Source of the DNA: a virus
Reading direction: 5' to 3' (one strand)
IMG/VR virus record: IMGVR_UViG_3300048437_000127
Coordinates: 1 to 49,751 of that record
DNA: 49,751 bases
Positions 1 to 49,751 of this stretch are shown here, one piece after another. The notes under the pieces were generated by a model. It ran no database searches, was not told where the DNA came from, and saw nothing but the letters and a program-made list of their open reading frames with translations. The position numbers and the translations under genes are program-made. Within the stretch, counting starts at the first letter, position 1. Each line of letters begins with the position of its first letter.

Positions 1-3000
1 ATGCAGGTTTTGCATCTGGTATTGTAGACAATGTTTTCGGTGCTGGCACAGTTGATGGAGAGCAACTATATGAAATTGCTTTAGATACGTCTTCGATTAA
101 CAATACATTCAAGATTGCATCTAAAACAGAGTTAACAGAAGACTTTGATAATGGTCTTACTGTTGGAGATCGTATCAATGTGTTTTCCACAGAAGGATTT
201 TCTTCTACAGGCAGATTTATAATCCGTGGGGAAGAATTTGAGTATAATGATAAAAGTGTCACTCAGTTTCTAGTTAGCGACAGAGAAAGCAATATTGTTT
301 ATGCTGCTGGAGAATCTGTTTACAGTTTTTCTACAGTTACCTCTGGAAACGTCAAGCTTCTAGTCCTTGGTGTCCTTTATAACTTGAGCACTGATGCTCC
401 TGTTCCTTATTCTGAGGAAGGAGATCGCATTCAGGTATCTGGTGCAGGTTTCGAGACCAGAGATCCCATTATTATGACTCCACAGAATACCATTCGTTGG
501 ATTCTGAGTCAAGAGAATGCTGAAGCAGCAAATCCTACTATTCAGTCTCAGATTGGAGATCTGCCTGGTGATGTTGCTGCTGTTTATGAAGATAGCAACT
601 ATTACTACATCTGTTCGTCTTCTTTCCCAACTAGACCTATTCTTCTTGCAAATACTCAGCAGAAGTTGCAAGATCAGAAGACGATGAGGTTGATTCGTAA
701 GAATCCTCAAGTTATTACTGAATCGTATAAAACAACACAAAGAGATGTTGGCATCTTAGTTGATGGAACTCTTGCTTTCAGTTATAGAGATTTTGATCAA
801 GTCAAATTTGGTCCTATCACCAAGTTCAATATTTCACAAAAAGGTGCTGGATTCCAGGATCCCCCTAATGTTCTGATTAACAATATTCCAGGAAGAGCAA
901 GATCTTTCCTAGCAGGTGAAGTTGTTGACAGTATTGAACTTCTTGATCAGACTGTATATACTGTTCCACCAACTGTAACTATTACTTCTGGTAGAAACGG
1001 AAAAGCATCTGCTACTGTTACTTTTGGTAGAATTACAAGTATTCAAGTAATTGATGCTGGTGAATACTACACTACACCACCTACAGTAAGAATTATCGAT
1101 CGTCTTGGCAAAGGTCGTTTTGCAGAATACAATACTGTTTTAGCAAATGGCAAAATTGTTGACTTTGAGCAAGTAGACGAAGGTAAGTTCTACTCCAAAG
1201 GAAATGTGATAGTCGATATTCTACCTGTTGGTGATGGAGCAGCAGCAACATCTGATATCGTTACATATACCAAAGATCGCTATAAGAAACTGCAGTCTGA
1301 GTTAGACTCATCTAATGGTTATGCATTCCAGAACTACAATCCTACTAAAGGGTATGGTTATGGTATTGTTGCCAATCCTTCTGATCTTAGAACTGATCTG
1401 AATGATGATGGAACTTCACACTCTCCTATTTTAGGATTTGCTTATGATGGCAATCCAATTTATGGTCCTTATGGTTATGAGAACCCTCTAGACACTAGTA
1501 GTGCTGTCAGCAGACTGTCATCAGCATATTATCTGAAGGGCAACAGACTTGGCGGTCCAAATCCATCTGAGTTCCCACTTGGAACTTTTATTGAAGATTA
1601 TGAGTGGAGACCTAGCACTCAGACTGGTAAATTAGAATTAGACGAAAACAATGGAAGATTCTGTGCAACACCAGAATATCCAGCAGGAGTCTATGCATAC
1701 TTTATTACTATCGATATTAATGGCGATCCTGCATTCCCATATATCCTAGGATCAAATTATTACTCACTACCTGTTGATTCTAACTATAATGCAGATCTAT
1801 CTCAGGATGATTTACCAAAGTATGCCAAGAGACTAAAAACTCTAGGAATGCCTAGCAATGGTGGTAATACTATTCTGAAGATCAACAAAACCACTAGTGG
1901 TAGTATTTCTGCATTGAATGTAGAGGATTCTCCAGCATCATTCAAAGTTGGCAATAGATTCATTGTTAATAACACTGGAACCGAAGGATCTGGAGCAGCT
2001 GCGATTGTCGCAGAGGTTACTGGTAAGACTGTTACATCACTCAAATCAAATGATCTAGATCCTACTAATACTCTAGCAGTCTCTTATATTGAGACTATTG
2101 CCCCTTGCTATCTGTTTGAAGGAGATACTGTTACTCAAGAAGATAGCAACTACACTGGTAGGGTTATCGGAGACATTTCTAATAGAAATGAGTTTGTTCT
2201 TGAGAATGTATCAGGAACATATCAGTCTGACAAAAATTTAAACTCTTCTAGCAACATTATCAGTATTATCTTGTCTGGTAATGGATCGTTTAGTGCAGAA
2301 GCAACACTACTCTTAACAGATGGCGATGATGATGTCATTGCTAGAGGTAGAATCCTTGAGTCTGTATCAAACCAAAACTCTATTAGAGTCGAAGTGACTC
2401 AAGGAGAGTTTGTTGTTCCTGAAAGTGCTACTAAGAACTATTTTCTCCAGAGCACAGTTCTTGGAGATACTGTAGGTCTAGAAGTTGTCATCTACAACGA
2501 ACTAAGTAAGAACATCCAAGCATTTGTTGTGGATAACAACTATGCTTTGGTATCTACATCCGAACCACACAATGTTGGTGTTGGTAGTGCTGTAAATATG
2601 GATCTTATTCCTAGTGTGGCAGATACTACAACAACTTATTATGTAAGAAAGAGATTCTATCAACAGATTACACTGAGAGCACCTTCTTTCACTTCAGTCA
2701 TGACTGATAGTGGTGTTGGCAAGTCAGAAGTTCTTAATGGTGGTATAGCATATCAAGCAGGAACATATGAAGATGTTGAACTTATCTTTTTCGATCAAAG
2801 CAAGGTAAGAACTGATATTGGATCTGTTGGAGATCCTGATAATGCGAAAGCAACTATTGTTGTTAGTGACTACAACAATACTGGATATGGCAGTGTCAGT
2901 ATAGTTACTGTTACAACTAAAGGACAGAACTACATTAAGGGTGACATCCTATCAGTTGCTGATGCATCTCTCAATAGATTAGATTCTACCAATTCAACCC

Positions 3001-6000
3001 AAAGGTTGGCATTGGAAGTTGATCATGTTGGTTTCTCTTTAACTAACACCGTATTACAACTAAGAAGTATTCAGAAACTGTCTGAGAATGACTATCTGCA
3101 AATTAATAGTGAGATTGTAAAAGTCACATCTATTGACAATAATGCAAGAACTGCTACTGTTCAAAGGGGACAGTTTGATACTGTTGTCACCAATCACTTT
3201 GATAATACTACAGTAAGACTGTATAACGGCATCTACAGATTCCAAGAAGACTCAAGACCTCTTGGCGATGGTATCAATGATCCATATATTATTGATTATG
3301 ATGCAACCACTCAAGAGGTAACTCTAGCATACAACTATGATGCTCCCTCTCCTAGAGAAGTTACTAACAGTAGTATTTTCCAGGATGATAGTTCTCCTAG
3401 AAAGTCTATCAATATTGCTTCATCTACTGCTGGTCAAAACAACTTAGAGTTTTCTAAGGATGTCAATTTTGCAACGTATGGTAGAAACACTGACATTCGT
3501 ATTCAGAAATACTATCGTTATTTGTTTGACACCAGTCATGTTTCTATGAGTGGTGTGTTCCTTGATTTCTCTGCTAGTAAAACGGGAACTATTTTTACTG
3601 AAGAGAAAGAGATAAGTGGTATTCAACCAGGAAACGCTGGTTCATTTGTTGCTATCACATTAGGTTTTGGTCCTAATATTTCTGGTCTTGCTCAACAGAG
3701 ATTCCCAGTTAACTTTGACACGTATTACTACTTTATTAAGGCGTCTAGTGATGTCAATACAGATAGTGCTTCATTGAAAGTTATTGATGATCCTTTGACT
3801 GGACCTAAGACAGTTAAGTTCACAACATCTACAAAGTTTGCATATCAGCTGCCTGACGTTCCTGATTATCAAGGAACTGGTAACATCATATACACAACAT
3901 CTTCACCTTTTGCTGAAGGTAAGATCACTAAGACCACAATTAATAATCTTGGAGAAGGATATAAGAGATCTCCTATTGTTGAGGGTTGTCTTGTAACAGA
4001 TAACAACGAACCACTACTGACTGTAGAGTGGGATTCTATCACTCAGTCAATTAAAGGTGTTCAAATTGATAATGGTGGTAAGAACTACATCAATCCTAAA
4101 GCAGTTGTTACCAATGGAGATGGCGTTGGTGCTCACTTTAGTGTAGTAAGCGATCAAGGAAGAATTACTAGAATTGATGTCTTAGCAGGTGGCAGTGGTT
4201 TCACCTTTGCTCCTATTGTATCGGTATATGAAGGTGATATCGATGCATTCTTTGAATCTGAGAGCATCGGTCTACCACAAGATATTAGCATTATCAGTAA
4301 TGGCGGTTCTTTCCACAATGATGCGACTATTGAGTCTACTTATAGATCAAACTACGCTATCATCTACAAAGGAGATGCTAAGTTCTACAAGGGAGAGCGA
4401 GTAGAGCAGCGTGTTGGTTCTTCACTAATCTTCAGTGGTTATGTTTCTGACAAAGGTTGGAGAACAGGATCAAATATTCTTAGACTTAATAAAGTAAGTG
4501 GCGTTGTAGACACCACCCTAAATCTTTATTCTGCAATGGATCCTAGTAGATCTATTGAAGTATCTGATGTTCTGTTTACTGAGTTTGATTCTGATATCAG
4601 AACCTATTTTGACAATCTTGGTAGATATGCATCTGATAAAGGTAAGGTTGGTAGTAGATATCAAAAGGTAACTGATTCTTACTACTATCAAGACTTCTCA
4701 TATGTCATTCAGTCTAGAACTGCTATTGATGTATGGAGAGATCTAATCAAGCAGACTACACACCCTGCAGGTTTCCAACTGTTCGGTGAAGTTCTGATTG
4801 ATTCTGAACAGGAAGCAACAATGCCGACTGATCAGACTCCTACTACATCTATCAGTTATATTGAACTTTCTCCTAAGACAGTAACTGTAGAGAGGAAGAG
4901 CACAAGGGTTACTAATTCCTTTGTAACAGTAGCAGATACAAACTTGATTAGAGGTCAAGGTTCTATCTCTATTGATGAGTATGATACTGAAGGAATTATT
5001 TCTAGAGAACTAACTATCCAAGAACCTTTCACTGGTCGTTATGCAAGTAAGGAAGATTATGTAGGTTCTATCAGATCAATCACTAAAGCAGCTGATAACA
5101 CGTTAGTTTACACTTCTCTTAGTGGTGGGGTAACTGTTCCAGCTGGTGCTTATGCTCACTGGATTAAATTTAAACTTGTAAGCAACAGCAACAACCAACC
5201 TGCTGTTGGTCCTTTTGTTGGTGCTGGTTCTTCTACCCAATCTTGGGATACTAGTGATAATTACACTATTCTTCCTAATGATGAGTATGTAACTACTGGG
5301 TCAGGTATCTTTGATCTGACCAAGATCATTCGTATGGATATTGGTTACCTATTCTCATTTGGTGAATTTACTAATAGTCCTTCCAGTGATGACTATGAGT
5401 TTGGTGGATTGGTTCAATCTACTGAATCAGACTTTTCTAATATTGCATATGAGTTTGAGGTTGGTGATGAGATCACTCTCTACGAAAATGCAGCATCTTA
5501 TATTACTCTTGAAATTACCGAAGTTAAATCTCCTGCATATGATGTAGTTGAAGGTGTCATTGGTAATGGCAACATTCTCGGTAGAAAAACATTTACTCTT
5601 GTAGATAAAGCAAACTATCTTGCATACTCTCCATACAATGAGCAAGAATTATTCCTTACTATAAATGGAATTGCACAGGAACCTGGCAAATCATTTAAAG
5701 TATCTGGTTCACAGATAACATTTAATGAACCTCCTCTCGGTCCTCTCTTCCCACAAACAGGAGAGAACTTAGATGATACTTACGAGACTGAATCTGCATC
5801 ACTAATCTGTAAAGCATTTAAGTTCAAAGACGATACTTTCAACTCTCGTTATCTAAGAAAACTTAGGGACATCTCTCCTAATTTTGATGGAATTGCGAAT
5901 CAGTTTGATCTATATTGGGAAGATGGCACTGCTGTAAAGGCAGATCCTGGTGAGAAATTATTGATCTTTATCAATGGCATTTTGCAAGAAGCAAAAGAGT

Positions 6001-9000
6001 CTGCAGAAGCACCATTGGGTAATGCATATTATATTTTAAGAAGAAATGGATCACAAGCAGATGCGATTGTATTTGCAGAACCACCTAGAAACTTTGCAGA
6101 CGATATTGATCCTGTTCCAGTTCAACTAGATCAAAGAGAGACTTTCTTTGGTTATGGAGTCGGTAGTTACGATAGATTCAAAATTGATAATCGTTTGATT
6201 CCATATAGAGGAACAGGTCCTTATCTAATCTTTGGTGAAGTTGATGGTAGAGTCAAGAACATCACCGATGGCAGATTTGTCTTGGTGTTTGTTGATGGAG
6301 TTCTGCAAAATCCAGACTCTTATACAATCAATGGTCCAAATATCACATTCACATCAAATCTTACTCGTTATATTCCTGAAACTGGTCAATCAGTTCAGAA
6401 CAATGTAAGGTTGATTTCTCTGTATGGTAGAGATGTCCCCAAGACTCTATCATTCTATGATTATGATCGTGTTGGTCTTACTAATGAGATTATTATTAGA
6501 TGTCAGCGAGTTATCGATACATCTGCTGGAAATCAAGAATATAATGAATTCCAGAGTAGATTGTATAGTTTCAATCCAACTACTCCTAAGAATTTGTTTA
6601 CCATCACTTCAGATGGAACTAGAAAACTCTTAGGAAAGATTTCTCTAATAAGATTTGATGAACTTGAAGATGGAACTGCAAATGGATCTTCAAAAATTGG
6701 TGTAACACCAGTTGATTTTACATTCACACTTTTGAATGCATCGAACATTGATTTTTCTGAGTTGTCATATGATCCAACACAAAATACTGCTGATGACACT
6801 AGAGTTTCTGCAATTTATGTTTCCGATAAAGCAGATTTCTCGAATCCAATTTCTTTTAATAATATCAACAGTGTTTTCTCGATTGATATTTCATATCCAG
6901 TAGATGATGAAGGTAAGCGTTTGCTTGCTAGAGATATTCCTGAATGGTTGAGAGGTTCTGAGAATGGAAACTCAGTATATGATATAAGAAACAATACTGA
7001 ATTGGAAATCATTGCTGGAGATGAAATCCTAGTTGATGGTGAGAATGAATTTAGAACAATTGAGTATGTTCCTGGTAAAGCAAATCTAAGAAACTTTGGA
7101 TTGGGTCAGACTGCTAAGTATGAGCACTTCTCTAAAGTCGATGTAAGTAATTACAATGGTATTGTTAGAGGAGAGGGTCTTAGCGTAACCAGTCAAATTG
7201 ATGGAACTGGTCGTGTTGTTTCTCTTGGATTTAATGATCTTGAGTGGAACAAGAGGGATCTTGCTCTATTCTTCAATACTGGTATTCTATTACAACCAAC
7301 AGCATATCAATACTTTGTTCCACCACAACTCAAGTTTGTTCCTGTTGATAGTAATGGTGGTGGTGCTAGAGCAGAAGTTCTTACGAAAGATGGACAGGTT
7401 CTAGATGTTGTATTAACAAATGGTGGTTTTGGTTATACTCAACCACCCAAAGTAGTTGTCACTAGAGGATATTTTGTTAAGAGGAATCCTACTAGAGTAG
7501 TTAAGTCTGAAACTATTATTAGTGTAAATACGGAAGTTGCAGGTGGTGGTGCCTTATCTGTTGTTCAAACAGAAATTCTGTTGACTGGCGAAGGTGCTGT
7601 TTCTAGTGTTCTTTCTATTATTGCACTTGGTGGTCTTGCTGGCGACCAAGTAAAGGCAGATTCTGTCTTTATCACAGAACTCCATACTACTGCTCGCGAA
7701 GCAGGAACAGAACTTAGAAAAGCAGAATACTATCAGTATACCAAGAGAGAAGCATCTGGCGCATTCGATCAGGTTGCATCCGAACTTAATATCAATGAAC
7801 TTACTATTACGGTAACTCTTGATTCACCAACTGCTGTTATTACAGATATCTCTCCTGAAATGGGTGTGGATGTAATTACATCGACATTACATAAGCAAAT
7901 CAATGCTCCTATTGTTTATGCTGCTCAGGATACCTACAGTGTAACAGGTGCATTCCTCGATGCTCCTCTATCTCCAACAGGAACAACTGCATATATTGGA
8001 AATACAAGTCTGTTCCCATCGCAAGGCAAATTGCAGATCGGAAAAGAGATTGTTGCTTACAATTCTACTCTTGGAGACAGATTCCTTGATCTCACTAGAG
8101 GTATTGAAGGATCTACGGCACAAGCACATAATGCTGGTCAGTATCTTAGAACTCTACCTGAATTTGTTACTGTCCTGCCTGTTGGACCTGCAACTATCCT
8201 TATTACTGAGTCTGAAGTCAGAATGTCTTCCGCTCAGTTGGTTGAACTTAAGTCACAAGTTATCAGTGAGCAGGAGATCAAACAGTCTGATGCTCGCTAC
8301 ATCGAGATTGAGAACGAGTTCCAGATTATTACACCTGTCGTCACTCCAGTTATCGAAGTCGGAATCAGGAGTATTGCTACTCCTGCTCAAGAAACCGTCG
8401 CTATCTCTCCAGAGACCGTCATCGTTGTTACTAACACAGTAACACATGATACTGAAGTTAGAATGTTGGATGATCGTTTCATCCAGTCTACCAGAAATCT
8501 TGATCTTGACCTATACTTTGATTATGACATTACTAAGCAGATTACAATCATTCCTCCAACAACTGTCGTAAGTGCAGAGCAAATTGCTGGAAGTGTTAGT
8601 AAGATTACGCAAATTAATGCTAGTGTAGAATCCATCAGTAGTGACGTTGTTACTATTGCCTCTACGACTACGATCTCGGAGATTGACGTTCAGATCAATA
8701 TCGAACTGGGTCTCCAGACTCAGACTGAGATTACTAAGTTTGAAGGATTCAGAACAGTATCTGCAATCTCTAGTGTATCTGGAAACATCACCACAGAACT
8801 CTACGCTGCGGCACAACCTGCTAAAGCATCTATGAATGCTCTGTTGACTAATACAATCTCCAGAGTAATTGTAACTCCAGAAAGCATTCCTGCTCTGGTT
8901 GACTTCCCAAGAGGTGCTGATGGTGGTATTCTTGGTGGTTCGTCTGAAGATGGACCTAAGCAGATTCAACAGCAACTGGATCTTGCTATCGTCGCTACTC

Positions 9001-9191
9001 TCACGACGATTGAATCTATTGCAATTACTGCTGGACCATCTATAACATCTACATATACTGTGAGAGCACATCTCCCACAGCATGAAGGACGTGAAAAACC
9101 TGCTGATGTTATGCTACAAAGAGAGATGGGTGTCCTTGACTACTATACTGAACTTGTCGTTCTAGAAACATCAATTAAAACTAGAAACTAA
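1..9191 (+). CDS. Giant virion structural protein with YHYH-type domain, 5' truncated (position of T4 gene 7)
   Basis: The reading frame is open from the first complete codon at base 3, so the gene begins upstream; the GTG at 180 is not a believable start. At least 3,062 residues are present. Around window-residues 473-595 there is a YHYH-like domain: GFAYDGNPIYGPYGY, then LDENNGRF, PEYPAGVYAYF and PYILG. The rest is beta-rich, with many copies of a G-x-G-Y-T-x-P-P-type repeat (for example near bases 840, 1060, 3950, 4190 and 7420). There are two modules of the form 'IGxEIVxY...RGxxGT...H' (near 3090-3230 and 8030-8160). The C-terminal 300 residues are Val/Ile/Thr/Glu rich. The gene lies two genes before gp8, the place of T4 gene 7 (baseplate wedge), but I see no direct gp7 similarity. 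A structural role in baseplate or tail is likely; the exact role is inferred. The stop overlaps the next start (TAATG). Confidence 0.8.
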   Translation, partial: AGFASGIVDNVFGAGTVDGEQLYEIALDTSSINNTFKIASKTELTEDFDNGLTVGDRINVFSTEGFSSTGRFIIRGEEFEYNDKSVTQFLVSDRESNIVYAAGESVYSFSTVTSGNVKLLVLGVLYNLSTDAPVPYSEEGDRIQVSGAGFETRDPIIMTPQNTIRWILSQENAEAANPTIQSQIGDLPGDVAAVYEDSNYYYICSSSFPTRPILLANTQQKLQDQKTMRLIRKNPQVITESYKTTQRDVGILVDGTLAFSYRDFDQVKFGPITKFNISQKGAGFQDPPNVLINNIPGRARSFLAGEVVDSIELLDQTVYTVPPTVTITSGRNGKASATVTFGRITSIQVIDAGEYYTTPPTVRIIDRLGKGRFAEYNTVLANGKIVDFEQVDEGKFYSKGNVIVDILPVGDGAAATSDIVTYTKDRYKKLQSELDSSNGYAFQNYNPTKGYGYGIVANPSDLRTDLNDDGTSHSPILGFAYDGNPIYGPYGYENPLDTSSAVSRLSSAYYLKGNRLGGPNPSEFPLGTFIEDYEWRPSTQTGKLELDENNGRFCATPEYPAGVYAYFITIDINGDPAFPYILGSNYYSLPVDSNYNADLSQDDLPKYAKRLKTLGMPSNGGNTILKINKTTSGSISALNVEDSPASFKVGNRFIVNNTGTEGSGAAAIVAEVTGKTVTSLKSNDLDPTNTLAVSYIETIAPCYLFEGDTVTQEDSNYTGRVIGDISNRNEFVLENVSGTYQSDKNLNSSSNIISIILSGNGSFSAEATLLLTDGDDDVIARGRILESVSNQNSIRVEVTQGEFVVPESATKNYFLQSTVLGDTVGLEVVIYNELSKNIQAFVVDNNYALVSTSEPHNVGVGSAVNMDLIPSVADTTTTYYVRKRFYQQITLRAPSFTSVMTDSGVGKSEVLNGGIAYQAGTYEDVELIFFDQSKVRTDIGSVGDPDNAKATIVVSDYNNTGYGSVSIVTVTTKGQNYIKGDILSVADASLNRLDSTNSTQRLALEVDHVGFSLTNTVLQLRSIQKLSENDYLQINSEIVKVTSIDNNARTATVQRGQFDTVVTNHFDNTTVRLYNGIYRFQEDSRPLGDGINDPYIIDYDATTQEVTLAYNYDAPSPREVTNSSIFQDDSSPRKSINIASSTAGQNNLEFSKDVNFATYGRNTDIRIQKYYRYLFDTSHVSMSGVFLDFSASKTGTIFTEEKEISGIQPGNAGSFVAITLGFGPNISGLAQQRFPVNFDTYYYFIKASSDVNTDSASLKVIDDPLTGPKTVKFTTSTKFAYQLPDVPDYQGTGNIIYTTSSPFAEGKITKTTINNLGEGYKRSPIVEGCLVTDNNEPLLTVEWDSITQSIKGVQIDNGGKNYINPKAVVTNGDGVGAHFSVVSDQGRITRIDVLAGGSGFTFAPIVSVYEGDIDAFFESESIGLPQDISIISNGGSFHNDATIESTYRSNYAIIYKGDAKFYKGERVEQRVGSSLIFSGYVSDKGWRTGSNILRLNKVSGVVDTTLNLYSAMDPSRSIEVSDVLFTEFDSDIRTYFDNLGRYASDKGKVGSRYQKVTDSYYYQDFSYVIQSRTAIDVWRDLIKQTTHPAGFQLFGEVLIDSEQEATMPTDQTPTTSISYIELSPKTVTVERKSTRVTNSFVTVADTNLIRGQGSISIDEYDTEGIISRELTIQEPFTGRYASKEDYVGSIRSITKAADNTLVYTSLSGGVTVPAGAYAHWIKFKLVSNSNNQPAVGPFVGAGSSTQSWDTSDNYTILPNDEYVTTGSGIFDLTKIIRMDIGYLFSFGEFTNSPSSDDYEFGGLVQSTESDFSNIAYEFEVGDEITLYENAASYITLEITEVKSPAYDVVEGVIGNGNILGRKTFTLVDKANYLAYSPYNEQELFLTINGIAQEPGKSFKVSGSQITFNEPPLGPLFPQTGENLDDTYETESASLICKAFKFKDDTFNSRYLRKLRDISPNFDGIANQFDLYWEDGTAVKADPGEKLLIFINGILQEAKESAEAPLGNAYYILRRNGSQADAIVFAEPPRNFADDIDPVPVQLDQRETFFGYGVGSYDRFKIDNRLIPYRGTGPYLIFGEVDGRVKNITDGRFVLVFVDGVLQNPDSYTINGPNITFTSNLTRYIPETGQSVQNNVRLISLYGRDVPKTLSFYDYDRVGLTNEIIIRCQRVIDTSAGNQEYNEFQSRLYSFNPTTPKNLFTITSDGTRKLLGKISLIRFDELEDGTANGSSKIGVTPVDFTFTLLNASNIDFSELSYDPTQNTADDTRVSAIYVSDKADFSNPISFNNINSVFSIDISYPVDDEGKRLLARDIPEWLRGSENGNSVYDIRNNTELEIIAGDEILVDGENEFRTIEYVPGKANLRNFGLGQTAKYEHFSKVDVSNYNGIVRGEGLSVTSQIDGTGRVVSLGFNDLEWNKRDLALFFNTGILLQPTAYQYFVPPQLKFVPVDSNGGGARAEVLTKDGQVLDVVLTNGGFGYTQPPKVVVTRGYFVKRNPTRVVKSETIISVNTEVAGGGALSVVQTEILLTGEGAVSSVLSIIALGGLAGDQVKADSVFITELHTTAREAGTELRKAEYYQYTKREASGAFDQVASELNINELTITVTLDSPTAVITDISPEMGVDVITSTLHKQINAPIVYAAQDTYSVTGAFLDAPLSPTGTTAYIGNTSLFPSQGKLQIGKEIVAYNSTLGDRFLDLTRGIEGSTAQAHNAGQYLRTLPEFVTVLPVGPATILITESEVRMSSAQLVELKSQVISEQEIKQSDARYIEIENEFQIITPVVTPVIEVGIRSIATPAQETVAISPETVIVVTNTVTHDTEVRMLDDRFIQSTRNLDLDLYFDYDITKQITIIPPTTVVSAEQIAGSVSKITQINASVESISSDVVTIASTTTISEIDVQINIELGLQTQTEITKFEGFRTVSAISSVSGNITTELYAAAQPAKASMNALLTNTISRVIVTPESIPALVDFPRGADGGILGGSSEDGPKQIQQQLDLAIVATLTTIESIAITAGPSITSTYTVRAHLPQHEGREKPADVMLQREMGVLDYYTELVVLETSIKTRN

Positions 9192-9721
9192 TGCCAGAAT
9201 TACAATTAGCAGCAGGATTTAGAACTGTCTTAAAAAGAGATGGCAACACCATCGATGTCACTAATTTTGGAAAGAGAATCCCTGATGGATTTTCATCATT
9301 TACTAGTGGTGCTGTTACATACACACTACGAGATTTTGAGTTTATTAAATTTGAAGGTGATCATGTTATTGAAGATATTCAAAGAGCGTTTCCGCAACTT
9401 GCTATTAGAGATTTTGAATTGAGACCACAGTCTACCTTCACTCTATCAGGTGATAAGTTCAATGCTGGTCCTTCAAGTATGATTATGGGAGTCACCATGG
9501 CAGATGGAAACCAAACTATATCAGTGGATGCGGAGAATCCTACCATCATTAATGTAATTGCAACATCAAGTTTCGAGACCAGTGGTCATATCTTCACTGC
9601 CGCGAGACAATTGATTGAATATACGGAGAAAACTGCGACTACATTTACGGGATACGTAAAAACTGGTCCGACTACTCTAAATAATAACGATGAAATGATC
9701 CAATTTTCTGGTCCTGAGTGA
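9191..9721 (+). CDS. Small virion structural protein, uncharacterised
   Basis: 176 residues, ATG overlapping the TAA of the giant gene by one base, so the two are probably translationally coupled. The protein starts MPELQLAAGFRTVLKRDG and is mostly beta-strand-like, without a signal peptide, membrane segment or cysteines. It contains stretches such as YTLRDFEFIKFEGDHV and IQFSGPE at the end. I do not recognise a named family. Its position between the giant baseplate-region protein and gp8 suggests a minor baseplate or tail component. It is followed by a 59-base gap with a perfect late-promoter box, so it probably ends the transcript unit started further upstream. Confidence 0.75.
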   Translation: MPELQLAAGFRTVLKRDGNTIDVTNFGKRIPDGFSSFTSGAVTYTLRDFEFIKFEGDHVIEDIQRAFPQLAIRDFELRPQSTFTLSGDKFNAGPSSMIMGVTMADGNQTISVDAENPTIINVIATSSFETSGHIFTAARQLIEYTEKTATTFTGYVKTGPTTLNNNDEMIQFSGPE

Positions 9722-9754
9722 TCTGAAAATAAATAGCATATAAATAAATCAGAT
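9721..9754 (+). promoter_or_regulatory. T4-type late promoter upstream of gp8, flanked by short inverted repeat
   Basis: The 59-base gap before gp8 holds an exact T4 late-promoter box, TATAAATA, at 9739-9746, and an overlapping AAATAAATA at 9727-9735. Six-base arms ATCTGA (9721-9726) and TCAGAT (9749-9754) flank both. In T4 this box is read by the sigma factor gp55 with the sliding clamp. The box is 34 bases upstream of the gp8 ATG. Confidence 0.75.
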
Positions 9755-9780
9755 ATTAAAACGTCCCAGAGAAAACAACA

Positions 9781-11664
9781 ATGGCTGCAATCATCTCAGA
9801 TAAGTTTAGAATCTTTAATGCTAAACAGTTTTTGGAGTCTCTTAGTGAGCCCGCTGGTGGAGCAGAAGATAGTCCTGAAAAGACAAGAATGTATTTCTTT
9901 GTTGGTCGCCCCCAACGCTGGGATGCATTTCTTGAAATCTATTCACAGAACGCTGTCGCTTTCGCAGAAAACCAATTCGTTTATGTTGCATCCGATACTA
10001 ACGGAAGCTACACTTTTGCAAACTCCCCTTTCAAAGCTTCAATCGAACAGGTATATGACAATTCACTGATCCTAAGTGATGTCACTCCTTCCGTAAACGC
10101 AACCCCACTGCCTAATGCAGTTCTTGAGGGTTGGAACGGAGCAGCAGATACTGGCGCTGAGGCACGCGCTGGTGTATACCGTTACGCAACAGAAGACACC
10201 CCTCCTACTCCTCTGGACAACCAGATCGAGAAGTTCAGCGTCTATGACGAAATTATCGCTGCTAAGCGTATCACCGATCAGTTCGCTCGTGCTGTTATCA
10301 CTCGTTACGATTGGAACCTGCTCGCTACCGAGCCTCGTTTCGATATGTATAAGCCTGACTACTCCGCAACGACCACTGGTCAAGTAGGCAAGCAAGCCAC
10401 TACTGGTGCTTCTAGTCTTGGTGCTTCTAAGTTCTATGTAATTAACTCGAACTACGAAGTCTTCAAGTGTATCTACAATGGTCAGTTCCCAGGTCAGGTA
10501 GATCCTAACCCTGTATACGAACCAAAGACTACTCCTTCTGCAGGTCAAGGAACCTATGATGCAGGAAGCGGTCTCTTCACCGAGAGTGCTGATGCAGTAG
10601 TTGCTAACACTGCTGGTTCGGGATACATTTGGAAGTATATGTATACTATCCCTACCGATGACGTTCTGCGCTTCTTGTCTACCAACTTCATGCCAATCAA
10701 CTTGGCTGGCGAAGCAACTCGTGCTGCTACAGAAGCAGCTGCTGTTGATGGTGCTATCGACGTTGTTCTAGTTGAGGATCTTGGATCGGGTCTTCCTAAC
10801 GGAACCCACTATGCACCTGTCCTTGGCGATGGTCAAGTATCTGGAACCGAATCTGTTGTGAAGATTGTCGTTACCGCTGGTGCGATTGAATCTACAGAAG
10901 TGGTTGTTAACGGTGCAGGTTATACCTACGCTAGTATTGCACTGGATGACGGCGCAACTGTTGGTGGTATCAAGTATGGTCTGTATGCAGAGCAAGCACT
11001 AACCACCGCTAGAACTGGTGTTGGTGGAACAGGTGCTCTGGAAGTTGTTCTTCCTCCTCAAGGTGGTCACGGTGCTGACTTTGAACTGGAACTGAACGCT
11101 AAGCGTGTCATGACCAACATTCGTCTGACCTATGCTGAAGGTTCTGGAGACTTCCCTGTTGATAACGACTTCCGTCGTATCGGCATCATCAAGGACCCAT
11201 TCAACTGGACCACTACTGACTTTGCAGTCCTGGATACCTTGAACGGTCTCTATGCTGCTAAGATTACTGGAGCAAGCGCAGATTACGTTTCTGACGAAAC
11301 AATCACCCAAGCACTTGCTGGCGGTGGAACTGCTAAAGGCACCGTTGTTTCCTGGACGCTTGATGCTGGTTCAACTACGGATGGCGTTCTTAAGTATATC
11401 CAGTCACCTGATCTTCATGCTGATCAAGGTGTTGTAAGAGCATTCGATGATAGTGCTAACATTGTTGGTGCTGCATCACTCGCTTCTGGTGCTGTTAACA
11501 CTGGCGTTACTGCAACCACGCTTCTTGGTATCAGTTTCACCAATGGTTTCGGTTTCCCAGAGATCGAGCAGAACTCTGGTGACATCATCTATGTCGAGAA
11601 CAGAAGACTGATCACCCGTGCTGCTGACCAAATTGAAGACATTAAGTTGGTAATTGAGTTCTGA
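9781..11664 (+). CDS. gp8: Baseplate wedge protein gp8
   Basis: 627 residues starting MAAIISDKFRIFNAKQFL. The N-terminal part carries the gp8-type signature YFFVGRPQRWD (residues about 38-48), comparable to the 'FGRxxPW' segment of T4 gp8, and ...YDNSLILSDV... . Later stretches such as YIWKYMYTIP (about 285-294) and a C-terminal DIIYVENRRLITRAADQIEDIKLVIEF also match the T4-like gp8 family as I know it. In T4, gp8 is a dimeric wedge component joining gp7 and gp10. This protein is nearly twice the length of T4 gp8; the extra mass includes a beta insert around residues 310-440 with NGAGYTY, the repeat type also found in the giant proteins. Arg codons are mostly CGT here, unlike the AGA-rich neighbours. 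It has its own late promoter upstream and a hairpin downstream. Confidence 0.85.
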   Translation: MAAIISDKFRIFNAKQFLESLSEPAGGAEDSPEKTRMYFFVGRPQRWDAFLEIYSQNAVAFAENQFVYVASDTNGSYTFANSPFKASIEQVYDNSLILSDVTPSVNATPLPNAVLEGWNGAADTGAEARAGVYRYATEDTPPTPLDNQIEKFSVYDEIIAAKRITDQFARAVITRYDWNLLATEPRFDMYKPDYSATTTGQVGKQATTGASSLGASKFYVINSNYEVFKCIYNGQFPGQVDPNPVYEPKTTPSAGQGTYDAGSGLFTESADAVVANTAGSGYIWKYMYTIPTDDVLRFLSTNFMPINLAGEATRAATEAAAVDGAIDVVLVEDLGSGLPNGTHYAPVLGDGQVSGTESVVKIVVTAGAIESTEVVVNGAGYTYASIALDDGATVGGIKYGLYAEQALTTARTGVGGTGALEVVLPPQGGHGADFELELNAKRVMTNIRLTYAEGSGDFPVDNDFRRIGIIKDPFNWTTTDFAVLDTLNGLYAAKITGASADYVSDETITQALAGGGTAKGTVVSWTLDAGSTTDGVLKYIQSPDLHADQGVVRAFDDSANIVGAASLASGAVNTGVTATTLLGISFTNGFGFPEIEQNSGDIIYVENRRLITRAADQIEDIKLVIEF

Positions 11665-11668
11665 TCCA

Positions 11669-11696
11669 TTCCTAACCTCCTAAATAAGGTTAGGAA
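11669..11696 (+). promoter_or_regulatory. Perfect hairpin with late-promoter box in its loop
   Basis: Arms TTCCTAACCT (11669-11678) and AGGTTAGGAA (11687-11696) are perfectly complementary over 10 bp. The 8-base loop CCTAAATA contains the late-promoter variant CTAAATA (11680-11686). No T-run follows, so a simple Rho-independent terminator is not supported. The box lies 33 bases before the next ATG at 11720 and would serve as the late promoter of the DUF4815-type gene. The hairpin could also stabilise the 3' end of the gp8 transcript. Confidence 0.7.
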
Positions 11697-11719
11697 AATC
11701 AGAACGTTAGTAATACACA

Positions 11720-14700
11720 ATGCCCCAGAATACTAACTTAAACGCATCGCCTTACTTTGAAGACTTTGACCCACAGAAAAATTTCTATAAGGTTCTATTC
11801 AGACCAGGGTATGCAGTTCAGGCTAGAGAGTTAACCACTCTCCAGTCTGTTCTGCAGACTCAATTAGAAAATTTCGGTAGGAACGTCTTCAAGCAAGGCG
11901 ATCTTGTTGTGCCTGGAGAAGTAGGTCTCAACACAAGACTTAATTTTGTTAAGTTGTCATCGGTATCTGAAGTAGCAATTTCTGATGACGATGGTAACAT
12001 TACGTATCAAAAGTATGATATCAAGACCCTTGTCGGTCTGAAGGTTGAAGGTATTTCTTCAAGTGTTGTTGCTACTGTTGTAGCGACAGAATATGGTTCG
12101 GATACAGAATCTGACACTATCTACGTTAACTATCTGGATAGTGGTTCATCTGGCGATGAAGAGAGATTCCGCCAAGGCGAAACATTGGAGGTTGTTGGGG
12201 GCGTCAACTCTCCTCTGTTGGTCGTCGGCACCGATGGGGTCTCTCTGCCTACATCTGTTACTGTAACCGATCCTGATACAGGCGTAGAGTCTTTCCTAGA
12301 CAGTCCTGCGATGGGTTATTCTTCTGCCGTTAAGGTAGAGGAAGGCATCTATTTTGTTAATGGATACTTTGTGAGAAATTCTGAGCAGCTGCTCATTGTT
12401 AACAAATACTATGATCAACCTTCTGCTAAGGTTGGTTTTACAATTTCTGAAAGTCTGGTAACACCAGAGCAAGATTCATCTCTATATGACAATGCAAGAG
12501 GTTTCTCGAACTTCTCTGCCCCTGGAGCACATCGTCTCAAGATTGATCTTCAACTAGTTAAGTATGACTACTTTGCTTTAACTGATAGAAACTTCATCCA
12601 ACTTTTACTCGTTAAGAGTGGTGTCATTCAGAAGCAACTCAAAGCAAATGATTTCTCTTTGGTTGAAGCAGCACTCGCTAGAAAGACTTTTGATGAGTCT
12701 GGCGACTATGTTGTAGAACCATTCCCTCTGCAAGTTAGAGAATACTATCAGCAAAATGACAACCTTGGATTCTATTCCAAGGATGATGCAGGTCTTGTCA
12801 ATGGTCTAAACCCCAACGTTGCTGAAGCAAAGTTGGTAGGAACCATTGGTAGTGGTAAAGCATACATCAAAGGTTACGAGGTCAAGAACAAAGAGACCAA
12901 GTATATTGAAATTGATAAGGCAAGAGATTCACTAAAGAGAGAAAATCAAACTCTCAAAACATCTGGTCTGACTTCATTCTTCATTACCAACGTATATGGC
13001 ACTACACCTCTAAACTCAGAAGGTGCAGAACTGAATGCATATCCAACCGTATTCTTGAACTCTGTATACAATGACGGCACTGTAGGTCTGAATGATACCG
13101 AAGCAGATAGTGATGTCAAGCAGACTATTGATCGTCGTGGTCTAGGATATGAAGTAGCTGATGGTATTAAGACTATCTACTGTTCTATTGAGGACCCTGC
13201 TTTTAATTCAGATAGTTTTACTGATGCTCTACTAGAGTCTACTATCTCCAAACTGTGGTTCATCAAGACTCGTTCTGACTCTGGTAACACTAATACCTAT
13301 TCATACGTTGATGTTCTTTCTTTCTCTAAAGTAAGGAGACCTGAAATTGATGGAACAGGTGCAGCGACATATCTCGAACTGACTGTTAAAGGTAATCGTG
13401 GTGAACTAGATGTATTCTTACTTGATTATGATCTGACAGATTCTATCAATCTTGTTCGTGAACTCTATAAAACTGAAGTTGAGGTTCAGACAAGAAACTC
13501 TCCTCTGTTTGTAATTAGAGATTACAACGAATCCATCACTCCTATTGTAGGACTAGCAAAACCAAAGAACATTGCACTTAAAGAAGTAAGTCCTGGTTTC
13601 AATAAAGATACTGATAAGATTGTATCTAAAGGAAAACTGACTGGTGGTGTTGAAAAGTATAACTCCATCTTTGACTTCTCGTTCTTTGCTCCTGAGTTCT
13701 TCACTCGCATTCTTCTAGAAGAGACTATTACAGGAACTGAGTTCATTCCTGGCAAGTATATCTATGGTGCTGTTAGTGGAGCAGTTGCTGTTATTGAAGG
13801 CGGCACGTCTGCAACCTACTCATCTATCAATAAATTATTCGTCACTATGGTGACTGGTGTATTTTCACCTGGAGAGACTATCCTAGGAGAAGATGGTGGA
13901 ACACTTAAGATTGCTGTAGAGAATACCGTTTCTCACTTCATCTGTGTCAAGCGTGGTGACTCCTACAACGTAGGAAACCCTGTCATCTCCCTAGATGGCG
14001 TAGAGTATCCTAGAAGTGCCATTGAGATGGTAATACAAGGGTCTGGTGCTATCTCTAGAGTATATGTCAAAGATAGAACAGCAGTTACTCAAATCTTCTC
14101 ACAACCACCTGTAGTAGAAGTTGGTGGTGTTAGTCCACTTCCACTGAACGGAGCAAATATTGTTCCTGTTCTGTTTAGGAATACAGTATATACTTACTCA
14201 CCTAAGAACGTCAAGTCTCTATATTCTGCTTTTGGTTCTGGTAGCAAGAACAAATTCTCTGCTGATATCGAACTAGAGAGAACTGGTTATACTACAACTA
14301 CTGCCATTACTGATTTTACATTCTCTGGAACCAGAGGATACAAGTATATTGAGTGTAATGGTTTTAACGGTGATGCATCGAGAAATCTTATTCAAGGTGA
14401 TACTGTTCTATTCTCCGATGTCAATGGCGACGTATTCAAGTATGTTGTCCAGTATGCAACCAGACCTGATGGTGTCAAGAGATCAAGAATTTACTTGGAT
14501 CGCGCACTGCTAGCAGATGTTGTTAATGCATCGGTTGTAAACCAGAGACCTCTTATCGAGAATCCAGTTGGAACTCTAGTATTCCCAACAGGAGATAAGC
14601 AGATCAAGTCACTGATTGATTCATCTGAAGATTCCAAGATCACTTACTACTTCAGAAGAGATTTTATTACTACTGCATCTTCTGGTAGTGGTAACATATC

Positions 14701-17700
14701 ATTTGCTGCACAACTTCCATTCGGAACACAGAGATTTGCTGATTTTACTCAAGAGAACTTCTTGATTACAGTTCTAGATCCTGGTGTTGCAATTCACAAT
14801 TCTGAACTAGGAGCGGATCCTGTTAATGATCCTCCTGTTCTGCTTCCATTCACAGGAGCACTGAAGAAAGGTGATGTTGTATATGTCGATCCTTCATTTG
14901 TAACTATCGATCAGTCCGATAGCAACCTGACTGCTGGTAGTGTTACTATTAACTTCCCAGAAAACTATTTTGGTAACATTGACCAAATTAGAGCAGCACT
15001 AGAAAATAGAGTTGCTAATCCAGAAGTAGGAGATCCTACGTTTGCTGTTCCTTCTATCAACTTCCCAACATTGAAGTTGACTGCTACACTGCAAGTATCT
15101 AAAGCAAAACCAAGACTTAAGACTTCTGTTGAGAACAAGCAAATTATTGTTCAATCTGGTGGAACAAATGTCGTTCCATTTAGAGGACAGGAGAATGGCG
15201 GCGAGACTATCCAGATCGTCTCCTATTCTGACGTATACAAATTGAGGTATGTGTATGAAGGTTCTGTCTCTGCACCTCCTACTGTTGATGCAGGTGGTAA
15301 CCTAGTATCTGGAACAGATGTAACTGATAGGTATACCTTCGACAATGGTCAAAGAGATACCTTCTATGATACTGCAAGACTAGTTCTAAAACCAGGAGTA
15401 TCTGCTCCTACAGGACAGTTGATCATTTCTTTCGATTACTTCGAGCATTCACAAGGTGACTTCTGCACGATTGACTCTTATCTGCATGAAGCAGGTGTTA
15501 CTGAAACTGAGATTCCATCATTTAATTCCTCAGTCAGTGGTCTAGTCTCCTTGAAGGATGTCATTGACTTCCGACCTAAGGTTGACAACACAAACATCCT
15601 TCCAGGGTATCAGGACGGATCCTTCCTAGCACAGAATGAGTATCTATCATTCACTGCAACTTCTGGTATTCCATCCAGCACACCATCCGATGATCTGAAC
15701 CTACCTTGGACTGTTAAGTATAACAAGGATCAGTATCTTGATAGAATTGATGGTGTATTCCTCAATACTCAAGGTAGTTTTATTGTCAAGAAAGGCAACT
15801 CTTCCTTGAACCCATCTAAACCTGAAACTCTTAGTGATTCTATGCCTTTGTTCTATCTGTATGTTCCTGCATACACTGATAGTTTTAGAGATGTAAGAAT
15901 TGTTCCTGTTGAGAACAAGCGTTATACGATGAAGGATATCGGTAAACTCAATCAACGTGTCGAACGTCTTGAGTATTACACATCATTGAGCATCCTTGAG
16001 CAGCAAGCATTGAATATGCAAGTTAAGGATGAGATCGGTCTAGACAGATTTAAGACTGGTTTCTATGTTGATAACTTTGAAACACATAAGGGAGATGTCA
16101 AGTCAGATGACTATGCTTGTGCTATGGACTCTCAACAGTCTGTTCTAAGACCACAGGTTAGCGAAGAAAGTCTTCTTGTTAAGGAAGTCAACACTAGAGA
16201 AGACCAGAGAAGAGTTGCTGGTTATGTCAACAATAATGGTGTTCTTTCTCTACCATTCTCAAACCAGAGATTACTTGGTAACAATTTTGCCACCAAGACT
16301 ATCAATCCCAACCCATTTGTTGTTCTACAGTATGTTGGTGATCTATCCGTTAATCCTAACGTTGACTCCTGGTATGATAGAAACACGGTTCCTCTCGTAA
16401 CAGATAACAATACTAACCTGTTTGTTCCTTTCCTTGCTAAGTCTGATATCTCTTCTGCATTCAGCAGTCTGTATAACTCATTCCTAGTAACATGGAATGG
16501 AACTGAGAGATCTTTCTATAATATTAACGGTCTATCTAAGACTAATGATGAGATTGTTGCAGAAGAAGTAACTGCTGCATCTGTTGCAAGTTCTTCTAAC
16601 ATCAGTCCACAGAACAACGAAACTCCTAAGGGTGTATCTACGAAGACGAGTGGTGGTAAGTCTGTTGTCAACTCTCTGCAATACTTTGCTCGTAGCATCC
16701 CTGTTAAGTTTAACATTCGTAGACTGAAACCCAAGACTGAGGTATTTGTATTCCTAGAAGGTAAGAAGATCAACCGTTGGGTTGTTCCCGATATCAGATT
16801 CACTGGAATCCCTGGTAACTCTTTGTCTACATTCAATGCTCCTATCATCACTGATGCAAATGGTAATGCAAGTGGCATCGTTCTGATTCCTGCTGGTAAG
16901 GCACCACGTCAAGCATCACAGTGGACAGGTGATAAAGAAACTGTATCTTATGATGCAAATTCTGAAGAAATTAGAATCACCACTGGCGAGAAGACTCTTA
17001 GATTTACATCTAGCAGCACAAATGCTGATAAAGAAATTGTAGAGACTTTTGCAGAAACTAAGTTCTACGCAACTGGTCTTCTACCAGAGAATCCTGCTTC
17101 TATTGTATCTACAAAACCTGCTTACTTCAAATCAAATGAAGGAACCCAGTTGGTCTCTAGCAATACTGAGCAAGAGCAGAAACCAAACCCACTCGCTCAG
17201 ACCTTTAAGGTTGAGAATTACGAGGGTGGTGTATTTGCAACTGGCGTAGATATGTTCATTAACACTAAGAGTGATACTATTCCTCTTCGTGTATACCTGA
17301 CTGATGTCAACTCCGAGAAACCAGGCAAGAATGTTGTTCCTGGAACTGAGGTTGTTGTTGAACCTTACACTTACCTGAAAGCATATGTTTCAGATACTGT
17401 TATCATTCTCAAGGACGAAACAATTTCTGGAGAATCTAGTAATGCATCTGGTCCTGTATTGAAGGTTCTTGATAAGAATAACAACGAACTTGCTATCTCA
17501 GAAGACAATGAAATTGTCCTGACCAATGAGCAGGTTTACACTATTGTTCTTGATAATAATAACGGCATCGCATTTGTTCCTGACGAGCGTCTGAAGATTT
17601 CTTCTATCACTACATTCAATAATGCAAACAATACTGAGATCACTGCAAGAATTGCTAAGGACTCTGGTGTTGTCTCTGCACTGAAGGTTTCTAATGCTGG

Positions 17701-19993
17701 TGATAACTATGACACTGCTACTATTACTGTTGAGTCTCCAAGTCTACCTGGCGGTAGCAACGCGACGGGAACGGTTGTAGTATCTGGTGGTCTGATCTAT
17801 GATTCTACTATCACTCTTGCTGGTAGAGGATACACAGAACCACCTTCGATTGTTATCAGAGGCACAGGAATTGGTAACGGCGGAGCAGTTATCGAAGCAG
17901 AGATCGAGATTACAGAACCTGCTGTAAGAATGGGCGTTGCTACAGATACTACTGGCGTTGTTCCATCTACAACTCCAACCAAATTCCACTTTGACTATCC
18001 TGTATATCTACAAAACAATACTGAGTATGCTCTAGTTGTTGAGACCGATTCTCAGGACTACAAAATCTGGGCGTCTAAACTTGGTGAGACTGAAATCGCA
18101 ACTAACACTACAGTTACTACTAACCCATCACTTGGTTCTGTCTACAAATCACAGAACACTGGTTCTTGGGTAGAGGATCTGTTTGAAGATATCAAGTTTA
18201 CTCTGTATCGTGCTGAGTTTGATATCTCTTCTAATGCAACCATTGACATCACTAACCAGTCGCTTAGTTATGAAAAGATGATTAACAATCCTCTAGAGAC
18301 ATTTGCATTTGCAAATGCCAATGCAACGTCTGAGTTGTTTAAGAACAACAATAATGTTATCAAGGTCAACCATAAGAATCATGGTTTTGAAGATGATAAG
18401 TCGTATGTATTCTTCAAGAATCTAGAGACTACTGCTGGATATACACAAGGATCACTGAATACTACTTTGTTCAGGGTATCTAACTGTGGTATCGATACAT
18501 TCTGTGTATCAGGAATTGGCAGAGCAGCAGACACAGTATTTGGTGGTGGTGCTAGTGGATTGATTACTTCTAATAAGAAGTATGAGAGAGTTCTTGCACA
18601 GTTCTCCTATATTCAGTCGCCGTCTACAAACATTGATACTACAATCAAGACAACTAATGTAGTTCCTGTTGACTCCAACACCCAGAACTATACTTCATAC
18701 TCTGTTGCTGATTTTGAAAGAACGTTCCTTAACGAAGAACAGTTCTTTATCAACCAGAAAGTTGTTGCATCAGAAATCAACACTCTGCTCAACAACCTTG
18801 GTAATAGTCTTGTCTACAGACTAACACTTTCTTCTACTAAGACATATCTGTCTCCAATCCTTGATCTCAAGACATCTTCTATCAAACTATCTTCCAACAG
18901 AATCGAGAATGGTTCTGGTAAAGAAAACAGATATGGTAAGAGATTACAAGTCATTGAGTTCTATCCTGTATACAGATTGTCTCTAAGTGGCAACCTAGAC
19001 AGCAACAGTAATCCAATTGTTATTAACGCTGGTCAAACTGTTGAAGGTATTGGTAACGATTCTCAAAATATCGAGGCATCTGGTTCTCGTGGCGAAGTTG
19101 TTAGATACAGAACTTCAGATAATACTATCTTTGTTAAAGTTAAGAACAACAATGTTTTTAAAGCAAATGAGCAACTCTTCCTTTCTCTGCAATCGCAAGA
19201 AAGTGGTTCCCTGGAAGATAACACAGTTGTTGTAAGTGCTGCTGGTGCAATTAAAGTAAATCCTGATTTCTCGTTTGGTCAACTAGTTACTGGAATCAAT
19301 CCTTCTGATCCTACCAAAACTTACGACAATCTAATCAATGGAACTGTCCGTATTTGGGATGTTCCTTCTCAGACTCTGACTCTAGAGAATGATAAGCAAC
19401 CAATTAATTCTGATTATGCTAGCACCAATGAATCTGGTTCCTTCATCAGAACTCAGCAAGTTGCTGATCAGTCTGCTGATATCTTTAGAATTGGTGACCT
19501 TGTTTCTTGGTCAAACTTAGATGCAGGTGATGAGAAATATTATGAAATTAAAACTATGGAATTCTCCGAGGGTGTAGATTTTGTTTCCGAAGATAGTGCA
19601 AAGGATACTTCCTCTGTTGCTAAGTATGTTACTAAAGAAATTAGTCTTACTCAAGGTGCAACTGCAATTGATGTTATCATCACTGCAAACGTAACCAATA
19701 GCGAGAATATTCAACTCGCATACAAGACTAAGACTACTTCTATCCAGAAGAAGTTTGAAGATATTGAATGGCAGTTCTTTAATGGAACTGGATTTGAGGA
19801 TACTCCTAAACTTGCTACACCACAAAATACAATCTCTGCTCAGAAGGAAGAACAATCTGCCTATCAAGAGTTTAGATTTAGTATTGACAACCTAGATGAG
19901 TTCACTTCATTCGGAGTTAAGATTTCGATGAAGACTGATGATCCGTCTTACGTTCCTAAGGTTCAAGACATTAGAGTAGTATCATCGACATGA
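11720..19993 (+). CDS. Giant virion structural protein, DUF4815-type N-terminus
   Basis: 2,757 residues. The N-terminus (residues 1-75) has the pattern typical of DUF4815 phage proteins: NLNASPYFEDFD, YKVLFRPGYAVQARELT, LQSVLQTQLENFG and KQGDLVVPGEV. A central conserved block near residue 1400 reads YTMKDIGKLNQRVERLEYY followed by SLSILEQQALN. Near 1820 comes LAQTFKVENYEGGVFATGVD, and near 2085 the segment NNTEYALVVETDSQDYKIW, both familiar from marine T4-like virion proteins. GxGYTEPP-type beta repeats occur near bases 17690-17870. This family has been found in virions, but its place there (baseplate periphery or fibre attachment) is unsettled. Its stop overlaps the next start (ATGA), and a hairpin late promoter precedes it. 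I am confident of a structural role and unsure of the exact function. Confidence 0.85.
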   Translation: MPQNTNLNASPYFEDFDPQKNFYKVLFRPGYAVQARELTTLQSVLQTQLENFGRNVFKQGDLVVPGEVGLNTRLNFVKLSSVSEVAISDDDGNITYQKYDIKTLVGLKVEGISSSVVATVVATEYGSDTESDTIYVNYLDSGSSGDEERFRQGETLEVVGGVNSPLLVVGTDGVSLPTSVTVTDPDTGVESFLDSPAMGYSSAVKVEEGIYFVNGYFVRNSEQLLIVNKYYDQPSAKVGFTISESLVTPEQDSSLYDNARGFSNFSAPGAHRLKIDLQLVKYDYFALTDRNFIQLLLVKSGVIQKQLKANDFSLVEAALARKTFDESGDYVVEPFPLQVREYYQQNDNLGFYSKDDAGLVNGLNPNVAEAKLVGTIGSGKAYIKGYEVKNKETKYIEIDKARDSLKRENQTLKTSGLTSFFITNVYGTTPLNSEGAELNAYPTVFLNSVYNDGTVGLNDTEADSDVKQTIDRRGLGYEVADGIKTIYCSIEDPAFNSDSFTDALLESTISKLWFIKTRSDSGNTNTYSYVDVLSFSKVRRPEIDGTGAATYLELTVKGNRGELDVFLLDYDLTDSINLVRELYKTEVEVQTRNSPLFVIRDYNESITPIVGLAKPKNIALKEVSPGFNKDTDKIVSKGKLTGGVEKYNSIFDFSFFAPEFFTRILLEETITGTEFIPGKYIYGAVSGAVAVIEGGTSATYSSINKLFVTMVTGVFSPGETILGEDGGTLKIAVENTVSHFICVKRGDSYNVGNPVISLDGVEYPRSAIEMVIQGSGAISRVYVKDRTAVTQIFSQPPVVEVGGVSPLPLNGANIVPVLFRNTVYTYSPKNVKSLYSAFGSGSKNKFSADIELERTGYTTTTAITDFTFSGTRGYKYIECNGFNGDASRNLIQGDTVLFSDVNGDVFKYVVQYATRPDGVKRSRIYLDRALLADVVNASVVNQRPLIENPVGTLVFPTGDKQIKSLIDSSEDSKITYYFRRDFITTASSGSGNISFAAQLPFGTQRFADFTQENFLITVLDPGVAIHNSELGADPVNDPPVLLPFTGALKKGDVVYVDPSFVTIDQSDSNLTAGSVTINFPENYFGNIDQIRAALENRVANPEVGDPTFAVPSINFPTLKLTATLQVSKAKPRLKTSVENKQIIVQSGGTNVVPFRGQENGGETIQIVSYSDVYKLRYVYEGSVSAPPTVDAGGNLVSGTDVTDRYTFDNGQRDTFYDTARLVLKPGVSAPTGQLIISFDYFEHSQGDFCTIDSYLHEAGVTETEIPSFNSSVSGLVSLKDVIDFRPKVDNTNILPGYQDGSFLAQNEYLSFTATSGIPSSTPSDDLNLPWTVKYNKDQYLDRIDGVFLNTQGSFIVKKGNSSLNPSKPETLSDSMPLFYLYVPAYTDSFRDVRIVPVENKRYTMKDIGKLNQRVERLEYYTSLSILEQQALNMQVKDEIGLDRFKTGFYVDNFETHKGDVKSDDYACAMDSQQSVLRPQVSEESLLVKEVNTREDQRRVAGYVNNNGVLSLPFSNQRLLGNNFATKTINPNPFVVLQYVGDLSVNPNVDSWYDRNTVPLVTDNNTNLFVPFLAKSDISSAFSSLYNSFLVTWNGTERSFYNINGLSKTNDEIVAEEVTAASVASSSNISPQNNETPKGVSTKTSGGKSVVNSLQYFARSIPVKFNIRRLKPKTEVFVFLEGKKINRWVVPDIRFTGIPGNSLSTFNAPIITDANGNASGIVLIPAGKAPRQASQWTGDKETVSYDANSEEIRITTGEKTLRFTSSSTNADKEIVETFAETKFYATGLLPENPASIVSTKPAYFKSNEGTQLVSSNTEQEQKPNPLAQTFKVENYEGGVFATGVDMFINTKSDTIPLRVYLTDVNSEKPGKNVVPGTEVVVEPYTYLKAYVSDTVIILKDETISGESSNASGPVLKVLDKNNNELAISEDNEIVLTNEQVYTIVLDNNNGIAFVPDERLKISSITTFNNANNTEITARIAKDSGVVSALKVSNAGDNYDTATITVESPSLPGGSNATGTVVVSGGLIYDSTITLAGRGYTEPPSIVIRGTGIGNGGAVIEAEIEITEPAVRMGVATDTTGVVPSTTPTKFHFDYPVYLQNNTEYALVVETDSQDYKIWASKLGETEIATNTTVTTNPSLGSVYKSQNTGSWVEDLFEDIKFTLYRAEFDISSNATIDITNQSLSYEKMINNPLETFAFANANATSELFKNNNNVIKVNHKNHGFEDDKSYVFFKNLETTAGYTQGSLNTTLFRVSNCGIDTFCVSGIGRAADTVFGGGASGLITSNKKYERVLAQFSYIQSPSTNIDTTIKTTNVVPVDSNTQNYTSYSVADFERTFLNEEQFFINQKVVASEINTLLNNLGNSLVYRLTLSSTKTYLSPILDLKTSSIKLSSNRIENGSGKENRYGKRLQVIEFYPVYRLSLSGNLDSNSNPIVINAGQTVEGIGNDSQNIEASGSRGEVVRYRTSDNTIFVKVKNNNVFKANEQLFLSLQSQESGSLEDNTVVVSAAGAIKVNPDFSFGQLVTGINPSDPTKTYDNLINGTVRIWDVPSQTLTLENDKQPINSDYASTNESGSFIRTQQVADQSADIFRIGDLVSWSNLDAGDEKYYEIKTMEFSEGVDFVSEDSAKDTSSVAKYVTKEISLTQGATAIDVIITANVTNSENIQLAYKTKTTSIQKKFEDIEWQFFNGTGFEDTPKLATPQNTISAQKEEQSAYQEFRFSIDNLDEFTSFGVKISMKTDDPSYVPKVQDIRVVSST

Positions 19994-20172
19994 TAAAAGT
20001 CGAAGGACACGAAAACTTATATCGAGACCCCAATACTGGGGCTATCGTTAGCAATGAGAAACCTCCAACAAAGGTTCTGCACACTGCCATAAATGACATA
20101 AATACTTTGAAGGCAGAATTATCTGAAATAAAACAACTCTTAAAAGAGATAGCACGCAATGGCAATTCTTAG
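19990..20172 (+). CDS. Small conserved cyanophage protein with C-terminal coiled coil
   Basis: 60 residues, MIKVEGHENLYRDPNTGAIV at the start. The N-terminal half resembles a small protein commonly found at this position in T4-like cyanophages (the motif 'GHxNLYRDxxTGAI'). Residues 33-56 form a short heptad-like helix (NDINTLKAELSEIKQLLKEI) suited to a coiled coil. It overlaps the upstream gene by four bases (ATGA) and the downstream gene by 14 bases, so all three are probably translated together. No catalytic motif or membrane segment is present. It may be a small virion or assembly protein; the function is unknown. Confidence 0.75.
   Translation: MIKVEGHENLYRDPNTGAIVSNEKPPTKVLHTAINDINTLKAELSEIKQLLKEIARNGNS
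20097..20104 (+). promoter_or_regulatory. Possible internal late-promoter box
   Basis: CATAAATA lies inside the 60-residue gene, 55 bases before the ATG at 20159. It fits the T4-like late box (NATAAATA) but sits in coding sequence and could be chance in this AT-rich genome. Confidence 0.35.
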
Positions 20173-23100
20173 AAACGTAGCTAAATCAGACACATTTGAG
20201 AAGCAACGACAAACTATTAACCAAGTAGCAGCAGATTTGTTTGCTATTGGTGGTGGTGGAAGTGATTTATCTACAGGTCTTCTAAGGTTGGGTGATGGAA
20301 CCAGAACGGAACCATCGCTTTCTTTTGTTAATGACACATCTGTTGGTATCTTTAGACCAGGAACAAAGACACTAGCATTTGTATCTGATGGAAAGAAACT
20401 CCACCAGATACAAAATGAATCTTCCCTGTATTACAGGAATGTTATTCTCCAGAAAAATGTTCTTGAAACTGGGGGATTACAAATCACTGCTGCTGGTCAA
20501 GACTACGATCCTGGAGCATTTCAGAATATTGCAGTCATTGGTGGAACTGGTCAAGCAGGATCTTTAAACCTTACCGTTTCTGAATTTGATGGATCTACAA
20601 TAGGAGGATCTGGATACACTGCACCAGATTCTGCTGGAGGAACTGGTGGATCAAATTTTTCTAATGTATCATTACAGGGCGGGAACGGTGCTGATGTTGT
20701 TGCAACAATTGAATATGATGCGGGATCTACTGGATTTAGTTCTACATCAATTACTGATTATGGAGATGGAAACTATCAACTTAATGATGTTTTAACTCTT
20801 CCAACTGGTGTCAATAATATTACAGCAACAGTTACTGATGAGTCTAATGAACTTACAGTTGCAGATACGACTGGAATTCTTGAAGGATTCATTGTAACAA
20901 AAGTATCAGGAACTGGTAACTTAGCAGCACCAATTGCTGGAGACATTACTGTAAGTCAAGTTCTTGATGCTACTACAATTGTTGTTTCTAGTAATGGAGA
21001 TGCTACTGGAAGTGCAGTATTTAACTTCGAGGCTCCATGGGGAACAGGAACTGGGTATTCTTATACTATCGATAAACTAGGTGTTGTAACTAATGTTTCT
21101 GTTAATCAAGAAGGCGAAGGATATAGTATTGATGACAATTTAACTGTATTTAATTTAGACCTAACAAATCCAATTGAATATATTGTAGATATTGAAGGTC
21201 TGATTAAGGCAACCTTTACAACTGCTGTTCCAGCTGGAACTTTTGTTTCAGGAACTTCATATAACTTCAGTAGAGCAGATCCCTTTGGTGGAGCACCAAC
21301 TACAATTGCTGCAGTAGCAGAAGAAGTAGTAACATCTGGAGGATCAATTACACTAGTAACTTTCTCTGTTGGTGGAACTGATTCTCTTTCTGGAGATGAC
21401 ACTATTGGTGGTCTTACAATAGACACCACTGAAAATGTAAACAGGTATACGATTGATACTGGTGATGGTGTTCCTACTAGATATCCAAATTTATCTTTGT
21501 TTGTTAAAAATACATACAAATTTGATTACTCTGCTGCTGGAAGTCATCCATTTAGATTCTCTATTCACCCACTAGGAACTCATAATACTATTGAGGACAA
21601 TGTAACTCTTACTGAGGGAGTATCTACAGTAACACTTACAGATGCTTCCAGTGTTTTGCCTGGAATGACAGTAGAAAGAGGAGAGGGCGGAGCGATTACT
21701 GATACTGGAGATGTAGCACCAGCAACTACTGTAGTATCAATTAATGGAAATATAATTACTTTAAGTGACGCTGCTACAGCAAGTGGAACATCGCCAATCT
21801 TGATCAAAGGTGTTGAATATGATGGTGCAGAGGTAGTATATGAAAATGACTATACTACTATTCAACCAACAGATGCTACTCCTACACTTTATTATTATTG
21901 TGCTCAGCATCCAAATATGGCAGGTGCTGATGCCACTACTGGTCAGATCACTATTGATACAAACAATCCAAAAACGTTTGGTTCTGGACTAAACATTTTA
22001 GTAACTTCTATTGTTTCAACAGACAATATTACTTTAGATGTAAGTTCTGGTAATGTTAATGCTATTTCAGTTGCCACAGAAACTGCAGATATCACGACAG
22101 TAAATTCTACTGATGTATTTGCAAATAATTTTACTGCATCAGTAGAAGTAAATACAAATACTATTACTTCTCCTGGTGGTTTGCTACTGCAGTCTACTGG
22201 TCTCACAAGTCCAGTAAACATTAAAGGACAAAAAATATCTTTTGTTCCTCCTTCAGAAAATGCTATTGCATTGTTGGAAGTTACTACAGATACTGGAGAT
22301 CTCACAACTACAGGAACTATTAAAACTACGGGGACTATCAACTCATCTGATATCCTTAAGATTGAAAATGCTAATATTTTCACCACAGGAACTAATGATG
22401 TAACGTTGACTCCTGCTCCCAACAGAGTTGTTAAGGTTGATGCAGTTACTGCTCTTATTATTCCTGCTGGAAATACTGGAGCAAGACCTGGAGTAGGAAT
22501 TGTAGAAAATGGTGCTATCAGATATAACACCCAGACTACTCAGTATGAAGGTTACAGTTCTGCAACTTCATCATGGTCTTCTCTTGGTGGCATTAGAGAC
22601 CTTGATGGTAATACATATGTAACTGCAGAAGAAAGTGTAGGAGCAAACGACGATACTTTCTACTTCTATAACGGCAATAGTAATACTTTAAAAATTACTC
22701 CAACGAAATTTAAGTTTGAAGAATTAAAGCAGATTGCATCTCTCAATACATCTGCTCCAGTATATACAGAATGGACCTCTAACACACCTGTATCTCTGGG
22801 TTCTTATCTAAAGCATAGAAACAATATTTACGAAGTAACTGTTGCTGGTGTTACTGCTACTGATGGAAACGCTCCAACGCATACTTCTGGAGCACTTCCA
22901 AATAATACATCAGAACTTACATATTCCACAACTGCTGTATCAAACCTCCTATTCCAAGAAATTAATGAGGTCCAGATTGATCCGTTTGGTGACACATATC
23001 TTACTATTAGTGGAGATTTGCGTCTTCGTAATAACGTCATTTCAACAGACATCAATGACTTAAAACTTCAACCAAATGCTGGTAAGAAAGTTATTGTTGA

Positions 23101-23995
23101 TGCAACTAGCACATTAGTTCTTCCTGTTGGAAATAATGACGAGAGAGGAGCACCAGCAACTGGATCTGTTAGATTTAACACATCTTCAAGTCAATTTGAA
23201 GGTTACGATGATAATGGTAACTGGGGTTCTCTTGGTGGAGTCAAGGACGTTGATCAAAATACTTACATTATTCCTGAGACTTCTCCTGGTGCTAACGAGA
23301 ACATTCTCTACTTCTATAATGATAACACCAACACGATGCAACTTAGCACTGCATCTTTAGACTTGACTAATATTGATACCATTACATCAATCAATAATAC
23401 AAGTCTTGCTCTTGAGTTCACTCGACTAACCGTTGATAACAATGAGTTTGTTCTAGATAATACAGTATCTGATAGAACATTTATTTACAATACTAGACAA
23501 TACCTACAGTTTGGTATGTCTGGTGGTCTGACAGTTGATCCTATTCTCACTATTGAAGATACTGGAGATATTTTTTATAATACTGCATTCGGAACTGGCA
23601 ATGAAGAAAACCTAAAAATATTAAATAATGATCTAACTGAATTTGAAATTAAAGATTACAAAGTTCTTACATCTACGTTTGATCTTGTAAAAGGAACTTC
23701 AGAAAATGGTTCTGCTCTTTTATACAATAAAACAGATCATAAAGGATGTAAAGTTCTTGTGTTTATGGAGAATGCTTTGTCTGCTAAATCTTCTATGATG
23801 GAGTTTAGTGTCATTGATAATGGCACAGACATTTTCTATAATGAATATGGAAGTTTAAACTCCAACGAAGACGGTGCCACTGCAGAATTTGACTTTGACA
23901 TTGAAGGCAACGCTAGAATTTCTTTAACATTAACAAGTGATCATTCTACCAATGACACCATTAAGTTCACTGTAGTCTCTCAAATCGTAAAGTAA
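20159..23995 (+). CDS. Virion structural protein with split cupredoxin-like site
   Basis: 1,278 residues starting MAILRNVAKSDTFEKQRQTI. Residues about 445-600 look like a cupredoxin fold: a beta stretch with SHPFRFS (His463), later YYYCAQHPNMAG giving Cys581, His584 and Met587. This is the C-x2-H-x2-M spacing of amicyanin-type copper sites. A module of about 60 residues (TVTLTDASSVLPGMTV...ITLSDAATASGT) is inserted between the first His and the Cys. A related module lies earlier, near residues 225-290. Two similar blocks of about 95 residues occur near residues 757-853 and 975-1064, with IRYNTQTTQYEGY/SLGGIRDLDGNTYV and VRFNTSSSQFEGY/SLGGVKDVDQNTYI. The C-terminus is a compact beta domain ending FTVVSQIVK. 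The protein is probably a fibre or tail-surface component; copper binding is inferred only from spacing. Confidence 0.8.
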   Translation: MAILRNVAKSDTFEKQRQTINQVAADLFAIGGGGSDLSTGLLRLGDGTRTEPSLSFVNDTSVGIFRPGTKTLAFVSDGKKLHQIQNESSLYYRNVILQKNVLETGGLQITAAGQDYDPGAFQNIAVIGGTGQAGSLNLTVSEFDGSTIGGSGYTAPDSAGGTGGSNFSNVSLQGGNGADVVATIEYDAGSTGFSSTSITDYGDGNYQLNDVLTLPTGVNNITATVTDESNELTVADTTGILEGFIVTKVSGTGNLAAPIAGDITVSQVLDATTIVVSSNGDATGSAVFNFEAPWGTGTGYSYTIDKLGVVTNVSVNQEGEGYSIDDNLTVFNLDLTNPIEYIVDIEGLIKATFTTAVPAGTFVSGTSYNFSRADPFGGAPTTIAAVAEEVVTSGGSITLVTFSVGGTDSLSGDDTIGGLTIDTTENVNRYTIDTGDGVPTRYPNLSLFVKNTYKFDYSAAGSHPFRFSIHPLGTHNTIEDNVTLTEGVSTVTLTDASSVLPGMTVERGEGGAITDTGDVAPATTVVSINGNIITLSDAATASGTSPILIKGVEYDGAEVVYENDYTTIQPTDATPTLYYYCAQHPNMAGADATTGQITIDTNNPKTFGSGLNILVTSIVSTDNITLDVSSGNVNAISVATETADITTVNSTDVFANNFTASVEVNTNTITSPGGLLLQSTGLTSPVNIKGQKISFVPPSENAIALLEVTTDTGDLTTTGTIKTTGTINSSDILKIENANIFTTGTNDVTLTPAPNRVVKVDAVTALIIPAGNTGARPGVGIVENGAIRYNTQTTQYEGYSSATSSWSSLGGIRDLDGNTYVTAEESVGANDDTFYFYNGNSNTLKITPTKFKFEELKQIASLNTSAPVYTEWTSNTPVSLGSYLKHRNNIYEVTVAGVTATDGNAPTHTSGALPNNTSELTYSTTAVSNLLFQEINEVQIDPFGDTYLTISGDLRLRNNVISTDINDLKLQPNAGKKVIVDATSTLVLPVGNNDERGAPATGSVRFNTSSSQFEGYDDNGNWGSLGGVKDVDQNTYIIPETSPGANENILYFYNDNTNTMQLSTASLDLTNIDTITSINNTSLALEFTRLTVDNNEFVLDNTVSDRTFIYNTRQYLQFGMSGGLTVDPILTIEDTGDIFYNTAFGTGNEENLKILNNDLTEFEIKDYKVLTSTFDLVKGTSENGSALLYNKTDHKGCKVLVFMENALSAKSSMMEFSVIDNGTDIFYNEYGSLNSNEDGATAEFDFDIEGNARISLTLTSDHSTNDTIKFTVVSQIVK

Positions 23996-23996
23996 A

Positions 23997-24506
23997 ATGG
24001 CATCTAACATCCAAGAATTTGATTCTAAGCATGGGTTTTCTGTTGATCAGACAACCGTTGTTGATAATTTTCGTAATGCAAAAGATATCAATTCTTTAGA
24101 AATTAAGAATAGAAACTATGATGATAGTTTTGCTTCTTACTATATTCTTAGAGGATTGAATACTTCAATTCTGGCACTTGATGACACAGGATCTCAAATT
24201 ATTCTTCCAGGTAATAGTGTGAGTTTCATCACTGCGACAATTCTTGCAGTGAATGAAGTTGGCACAGCAGTTTATCATGCCAAATTAGAATCGTCCGCAC
24301 AAACAGATTTTGGCGGAGTTTCCACAGTATTGTCTAGTATGACAACTGTCATTAAAGATAATATTCCTTCTGGTCAGACATGGAATATTATTCCTTTTGT
24401 TGGTGGTGGATCAAATAGATTTAGTTATTCTACAACAAGAGCTGGAACAACCCTTGGAATTAAATGGGTTGTATATGCTAAGGTAGTAAATATTGAGTTC
24501 CAATGA
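23997..24506 (+). CDS. Virion structural protein, uncharacterised
   Basis: 169 residues, starting one base after the stop of the previous gene. The start reads MASNIQEFDSKHGFSVDQTT, with a KHGFSV motif that I associate with short structural proteins in T4-like cyanophages. The remaining sequence is beta-rich (ASYYILRGLNTSILALDD, then WNIIPFVGGGSNRFSYS) without cysteines, signal peptide or membrane segments. The C-terminus WVVYAKVVNIEFQ is strand-like. Its position before the giant fibre gene suggests a fibre-associated or connector role, which is inference only. A late-promoter box follows it. Confidence 0.75.
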   Translation: MASNIQEFDSKHGFSVDQTTVVDNFRNAKDINSLEIKNRNYDDSFASYYILRGLNTSILALDDTGSQIILPGNSVSFITATILAVNEVGTAVYHAKLESSAQTDFGGVSTVLSSMTTVIKDNIPSGQTWNIIPFVGGGSNRFSYSTTRAGTTLGIKWVVYAKVVNIEFQ

Positions 24507-24508
24507 TG

Positions 24509-24515
24509 CTAAATA
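24509..24515 (+). promoter_or_regulatory. Late promoter (CTAAATA) before the giant fibre gene
   Basis: CTAAATA lies in the 44-base gap, 35 bases before the ATG at 24551. It is followed by AAGGTAGGAG, which closely resembles the bases following the box at 11680. No flanking inverted repeat is seen here. Confidence 0.65.
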
Positions 24516-24550
24516 AGGTAGGAGAAATTGCAGGCGGAGCTCAGTAGAAC

Positions 24551-27500
24551 ATGAGTTTTAACATTAATTCCGACAAGGAGTTTATTAAGGCGTCCAAACC
24601 TCAGATTATCGGCACGGCAGAATTTGCTATTAAGTCTGGTGTCGGTGTAGACGAAAAAGAAGTTATCAGGGCTCTTCTGGATTCAGAAGAGAAGTTACCT
24701 CGTGTAGGTATCAATAGGACTGGACAAAGAGTCAACAATATTGATGTATTAACAGGAGGTTCTGGATACACTTTAAGACCAACTGTTACAGTTTCTCCTC
24801 CTCCTGCTGGGGTCGAAGGTGCTATTCAAGCACTTGCTTCTTCCTTTATCTTCAATGGTAGAGTTTCCAGTATTGCTATTAACAATCCTGGTAAAGGATA
24901 TAGCGAGCCGCCTACTGTAACTATTACTGGTGGTAATGGTGCTGGTGCTACTGCTGAAGCATTTCTAGATACTGTTGATTTTGAACTAGACATCAACGGT
25001 GCCATTAGAACTTCTACGTCTATCATTTCTGATACGGCAAGAATTCTTAACCTGGATATCGATAACTTCGTTACTCCAGATGCTAACTTCAGGGGTCCAA
25101 ACCTGAAGAACTACATGAACAATACTGGAACCATTTGGTCCGCTAATGTTATTGTTCAAAAAGATTCTTATAGATATTTTGGTTCAAATGTATACCAGGC
25201 AATAAATGCTGGTCAGACAGGCGACTTTGCTCCTGAGCATCTTGATGGAATTGTGCTCAATGGCGAAGTTCAATTAAAGCACATTGGTTTCCGTGTAGTT
25301 GATGCTACCGAGTTTGGATATAATGAAACTGGGGAAGCAGGTGTCTTCCCAAGATCTATTACACCTTTGCTTGGTGATAGATCAGATAAAATTGCTACCA
25401 CGGAATACGTTCTCAATCTGGCAACCAATGACGTTGGTGGCAGAATTTATGTTTCGTCTCAAATTGGTTCTGACCTGAACGATGGTCGTTCAGCAGTTAA
25501 TCCAGTTAGAACAGTTAAAAGGGCAGCGCAACTTGCATGGGAAACTGTTGGCGTTAAAGAAACACTGATTGTTTCTGGTGGCGACTATGTAGAAGACAAC
25601 CCCATTTCTCTTCCACCTGATGCATCAGTTGTTGGTGATAACCTTCGTCTTGTAATTATCAGACCTAATAATCCTGGTAAGCACATCTTTAAGTTTGGTG
25701 ATAAGAACTATGTTACTGGCGTAACTTATAGAGATAAAGTTGATGCTAACGGAGACTCCGTTGCAACATGGGACTTTGCCATGGTGTTTGACGATAAGCA
25801 AAGAATTCTTATCGACAAAGAAGCTAATGGAGATTTTGGAGTAAACTTCCCGACTGGTCATCAAGTATTCGGACCTTCAAAATTCCAAATTAATTTTCAA
25901 AATAATAGCGGTCTTGCTCAACTCGCTAGTGGACTAGAAGCGGTTGGTGTTAACACTGGCGCTAGAGGCGATATTTCTAATGTTAGGTTTGATGACCTTA
26001 CTGGAAATAATGCATACCGAAATGGTAAACTTGACATTGTTATTACTAGTGGTTCGTTCCTATCTGGTGAAGGTTTTAAATATCTAATTAATGGAACTCA
26101 AGGAGTATCTCTAGATACTTCATCAGGAACAACCAGAGCAAATGCTCTAGACAACACAATTGTGATGTCTACTAATCCTGTTCTCAGTAACATCGTTCCA
26201 GGTGGATACGTATATCTTGATGGAACAACGAATGCTCTTGTAGGAAATGGTTTCTATGAAGTTCTGCAAATTGATGATGACGATGCTCCTGCTTACTATG
26301 TAACTCTTGCTCCCATTCTAGGTTCTGTTGGGTGGAGAGAAGAATTATCAGGAACCATTGATATTTACGCTGCATCTGTAAACGAAGGTGCATTCGATTC
26401 TACCAGTATCAATTCAATCCGTGCTGAGGGTGAAGTAGTTTATACTACGGAAGATTTTGATACCCCACTTCCTATTTCTAGACTTGATTTTACTCTACAG
26501 GGAACTTTTAATGATGGTTTCCAAAATGAAGTATTTGGAGATGCAGAAGATTTAGGTGGAATTGTATTCTATACAAACGCACTTGTCGGTAGAGAAAATA
26601 CTCACGACTTTAAAGAAGGAGAAGAAATTTTAATTGAAGGTCTTCCCACAGTCTCTCCTGATCTTTCATTCTTGAATGGTTATCAAAGAATCTATAAGGT
26701 TATTGAAGATCCTGATGGTCGTGCAAGACGTTTTGTTATTCCCAAAAAAGTTGATGCTTCTTTCGGATTAAACAGTAATAATGATTTTGATCCTGGTCAG
26801 TTTGCTACTGTTAAATCTGCGACAAGAAGTGTTACTCTATCGCTTCTCAACTCGCCAAACACATTCCCTCTAGCAACTCCAGTTGATAGAAGGTTCCAAG
26901 ATGCTGTCACATTCATTAGAAATAATAGAGACTTTATTTCTGATGAAGTTGTTGGAAGAATCAACGACGAGTTCAAAAAATCCTACTACTCTGTCTATAA
27001 TATTGCAGGAACTGCATCAAGTCAATTTACTCCTACAGATGTAAGTTATAATCCTGCTACAGGAGATTCAGTATTTACTGTTGCTAATCATGGTCTTGGT
27101 TTGGGTGATGGTGTCAGAATCGATGATGATTCGGTTGTGTTCACTTGTGCCATGGATGGCAACCTGACTGAGCATAGTGCTCCACAATCTCATCATTATT
27201 CAAGTGGAAAAACTCTACCTATCACGGCAAGCACAACAAATACATTTACTGTAAATGTAGGTGCTTCTGGACCCGATCAACAATATACTCCATCCAATGC
27301 AACTTATAATCCAGCTACGGGTGACATGGTTCTCACCATTGGAACTCATGGATTGAGTATTGGAGAAGGTGTTGTTATTGACGACAATTCTATTTCATTC
27401 ACATGTCAGATGGATGGTTTTGATACCGCCAAGACATACCCACGTCCAGGAATCGATCCATTTGCTGGAAGATCTATTCCTATTACGGATACTAGCGATA

Positions 27501-30500
27501 CTACCATCACGTTGTATGTTGGTGTTTCTGGTCCTAACGTAACATTCACTCCAACGAATGCCACTTACGATCCAGCAACTGGTGACATGGTTGTCACTGT
27601 TGGTCAGCATGGTCTTGGAGTTGGACGTAGTATTGTTCTTGCAGACGAATCACTTACGTTTACATGTGATTCTGATAACAATCAATCAAACCAATCATAT
27701 CCTCGTGACAGTGATCCATTCAGTGGTAAGTCTATTGCTATTACTGCTGTGGGAACAACTCAGCATACAGCAACAGATGTTGACTACGATGCAGTTACAG
27801 GTGATACAGTAATCACAGTTCCATCTCACGGTTTTACGACTGGAGATTTTATTAAGATCGAAGATGGATCATTAGTCTTTACATGTGATCTTGACGGTAA
27901 TACTGTTCAGAAATCATATCCTCGTCCTTCGTATGATTATCCATCTAATCGTTGGTTGTTAATTACAGTAGTTGATTCTGAGAAATTCCGTGTCAATATT
28001 GGAGCTTCTAGTTACGAAGGCACACACACGTTTGTAAGCGCATCTAGTAATGGTATTGATCGTCAAGATGGCACTTTCACTTTTAATGTTGGTGCATCGC
28101 CTGTAGGTCAGCAATATCCACATACGTTTGTAAGCGCCACTTTAGGTGCTATTAAGCACGAACCACAGTCTATCCATAGTTTCCAAGGATCAACTGCAAA
28201 TTCTATTAAGCATCTTCCACAGTCTGCACATACCTTTGTAAGAGCAGCAACAGGTGCTATTAAAGTAGGTGGTTCTACGTTTGATATTTACTTAGGAGCT
28301 ACTACTGATACCCACACATATGTGAGTGGAGGAACAGTAGAATTCGGTGGAAGCACATATTCTATTAGTAATTTTGTATACGATAACATTGTTACTGGTG
28401 TTGCTACTGTTACTGTAGCAAATCCAATTAATAATATTACTGATGATGCTACCGTTAAACTTGCAGATATTCTTCTTAGCTGTGCTAATGGACAAAAAGT
28501 ATATCCAAGTTTCAGTATTCCTGTAGATGATACTCAATGTAAGCAAGACGTTGCTCACTTCCTCAATGCTTTAATCAGGGACCTTGAATTTGGTTCTAAC
28601 CATAATATGATTGAAGCTGCCAAAAAATATATTGTTGGAGCTAAAATTGATTATGTTGAGAATGAAATTATTCAAACTGTTCGTGCAGTAGAATATACTA
28701 CACAGTTAGCAATCTTTGCTATGTCTAACTGGAGAATTGGTAATAGAACTCCAGGAGAAGATGTATATACTCCAGTATATTCATCGATACCAAGATATTT
28801 TGATGACACGGTAATAACCACAACTGCTACAGATGGAGGAACAATTGCTTGCGCCAATGTAGAGTCAGCAATTAGAACTTTATCTTTCCTCTATGCTGAT
28901 GTTCTTACAAACAACACTAACGGCACCAATCTCGATGCTGCATATTTGATTGCAAGAAATAGAGATCTTATTGCAGATCTGGCATTAACAGATACAGAAA
29001 CTCTATACCCATCGTTAAATCTATCAGATACACACCAAAGAAAATGTCGTAGAGATATCAGTCTGATTCTTGGTGGTCTAATTAGAGACTTGTCTCTTGG
29101 AGGCAACAGTGGAATTGTTAGTGGTGCAGAATTGTATTACACTGGTGCTGCACTAACAGGAATTGATGCGTCACAATTAGAAGAAACTAGATACGCATAT
29201 ACAAGAGTTGCTGAATACACAAAATCAGCAATGCGTAACTGGTCTAGTTCTACTCTTTCTGAAGTTGTAGAAGTAACACCAACAACTGCTGTGTATACAC
29301 CAGCAAGCGGTGTAGTAGTTATTCAAATTCCTACTCCATCTACAATTCCAGATTTAAATGACAGAATCGCATTTAAAGAAGGAGCTCTTACATTTACTTG
29401 TTCTGGTGGAACTCATGCGAGTCCTACTCCTACAGATAGAAACTACGGTAATAGTCTAGCAATTCTAAACATCAATAATATTGGTGGTGGTATTTTAGAA
29501 CTTACAGTTAACGTAGGTGATCCTGGAACTGGTAATGTTCCACATACTTTTGATAGTGCTTTAGCAGATGGCACTATTATTATATACAATCCAATTGATA
29601 CAAGTAATTCTGGTATTCCTAAAACTGAAGATTGGAATATTCTTCTGTATCCTACTACTCCTCTATGTTCTAATGTAGCAACTGCAATTGACACAGCATT
29701 TGCGTTGTTTGATGGTATTCTAGAGTATGCAGATGATGATCAGTCAGCCACTGCTATTCAACCTGGAGCAACTGCAATTGATACAGGAACTTTGTATGAT
29801 ACAACAAATATCATTACATATCCTGATTCGTTTATCTACGATGCTGACAACCAGCGCGTAGCAGTTCGTGGTGACTATGATGATTACCCAATCATTGAAG
29901 CATCTCCATACACTCAGAACGCATCTGTTATCTCCTTCCTAGGTGGTGGCGGTGCTGAAGTTGATGGTAATAAGGTTAAGCAACCTAACTGCCCCTTCCC
30001 TGGTCTTGAGTTAGACGGAACAGCATCCTTCCCCAATCAGGGTAAGTCGATGGTTGCGGCAGCATTCACGATCGTCTCCTTCGGTGGCACAGGTTACAGA
30101 GTTGTTAATGATGGTTACACCCAGTTAGTTTCTGTCTTCGTTATTTTCTGTGCAGATGGTGTTCTCGCAGAATCTGGTGGTTACTGTTCTATTACCAACT
30201 CCGCTACAAACTTCGGTCAGTTTGCTCTAAGAGCAATTGGATTTAGAGAAGAACCATACATTTTTGATGCTGGTTACTTCTCCTCAGGTTCTTATATTCG
30301 TGCTATCGTCACGAACGTTTCTCAGACTCCTACAGGTAGAACAATTCTCACCATCGAGAATCTTGGTAGAGAACCACTAGAGCATTACATCCTTAAGATT
30401 GATGGTCTCAGAAATGTTGATGAAGATACCGAATTCTTCGTTGAAGAGATTACTCAAGTCGGTGCTGGTCCACCGTTCACTGCTACATGTATTTTTGACG

Positions 30501-33500
30501 ATGGGTCTGGTAGTCCTGTCGAAATGGTTGACATTGCTACAGGAGCAACTATTAATGCTGCCAATTTGAGTGGCAGAACTGTCAACCTGCACAGACCATC
30601 TATTGTTAACTCTTCCTCGCATACGTGGGAATTTGCTGGTTCAGGAACTAACTACTTGGCACTGCCTGAAAACGGTGGAACTAAAATTGAAGCAAACGAG
30701 CAAGTATCTGAATTCTATGGACGTGTATACGTTTCTGGAACTGACGAACTTGGTGACTTTAAGGTTGGAACATTTGCTAAGATCGAGAACAGAACTGGTG
30801 CTATCACCTTTACTGGAACGGTTACCATCTCGGAAGTTGAATTCTTGAAACTGAAAGGTGGCGACGTTGTTGTCACAGGTTTCGATGACTCTAACACACT
30901 TGGTGGTGCATCTTCTTCTGACAGTAAGATCCCAACCCAGAAGGCAGTTAGAGACTTCATCACTAACAACCTTGGTGCATACATCCAGAAAGAATACTCT
31001 ACCAACTCTGTTCCTAGAGCACTGGTCGAACTAACTGACTCTGGTAAGATCTCCCTAGACCAAATTCCTGCTCTAAGACCATTTGAAGTCTTCACAGTTT
31101 CAAACCTATCTGAAAGACTCGACATTGAAGGAGCACTTGCTGGTGACATCGCAATTCAGCAAGATAATAATACATCATTCATTCTGAATAATGATAATGA
31201 TAGTTTGTTCTTAGGATTTGCTGTAGATCCTACACTAACTTTCACTATCAATGATATTTTTGAGGGAAGTATTTCTCAGGGACAAATTCAATCAACTGAA
31301 TACAGACAAGGCGTCATGTATCAGATTGTTATTACTGATCCTGGTTCTGGATATACTATCCCCCCAACTCTTACCATTTCTGGCGGCAACCCAGGACTAG
31401 GTGCAATTGGTGCATCTGCAAGTTGCACTATTGCAAACGGTCAAGTTGTTACAGTATCGATTGATGAGTTCAATGGATATGTTGGTGGTTTTGGTTATAC
31501 AACACAACCAACAGTTACATTCACTGCTCCTCCTGCAGGCGGAACACAAACAACTGGTCTTGCATTAATCGAGAGCAGACTGTATGGTAATATTGTTAAC
31601 GCTATTAAGATTACAGATACTGATCAAATAGAATCTAGTGATCTTCCCGCAGAAACTGTTAACTTAACAAGAACTATCAACACTTCTGCTGGTGATAGTA
31701 ACAACTGGGTATCACTATCTACCTCAACTGTTGATGCTAGAGACATCACGGGTGGTCCTATTGCTACGGACCTACTTGCTACCAACTCTACTGCTGCAAA
31801 CTCCTACACATTCCTGAGAGGTGATCAATCTTATGCTCTGGCAGTTCAATCGCTGAAGTCTCCAGAAGAAAGATACTTTGCAAAACTGACTGTTCCTGCT
31901 CAGTCTGGTTCAATCAACATGGTCTTTGCGACCAACCAAAATGCATTGCAGGGTCACCTAATTGTTGATAGTGTTCTTGGAATTCCATCAGAAACTATTA
32001 TTCAATCTGTAACTACAGAAAGTGGTCTGACTACGATTGGATTTGCTCAAGAAAAAGCACTAACCTCAACAATTCCAGCTGGAACAATTATTGAGTTTAG
32101 AAGAGCAACATCTCCAATCAGATTTGACTCTACATTTACCGAAGGTAACTTTATTGAAGAAATCATTATTGCCGATGGTGGTAATGGATTTACCAATGGA
32201 GAATATTTCAACCAGAATGTTGTCGGTGGCAATGGTCAAGGGTTAAAGGCAACTTATATTGTAGAAAACAATCAAGTTGTTGATGTTCTAATCACTAGTG
32301 GTGGTTCTAATTATACTCAAGACTTCTCTACTAATCTTGCTCCAACTGTCCTAGGAAGTGGAACTGGTCTTGATCTTAGATGTAAGAGATCTACTATTAA
32401 TAGACAGTATGCAAACGTTACTGTTGATATTGATAGAGTTCAAGAAGGTTCTGTTGACCCAGAATACGGAACAGTTGGTGTTGCTAGATTCGATAAGGCA
32501 CAGTTCTTTATTAACGTTGGTGGAGAAGGTTCCATCAGACTGAAGACTGCTGCCAACAGTATTGACTCTGGACTAGATGCTGACTTGCTGGATGGTAAGC
32601 AAGGTTCTTTCTATCAGAACGCAGGTAGTTTGACTTCAGGAACACTTGATTCTGATAGATTAGCAGGAAGTTATAATATTAATATTACTGGTCAGTCGCA
32701 GAATACTATCAGACTGCTGAGTGGTATTAACAACCCCTCCTCTAACCCATCTCCAAATACGTTCAGCACAGGTATTATTTCTGATACCAAGAATAACAAC
32801 GCCGACCAATTAGTTGATGGCGGAACCAAGCATATGGTTCTGACCCTAAGATCTGGTCCTGACGCTACATATGGTGGCATTAGACAGTTGGCATTCACAG
32901 ACAACGACAACATGTGGTTGCGTGGTTCTGGAACTGGTGTTGCTACATTTGGAACATGGGCTAAAATCTGGACATCAGAAAACGATGGTATTGATACAGG
33001 TCTTGATGCTGACCGCCTTGATAATAAGCAAGGAACATGGTATCAAAATGCTCTAAACATTAACTATGGAACAGTTTCTGCAAATAGATTACCTACATTC
33101 CAAGCAGCAACTTCTTTCAGAAATACCCTGAAGGTTAAGTCTTTCAATGGTGATCCTAAGTATAACATTTACGTTTCAGGCAGAATTCTATCAACTCTAC
33201 CTACACCTAACCCATTCACTCCTGGTAATGCGGTTAAAGTTTATAATGCCAACTCACAGGCAATTGGTGATCTTGAAATTGATAACTTGATTATCAACGA
33301 TGATACTTCAGATAACTTTAACGATTATACAATTATCCAAGCAAGACTGATCTCTGGTGGATTTACGGGTGCTCTGACAATTGGAACAGCAAGTAATAGA
33401 GTTGAGTTCCAAGACTTTACGATTGCAGATGATAACAATATTGATATTGCTATTCTAGAATCCGATGGAGGAACTGCTAATCTACGCCTAGGTAGAACAG

Positions 33501-35035
33501 ATGGTAATGCATCTAACCCTGGCATTTACTTCAGTTCTTCTCAACTTGCTGCAAATTACAACTCATCTATTGTTGCAACTGGAGGAACAGGAGTTGATGG
33601 TTCTGGAACACTAAATGTTCAAGTTGTTGATTCTGATGGATTCACTGTCAAAGGAAACATTATTTGGAATGAAGGTAACGTTGCATTTAATGACACCAAT
33701 ATTGTTACTACCTACGATGGTCTTGGTCTTCCAACACTAAGAAGCGCAGTAATGCGTGATGGATCGGGTGACTTCTCTGCTAATCAAATTACAGTCAAAG
33801 CAGGATTTGATGGTATCGTTGGTGCTTCGTCACTGAACGTATTGAAATCTGGTGATACAATGACTGGCACCTTGGATATTACAGGTGCTGGTTCTGGTCT
33901 ATCAGTTCAGGGAATCACTGGTTTGACTGGTGACGTTACCATGGATAACGATCTTACTATCGGAACTAATGTATTATTTGTAGATGAATCCGAAGAAGAA
34001 GTTGGTATCGGAACTCTTGTCCCATCAGATAAACTATCTGTGGTTGGTGGTTCCTTCTCCATTGCTTCTGGAAGTGGTTCTAATTCGATTGGAACTACTA
34101 ATGGTTTCGGTATTGTATACGATACCACTAACGGTGTCGCTTATCAAATATCGAAGTCCAATAGTGGAAACACTTCAATCACTTGGGGAACTTCTGAGAG
34201 TGGAACTACTAGCAATAAGTTGACTCTTGATCCTTCAGGTGATCTTTATCCTCTCCTGTCTACTCAAGATTTGGGTCTGAATGCTACCAATAACAGATGG
34301 AGAAATGCATATATCAAAGATGTATATGCTAAGTCTTCTCTGTCAATTCAAGATGCTTCTGCTAATGCAGGAGCTCCTGCATACTTCCTAGGTGCCTCTG
34401 GTTTCCGTAACTTCCGAATTGGCAACCAACTGTTAGAAAATAATGCATTTGAAATTACTGCAAGCACCCAAGATGGTGGTCAGTCATGGAACGCTACTCC
34501 TGCACTGTTCATTCAAGGTTCTACTAATAGAGTTGCAATTAATACCAAAAACTTTAGTGGAACTGATACATCAGAATCAACACCTGTATCTAGAGACTAT
34601 CAACTGAATATTCAAGGTGACCTGAACTTCAATGGTCAACTCTTCCAAAACAATGAAGAGTTTGTTACTTCAAGATGGACACTGAATAAGACTACTAATA
34701 ACATCTGGAGACTGTCTAAAGTTGGTGTTGGCAAATCTGACCCAGTTTATACCTTAGAGACTGCTCCTCTAGTTGTATCTGGATCTCAAGTCAATGACGG
34801 TTCAGTTAATGTTGGAGGTTCTACTTTCAGTTCTGGTGTAAACACTAGTGTTGTATATGCAAACGCAGATCCTCAGTATATTGATACTTATGGTGTTTTT
34901 AAAACAAACCGTAATTCAGTCAACGAAAATATCACAGTTCCTTCAGCAACAAATGCTATGAGTGCAGGTCCTCTAACTATAAATAACGGTGTAGTCGTCG
35001 TTATTCCAAACGGTTCTTCCTGGTCGGTTGTCTAA
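24551..35035 (+). CDS. Giant fibre-like virion protein with interrupted beta-helix
   Basis: 3,494 residues. Residues about 60-140 carry GxGYTxxPTV beta repeats (GGSGYTLRPTVTVSPPP, GKGYSEPPTVTITGG). A pectate-lyase-like beta-helix begins near 294 (GGRIYVSSQIGSDLNDG, SGGDYVEDNPISLPP). Its apparent continuation is near 1757-1900 (SPYTQNASVISFLGGG, GYTQLVSVFVIFCADG, ESGGYCSITNS). Between them are a helical module, four tandem FTC repeats (826-1158), short HTFVSA repeats and two further helical modules (about 1323-1395 and 1490-1570). Near 2127 is a tail-fibre motif, PTQKAVRDFI. LDADLLDGKQG (near 2675) and LDADRLDNKQG (near 2819) match a repeat known from T4-type fibres. Near 3155 VGIGTLVPSDKLSVVG resembles fibre C-terminal modules. 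It is probably a long fibre or adhesin shaft; the adjacent glycine-rich proteins may be its tip. Confidence 0.85.
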   Translation: MSFNINSDKEFIKASKPQIIGTAEFAIKSGVGVDEKEVIRALLDSEEKLPRVGINRTGQRVNNIDVLTGGSGYTLRPTVTVSPPPAGVEGAIQALASSFIFNGRVSSIAINNPGKGYSEPPTVTITGGNGAGATAEAFLDTVDFELDINGAIRTSTSIISDTARILNLDIDNFVTPDANFRGPNLKNYMNNTGTIWSANVIVQKDSYRYFGSNVYQAINAGQTGDFAPEHLDGIVLNGEVQLKHIGFRVVDATEFGYNETGEAGVFPRSITPLLGDRSDKIATTEYVLNLATNDVGGRIYVSSQIGSDLNDGRSAVNPVRTVKRAAQLAWETVGVKETLIVSGGDYVEDNPISLPPDASVVGDNLRLVIIRPNNPGKHIFKFGDKNYVTGVTYRDKVDANGDSVATWDFAMVFDDKQRILIDKEANGDFGVNFPTGHQVFGPSKFQINFQNNSGLAQLASGLEAVGVNTGARGDISNVRFDDLTGNNAYRNGKLDIVITSGSFLSGEGFKYLINGTQGVSLDTSSGTTRANALDNTIVMSTNPVLSNIVPGGYVYLDGTTNALVGNGFYEVLQIDDDDAPAYYVTLAPILGSVGWREELSGTIDIYAASVNEGAFDSTSINSIRAEGEVVYTTEDFDTPLPISRLDFTLQGTFNDGFQNEVFGDAEDLGGIVFYTNALVGRENTHDFKEGEEILIEGLPTVSPDLSFLNGYQRIYKVIEDPDGRARRFVIPKKVDASFGLNSNNDFDPGQFATVKSATRSVTLSLLNSPNTFPLATPVDRRFQDAVTFIRNNRDFISDEVVGRINDEFKKSYYSVYNIAGTASSQFTPTDVSYNPATGDSVFTVANHGLGLGDGVRIDDDSVVFTCAMDGNLTEHSAPQSHHYSSGKTLPITASTTNTFTVNVGASGPDQQYTPSNATYNPATGDMVLTIGTHGLSIGEGVVIDDNSISFTCQMDGFDTAKTYPRPGIDPFAGRSIPITDTSDTTITLYVGVSGPNVTFTPTNATYDPATGDMVVTVGQHGLGVGRSIVLADESLTFTCDSDNNQSNQSYPRDSDPFSGKSIAITAVGTTQHTATDVDYDAVTGDTVITVPSHGFTTGDFIKIEDGSLVFTCDLDGNTVQKSYPRPSYDYPSNRWLLITVVDSEKFRVNIGASSYEGTHTFVSASSNGIDRQDGTFTFNVGASPVGQQYPHTFVSATLGAIKHEPQSIHSFQGSTANSIKHLPQSAHTFVRAATGAIKVGGSTFDIYLGATTDTHTYVSGGTVEFGGSTYSISNFVYDNIVTGVATVTVANPINNITDDATVKLADILLSCANGQKVYPSFSIPVDDTQCKQDVAHFLNALIRDLEFGSNHNMIEAAKKYIVGAKIDYVENEIIQTVRAVEYTTQLAIFAMSNWRIGNRTPGEDVYTPVYSSIPRYFDDTVITTTATDGGTIACANVESAIRTLSFLYADVLTNNTNGTNLDAAYLIARNRDLIADLALTDTETLYPSLNLSDTHQRKCRRDISLILGGLIRDLSLGGNSGIVSGAELYYTGAALTGIDASQLEETRYAYTRVAEYTKSAMRNWSSSTLSEVVEVTPTTAVYTPASGVVVIQIPTPSTIPDLNDRIAFKEGALTFTCSGGTHASPTPTDRNYGNSLAILNINNIGGGILELTVNVGDPGTGNVPHTFDSALADGTIIIYNPIDTSNSGIPKTEDWNILLYPTTPLCSNVATAIDTAFALFDGILEYADDDQSATAIQPGATAIDTGTLYDTTNIITYPDSFIYDADNQRVAVRGDYDDYPIIEASPYTQNASVISFLGGGGAEVDGNKVKQPNCPFPGLELDGTASFPNQGKSMVAAAFTIVSFGGTGYRVVNDGYTQLVSVFVIFCADGVLAESGGYCSITNSATNFGQFALRAIGFREEPYIFDAGYFSSGSYIRAIVTNVSQTPTGRTILTIENLGREPLEHYILKIDGLRNVDEDTEFFVEEITQVGAGPPFTATCIFDDGSGSPVEMVDIATGATINAANLSGRTVNLHRPSIVNSSSHTWEFAGSGTNYLALPENGGTKIEANEQVSEFYGRVYVSGTDELGDFKVGTFAKIENRTGAITFTGTVTISEVEFLKLKGGDVVVTGFDDSNTLGGASSSDSKIPTQKAVRDFITNNLGAYIQKEYSTNSVPRALVELTDSGKISLDQIPALRPFEVFTVSNLSERLDIEGALAGDIAIQQDNNTSFILNNDNDSLFLGFAVDPTLTFTINDIFEGSISQGQIQSTEYRQGVMYQIVITDPGSGYTIPPTLTISGGNPGLGAIGASASCTIANGQVVTVSIDEFNGYVGGFGYTTQPTVTFTAPPAGGTQTTGLALIESRLYGNIVNAIKITDTDQIESSDLPAETVNLTRTINTSAGDSNNWVSLSTSTVDARDITGGPIATDLLATNSTAANSYTFLRGDQSYALAVQSLKSPEERYFAKLTVPAQSGSINMVFATNQNALQGHLIVDSVLGIPSETIIQSVTTESGLTTIGFAQEKALTSTIPAGTIIEFRRATSPIRFDSTFTEGNFIEEIIIADGGNGFTNGEYFNQNVVGGNGQGLKATYIVENNQVVDVLITSGGSNYTQDFSTNLAPTVLGSGTGLDLRCKRSTINRQYANVTVDIDRVQEGSVDPEYGTVGVARFDKAQFFINVGGEGSIRLKTAANSIDSGLDADLLDGKQGSFYQNAGSLTSGTLDSDRLAGSYNINITGQSQNTIRLLSGINNPSSNPSPNTFSTGIISDTKNNNADQLVDGGTKHMVLTLRSGPDATYGGIRQLAFTDNDNMWLRGSGTGVATFGTWAKIWTSENDGIDTGLDADRLDNKQGTWYQNALNINYGTVSANRLPTFQAATSFRNTLKVKSFNGDPKYNIYVSGRILSTLPTPNPFTPGNAVKVYNANSQAIGDLEIDNLIINDDTSDNFNDYTIIQARLISGGFTGALTIGTASNRVEFQDFTIADDNNIDIAILESDGGTANLRLGRTDGNASNPGIYFSSSQLAANYNSSIVATGGTGVDGSGTLNVQVVDSDGFTVKGNIIWNEGNVAFNDTNIVTTYDGLGLPTLRSAVMRDGSGDFSANQITVKAGFDGIVGASSLNVLKSGDTMTGTLDITGAGSGLSVQGITGLTGDVTMDNDLTIGTNVLFVDESEEEVGIGTLVPSDKLSVVGGSFSIASGSGSNSIGTTNGFGIVYDTTNGVAYQISKSNSGNTSITWGTSESGTTSNKLTLDPSGDLYPLLSTQDLGLNATNNRWRNAYIKDVYAKSSLSIQDASANAGAPAYFLGASGFRNFRIGNQLLENNAFEITASTQDGGQSWNATPALFIQGSTNRVAINTKNFSGTDTSESTPVSRDYQLNIQGDLNFNGQLFQNNEEFVTSRWTLNKTTNNIWRLSKVGVGKSDPVYTLETAPLVVSGSQVNDGSVNVGGSTFSSGVNTSVVYANADPQYIDTYGVFKTNRNSVNENITVPSATNAMSAGPLTINNGVVVVIPNGSSWSVV
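27026..28020 (+). repeat. Four tandem protein-level repeats (FTC repeats) in the fibre gene
   Basis: Four units begin at about 27026, 27284, 27545 and 27764 (86, 87, 73 and about 85 residues). Each has the pattern Y-[ND]-[PA]-x-T-G-D-x-V, then H-G-[LF], a short strand, FTC-x-x-D, an SYPR/TYPR-like stretch and a terminal V-x-[IV]-G-[AV]-S. Unit 3 lacks the terminal strand. One Cys (FTC) and one His (HG) per unit are invariant. Confidence 0.8.
28021..28290 (+). repeat. Short HTFVSA/IK protein repeats in the fibre gene
   Basis: Short degenerate units of about 18-25 residues follow the FTC repeats: HTFVSASSNGIDRQDG, HTFVSATLGAIKHEPQS, HSFQGSTANSIKHLPQS and HTFVRAATGAIKVGGS. They are in frame with the giant gene and probably form a beta-rich linker. 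Confidence 0.7.
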
Positions 35036-35037
35036 AT

Positions 35038-35796
35038 ATGAGTTCACTATACGTCAATAACATCCAGTCATCAACTGGAACTGTTGTAACTATACCAGCT
35101 GGCAATGCACTGTCATTTGCTGGAACGCAACTAAGTTCAAACACTATCTTACCTACACCCCAAGCAGGTAAGATGGTATTTTCTAATGGAACTAACTATG
35201 AGTTTGGTGACTATGGTGCTGTAAGAATTATTCAGTTTCAAAGTAACTCAAGTTACGTAGTTCCTAGTAATGTTTCGATGGTTCACGTTAAATTGTGTGG
35301 AGCTGGTGGAGGTGGGTCTGGACATGGAGAGTCTGGAGGAGCTGGTGGTTATGCTGAGGGATTCTTTACTGTTCAGCAATTGGGCGGTGTTGGATCAACA
35401 ATATCAATCACTGTAGGAAGTTCTGGAACTGCAACATATTATTCTGGATCTAGTGGTAATGGTGGAACAACATCATTCGGAAGTTTGATGTCCGCAACTG
35501 GGGGAAGAGGTGCCAACAGTGTAAACCAACACTGTGGTGGTCATGGTGGACTTGGATCTGGAGGATCAGTAAACCTTTATGGTGGTGGTGCTGGCGGTCA
35601 CGTCACATATAATCATAGAGGCGGATCTAGTTACTTTGGTGGCGGTGGTGCTGCTGGACACCCACAAGGTGGAGCGTATGCATTCAACCACTCTCAAAAT
35701 TCTGCTCCTGGTGGTGGTGGTGCAGGAGAGCATTATAGATCATACTCAGGAGGACTTGGGAAAACAGGTATCATCGTAATCATGGAGTATAGATAA
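35038..35796 (+). CDS. Glycine-rich adhesin-like protein, copy 1
   Basis: 252 residues. The N-terminus MSSLYVNNIQSSTG matches the short attachment-type N-terminus common in phage fibre proteins (M-S-x-L-x-V-N-x-I). Residues 75-110 are a beta stretch leading into a glycine-rich domain (GAGGGGSGHGESGGAGGYAEG, NQHCGGHGGLGSGG, YFGGGGAAGHPQGG) ending with the strand KTGIIVIMEYR. This resembles the Gly-rich domain of phage tail proteins and, in composition, the polyglycine sandwich of T4-like gp38 adhesins. It starts two bases after the stop of the giant fibre gene, which supports a fibre-tip or receptor-binding role (inferred). Its copies 2 and 3 follow directly. It lacks the FTSSGTW segment present in both other copies and is the most divergent at its N-terminal half. 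Confidence 0.8.
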   Translation: MSSLYVNNIQSSTGTVVTIPAGNALSFAGTQLSSNTILPTPQAGKMVFSNGTNYEFGDYGAVRIIQFQSNSSYVVPSNVSMVHVKLCGAGGGGSGHGESGGAGGYAEGFFTVQQLGGVGSTISITVGSSGTATYYSGSSGNGGTTSFGSLMSATGGRGANSVNQHCGGHGGLGSGGSVNLYGGGAGGHVTYNHRGGSSYFGGGGAAGHPQGGAYAFNHSQNSAPGGGGAGEHYRSYSGGLGKTGIIVIMEYR

Positions 35797-36561
35797 ATGT
35801 CAGTATTAAGAGTAAACGAGCTTAGGTCACAAACAGGCAACACTATTAGTATTCCTTCGGGTCATGAATTGGTTTTGGATACCACTCCAATCAATTCAAA
35901 TGCTTTGCCTCCAACAGCAGGAACTGCTAATTCAGGAAAATTTCTAAAGTCAAGTAATGGTTCTTCCATTGGATGGGAGTCTGTAGGTCCAGTTGCTATC
36001 AGAACATTTACTTCCAGCGGAACTTGGTCTAGACCATCTGGTGTTACCAAAATTATGGTAAGACTTGTAGGAGGTGGTGGAGCAGGTTCAGGTGTTGGAG
36101 AATCTGGTGCTGCTGGTGGATATTCAGAAAGGTTACTTGATGTAACTTCTATCAGTAGTGTATCAGTAACTATTGGGGCAGGTTCATCTTCTTCTACCAC
36201 ATATTCGGGAAGATCAGGTAATGGTGGAACAACATCATTTGGATCGTATTTATCGGCAACTGGTGGTAATGGAGCAAACACATCACACCAGCACTGCGGT
36301 GGTCTTCCTGGACTAGGTTCTGGAGGAGACGTTAACCTCTATGGTGGTGGCGGAAATGGACATTCTTACTATGGTTGTGGGGATGGAGGGACATCATTTT
36401 TTGGTGGATCTGGGGCAGTTGGTCACCCACAAGGTGGACAATATGCACACAATAATTCTGACTCTGCTGCTTTTGGCGTAGGTGGCGGTCCTGGTTATCA
36501 TACATCCACACAAGGTGCCAAAGGCAAAAGTGGCGTTGTAGTAGTATACGAATTTAAATAA
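35797..36561 (+). CDS. Glycine-rich adhesin-like protein, copy 2
   Basis: 254 residues, ATG directly after the TAA of copy 1 with no gap. The start MSVLRVNELRSQTGNTISIP parallels copies 1 and 3. Residues 68-85 (IRTFTSSGTWSRPSGVTK) are the classic lead-in strand of glycine-rich phage tail domains. Then come GESGAAGGYSERLLDV, HQHCGGLPGLGSGG, a unique YGCGDGG, FFGGSGAVGHPQGG, and the final strand GVVVVYEFK. Its similarity to copy 3 is visible at DNA level: 26 identical bases at 36298-36323 versus 37064-37089. Same inferred role in receptor recognition or fibre tip. The extra Cys in YGCGD is found in this copy only. Confidence 0.8.
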   Translation: MSVLRVNELRSQTGNTISIPSGHELVLDTTPINSNALPPTAGTANSGKFLKSSNGSSIGWESVGPVAIRTFTSSGTWSRPSGVTKIMVRLVGGGGAGSGVGESGAAGGYSERLLDVTSISSVSVTIGAGSSSSTTYSGRSGNGGTTSFGSYLSATGGNGANTSHQHCGGLPGLGSGGDVNLYGGGGNGHSYYGCGDGGTSFFGGSGAVGHPQGGQYAHNNSDSAAFGVGGGPGYHTSTQGAKGKSGVVVVYEFK

Positions 36562-36562
36562 A

Positions 36563-37327
36563 ATGAGCACTCTATCAGTAAATAATATCGAAGCGGCACA
36601 AGGTGGTGTCGTTAATATTCCTTCAGGTTATAGTATATCTGTCGATGGCATTTTAATTAATGGCGACACTTTACCTCCAACTCCGACTGGAAGTAATCAA
36701 GGTCAAGCACTCTATGTTAATAGTAGTGGAAGTCTAGACTTCTCAACTTCTGGTCCCAGAAGTATTCAAACGTTTACTTCCAGTGGAACTTGGAATAGAC
36801 CATCAGGTATTTCAAAAGTTCTTGTCCAAATTGTTGGTGGTGGTGGTGCGGCTTCTAGTTATGGAGAATCTGGTGCTGCTGGAGGATTTTCAGAAAAACT
36901 AATTGATGTTACTGGAACTAGTAGTGTAACTGTTACTGTTGGTCAAGGTTCATCTGCATATACATCATACTCAGGTAGAGCAGGTGCTGGTGGAACATCT
37001 TCATTTGGTTCCTTTATGTCTGCTACTGGAGGTGGTGGTGGCAATAGCGCACACCAACACTGTGGTGGTCTTCCTGGACTAGGTTCTGGTGGTGATCTAA
37101 ATATCTATGGAGGTGGCGGTGCTGGTCACTCATATTATGGAAGATTTGGCGGAGGAGACTCTTTCTTCGGTGGCGGTGGTGCTGCTGGACACCCACAAGG
37201 TGGTTACTATGCTTACAATAATAGAGAACTAGTTGCTGCTGGTGGTGGCGGATCAGGTGGTTATCATTACTACAGTCATGGTGCTACTGGAAAAGATGGT
37301 GTTGTTATTGTATACGAATATTCCTAA
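36563..37327 (+). CDS. Glycine-rich adhesin-like protein, copy 3
   Basis: 254 residues, ATG one base after the stop of copy 2. MSTLSVNNIEAAQGGVV is followed by IQTFTSSGTWNRPSG (about 71-85), GESGAAGGFSEKLIDV, AHQHCGGLPGLGSGG, FFGGGGAAGHPQGG and the final strand GVVIVYEYS. Tyr and His are abundant in the loops (GHSYYGRFGGG, GGYHYYSHGATG). A 35-base identity with copy 1 (37169-37203 versus 35638-35672) shows recent duplication or gene conversion. It is probably an adhesin or fibre-tip protein. A late-promoter box overlaps its stop codon. Confidence 0.8.
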   Translation: MSTLSVNNIEAAQGGVVNIPSGYSISVDGILINGDTLPPTPTGSNQGQALYVNSSGSLDFSTSGPRSIQTFTSSGTWNRPSGISKVLVQIVGGGGAASSYGESGAAGGFSEKLIDVTGTSSVTVTVGQGSSAYTSYSGRAGAGGTSSFGSFMSATGGGGGNSAHQHCGGLPGLGSGGDLNIYGGGGAGHSYYGRFGGGDSFFGGGGAAGHPQGGYYAYNNRELVAAGGGGSGGYHYYSHGATGKDGVVIVYEYS

Positions 37328-37330
37328 ATA
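37324..37330 (+). promoter_or_regulatory. Possible late promoter (CTAAATA) before the small chaperone-like gene and enzyme cassette
   Basis: CTAAATA overlaps the stop of copy 3 and lies 23 bases before the ATG at 37354. A similar CTAAATA at 35032-35038 overlaps the junction of the giant fibre gene and copy 1 but is too close to that start to serve it. This is the last clear late box before the enzyme genes, so it may drive the whole cassette; that is inference. Confidence 0.45.
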
Positions 37331-37353
37331 TTAAAGAGAAAAATTTTTTAAAA

Positions 37354-37815
37354 ATGAAAAGAGTATTAGTAGATTACAGAGGACTAATCAGCGAAGTCGT
37401 TGAAGTTGGTTCCGAGTTCCCTGTTTATAACGGAGAAGATGCTACCCTTAAGTGGGTGCTTTGTCCTGATGACGAAGTAACTGCTCTCTGGCATCTTTCT
37501 GAGGGACAGTGGGTTTCTCCAGAAAAGAAAGTTGACTACGATCAAAACATGAAAAGAAAGATTGCCTATGGAGACATTGGCGATCAACTTGATCTACTCT
37601 TTAAAGATATTAAATCAGGACATTTGTCTGATGGAGAATGGGTTGCCAATGTAGATAGAGTAAAGGCAGAAATCGAATCACAGCGTTCATACGAAGCAAA
37701 CGCATCTAACTTTGAAGGAAAAGTTAGAATAAAAATTCATGGAACCGAAGATCCTTCGTGGAACTATCTACCCAATTCTGATTTGATTCCCCCCGAATTC
37801 CCTAACGACAACTGA
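37354..37815 (+). CDS. Small protein with XkdW/tail-chaperone-like motif
   Basis: 153 residues starting MKRVLVDYRGLISEVVEVG. Residues about 70-88 contain KIAYGDIGDQLDLLFKDIK. This resembles the 'Y-x-x-I-x-D-Q-L-D-x-L' motif of XkdW-like and tail-fibre assembly or chaperone-type phage proteins. The N-terminal half is beta-like and acidic (GEDATLKWVLCPDDEVTALW); the C-terminus ends in a Pro-rich tail (PNSDLIPPEFPNDN). Following three adhesin genes, it may help fold or attach them, as gp38 and gp57 do for T4 fibres; this is inferred from the motif and position only. The 26-base leader contains an A5T6A5 tract. It ends 15 bases before the first halogenase. Confidence 0.7.
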   Translation: MKRVLVDYRGLISEVVEVGSEFPVYNGEDATLKWVLCPDDEVTALWHLSEGQWVSPEKKVDYDQNMKRKIAYGDIGDQLDLLFKDIKSGHLSDGEWVANVDRVKAEIESQRSYEANASNFEGKVRIKIHGTEDPSWNYLPNSDLIPPEFPNDN

Positions 37816-37830
37816 TAACATCTCTATATT

Positions 37831-39330
37831 ATGAAAGTCAATTCAATATGCATTGTCGGTGGTGGCACTGCTGGATGGATGTCTGCGGCAACTTTCTCAA
37901 GAGTTTTTCCTGATAAACGAATTACTCTTGTCGAGTCTCCATCTATTGCTACCATCGGTGTTGGTGAATCTACCACTCAGTTTTTTAGAAAGTGGTTGAA
38001 CTTTATTGATCTTGATGATTCATGGATGGAAGAATGTGATGCCACATATAAATTTAGTGTAAGGTTTGAAAACTTCAACGAAGAAGATCCTTTTCACTAT
38101 CCATTTACAACACAAGACACAAGGAAAAATCCGACTGCGTGGTTCATACACAAAGCAATTACTCCAGGATTGTCTGTGAGTGATTATGCTGATTGGTATG
38201 CTCCACAAATGAAAGCAGTTAATGAGGGTAGAATACCAACCCAAGACTTTGATAGATTTGTTCTGAAGAGAGATACAGGTTTCCACTTCGATGCTACTAA
38301 GTTTGCAACTTGGTTAAAGAATAATCTATGTCAGAATGTAGAGCACATTGAAGCAGATGTTATTAATGCCGACCTAGATGAGTCTGGCAACATAGAGAGT
38401 TTACATCTCAACAATGATTCAACGTTGAAAGCAGATCTATTCATTGATTGCACAGGATTTAGATCTTACTTGATCAATGATATCATGAAGACTCCCTGGG
38501 AGACCTTTGATGATATGCTACCTAATGATAGTGCATGGACTGTAAGACTTCCATACACAGATAAAAAGTCTCAGATGAGGACTTATACTAACTGCACTGC
38601 ATTGAACAATGGTTGGGTGTGGAATGTCCCATTGAGAAATAGAATAGGAACAGGATACAACTATTCATCGAAGTTCATTAGTGATGAGGACGCTCTAGAA
38701 GAATTTAAAGAGCACCTTGGATATCCCGAACAAACTCTATGTGAATATAGAAACATCAAATTCAAGACGGGAGTCTCAAAGAAACCCTGGAACAAAAATG
38801 TCCTTGCAATTGGATTGTCTGGTGGATTCATTGAACCCTTAGAATCAAATGGATTGCTTAGTGTCCATGAATGGTTGATCTATGCTTCTCAAATAATTGG
38901 AGACAATGCAGTAAGAGCATTAGATATTAATGCATTCAACTTCACTGTTACCAAGGAGTTTAAAACTTTTGCTTACTTTGTATATTATCACTATGCTTTA
39001 TCAACTAGAACTGACTCTCCATACTGGAAGTATATGACAGAACAGTATGATGGACATGGAGATCTTCATGAAGAATATTTGTATAAAACTAGAAAGGCAA
39101 CTACGCCATTGAACAAACTAGAATATGAAAAATTTACTTATACTAACTATAGTGGTGAATCTTTTATCATGGCAGGACACGGATACAATCCATTCAATCA
39201 CGTAACTTTAAGACTTCTAGAGACAGAAAACGTCATTAACAAACGTTCATATATATCTATAGATAACTACAAACATTACGAAAGTTTAGTTAATACATTC
39301 CCGTTTGCTCACGAATATTATGCAAGTTGA
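37831..39330 (+). CDS. Flavin-dependent (tryptophan-type) halogenase 1
   Basis: 499 residues, the usual length of the PrnA/tryptophan halogenase family. The FAD motif VGGGTAGWMSAA is at residues 9-20. A lysine at position 74 (ATYKFSVRF) aligns with the catalytic Lys79 of PrnA. The halogenase signature W-x-W-x-[IV]-P is present as GWVWNVPL (W262, W264, P267), followed by GTGYNYSS. E338-S339 in FIEPLESNG aligns with PrnA E346-S347. All known key residues are therefore present. These enzymes use FADH2, O2 and halide to halogenate aromatic rings through HOX and the lysine. VirX1, a cyanophage halogenase with broad, iodide-preferring activity, has been characterised, so a phage-borne member is not unprecedented. 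No flavin reductase gene is in the window. Substrate unknown. Confidence 0.9.
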   Translation: MKVNSICIVGGGTAGWMSAATFSRVFPDKRITLVESPSIATIGVGESTTQFFRKWLNFIDLDDSWMEECDATYKFSVRFENFNEEDPFHYPFTTQDTRKNPTAWFIHKAITPGLSVSDYADWYAPQMKAVNEGRIPTQDFDRFVLKRDTGFHFDATKFATWLKNNLCQNVEHIEADVINADLDESGNIESLHLNNDSTLKADLFIDCTGFRSYLINDIMKTPWETFDDMLPNDSAWTVRLPYTDKKSQMRTYTNCTALNNGWVWNVPLRNRIGTGYNYSSKFISDEDALEEFKEHLGYPEQTLCEYRNIKFKTGVSKKPWNKNVLAIGLSGGFIEPLESNGLLSVHEWLIYASQIIGDNAVRALDINAFNFTVTKEFKTFAYFVYYHYALSTRTDSPYWKYMTEQYDGHGDLHEEYLYKTRKATTPLNKLEYEKFTYTNYSGESFIMAGHGYNPFNHVTLRLLETENVINKRSYISIDNYKHYESLVNTFPFAHEYYAS

Positions 39331-40942
39331 AAAGATTGTCATTGTTGGTGGTGGTTCGTCTGGATGGATGACTGCAGCACTGTTGGCTAAGCAGTTGCCC
39401 CACATTGATCTAACAGTGATTGAACCTGAAGATATTCCTACGGTAGGTGTTGGGGAATCAACGCTAGGACATATTAACAGATACATGAAGATGATTGGCA
39501 TCCTCGATAGAGAGAAGGAGTGGATGCCATACTGTGCTGCAACGTATAAAGTATCAATTCAGTTTACAGATTTTACAAACATTGGAGATAGATTCCAATA
39601 TCCATTTGGACAAATGGATTATAGTAATGATATTAGTCTTCAAGACTATGCTTATATCAAAGCAAAACATCCTGAATTTGAAGTTCCATATGCTAACTTC
39701 TATAATCCTATATCATACCTAGCAGACAATAATAAGATGACTTCTGATTCTAGGGTTATCAGGAATTTTGATTTCAATTATGACACATCATATCATTTTG
39801 ACGCTGCTCGTTTTGGGGAATGGTTAAAGATTAATATCTGCGAACCAGAAGGTGTCACGGTAATTAGAGATTCAGTTGAAGATATTAATGTCAATGATGA
39901 TGGTATTGAATCATTAGTATTGAAAAAAGATAAATCCAAAATTACTGCAGATCTATTCATTGATTGCACTGGATTCAAATCTCTTCTTCTAGAGCAGACT
40001 ATGGGTTCTGAGTTTGTAAGTTTTAGTGATGTTCTTCCTAATGACAAAGCAATTGCTACAAAAATTCCATATGCAGATAAGAAAAAAGAAATTCATAATG
40101 TAACAGACTGCCATGCTTTATCTGCTGGTTGGGTTTGGGATATTCCTTTGTGGCATAGAAGAGGAACTGGATATGTATACTCCAGCAAATATATTAGTAG
40201 AGAAGATGCAGAGACAGAATTTAGAGCACACCTTGCCAAGACTCTAGATCCAAAGAGAGCAGAAGAAGCAGAATTTTTTGAAATTGATATTCGTCATGGA
40301 AAAAGAAAAAGAGCATGGGTTAAGAACGTAGTTGGTATTGGACTCTCCTATGGGTTCTTAGAACCTCTAGAATCTACAGGACTTTTCACTACGCATGAAA
40401 ATGCTATTATGCTAGTTAACACCCTTGAGAGACGTTCTGGGTTTGTCTCAAAGGTTGATGTCGATGGATATAACTATGCTGCAGATCATATCATCGAATG
40501 CTTCAAGTCATTTATTCAGTTCCATTATTCCCTGTCACAGAGAGAAGATAGTCAATATTGGAAAGATCAAATTCATAACACTCCTTTGTATTACAATGAT
40601 GATCCTACTGACATTACATTGACATCTCCAAGATTGTATAAGGAATATTTACATGCAGTAAATGTAGCTAATGTCAGTGAAGACCTACAAGGATTAAATT
40701 ATATTGCAGGAGGGATGGGGTATAGTCATGTTGGAGCATCCGAAACTAACTTCAGACTCACCAAACAATACGCTGACGCATCTAGAATAAATAAGGGTAT
40801 GGTAGTATCTAGACAAACAAGAGACTATGTGATGCGCCAAATTGTTAATATGCAGTCTACTTATGAATTTCTCCAAAATAATGTCTACTTTGAATATATT
40901 TCAACAGAGAGAAAATACACACCGAAAGAATACAACTTCTAA
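39320..40942 (+). CDS. Flavin-dependent (tryptophan-type) halogenase 2
   Basis: 540 residues from the ATG at 39320 (MQVEKIVIVGGG), which overlaps the previous gene by 11 bases; a longer version from TTG 39305 is less likely. The FAD motif is VGGGSSGWMTAA (9-20). K77 (ATYKVSIQF) aligns with the catalytic PrnA Lys79. GWVWDIPL gives W271, W273 and P276. GLSYGFLEPLESTG contains E351-S352. HGKRKRAWVKNVVGIGLSYG closely follows PrnA's corresponding segment. The protein is clearly paralogous to halogenase 1 but diverged (GGGSSG versus GGGTAG) and 41 residues longer. Two intact adjacent halogenases suggest either different positions or substrates, or a heteromeric enzyme; I cannot choose between these from sequence. 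Confidence 0.9.
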   Translation: MQVEKIVIVGGGSSGWMTAALLAKQLPHIDLTVIEPEDIPTVGVGESTLGHINRYMKMIGILDREKEWMPYCAATYKVSIQFTDFTNIGDRFQYPFGQMDYSNDISLQDYAYIKAKHPEFEVPYANFYNPISYLADNNKMTSDSRVIRNFDFNYDTSYHFDAARFGEWLKINICEPEGVTVIRDSVEDINVNDDGIESLVLKKDKSKITADLFIDCTGFKSLLLEQTMGSEFVSFSDVLPNDKAIATKIPYADKKKEIHNVTDCHALSAGWVWDIPLWHRRGTGYVYSSKYISREDAETEFRAHLAKTLDPKRAEEAEFFEIDIRHGKRKRAWVKNVVGIGLSYGFLEPLESTGLFTTHENAIMLVNTLERRSGFVSKVDVDGYNYAADHIIECFKSFIQFHYSLSQREDSQYWKDQIHNTPLYYNDDPTDITLTSPRLYKEYLHAVNVANVSEDLQGLNYIAGGMGYSHVGASETNFRLTKQYADASRINKGMVVSRQTRDYVMRQIVNMQSTYEFLQNNVYFEYISTERKYTPKEYNF

Positions 40943-41708
40943 GATTAAATTTATTTCAACTGTTCCTGGAGTGAGCACTTTATATCCAATCACTCCATCA
41001 ACAAAATATAAAAGAGAATGGCTTAGTGAAGAAAAAGCAGATTATAAAGAAAGAAAATCAAAGTGTCCTGTTAATAGTCTGGTAGCACCTCTTATAGGTT
41101 CTATTGCAAAATGTCCTGCTGTAAAAGCAACAATGGGGTCAGGATATATCCTGAGGGCACCAGCTGATTTTAAGATTCATACGAATGGCGATGGAGAAAC
41201 ACTACTACCAACAGCAAGAGATATTCACCAACGTTACACTTATATCGTAACACATGAAAAAGAAATTACTGATTGGTTACTAAGTCCTGCTCTAAGAGAA
41301 AAAACAGTAAAGACTGTAGTCAAAGTTAATACTCCATGGAGACTCATCTGTCCAGATGATGATATTGTTTTCATGGTAACTCCTGTTCCATTCACACAGG
41401 AAGATCGTTTCTCAGCAGTTCAGGGTATCCTAGATCCAAAAACTGCATATGAGGTAAACGTCCAGTTGTATTGGCATGTTATGGAAGGAGATATTGTTAT
41501 TAAAGCAGGCACTCCTCTATGTCAATATATTCCTATTTCAAGAAAAGCATTGACTGCTGAAATTGAATGTTATGATGCCACCCATTATGATCATCAGATG
41601 GAAGATGAGATCTATTATGCAGGTATTCATACTTACATGGAAGAATCTACAGGGACAGAAAAAATGTTGAGAATTTCTAAAATTATGAAAAAGTATTATG
41701 GAAATTAA
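40881..41708 (+). CDS. Unrecognised protein within the halogenase/oxygenase cassette
   Basis: 275 residues from ATG 40881, overlapping halogenase 2 by 62 bases. This is an unusually long overlap, and no clear Shine-Dalgarno is seen at this ATG. The sequence that looks conserved starts KIKFISTVPGVSTLYPI, so a rare start such as ATT at 40944, one base past the previous stop, is possible. The C-terminal half is a beta-sandwich-like domain: VKVNTPWRLICPDDDIVFMV, then AYEVNVQLYWHVMEGDIVI and AGTPLCQYIPISRK. No HxD iron motif, flavin motif or membrane segment is visible. I recall similar hypothetical proteins in marine phages near oxygenases but no function. Position suggests a partner, carrier or substrate-binding protein. 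Confidence 0.7.
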   Translation: MSTLNIFQQRENTHRKNTTSKIKFISTVPGVSTLYPITPSTKYKREWLSEEKADYKERKSKCPVNSLVAPLIGSIAKCPAVKATMGSGYILRAPADFKIHTNGDGETLLPTARDIHQRYTYIVTHEKEITDWLLSPALREKTVKTVVKVNTPWRLICPDDDIVFMVTPVPFTQEDRFSAVQGILDPKTAYEVNVQLYWHVMEGDIVIKAGTPLCQYIPISRKALTAEIECYDATHYDHQMEDEIYYAGIHTYMEESTGTEKMLRISKIMKKYYGN

Positions 41709-42327
41709 TTTATTCCCAACACCAATTTACAAAAGATCAATTCGTCCTACTGAATCAGAAAAAAATACTTGCGATGAATTTTTTGCAAATATATTTGATA
41801 AGTTAGATAAGAATGTGTGGCCAGGTGAGTCTGGAAAATCAACAGGATACTATGATGTAGACTTACATACAAGACCAGAATTTAAATGGTTGTTTGATAA
41901 AATGATAGAACCATTGAATACTTATTGGTGGGAGGTATTAAAATACCACCATGCTTTAGTTCCTACAATAACTAGTTCGTGGGCGAATCTTCATATGAAA
42001 GGAGAGTCTACTGATGTCCACTCACATGTTGATGGTTATGACGGACTCAATCATATTTCTGGAGTCTTTTACTACAAGAAGCAAAAGGAAGAAGAAAATA
42101 TTAAATTTGCAAATCCACTCGATTCTTTATTAAGATGTCAACCATACAGAGACATGAAAGGCATTGAAGAAATTTCTACACCACTAGAGACTGAATCATA
42201 TGATCTATTAATTTTTCCTTCTTGGTTGAGACATAGAGTTGATCCAAACGTATTAGACGAACCACGTATTGCTATATCATTTAACTGCAGAGGAAATTAT
42301 GCTGGCACAGAAAACTTCATTAGATGA
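41698..42327 (+). CDS. 2OG-Fe(II) oxygenase-like protein (PF13759 type), cassette member 1
   Basis: 209 residues; start overlaps the previous gene by 11 bases. The N-terminus MEINLFPTPIYK is typical of the short phage 2OG-Fe(II) oxygenases of this family. SSWANLHMKGESTDVHSHVDGYDG supplies His110-x-Asp112 (with His108 nearby); ISGVFYYKK is the following strand. YDLLIFPSWLRHRVDP gives the distal His179, and RIAISFN with Arg190 is the likely 2-oxoglutarate-binding arm. This family is expected to hydroxylate a substrate using O2 and 2OG with Fe(II). Substrate unknown. Confidence 0.85.
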   Translation: MEINLFPTPIYKRSIRPTESEKNTCDEFFANIFDKLDKNVWPGESGKSTGYYDVDLHTRPEFKWLFDKMIEPLNTYWWEVLKYHHALVPTITSSWANLHMKGESTDVHSHVDGYDGLNHISGVFYYKKQKEEENIKFANPLDSLLRCQPYRDMKGIEEISTPLETESYDLLIFPSWLRHRVDPNVLDEPRIAISFNCRGNYAGTENFIR

Positions 42328-43063
42328 CTTTACTTTATGGAGTCCTAGTTCAGTATACTTTAATGATTTTATTAAAGTAAAGTCATTGAAAGATTGGGAG
42401 TATGAAAGAAAGGACAACTACTGGATTGCGGAGTCTCCATTTTATGAAGATGGGTTGGATAGGTTTAGAGACTTCGTAGCGCAATCTCCAGTATGGAGAA
42501 CTAATTCAGAAAAAGTATTTAAAGAGAACAATCCTTTTGCTACTATTCATTTACCTACTTGGGCAACAACTGGTGTTTGTCAATTGCTTAGGGATTTTTT
42601 TGTAGTAGAATGTGGTAGTAATTTTTATAATTATCACTACGAAGAGTGGGGTAATATTTTTGATAGAAATTATTGCAAACCATTAAAGAGATGGAGAATT
42701 CCTCATATGGATTGGCCGAAAGGAATTGTAGGAAACTTATGGTTTGATGGCGGACAATCTACAGGAACTAAACTATATCGTTACAAAAGAGATGTAAGCG
42801 TTACTCAAATGGAATTTCATTACAACACAGAACTTCCTCAACATCAAAAATGGATTTCATATGCTGATGATGACAGAGCAAATGAATGGTTTAATTTTGA
42901 AGACACAGATTACTGGGAGTTTGAAGAGATTGATTTTGCTCCTGCTAAAACTGGAACCATGACTTTATACCGTAGTAATACGGCACACGATCCTTTCATC
43001 ACCCCAGACACTAATTTCAGATGGTCTCATACGTTCTGTTGCTTTATTGATCATGTATCTTGA
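42299..43063 (+). CDS. Fe(II)/2OG oxygenase-like protein (possibly DUF6445-like), cassette member 2
   Basis: 254 residues from ATG 42299, chosen because it is preceded by an AGAGGAAATT ribosome-binding stretch; the frame extends further to a TTG at 42269. It overlaps member 1 by 29 bases. The core motif is RIPHMDWPKGIVGNLWFDG (His136-x-Asp138) and GTKLYRYKRD. The distal His230 is in GTMTLYRSNTAHDPF, and Arg241 in FRWSHTFCCF may bind 2OG. The arrangement HxD...GT-x-[LF]-[YF]-R...H resembles DUF6445-type oxygenases, but I cannot confirm the family. The N-terminal 80 residues, rich in Trp and Phe, are not recognised. Confidence 0.75.
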   Translation: MLAQKTSLDDFTLWSPSSVYFNDFIKVKSLKDWEYERKDNYWIAESPFYEDGLDRFRDFVAQSPVWRTNSEKVFKENNPFATIHLPTWATTGVCQLLRDFFVVECGSNFYNYHYEEWGNIFDRNYCKPLKRWRIPHMDWPKGIVGNLWFDGGQSTGTKLYRYKRDVSVTQMEFHYNTELPQHQKWISYADDDRANEWFNFEDTDYWEFEEIDFAPAKTGTMTLYRSNTAHDPFITPDTNFRWSHTFCCFIDHVS

Positions 43064-43625
43064 ACCAGTATTTTCTACACCTATATGGTCAGAGCAATTA
43101 AATCTAGACTTACCAAGTCTTGAAAGATATGCATATAATCTTCAGGAAAAAGATTCTGGCAGAGTCATATCAAATCATGGAGGTTGGCAGTCTTCTGATA
43201 TATTTGAGTTTGATAATACTCCTATCGAACCTCTAATAAATAATATTAGGAAACTACTAAAGGTATGTTTTCAAACACTGGAAGTCCCAAATATTCCAGT
43301 CATAGACAACGCATGGGTTAATATCAATCCTCCAGGATCTTTTAACAAACCACATATTCATGGGAATAATTGTTTTCTTGCAGTTGTATTTTACGTAAAG
43401 GCATCAAATGATAGCGGAAGTATATTTTTTGATAGAGGTTCTCTTCAAGAATATATCTTAAGTAATTTTGTTCCTGACGGTAGGAATACTTTTAACAGTT
43501 CTAGATGGCAGTATCAATCAAAAGAAAATCAAGTTATTATTTTTCCATCTTGGATTTCTCATTCTGTTGGCGTGAACGAGTCAGATAGCGACCGAATCTC
43601 TATAGCATTAAATGTAAAAATATGA
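43053..43625 (+). CDS. 2OG-Fe(II) oxygenase-like protein (PF13759 type), cassette member 3
   Basis: 190 residues from ATG 43053 (MYLEPVFSTPIWSEQL); a TTG two codons earlier is unlikely. Overlaps member 2 by 11 bases. WVNINPPGSFNKPHIHGNN carries H101-x-H103 where HxD is more usual; FLAVVFYVK is the following strand. IIFPSWISHSVGVN has the distal His170 and RISIALNVK the Arg181 expected for 2OG binding. Several PF13759 proteins use a His-rich motif here, so activity is still plausible. It is a clear relative of member 1, with the same FPSW-[IL]-x-H block, but the two are well diverged. Confidence 0.8.
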   Translation: MYLEPVFSTPIWSEQLNLDLPSLERYAYNLQEKDSGRVISNHGGWQSSDIFEFDNTPIEPLINNIRKLLKVCFQTLEVPNIPVIDNAWVNINPPGSFNKPHIHGNNCFLAVVFYVKASNDSGSIFFDRGSLQEYILSNFVPDGRNTFNSSRWQYQSKENQVIIFPSWISHSVGVNESDSDRISIALNVKI

Positions 43626-44257
43626 TTGAAATTAATAATTTTTTATCCGACAGACTAAATCGCCATTACGAAAATATTTTATTCCATGGAGAGTTCCCTT
43701 GGTATTATGCCGATAACATTACAAATAGTCCCACGCATTTTAATTCATATCCTATAGATTATAAACAGTATGGATTTCATCATACTTGTTTCATGGAGTA
43801 TGAATCTAGAAGTTCTACTTTATCATACTTTACTCATCTAGTAGAACTGGTTAAAGATCAACTACCAGAAAATCCAGAAGGTCATGATTGGGAATTGTTT
43901 AGAGTGAGGTGTGGATTTAATCTTCCATTAAGTCCTGTTAATAAAAGATATGCTTCTCTAGATCATAATCAACCACATGTTGATCATGATAACATAGTTG
44001 TTACTGGTAAAACTTTAACTTGTTTGTATTATGTTAATGATACGGATGGAGATACTTTTATTTTTAACGAGAAACTAAAACCTGCTCCTTCATCATGGCC
44101 AGCAAAATTTACTGTTAAGACTAGAGTAAATCCTAGCAGAAATAAATTGTTAATTTTTGATGGCGATCATTTTCATGCAAGTTCTAGTCCTACTGAGTAT
44201 GAATCAAGATTAGTATTAACATTTAATTTTCATGATAGACGTTACCAACTTTCATAA
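43622..44257 (+). CDS. 2OG-Fe(II) oxygenase (prolyl 4-hydroxylase-like), cassette member 4
   Basis: 211 residues; ATGA overlap with member 3. The double-stranded beta-helix core reads LDHNQPHVDHDN (His119-x-Asp121), LTCLYYVNDTDGDTFIFNE, KLLIFDGDHFHASSSP (distal His185) and SRLVLTFNF (Arg196, likely 2OG anchor). The Y-V-N-D-x-D-G-D-T block is typical of prolyl-4-hydroxylase-like phage oxygenases. All predicted iron and cosubstrate residues are present. The reaction is expected to be hydroxylation; the substrate (protein, peptide or small molecule) is unknown. Confidence 0.88.
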   Translation: MIEINNFLSDRLNRHYENILFHGEFPWYYADNITNSPTHFNSYPIDYKQYGFHHTCFMEYESRSSTLSYFTHLVELVKDQLPENPEGHDWELFRVRCGFNLPLSPVNKRYASLDHNQPHVDHDNIVVTGKTLTCLYYVNDTDGDTFIFNEKLKPAPSSWPAKFTVKTRVNPSRNKLLIFDGDHFHASSSPTEYESRLVLTFNFHDRRYQLS

Positions 44258-44939
44258 ATTTTTAGAAAAAATACATTCAGAATGTTTGTTCGATGAAAAA
44301 CCTCTTCATGGAAAGAATGTTTTTTCTGAACCAGTAGCTACATGGAATGATGTCAATACTGTAATCAACTTCAATCAAGGAGTAGTAGACATTATTGATA
44401 GCAATGGTGATCGTGTAGATATTCCTGCACTGAAATACTTTTGGTCTAGTAAAATTTTACAAAGTAAAGTTGAGATTACAAAGCAGATTGCAGAAGGAAA
44501 CTGTTTTTCTATATCACAATGTTTTTATCTAAATGAACCTGTCAATTATATACTTGCATTGTTAGAAGACAGATTTGATTTGATATGTGATGCACACTTA
44601 TATGGTGGTATTAGTGGGGAGGCAAATTCATTTCATCCACATGTAGATATACCTTCCAACTTTATTATCCAACTAGATGGTGATACTGCTTGGACAATAT
44701 ATAAGAACACTGCGTCTGATATGTATCCCCAAGAATATATCAACTCGTTTAGATCACTAAATTTAGAACCAGAGATTGAAGTTACGCTAACTCCTGGAGA
44801 TATGTTATACATTCCACCCAGAAGATTTCACAAAGCAAGACCAAGCGGCAAAAGATTATCTTTGAGTATACCTGCTGCATCTAAAAAGTATACCAACGCT
44901 AGACCTATTGACAGACAGATGTATGACGTTACCAAATGA
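44232..44939 (+). CDS. JmjC/cupin-type Fe(II)/2OG oxygenase-like protein, cassette member 5
   Basis: 235 residues; overlaps member 4 by 26 bases. The pattern is that of JmjC/Cupin_4 (ribosomal-oxygenase-like) proteins: SFHPHVDIPSNFIIQLDGD with His137-x-Asp139, WTIYK with Lys156 as likely 2OG anchor, and LTPGDMLYIPPRRFHKARP with distal His200, then LSLSIPA. The 'PGD-x-L-Y-[IV]-P-x-x-x-x-H' segment is highly characteristic. Known relatives hydroxylate protein side chains (ribosomal protein Arg or His). This makes a protein substrate, possibly a virion protein, an attractive but unproven idea. Confidence 0.82.
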   Translation: MIDVTNFHKFLEKIHSECLFDEKPLHGKNVFSEPVATWNDVNTVINFNQGVVDIIDSNGDRVDIPALKYFWSSKILQSKVEITKQIAEGNCFSISQCFYLNEPVNYILALLEDRFDLICDAHLYGGISGEANSFHPHVDIPSNFIIQLDGDTAWTIYKNTASDMYPQEYINSFRSLNLEPEIEVTLTPGDMLYIPPRRFHKARPSGKRLSLSIPAASKKYTNARPIDRQMYDVTK

Positions 44940-45516
44940 TGTTCACTTAGTTAAAAATCATCTTCATAAAGATGTGGTGTCTCTCCTACTGTCTGAGATC
45001 AGAATTTTTGTGAAGGCATCAGATATTTTTGAGGATCGTAGTGGACATGTAGATGATACTTTTAATTGGTATTCTCCACCTGGGTGTGAAGCATTGATGA
45101 TCAATCTAAAACAATTTGTTGAAGAAAAAATAGGATTAAATTTACATCCAACATATAGTTATGCTAGAATCTACCAGGAAGGTAGTGAACTCAAAAAACA
45201 TCTAGATAGAAAAAGTTCTGAACATGTTGTTACTTGCTGTTTATATAAAGAATCTCCATATCCTATTACCATAGATGATGGTGATACTCTACATCATATA
45301 GATTTAGAGGTAGGGGATATACTAATATTCCCTGGAAGAAAGTATTTTCATTGGAGAGATAAATATCAGGGAAAGGAACATATTCATTGTTTTCTTCAAT
45401 ACGTTGATGCTGATGGTTCATTGGCAGACTACAAGTATGATACTAGACCATGCTTGGGTTCCAACTACCAATTTACAGATCAAAAAGTTAAAGATGAAAT
45501 GATACGAGGTTATTAA
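44923..45516 (+). CDS. 2OG-Fe(II) oxygenase-like protein, cassette member 6
   Basis: 197 residues from ATG 44923 (MTLPNDVHLVKNHL); the frame also opens at TTG 44908. It overlaps member 5 by 17 bases. YARIYQEGSELKKHLDRKS gives His93-x-Asp95; HVVTCCLYKE is the following strand. VGDILIFPGRKYFHWRDK carries the distal His143. The usual basic 2OG anchor is not obvious at the expected place (EHIHCFLQYV); Lys151 or a His may substitute. The RxYxxGxxLxxHxDR block is typical of prolyl-hydroxylase-like phage proteins. The last 35 residues look like an unstructured or substrate-specific tail. Confidence 0.82.
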   Translation: MTLPNDVHLVKNHLHKDVVSLLLSEIRIFVKASDIFEDRSGHVDDTFNWYSPPGCEALMINLKQFVEEKIGLNLHPTYSYARIYQEGSELKKHLDRKSSEHVVTCCLYKESPYPITIDDGDTLHHIDLEVGDILIFPGRKYFHWRDKYQGKEHIHCFLQYVDADGSLADYKYDTRPCLGSNYQFTDQKVKDEMIRGY

Positions 45517-45785
45517 TGTCTACAGAAACTGAAGAGAAAAAAGATCTTAAAACTTTTGATGAAGTTTGGGATAGTTTCTCGGAGCGACTTGCTGATGCTA
45601 GAGTAGCTCTAATAAATAAGAGAGAAGAGATTGAAAAACAAACAGAAATCTCTACGCGAATTGATCTAACAGAACATCATGATCTACAGATCATGGTGCA
45701 TAAGTTAGAAGCGGCACTTGAAACTCTAAACGTAGTTAGAGTCGAGTGCTTAGGACTAGAATCATTAATCAATTATGAGGCATAA
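45516..45785 (+). CDS. Small coiled-coil protein, uncharacterised
   Basis: 89 residues, TAATG overlap with the last oxygenase; a CGAGG ribosome-binding stretch lies six bases before the ATG. Long helix-forming heptads (VWDSFSERLADARVALINKR; MVHKLEAALETLNVVRVEC) and no catalytic motif. It may be a structural or assembly helper belonging to the neck side of the operon. I do not recognise a family. Confidence 0.72.
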   Translation: MSTETEEKKDLKTFDEVWDSFSERLADARVALINKREEIEKQTEISTRIDLTEHHDLQIMVHKLEAALETLNVVRVECLGLESLINYEA

Positions 45786-45787
45786 AA

Positions 45788-45976
45788 ATGGACACTGAAC
45801 AACTTAAAAAGAATTTTGACGATCAACTTGCTCAAACTCTAAAGCAAATTGGTGAACTTAAAGAAAACCTAAAGAAGGCAGAGGAATATAAATTGAAGCT
45901 AGAGGGAGGTCTCGAAACCTTGCTTATGTTGAATCCTCCAGAAGAAGAATCACCTGCAGAAGAACCAGCAGAATAA
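45788..45976 (+). CDS. Small acidic coiled-coil protein upstream of gp13
   Basis: 62 residues, MDTEQLKKNFDDQLAQTLKQ at the start, continuous charged heptads to residue 45, then a Pro/Glu tail (NPPEEESPAEEPAE). GAGG lies about ten bases before the ATG. Similar short coiled-coil proteins commonly precede gp13 in T4-like cyanophages as I recall them; function unknown. The terminator-like hairpin follows within eight bases of its stop. Confidence 0.72.
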   Translation: MDTEQLKKNFDDQLAQTLKQIGELKENLKKAEEYKLKLEGGLETLLMLNPPEEESPAEEPAE

Positions 45977-45983
45977 CTCTAAA

Positions 45984-46016
45984 TCCCTGCCTGATAAATA
46001 CAGGTAGGGACTTTTT
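45984..46016 (+). terminator. Rho-independent terminator-like hairpin with late promoter in its loop
   Basis: Arms TCCCTGCCTG (45984-45993) and CAGGTAGGGA (46001-46010) pair at nine of ten positions, with the 7-base loop ATAAATA, and are followed by CTTTTT. It would end the enzyme-cassette transcript. The late box GATAAATA (45993-46000) occupies the loop and would start the gp13-gp16 transcript, 28 bases before the gp13 ATG. Confidence 0.78.
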
Positions 46017-46028
46017 GTATCTAGGTGC

Positions 46029-46859
46029 ATGGCTTCACCATCAAGTAAATCAGAATTGATTGATTTCTGTAAGCGTCAACTGGGAGCTCCAGTGCTGCAA
46101 ATTAATATTGCAGACGAACAAGCAGATGATATTATTGATCAATCAATGCAATACTATCATGAGTATCATTTTGATGGTGTGGAAAGGATGTATCTGAAGC
46201 ACAAATTTACTTCGGATGATGTTACCCGTTTCACAGAATCTGATGAAGATACTACTTCACCAAACTCAGATGCTTGGGAAAATAGAAATAACTATATTGA
46301 AGTTCCTGATGCAGTAATTGGTATTGCCAAAGTATTTGGTGTTTCCTCAAACTTTATGAGGAACAACTTGTTTGGTATGAGTAATCAATACTATTTGATG
46401 GACCTGTTTTCATTCTCTTCAGGTTCTGGTTTTGCTTTTGGCAACTTTGATCTTACCAACTATTACATGATCAAGCAGCATTTTGAAACCATTGATATGG
46501 TTATCAATACAGGTGCGTTTGTTGAGTATAGATTTAATAAAAGACAAGATCGTTTGTATCTTGATATAGATGCAACAAGAATTGTAGAAGATCAGTATCT
46601 ACTTATTGATTGTTATCGTTATTTAAATCCAGACGATTTTACTCAAGTTTATAATGATAGTTTTGTTAAGAGATATACCACTGCCTTAATGAAGAGACAG
46701 TGGGGACAGAACTTAATTAAGTATAACGCAGTTCAACTTCCTGGTGGTGTTACCCTTAATGGTCGCCAGATCTGGGAAGACGGCAACAATGAAGTGAAAG
46801 AACTGGAGTCAAAAATGATGACAGATTACTCACTCCCACCCATGGATATGATCGGATAA
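46029..46859 (+). CDS. gp13: Neck protein gp13
   Basis: 276 residues. The start MASPSSKSELIDFCKRQLGAP followed by VLQINIADEQADDIIDQSMQ and YHEYHFDG is the typical N-terminus of gp13 in T4-like cyanophages. Further features are DLFSFSSGSGFAFGNFDLTNYYMIKQH and WGQNLIKYNAVQLPGGV near the C-terminus. In T4, gp13 and gp14 complete the head by forming the neck collar to which the tail attaches. It is followed one base later by gp14, in T4 order. Its promoter is the box in the hairpin loop upstream. Confidence 0.9.
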   Translation: MASPSSKSELIDFCKRQLGAPVLQINIADEQADDIIDQSMQYYHEYHFDGVERMYLKHKFTSDDVTRFTESDEDTTSPNSDAWENRNNYIEVPDAVIGIAKVFGVSSNFMRNNLFGMSNQYYLMDLFSFSSGSGFAFGNFDLTNYYMIKQHFETIDMVINTGAFVEYRFNKRQDRLYLDIDATRIVEDQYLLIDCYRYLNPDDFTQVYNDSFVKRYTTALMKRQWGQNLIKYNAVQLPGGVTLNGRQIWEDGNNEVKELESKMMTDYSLPPMDMIG

Positions 46860-46860
46860 G

Positions 46861-47739
46861 ATGCCTACTAGTCCTTATTTCCCAAGTTATTACGGTGGCA
46901 CATCTGGCGAGCAAGGTCTCGTTCAGGATCTTGTGGATGAACAGATCAAACTGTTCGGCACAGATATCTACTACCTACCAAGAACTATCATTACAGATGG
47001 CGTCCTAGACGATATCATCTATAATAAGTTTGAGAGTCAATTTCAAATAGAGATGCTTCTACAGAACGTAGAAGGTTTTGGGTCACCATCAGAATTCATC
47101 AGCAAGTTTGGACTTCGTATTACCGACGAGGTTCGCTTTGTTGTGTCTCAACGTAGATGGGAAGAAGCAGCAGATGGTTATACTTTAACTGTCCCTGGTC
47201 GTCCTAACGAGGGTGATCTACTTTACTTCCCACTTACAGAAGATATTTACGAGATCAAGTTTGTAGAAAGAGAAGATCCATTCTATCAGTTAGGTAAGAT
47301 CTACTTCTACACCATGACTGCTGAAATCTATGAATATGGCAGTGATGACATCTCTACAGGTGTTGAAGAGATCGATGCTCTTGAAAGTCTGTTTAGTAGT
47401 GCCATTGCTCTCACTCTTTCTGTTGGTGGAACAGGGGAGTTTACTGATGGAGAAACTGTCACAGGTAGCACTACTGGAACAGAAGCAGAAGTGAAGTCTT
47501 GGGATAGTGCAACTAGAGTTATGCAAGTAATTAATAGAACAGGAACTTTTGCCACAGGAGAAGCTATTACTGGAAATAGTAGTAGTGCTGTCTGGGTAGT
47601 AGGAACCTTCGATACTCTAAATAATACGAACAGCGAGTATGATCAAAATCGAGAGATCGAAGATGCCGCTGATAACATCATTGATTGGACAGAAGGTAAT
47701 CCATTTGGTGAGTCTGGAAATTTTACTGGTAGTATCTAA
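46861..47739 (+). CDS. gp14: Neck protein gp14
   Basis: 292 residues starting MPTSPYFPSYYGGTSGEQ, a normal gp14 start in T4-like cyanophages, with VDEQIKLFGTDIYYLPRTI and FESQFQIEMLLQNVEGFGSP. The core (1-165) is followed by a beta module with two copies of G-x-F-x-x-G-E-x-[VI]-T-G: GTGEFTDGETVTG and RTGTFATGEAITG (residues about 187-240), then an acidic C-terminal helix (NREIEDAADNIIDW). Same neck-completion role as in T4, where it acts with gp13. The TAA overlaps the ATG of gp15. Confidence 0.9.
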   Translation: MPTSPYFPSYYGGTSGEQGLVQDLVDEQIKLFGTDIYYLPRTIITDGVLDDIIYNKFESQFQIEMLLQNVEGFGSPSEFISKFGLRITDEVRFVVSQRRWEEAADGYTLTVPGRPNEGDLLYFPLTEDIYEIKFVEREDPFYQLGKIYFYTMTAEIYEYGSDDISTGVEEIDALESLFSSAIALTLSVGGTGEFTDGETVTGSTTGTEAEVKSWDSATRVMQVINRTGTFATGEAITGNSSSAVWVVGTFDTLNNTNSEYDQNREIEDAADNIIDWTEGNPFGESGNFTGSI

Positions 47740-48539
47740 TGTTTGGATCACATTTTTATAACGAAATTATTCGTAAAAATATTGTTGGATTTGGAACCCT
47801 GTTCAATAATATTACTCTCAAAAAAATTGATCCTTCTGATAACTCTGTATTAGAAGAAGAGAAAGTTCCTTTGGCATATGGTCCAAAGGCAAAGTTCTTG
47901 ACTCGTCTAGAACAGAACCCAGATGTTGGAAGAAAGATTGCTATTACATTACCACGTCTCTACTTTGAGATGACTGGTATTCAATATGATCCCACTCGTA
48001 AAACATCTCCGATTCAAAAATATAGAAAGGTTCAAATTGAAGATGGTAATGAAGTAGCAGAACAGTATGTTCCTGTTCCATATACTCTTGAATTTCAACT
48101 TGGTATTATCGCCAAAAATCAAGATGATGGTCTACAAATTTTAGAACAGATTCTACCATACTTTCAACCATCGTTTAATATCACTCTCAATATGATTCCA
48201 GACATGGATGAGAAAAGAGATGTTGCTATTACATTAAACAATGTTCAGTATGATGATGCATGGGATGATAGTTTTATTGAGCGTAGATATATTACATGGG
48301 AGTTATCATTTACTGCTAAGTCTTACATCTATGGTCCTTATGATCAAGCAAGTGTTATCAACAAAGCAATTGTTTACGAAGGGATTAACGCTACTGTTCC
48401 ACAAAGAACTACTAAAGTTACATACACACCTAAAGCATTACAAGACTATAACACTGATGGCACTATAGATTATCAAGATGATCAATTAGTTGTAGCATCA
48501 GATGACTTTGGATTTAATGAAGGGATTGAAATACTATGA
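47739..48539 (+). CDS. gp15: Tail sheath stabilisation/completion protein gp15
   Basis: 266 residues. FGSHFYNEIIRKNIVGFGTLFNNI at the start and LPRLYFEMTGIQYDPTRKTS are highly characteristic of T4-like gp15, which forms the hexamer at the head-proximal end of the tail sheath and joins the neck. VPVPYTLEFQLGIIAKNQDD and FNITLNMIPDMDEKRDV continue the conserved fold. Length is close to T4 gp15 (272). Overlaps gp14 by one base and gp16 by four. Confidence 0.92.
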   Translation: MFGSHFYNEIIRKNIVGFGTLFNNITLKKIDPSDNSVLEEEKVPLAYGPKAKFLTRLEQNPDVGRKIAITLPRLYFEMTGIQYDPTRKTSPIQKYRKVQIEDGNEVAEQYVPVPYTLEFQLGIIAKNQDDGLQILEQILPYFQPSFNITLNMIPDMDEKRDVAITLNNVQYDDAWDDSFIERRYITWELSFTAKSYIYGPYDQASVINKAIVYEGINATVPQRTTKVTYTPKALQDYNTDGTIDYQDDQLVVASDDFGFNEGIEIL

Positions 48540-48958
48540 GCAAGTTTGAAAATAATATGGAAGATATGTTTGATATCGAAGTTGAATCTACTGATATTGA
48601 ATCATCAAAACCTAAACCCCCCAGAGAAGCAGATAAGGATGATCAGACAAAAGACTATGAGTTTACTCGTGGTCAACTCTATAATTTGCTGAGCAAGGGA
48701 CAGGAGGCGCTAGACGGGGCGTTAGAGGTTGCTCAGGAGTCAGGGCACCCTAGAGCGTATGAAGTCGCTGTGAACGCTATGAAGCAGGTTGCAGATGCTT
48801 CTGATAAACTTATAGATCTACAAAAGAAGATGAAGGATCTCGAAGCACCCACAAAAAATTCTATTAATAGTAAGACCACAAACAATTTATTTGTTGGTAG
48901 CACAGCAGACCTACAGAAAATGCTCAAGCAAATAAATAAACAAGAAGAGTCTGAATAA
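48536..48958 (+). CDS. gp16: Small terminase subunit gp16
   Basis: 140 residues, overlapping gp15 by four bases (ATGA). The pattern YEFTRGQLYNLLSKGQEALD, GALEVAQESGHPRAYEVAVN and VADASDKLIDLQKKMKDLE is typical of gp16 of T4-like phages: an acidic N-terminal part, a central helical core for oligomerisation, and a C-terminal stretch (LFVGSTADLQKMLKQI). It recognises phage DNA and stimulates the large terminase gp17, expected downstream of the window. A short stretch (about 48700-48785) is much richer in G and GCG/GGG codons than the surroundings. Confidence 0.9.
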   Translation: MSKFENNMEDMFDIEVESTDIESSKPKPPREADKDDQTKDYEFTRGQLYNLLSKGQEALDGALEVAQESGHPRAYEVAVNAMKQVADASDKLIDLQKKMKDLEAPTKNSINSKTTNNLFVGSTADLQKMLKQINKQEESE

Positions 48959-48960
48959 AT

Positions 48961-49239
48961 ATGAAGTCCTTTAAACAACTACGTATTGACATCAACGAAG
49001 CAGCAGCCTGGACCAAAAAGTCAGGAAAGAAAAAGTCAGGCGGACTCAACGAAAAAGGACGAAAGTCTTACGAAAAGGAAAATCCAGGATCTGACCTCAA
49101 AGCACCAAGCAAAAAGGTTGGAAACCCCCGTAGGAAATCATTCTGTGCTCGAATGAAGGGCATGAGAAAGAGGCAGAAAAAATCTAATAACACAGGTGAT
49201 GATCGCCTGTCAAAATCATTGAGAGCTTGGAATTGTTAA
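48961..49239 (+). CDS. DUF6321-like small basic protein
   Basis: 92 residues, strongly basic (Lys/Arg about 30%). The pattern SGGLNEKGRKSYEKENPGSD, LKAPSKKVGNPRRKSFCARM and a C-terminal ALRxWxC-like SLRAWNC resemble a family (DUF6321) frequently found in marine phages; assignment is by memory. Starts two bases after gp16; the ATG overlaps an AATAAATA box too close to act as its own promoter. It could bind nucleic acid, given its charge, but no function is known. Confidence 0.78.
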   Translation: MKSFKQLRIDINEAAAWTKKSGKKKSGGLNEKGRKSYEKENPGSDLKAPSKKVGNPRRKSFCARMKGMRKRQKKSNNTGDDRLSKSLRAWNC

Positions 49240-49241
49240 TC

Positions 49242-49355
49242 ATGACTGAAAAGAAACCAATCAAAAAAGATTACGATGGACCACTGTATGCTCCGTGGTC
49301 TAAAGTAGTTGCTGGTAAGAAAGCATTTCAAGATAAGAACATAAAACGTAGCTGA
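49242..49355 (+). CDS. Short ORF, 37 residues
   Basis: MTEKKPIKKDYDGPLYAPWS is the start; total 37 residues ending NIKRS. ATG lies two bases after the stop of the previous gene, in a region otherwise without a gene, and the spacing matches the tight packing elsewhere. GGAA about nine bases upstream is a weak ribosome-binding site. The composition (Lys, Pro, Trp, Tyr) looks protein-like. I do not recognise it. Confidence 0.5.
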   Translation: MTEKKPIKKDYDGPLYAPWSKVVAGKKAFQDKNIKRS

Positions 49356-49368
49356 CTGATACAATTTG

Positions 49369-49402
49369 TTCCACTACATACACTATAATGTTTGTAGTGG
49401 AA
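49369..49402 (+). promoter_or_regulatory. Perfect inverted repeat with TATAAT in the loop, upstream of small membrane protein
   Basis: Arms TTCCACTACA (49369-49378) and TGTAGTGGAA (49393-49402) are perfect 10-bp complements around a 14-base loop containing TATAAT (49384-49389), a consensus sigma-70 -10 box. No good -35 is seen at normal spacing. The right arm includes the only purine-rich stretch before the ATG at 49410, so the hairpin could hide the ribosome-binding site. Confidence 0.55.
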
Positions 49403-49409
49403 TATTATC

Positions 49410-49631
49410 ATGCTTGGCATATATGTAATCGTCACTCTCATTATTCTCATGGTAGCGTATGCTGGCATAGAAGAAACTATTCGCTTATTTGCTTATACTG
49501 ATCTGGTGATCAGATATCAGTGGATCAAATTTAGAATGTTTATGATGAGACGTAAATTAGAACAACAACTAATAAAGGACTTACCAGACTACAACAAACT
49601 CATAAAGGAACTGAAAGATGACCAACGATAA
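49410..49631 (+). CDS. Small single-pass membrane protein
   Basis: 73 residues, starting MLGIYVIVTLIILMVAYAGI: residues 3-20 form a clear membrane-spanning segment, followed by a basic, Arg/Met-rich helix (YQWIKFRMFMMRRKLEQQLI) and a short charged tail. There is no signal-peptidase site, so it would remain anchored in the inner membrane. Located between gp16 and (expected) gp17. It overlaps the following gene by 14 bases. Function unknown. Confidence 0.68.
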   Translation: MLGIYVIVTLIILMVAYAGIEETIRLFAYTDLVIRYQWIKFRMFMMRRKLEQQLIKDLPDYNKLIKELKDDQR

Positions 49632-49751
49632 GGAACTGTCTAGTCTCAAACTTGAGAGAAAAGAATGTCCTAAATGTGGTGCTACTTGGATTAACGGCAA
49701 GCATGTGTTTAGAGGCACTGCCGCATCATACGACAAGAGTGAACTAGACCT
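49618..49751 (+). CDS. Zinc-ribbon-like small protein, 3' truncated by the window
   Basis: ATG at 49618 with AAGGA eight bases upstream; runs off the right edge after 44 residues. CPKCGATWINGKHVFRGT contains a CxxC knuckle and a Trp, as in small zinc-ribbon proteins found near the terminase in T4-like cyanophages; a second CxxC would have to lie beyond the edge. Role unknown. Confidence 0.65.
   Translation, partial: MTNDKELSSLKLERKECPKCGATWINGKHVFRGTAASYDKSELD

Follow-up and report, generated by a model that had tools for sequence, protein, structure and literature searches.

The window analyzed here is the whole 49,751-nt stretch of IMG/VR record IMGVR_UViG_3300048437_000127, which comes from a marine cyanobacterial virus and in which enzyme genes lie directly behind tail-tip adhesin genes. 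Between positions 37831 and 45516, nine overlapping genes code for two flavin-dependent halogenases, a protein with a predicted dUTPase fold, and six putative Fe(II)/2-oxoglutarate (2OG) oxygenases (Table 1). An ORF check reproduced the nine-gene row of the original prediction at the same coordinates, with successive overlaps of 11, 62, 11, 29, 11, 4, 26, and 17 bases and a final one-base overlap with the gene at 45516. The 62-base overlap rests on the start of the third gene at 40881, which is uncertain because the S-RIM44 annotation begins later and the first 15 residues are poorly modelled. Seven late-promoter-like heptamers were found in the window, all on the coding strand, a total that is not above chance.

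Table 1. Features of the adhesin and enzyme gene region of the window.
Feature	Position	Strand	Remarks
Long tail-fibre gene, 3494 aa	24551..35035	+	Precedes adhesins; in exchanged host-recognition block
Tail-tip adhesin 1, 252 aa, Gly_rich_2	35038..35796	+	Pfam PF21722 E 3e-10; phrog_863 tail E 3e-54; E98 E107 Y135 N160 H165 H188
Tail-tip adhesin 2, 254 aa	35797..36561	+	E102 E111 Y136 N161 H166 H189
Tail-tip adhesin 3, 254 aa	36563..37327	+	E102 E111 Y136 N161 H166 H189
CTAAATA, T4-type late-promoter-like heptamer	37324..37330	+	23 bp upstream of chaperone-like gene
Chaperone-like gene (phrog_1787)	37354..37815	+	Between adhesins and halogenase
Halogenase 1, flavin-dependent	37831..39330	+	67% identity to Syn10 CPUG_00132
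Halogenase 2, VirX1-type	39320..40942	+	50% identity to VirX1 over 426 aa
dUTPase-fold protein (phrog_7084, weak DUF6065)	40881..41708	+	Predicted fold
2OG-Fe(II) oxygenase, TIGR02466/PF13759	41698..42327	+	H108/H110/H179/R190 (His-x-His...His...Arg)
2OG oxygenase-like protein (weak DUF6445; phrog_1644)	42299..43063	+	H136xD138...H230
2OG-Fe(II) oxygenase, TIGR02466/PF13759	43053..43625	+	H101/H103/H170/R181 (His-x-His...His...Arg)
2OG-Fe(II) oxygenase PF13640 (phrog_274)	43622..44257	+	H119xD121...H185
JmjC_2 oxygenase, relative of histidyl hydroxylases NO66/MINA53	44232..44939	+	H137xD139...H200
2OG oxygenase-like protein (phrog_2954)	44923..45516	+	H93xD95...H143
Small gene ending exchanged block	45516..45785	+	
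Terminator-like hairpin, 10 pairs, T-rich tail	45984..46010	+	Between array and neck gene gp13 (46029)

The catalytic motifs of both halogenases are intact, as had been claimed from the letters of the sequence. The two proteins match the Pfam Trp_halogenase model (PF04820) with E values of 3e-103 and 3e-108, and each carries a GxGxxG-type FAD motif, the catalytic Lys (K74 and K77 for halogenases 1 and 2, respectively), the WxWx[IV]P motif (W262/264 and W271/273), and the Glu-Ser pair (E338-S339 and E351-S352); in the family alignments the Lys, W-x-W, and Glu-Ser positions are kept at 98–100%. The best local alignment of halogenase 2 with PrnA ends at PrnA residue 414, before the C-terminal region that binds free tryptophan, whereas that of halogenase 1 reaches further. 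Halogenase 2 belongs with VirX1 (PDB 6QGM), a viral iodinase that has been crystallised, both by sequence and by gene setting, as VirX1 is the cyanophage Syn10 member of a homologous cassette and is encoded behind two glycine-rich adhesins. VirX1 has a large open active site that accepts bulky phenols and has been assigned to no pathway; the iodide preference, open active site, and trimer are known for this enzyme only (PMC8407142). No flavin reductase was found in the cassette. Chain 5uao (MibH) was returned as a distant sequence match.

The third protein of the array had been listed as unknown, but it has a predicted dUTPase-like core: part of its modelled fold matches 3ecy (E 8e-4), and the Pfam dUTPase model matches its family weakly (2/65 sequences). 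A His-x-Asp...His motif had been proposed for all six oxygenases. This motif is present in the products of 42299, 43622, 44232, and 44923, while those of 41698 and 43053 have a His-x-His...His...Arg arrangement instead. The last gene of the six (44923) counts as oxygenase-like only through its conserved H93-x-D95-R96...H143, since no Pfam 2OG model reaches the cut-off there. The product of 44232 matches JmjC_2 above the Pfam cut-off (E 6e-18) with H137, D139, and H200 conserved; unlike NO66, MINA53, and RoxA, it is a 235-aa protein lacking the added C-terminal domains, and about 100 of its residues align to chains of 370–490 aa. Three database labels were rejected. "Ferrochelatase" (phrog_2954, ORF 44923) had a Pfam ferrochelatase match in 0/20 homologues and a single sub-threshold PDB match (E 0.66), and Pfam likewise gave no support for "DNA endonuclease V" (phrog_274, ORF 43622) or "minor coat protein" (phrog_1644, ORF 42299).

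A search for sequence relatives of the adhesins in the PDB returned nothing meaningful. The AlphaFold2 model of adhesin 2 (pLDDT 88.8), on the other hand, has the TNF-like plus glycine-rich fold of Pam3 gp24-type polyglycine adhesins; its best Foldseek match in the PDB is the fibre tip of cyanophage Pam3 (7ypx, E 2e-8, TM 0.57), and the PF21722 match is above cut-off. Pam3 gp24 is the receptor-recognition tip of that phage, in which gp25 serves as a dedicated chaperone (PMC9608196). The glycine-rich receptor-binding tip is likewise shared with S16/T2-type gp38. In those systems, however, the loop ends are hypervariable and modification enzymes are lacking, whereas several loop residues are invariant in the adhesins described here. 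The chaperone-like protein of the window has no relative in Pfam or the PDB that we could find, and its gene also accompanies adhesins without a halogenase. The adhesins had been called Tyr/His-rich. Compared with homologues lacking a halogenase, His content is indeed raised (0.046–0.053 versus 0.026), but overall Tyr is not (0.046–0.051 versus 0.043), and the idea that halogenation has made the adhesins Tyr-rich was discarded.

The original prediction named no other stack of this density. It is not unique, however, having been sequenced previously: cyanophage S-RIM44 has the stack at 94% DNA identity, and GenBank holds versions of it from Syn9, Syn10, P-RSM6, P-TIM40, S-CREM1, and Sf-FP1. Chance is excluded as the origin of the stack because synteny holds in more than 100 contigs. 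Co-occurrence with adhesin genes, the point on which the prediction had been set to fail, was near-perfect: the halogenase lies directly downstream of the adhesins and the chaperone-like gene at 73 of 77 adhesin-seeded IMG/VR loci, the other four being contig ends, and all 20 adhesin-bearing GenBank phages (INPHARED records) also have a halogenase. In the reverse direction, the adhesins and the chaperone-like gene are directly upstream at 42 of the 52 halogenase-seeded loci whose upstream DNA was long enough, and seven of the 52 have no glycine-rich neighbour. When loci were seeded with gp13, the cassette was found in 8/8 with an adhesin versus 12/42 without one. Minimal arrays consisting of adhesins, the chaperone-like gene, and a halogenase, with zero or one recognised oxygenase, also exist, so the constant partner of the adhesins is the halogenase and not the oxygenase stack, which refines the original prediction. 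The invariant unit is two to three glycine-rich tail-tip adhesins followed by the small chaperone-like gene and the halogenase, with the oxygenases optional. This adhesin partner of the halogenase stack appears to have gone unrecognised.

The order of the array is kept at differing genome sites. It lies before gp13 in the window, S-RIM44, and Sf-FP1, and elsewhere in Syn9, Syn10, P-RSM6, P-TIM40, and S-CREM1. Moreover, DNA comparison within the named species S-RIM44 indicates that adhesins and cassette have been swapped together. Identity is 94% up to position 20352 and again from 45788; in between, only patches of 68–71% are found on to 31719, and nothing is alignable from 31719 to 45788, where homology to cassette-less alleles resumes. 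For pelagi- and cyanomyophages, a host recognition cluster has been described, a hypervariable block of fibres and enzymes between VrlC and the neck genes, but the specific adhesin-halogenase unit is not described there (PMC7029224).

Six adhesin residues are coupled to the halogenase. Among 396 distinct adhesins encoded ahead of a halogenase, Glu102, Glu111, Tyr136, Asn161, His166, and His189 (numbering of adhesins 2 and 3) are nearly invariant; in 14 adhesins of the same family without a halogenase nearby, they are mostly lost. Tyr and His166 are each present in 395/396 versus 1/14, Glu in 392/396 versus 2/14, and Asn in 379/396 versus 1/14, while a structural Phe persists regardless (396/396 and 14/14). 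The Tyr coupling also stands in loci found without use of the adhesin sequence (131/131, 128/129, and 20/20), and the coupling is retained in 50%-identity clusters (7/7 with versus 1/7 without halogenase). Of the 14 non-halogenase adhesins, about half fall into a single S-B64-like clade and several of the rest are remote (39–104 HMM bits), so the independent contrast amounts to about seven clusters per side. They were gathered by an alignment-led scan; the S-B64 protein as sole query yielded a single locus. The number of halogenases (one versus two or more) left no signature that we could find in the adhesins. Alternatively, these conserved residues could make up a metal- or ligand-binding site in a special class of adhesin, with the enzymes acting on a different virion protein (the long fibre, for example) or in another late function and being co-inherited with that class. 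His and Glu commonly serve as metal ligands, and joint conservation of all six residues would not obviously be needed for modification at one site. Nevertheless, loss of the set tracks the missing adjacent halogenase even at matched divergence (100–130 HMM bits), with 5.87/6 residues kept versus 1/6, the latter value coming from two sequences, and we regard this alternative as improbable.

Phage halogenases and many marine-phage 2OG oxygenases have so far been filed as auxiliary metabolic genes (AMGs), and published genome papers treat the genes found here in the same way. Accordingly, the substrate might be a small molecule of host or phage (tryptophan, an indole, a signal, or an antibiotic), or the enzymes might modulate 2-oxoglutarate/NtcA or DNA repair; they would then lie in the host-recognition region simply because it is a hot spot of gene gain. 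The roles given in these papers are pyrrolnitrin-like chlorotryptophan (PMC9964418), 2OG/NtcA modulation and DNA repair (PMC3037559), and altered host metabolites (PMC10452541). Halogenation by VirX1 has been reported in vitro on free, small aromatic substrates only (PMC8407142), and related halogenases occur among the AMGs of S-MbCM6, Syn1, and P-SSM2. These AMG-region enzymes, however, form a more distant group with about 30% identity to halogenase 1, and the cassette contains neither a transporter nor a carrier protein, nor any further gene for biosynthesis. Free-tryptophan halogenation or a pyrrolnitrin-type pathway was rejected, as no further pathway gene is present. An insertion hot spot alone is also disfavoured: it leaves unexplained why the genes keep one order behind a single adhesin family wherever in the genome the array lies, the joint exchange of adhesins and cassette, and the residue coupling. 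Overall, we consider an auxiliary metabolic role unlikely.

The gene and residue patterns support the tailoring of virion tips put forward in the original prediction, and the cassette is probably a late, co-exchanged tail-tip maturation module that halogenates, and in its fuller versions hydroxylates, receptor-binding adhesin tips. The cassette would probably be transcribed late, together with the virion genes. Two to three glycine-rich adhesins would be made with folding assistance from the small chaperone-like protein, and should form the receptor-binding tips of the fibres. A VirX1-type halogenase, drawing on host FADH2, O2, and seawater halide, would then halogenate an aromatic side chain of the adhesin. 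The best candidate target is the near-invariant Y136, which sits mid-way along a glycine-rich loop in the predicted model, followed by the invariant His residues. Where present, the oxygenases may add hydroxyl groups to other residues of the loops (His, Pro, Asn, or Arg), and enzymes and adhesins would be inherited and exchanged as one host-recognition block, with a possible effect of the modification on adsorption. A more specific version, in which the native role of VirX1 is site-specific formation of iodo-, bromo-, or chloro-tyrosine at Y136 alongside hydroxylation of the receptor-binding tips, is offered tentatively, as a possibility somewhat short of probable.

Some precedent exists for the proposed chemistry. 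MibH and SrpI (RiPP) and VhaA (vancomycin biosynthesis) are flavin-dependent halogenases that act on peptides, in the case of MibH and VhaA only after prior hydroxylation (PMC12615548). Their substrates are small peptides, whereas a folded tail-tip protein of ~254 aa, in which no leader is apparent, is proposed here. A RiPP modification cluster was itself rejected, as the array has no short leader-bearing precursor, protease, or exporter and the adhesins are 252–254 aa long. In chlorovirus PBCV-1, a prolyl 4-hydroxylase and collagen-like proteins provide a case, in work cited in PMC9301287, of a viral 2OG oxygenase proposed to modify a structural protein; that system differs in having no halogenase, no tailed-phage adhesin, and different oxygenase families. 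Should adhesin maturation prove correct, a class of abundant "metabolic" genes would join host recognition, and VirX1 would gain a native substrate that mass spectrometry could test directly. By halogenating a folded protein enzymatically, a virus would have a new means of varying its binding surface while the protein sequence stays the same, and a small cassette of tailoring enzymes would widen the chemistry of that surface. Decoration of tail tips with halogens or oxygen, as the related viruses suggest, would be a virus-particle chemistry not previously known.

In a variant of the maturation reading, one kind of enzyme alone (either the halogenase or the oxygenases) would act on the adhesins, the rest being passengers with another substrate. 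Halogenase arrays without a recognised oxygenase are consistent with such a division, as are S-B64-like relatives, which keep an adhesin, the chaperone-like gene, and one or two oxygenase-like genes with no halogenase nearby; S-B64 has a halogenase elsewhere in the genome. We nonetheless consider the division rather unlikely. Conservation of loop His and Pro goes with the presence of oxygenases, columns H207, H217, H220, and P208 being conserved at 0.70–0.95 with oxygenases versus 0.03–0.42 in halogenase-only arrays, a difference that is confounded with phylogeny. In addition, most arrays show a largely constant succession of oxygenases behind the halogenase.

The window is an IMG/VR virus record of 49,751 bases and comes from a cyanomyovirus with Cyanophage S-RIM44 as its near relative. 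A recheck of its open reading frames returned the nine cassette genes and their overlaps at the coordinates of the original prediction, and catalytic motifs are present in both halogenases. His/Asp...His motifs had been claimed for all six oxygenases; four carry HxD...H, whereas the two PF13759/TIGR02466 proteins conserve HxH...H...R instead. The third gene product is predicted to have a dUTPase-like core (pLDDT 91). The PHROG names of three oxygenase-like proteins are without Pfam support, and these labels, also found in RefSeq, look like propagated misannotation.

Positions of features in the window and in compared loci (L-numbers)
Feature	Sequence	Position	Remark
Adhesins 1, 2, 3	window	35038..35796, 35797..36561, 36563..37327	glycine-rich, tail-tip
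Adhesin copies	window	36003-37319	cross-match at ~72% DNA identity (S-RIM44 comparison); tandem relatives
CTAAATA	window	37324	ahead of chaperone-like gene; consensus match only
Chaperone-like gene	window	37354..37815	
Cassette	window	37831-45516	nine genes
Third gene	window	40881..41708	
Oxygenase-like	window	42299-43063	labelled 'minor coat protein'
Oxygenase-like	window	43622-44257	labelled 'DNA endonuclease V'
Oxygenase-like	window	44923-45516	labelled 'ferrochelatase'
Hairpin terminator	window	45984-46010	consensus match only
gp13	window	46029	neck gene
gp39	Syn9 (L002)	7150-8328	
Second cassette type	Sf-CH11 (L004)	6893-13055	also L229
~410 aa gene	L204	8745-9989	phrog_1458, function not assigned; also L194, L207, L211, L217, L218
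Three adhesins, then four halogenase-family genes	L239	8523-14796	also L224; three of the four strongly divergent
Glycine-rich proteins near 2OG oxygenases and halogenase	S-SSM7 (L322)	270-10998	other halogenase subtype
Same	Pelagibacter phage HTVC008M (L323)	1-10158	other halogenase subtype

Co-occurrence of cassette and adhesins was assessed in four scans of IMG/VR, seeded with the third gene, the adhesins, the halogenases and, as a neutral anchor, the neck protein gp13; gene families in the loci were assigned by profiles. A halogenase lay downstream in 73/77 adhesin-seeded loci, the remaining four being contig ends, and 58 of the 64 third-gene-seeded loci with full flanks combined adhesin, chaperone-like gene, halogenase and oxygenases. 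Where upstream DNA was sufficient, halogenase-seeded loci had an adhesin (42/52), another glycine-rich protein (3/52) or neither (7/52). Around gp13, the cassette was found in 8/8 loci with an adhesin versus 12/42 without one (hypergeometric p ~2e-4, by hand and ignoring relatedness). Most of these 12 carry a different array, ordered ox7 ox6 halogenase ox9 (ox, oxygenase family), which glycine-rich proteins flank on both sides in Sf-CH11. The co-occurrence anticipated in the original prediction was thus observed, and it favors the modification of virion tips proposed there. Minimal arrays consist of adhesins, chaperone-like gene and halogenase with zero or one recognised oxygenase, often with a ~410 aa gene, which lies between chaperone-like gene and halogenase. 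A second cassette type, made up of oxygenases, a single halogenase and an oxygenase-like gene, likewise adjoins gp13; the glycine-rich proteins on both of its sides belong to another subfamily.

The gene stack is already in databases. The region recurs at 94% identity in five records of S-RIM44. Syn9, Syn10, Sf-FP1, P-RSM6, P-TIM40 and S-CREM1 have syntenic versions that carry one or two halogenases; in S-SZBM1 and S-WAM1, halogenase, adhesin and JmjC genes lie close together. All adhesin-bearing INPHARED records (20/20) also have a halogenase, and bacterial and archaeal genome assemblies gave two matches, both contigs with the same adhesin-cassette array. These genes have been labelled auxiliary metabolic genes, with pyrrolnitrin-like protection (PMC9964418), 2OG/NtcA or DNA repair (PMC3037559) or altered metabolites (PMC10452541) as assigned roles. 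No link between them and the adhesins was found in the literature searched, which took in few subscription journals and, for VirX1, a review. The unit of adhesins and halogenase, like its residue signature, appears to be previously undescribed.

Two S-RIM44 alleles differ in this region. KX349292 and the window share 94% identity as far as 20352 and once more from 45788 onward. The stretch between retains only patches of fibre similarity (68-71%, reaching 31719), and two small genes plus one oxygenase-like gene replace the adhesins and the entire cassette. Adhesins and enzymes are therefore exchanged jointly, in a host-recognition block that earlier work named a host recognition cluster (PMC7029224). 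The chaperone-like family is weakly related to one small Syn1 gene.

The linkage extends to individual adhesin residues. We compared 396 distinct adhesins having a halogenase ≤6 kb downstream with 14 homologues that show none and whose loci extend ≥4.5 kb downstream; about half of the latter form one S-B64-like clade and several others are remote. Profile columns E100, E109, Y133, N158, H163 and H186 (E102, E111, Y136, N161, H166 and H189 in window adhesins 2 and 3) are near-invariant in the linked set and mostly lost in the unlinked one (Y 1/14, in the marginal L429; H163 1/14; N 1/14; E100 2/14; E109 2/14; H186 6/14), in which structural F145 is kept in 14/14. Divergence alone does not explain this loss, since at 100-130 HMM bits linked adhesins still keep 5.87/6 residues (n=15) and unlinked ones 1/6 (n=2), with structural columns 5/5 in both. 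Nor is Tyr conservation a retrieval effect, because it holds in loci found by third gene (131/131), halogenase (128/129) or gp13 (20/20). With seven 50% identity clusters per side, Tyr was present in 7/7 linked and 1/7 unlinked (two-sided Fisher ~0.005, by hand). Halogenase-only arrays keep all six residues. H207, H217, H220 and P208 are conserved only alongside oxygenases, a pattern confounded with phylogeny and only a lead. In the S-B64-like loci (L350-L360), adhesin and chaperone-like gene lack an adjacent halogenase, and the conserved Tyr is Asn and His is Tyr; S-B64 retains a halogenase elsewhere in its genome.

Modelled at pLDDT 88.8, the adhesin finds a structural match in the fibre of cyanophage Pam3 (7ypx; E 2e-8, TM 0.57). 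Known adhesins of this kind have hypervariable loop ends, whereas the window adhesins have conserved residues mid-loop. Because E102, Y136, N161/H166 and H189 sit near the middle of successive inter-strand loops in the model, they are probably at or near the distal tip.

Co-occurrence and the residue-level comparison together support virion-tip modification, though the modification itself is inferred. Beyond gene linkage and residue coupling, we infer the following steps. The cassette would probably be expressed late, to judge by the CTAAATA motif ahead of the chaperone-like gene and the hairpin terminator, both only consensus matches, and the adhesins would be folded with the chaperone-like protein. 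Halogenase 2, sometimes also halogenase 1, would halogenate a conserved aromatic adhesin residue, most likely the Tyr. Further loop residues would be hydroxylated by the oxygenases, one of which is a JmjC_2 protein related to histidyl hydroxylases. Peptide halogenases dependent on hydroxylation (MibH, VhaA) offer a chemical precedent (PMC12615548).

VirX1, the viral halogenase that has been crystallised, is CPUG_00131 of Syn10 (1271 bits over 530 residues). Ahead of it in Syn10 lie a pair of glycine-rich adhesin genes, then the chaperone-like gene and a halogenase gene whose product shares 67% identity with window halogenase 1; both adhesins (CPUG_00135 and CPUG_00134) keep the six residues, as read off the alignment. 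VirX1 is a trimer without an assigned pathway; its active site is large and accessible, it accepts bulky phenols, and it prefers iodide over bromide and bromide over chloride (PMC8407142). These properties and the Syn10 setting are consistent with, though no proof of, an aromatic substrate of large size, for instance a loop on a protein. Syn9 gp39 looks like an extended form of CPUG_00134, which is intact in Syn10, with its frame partly broken by either a sequencing error or a real mutation.
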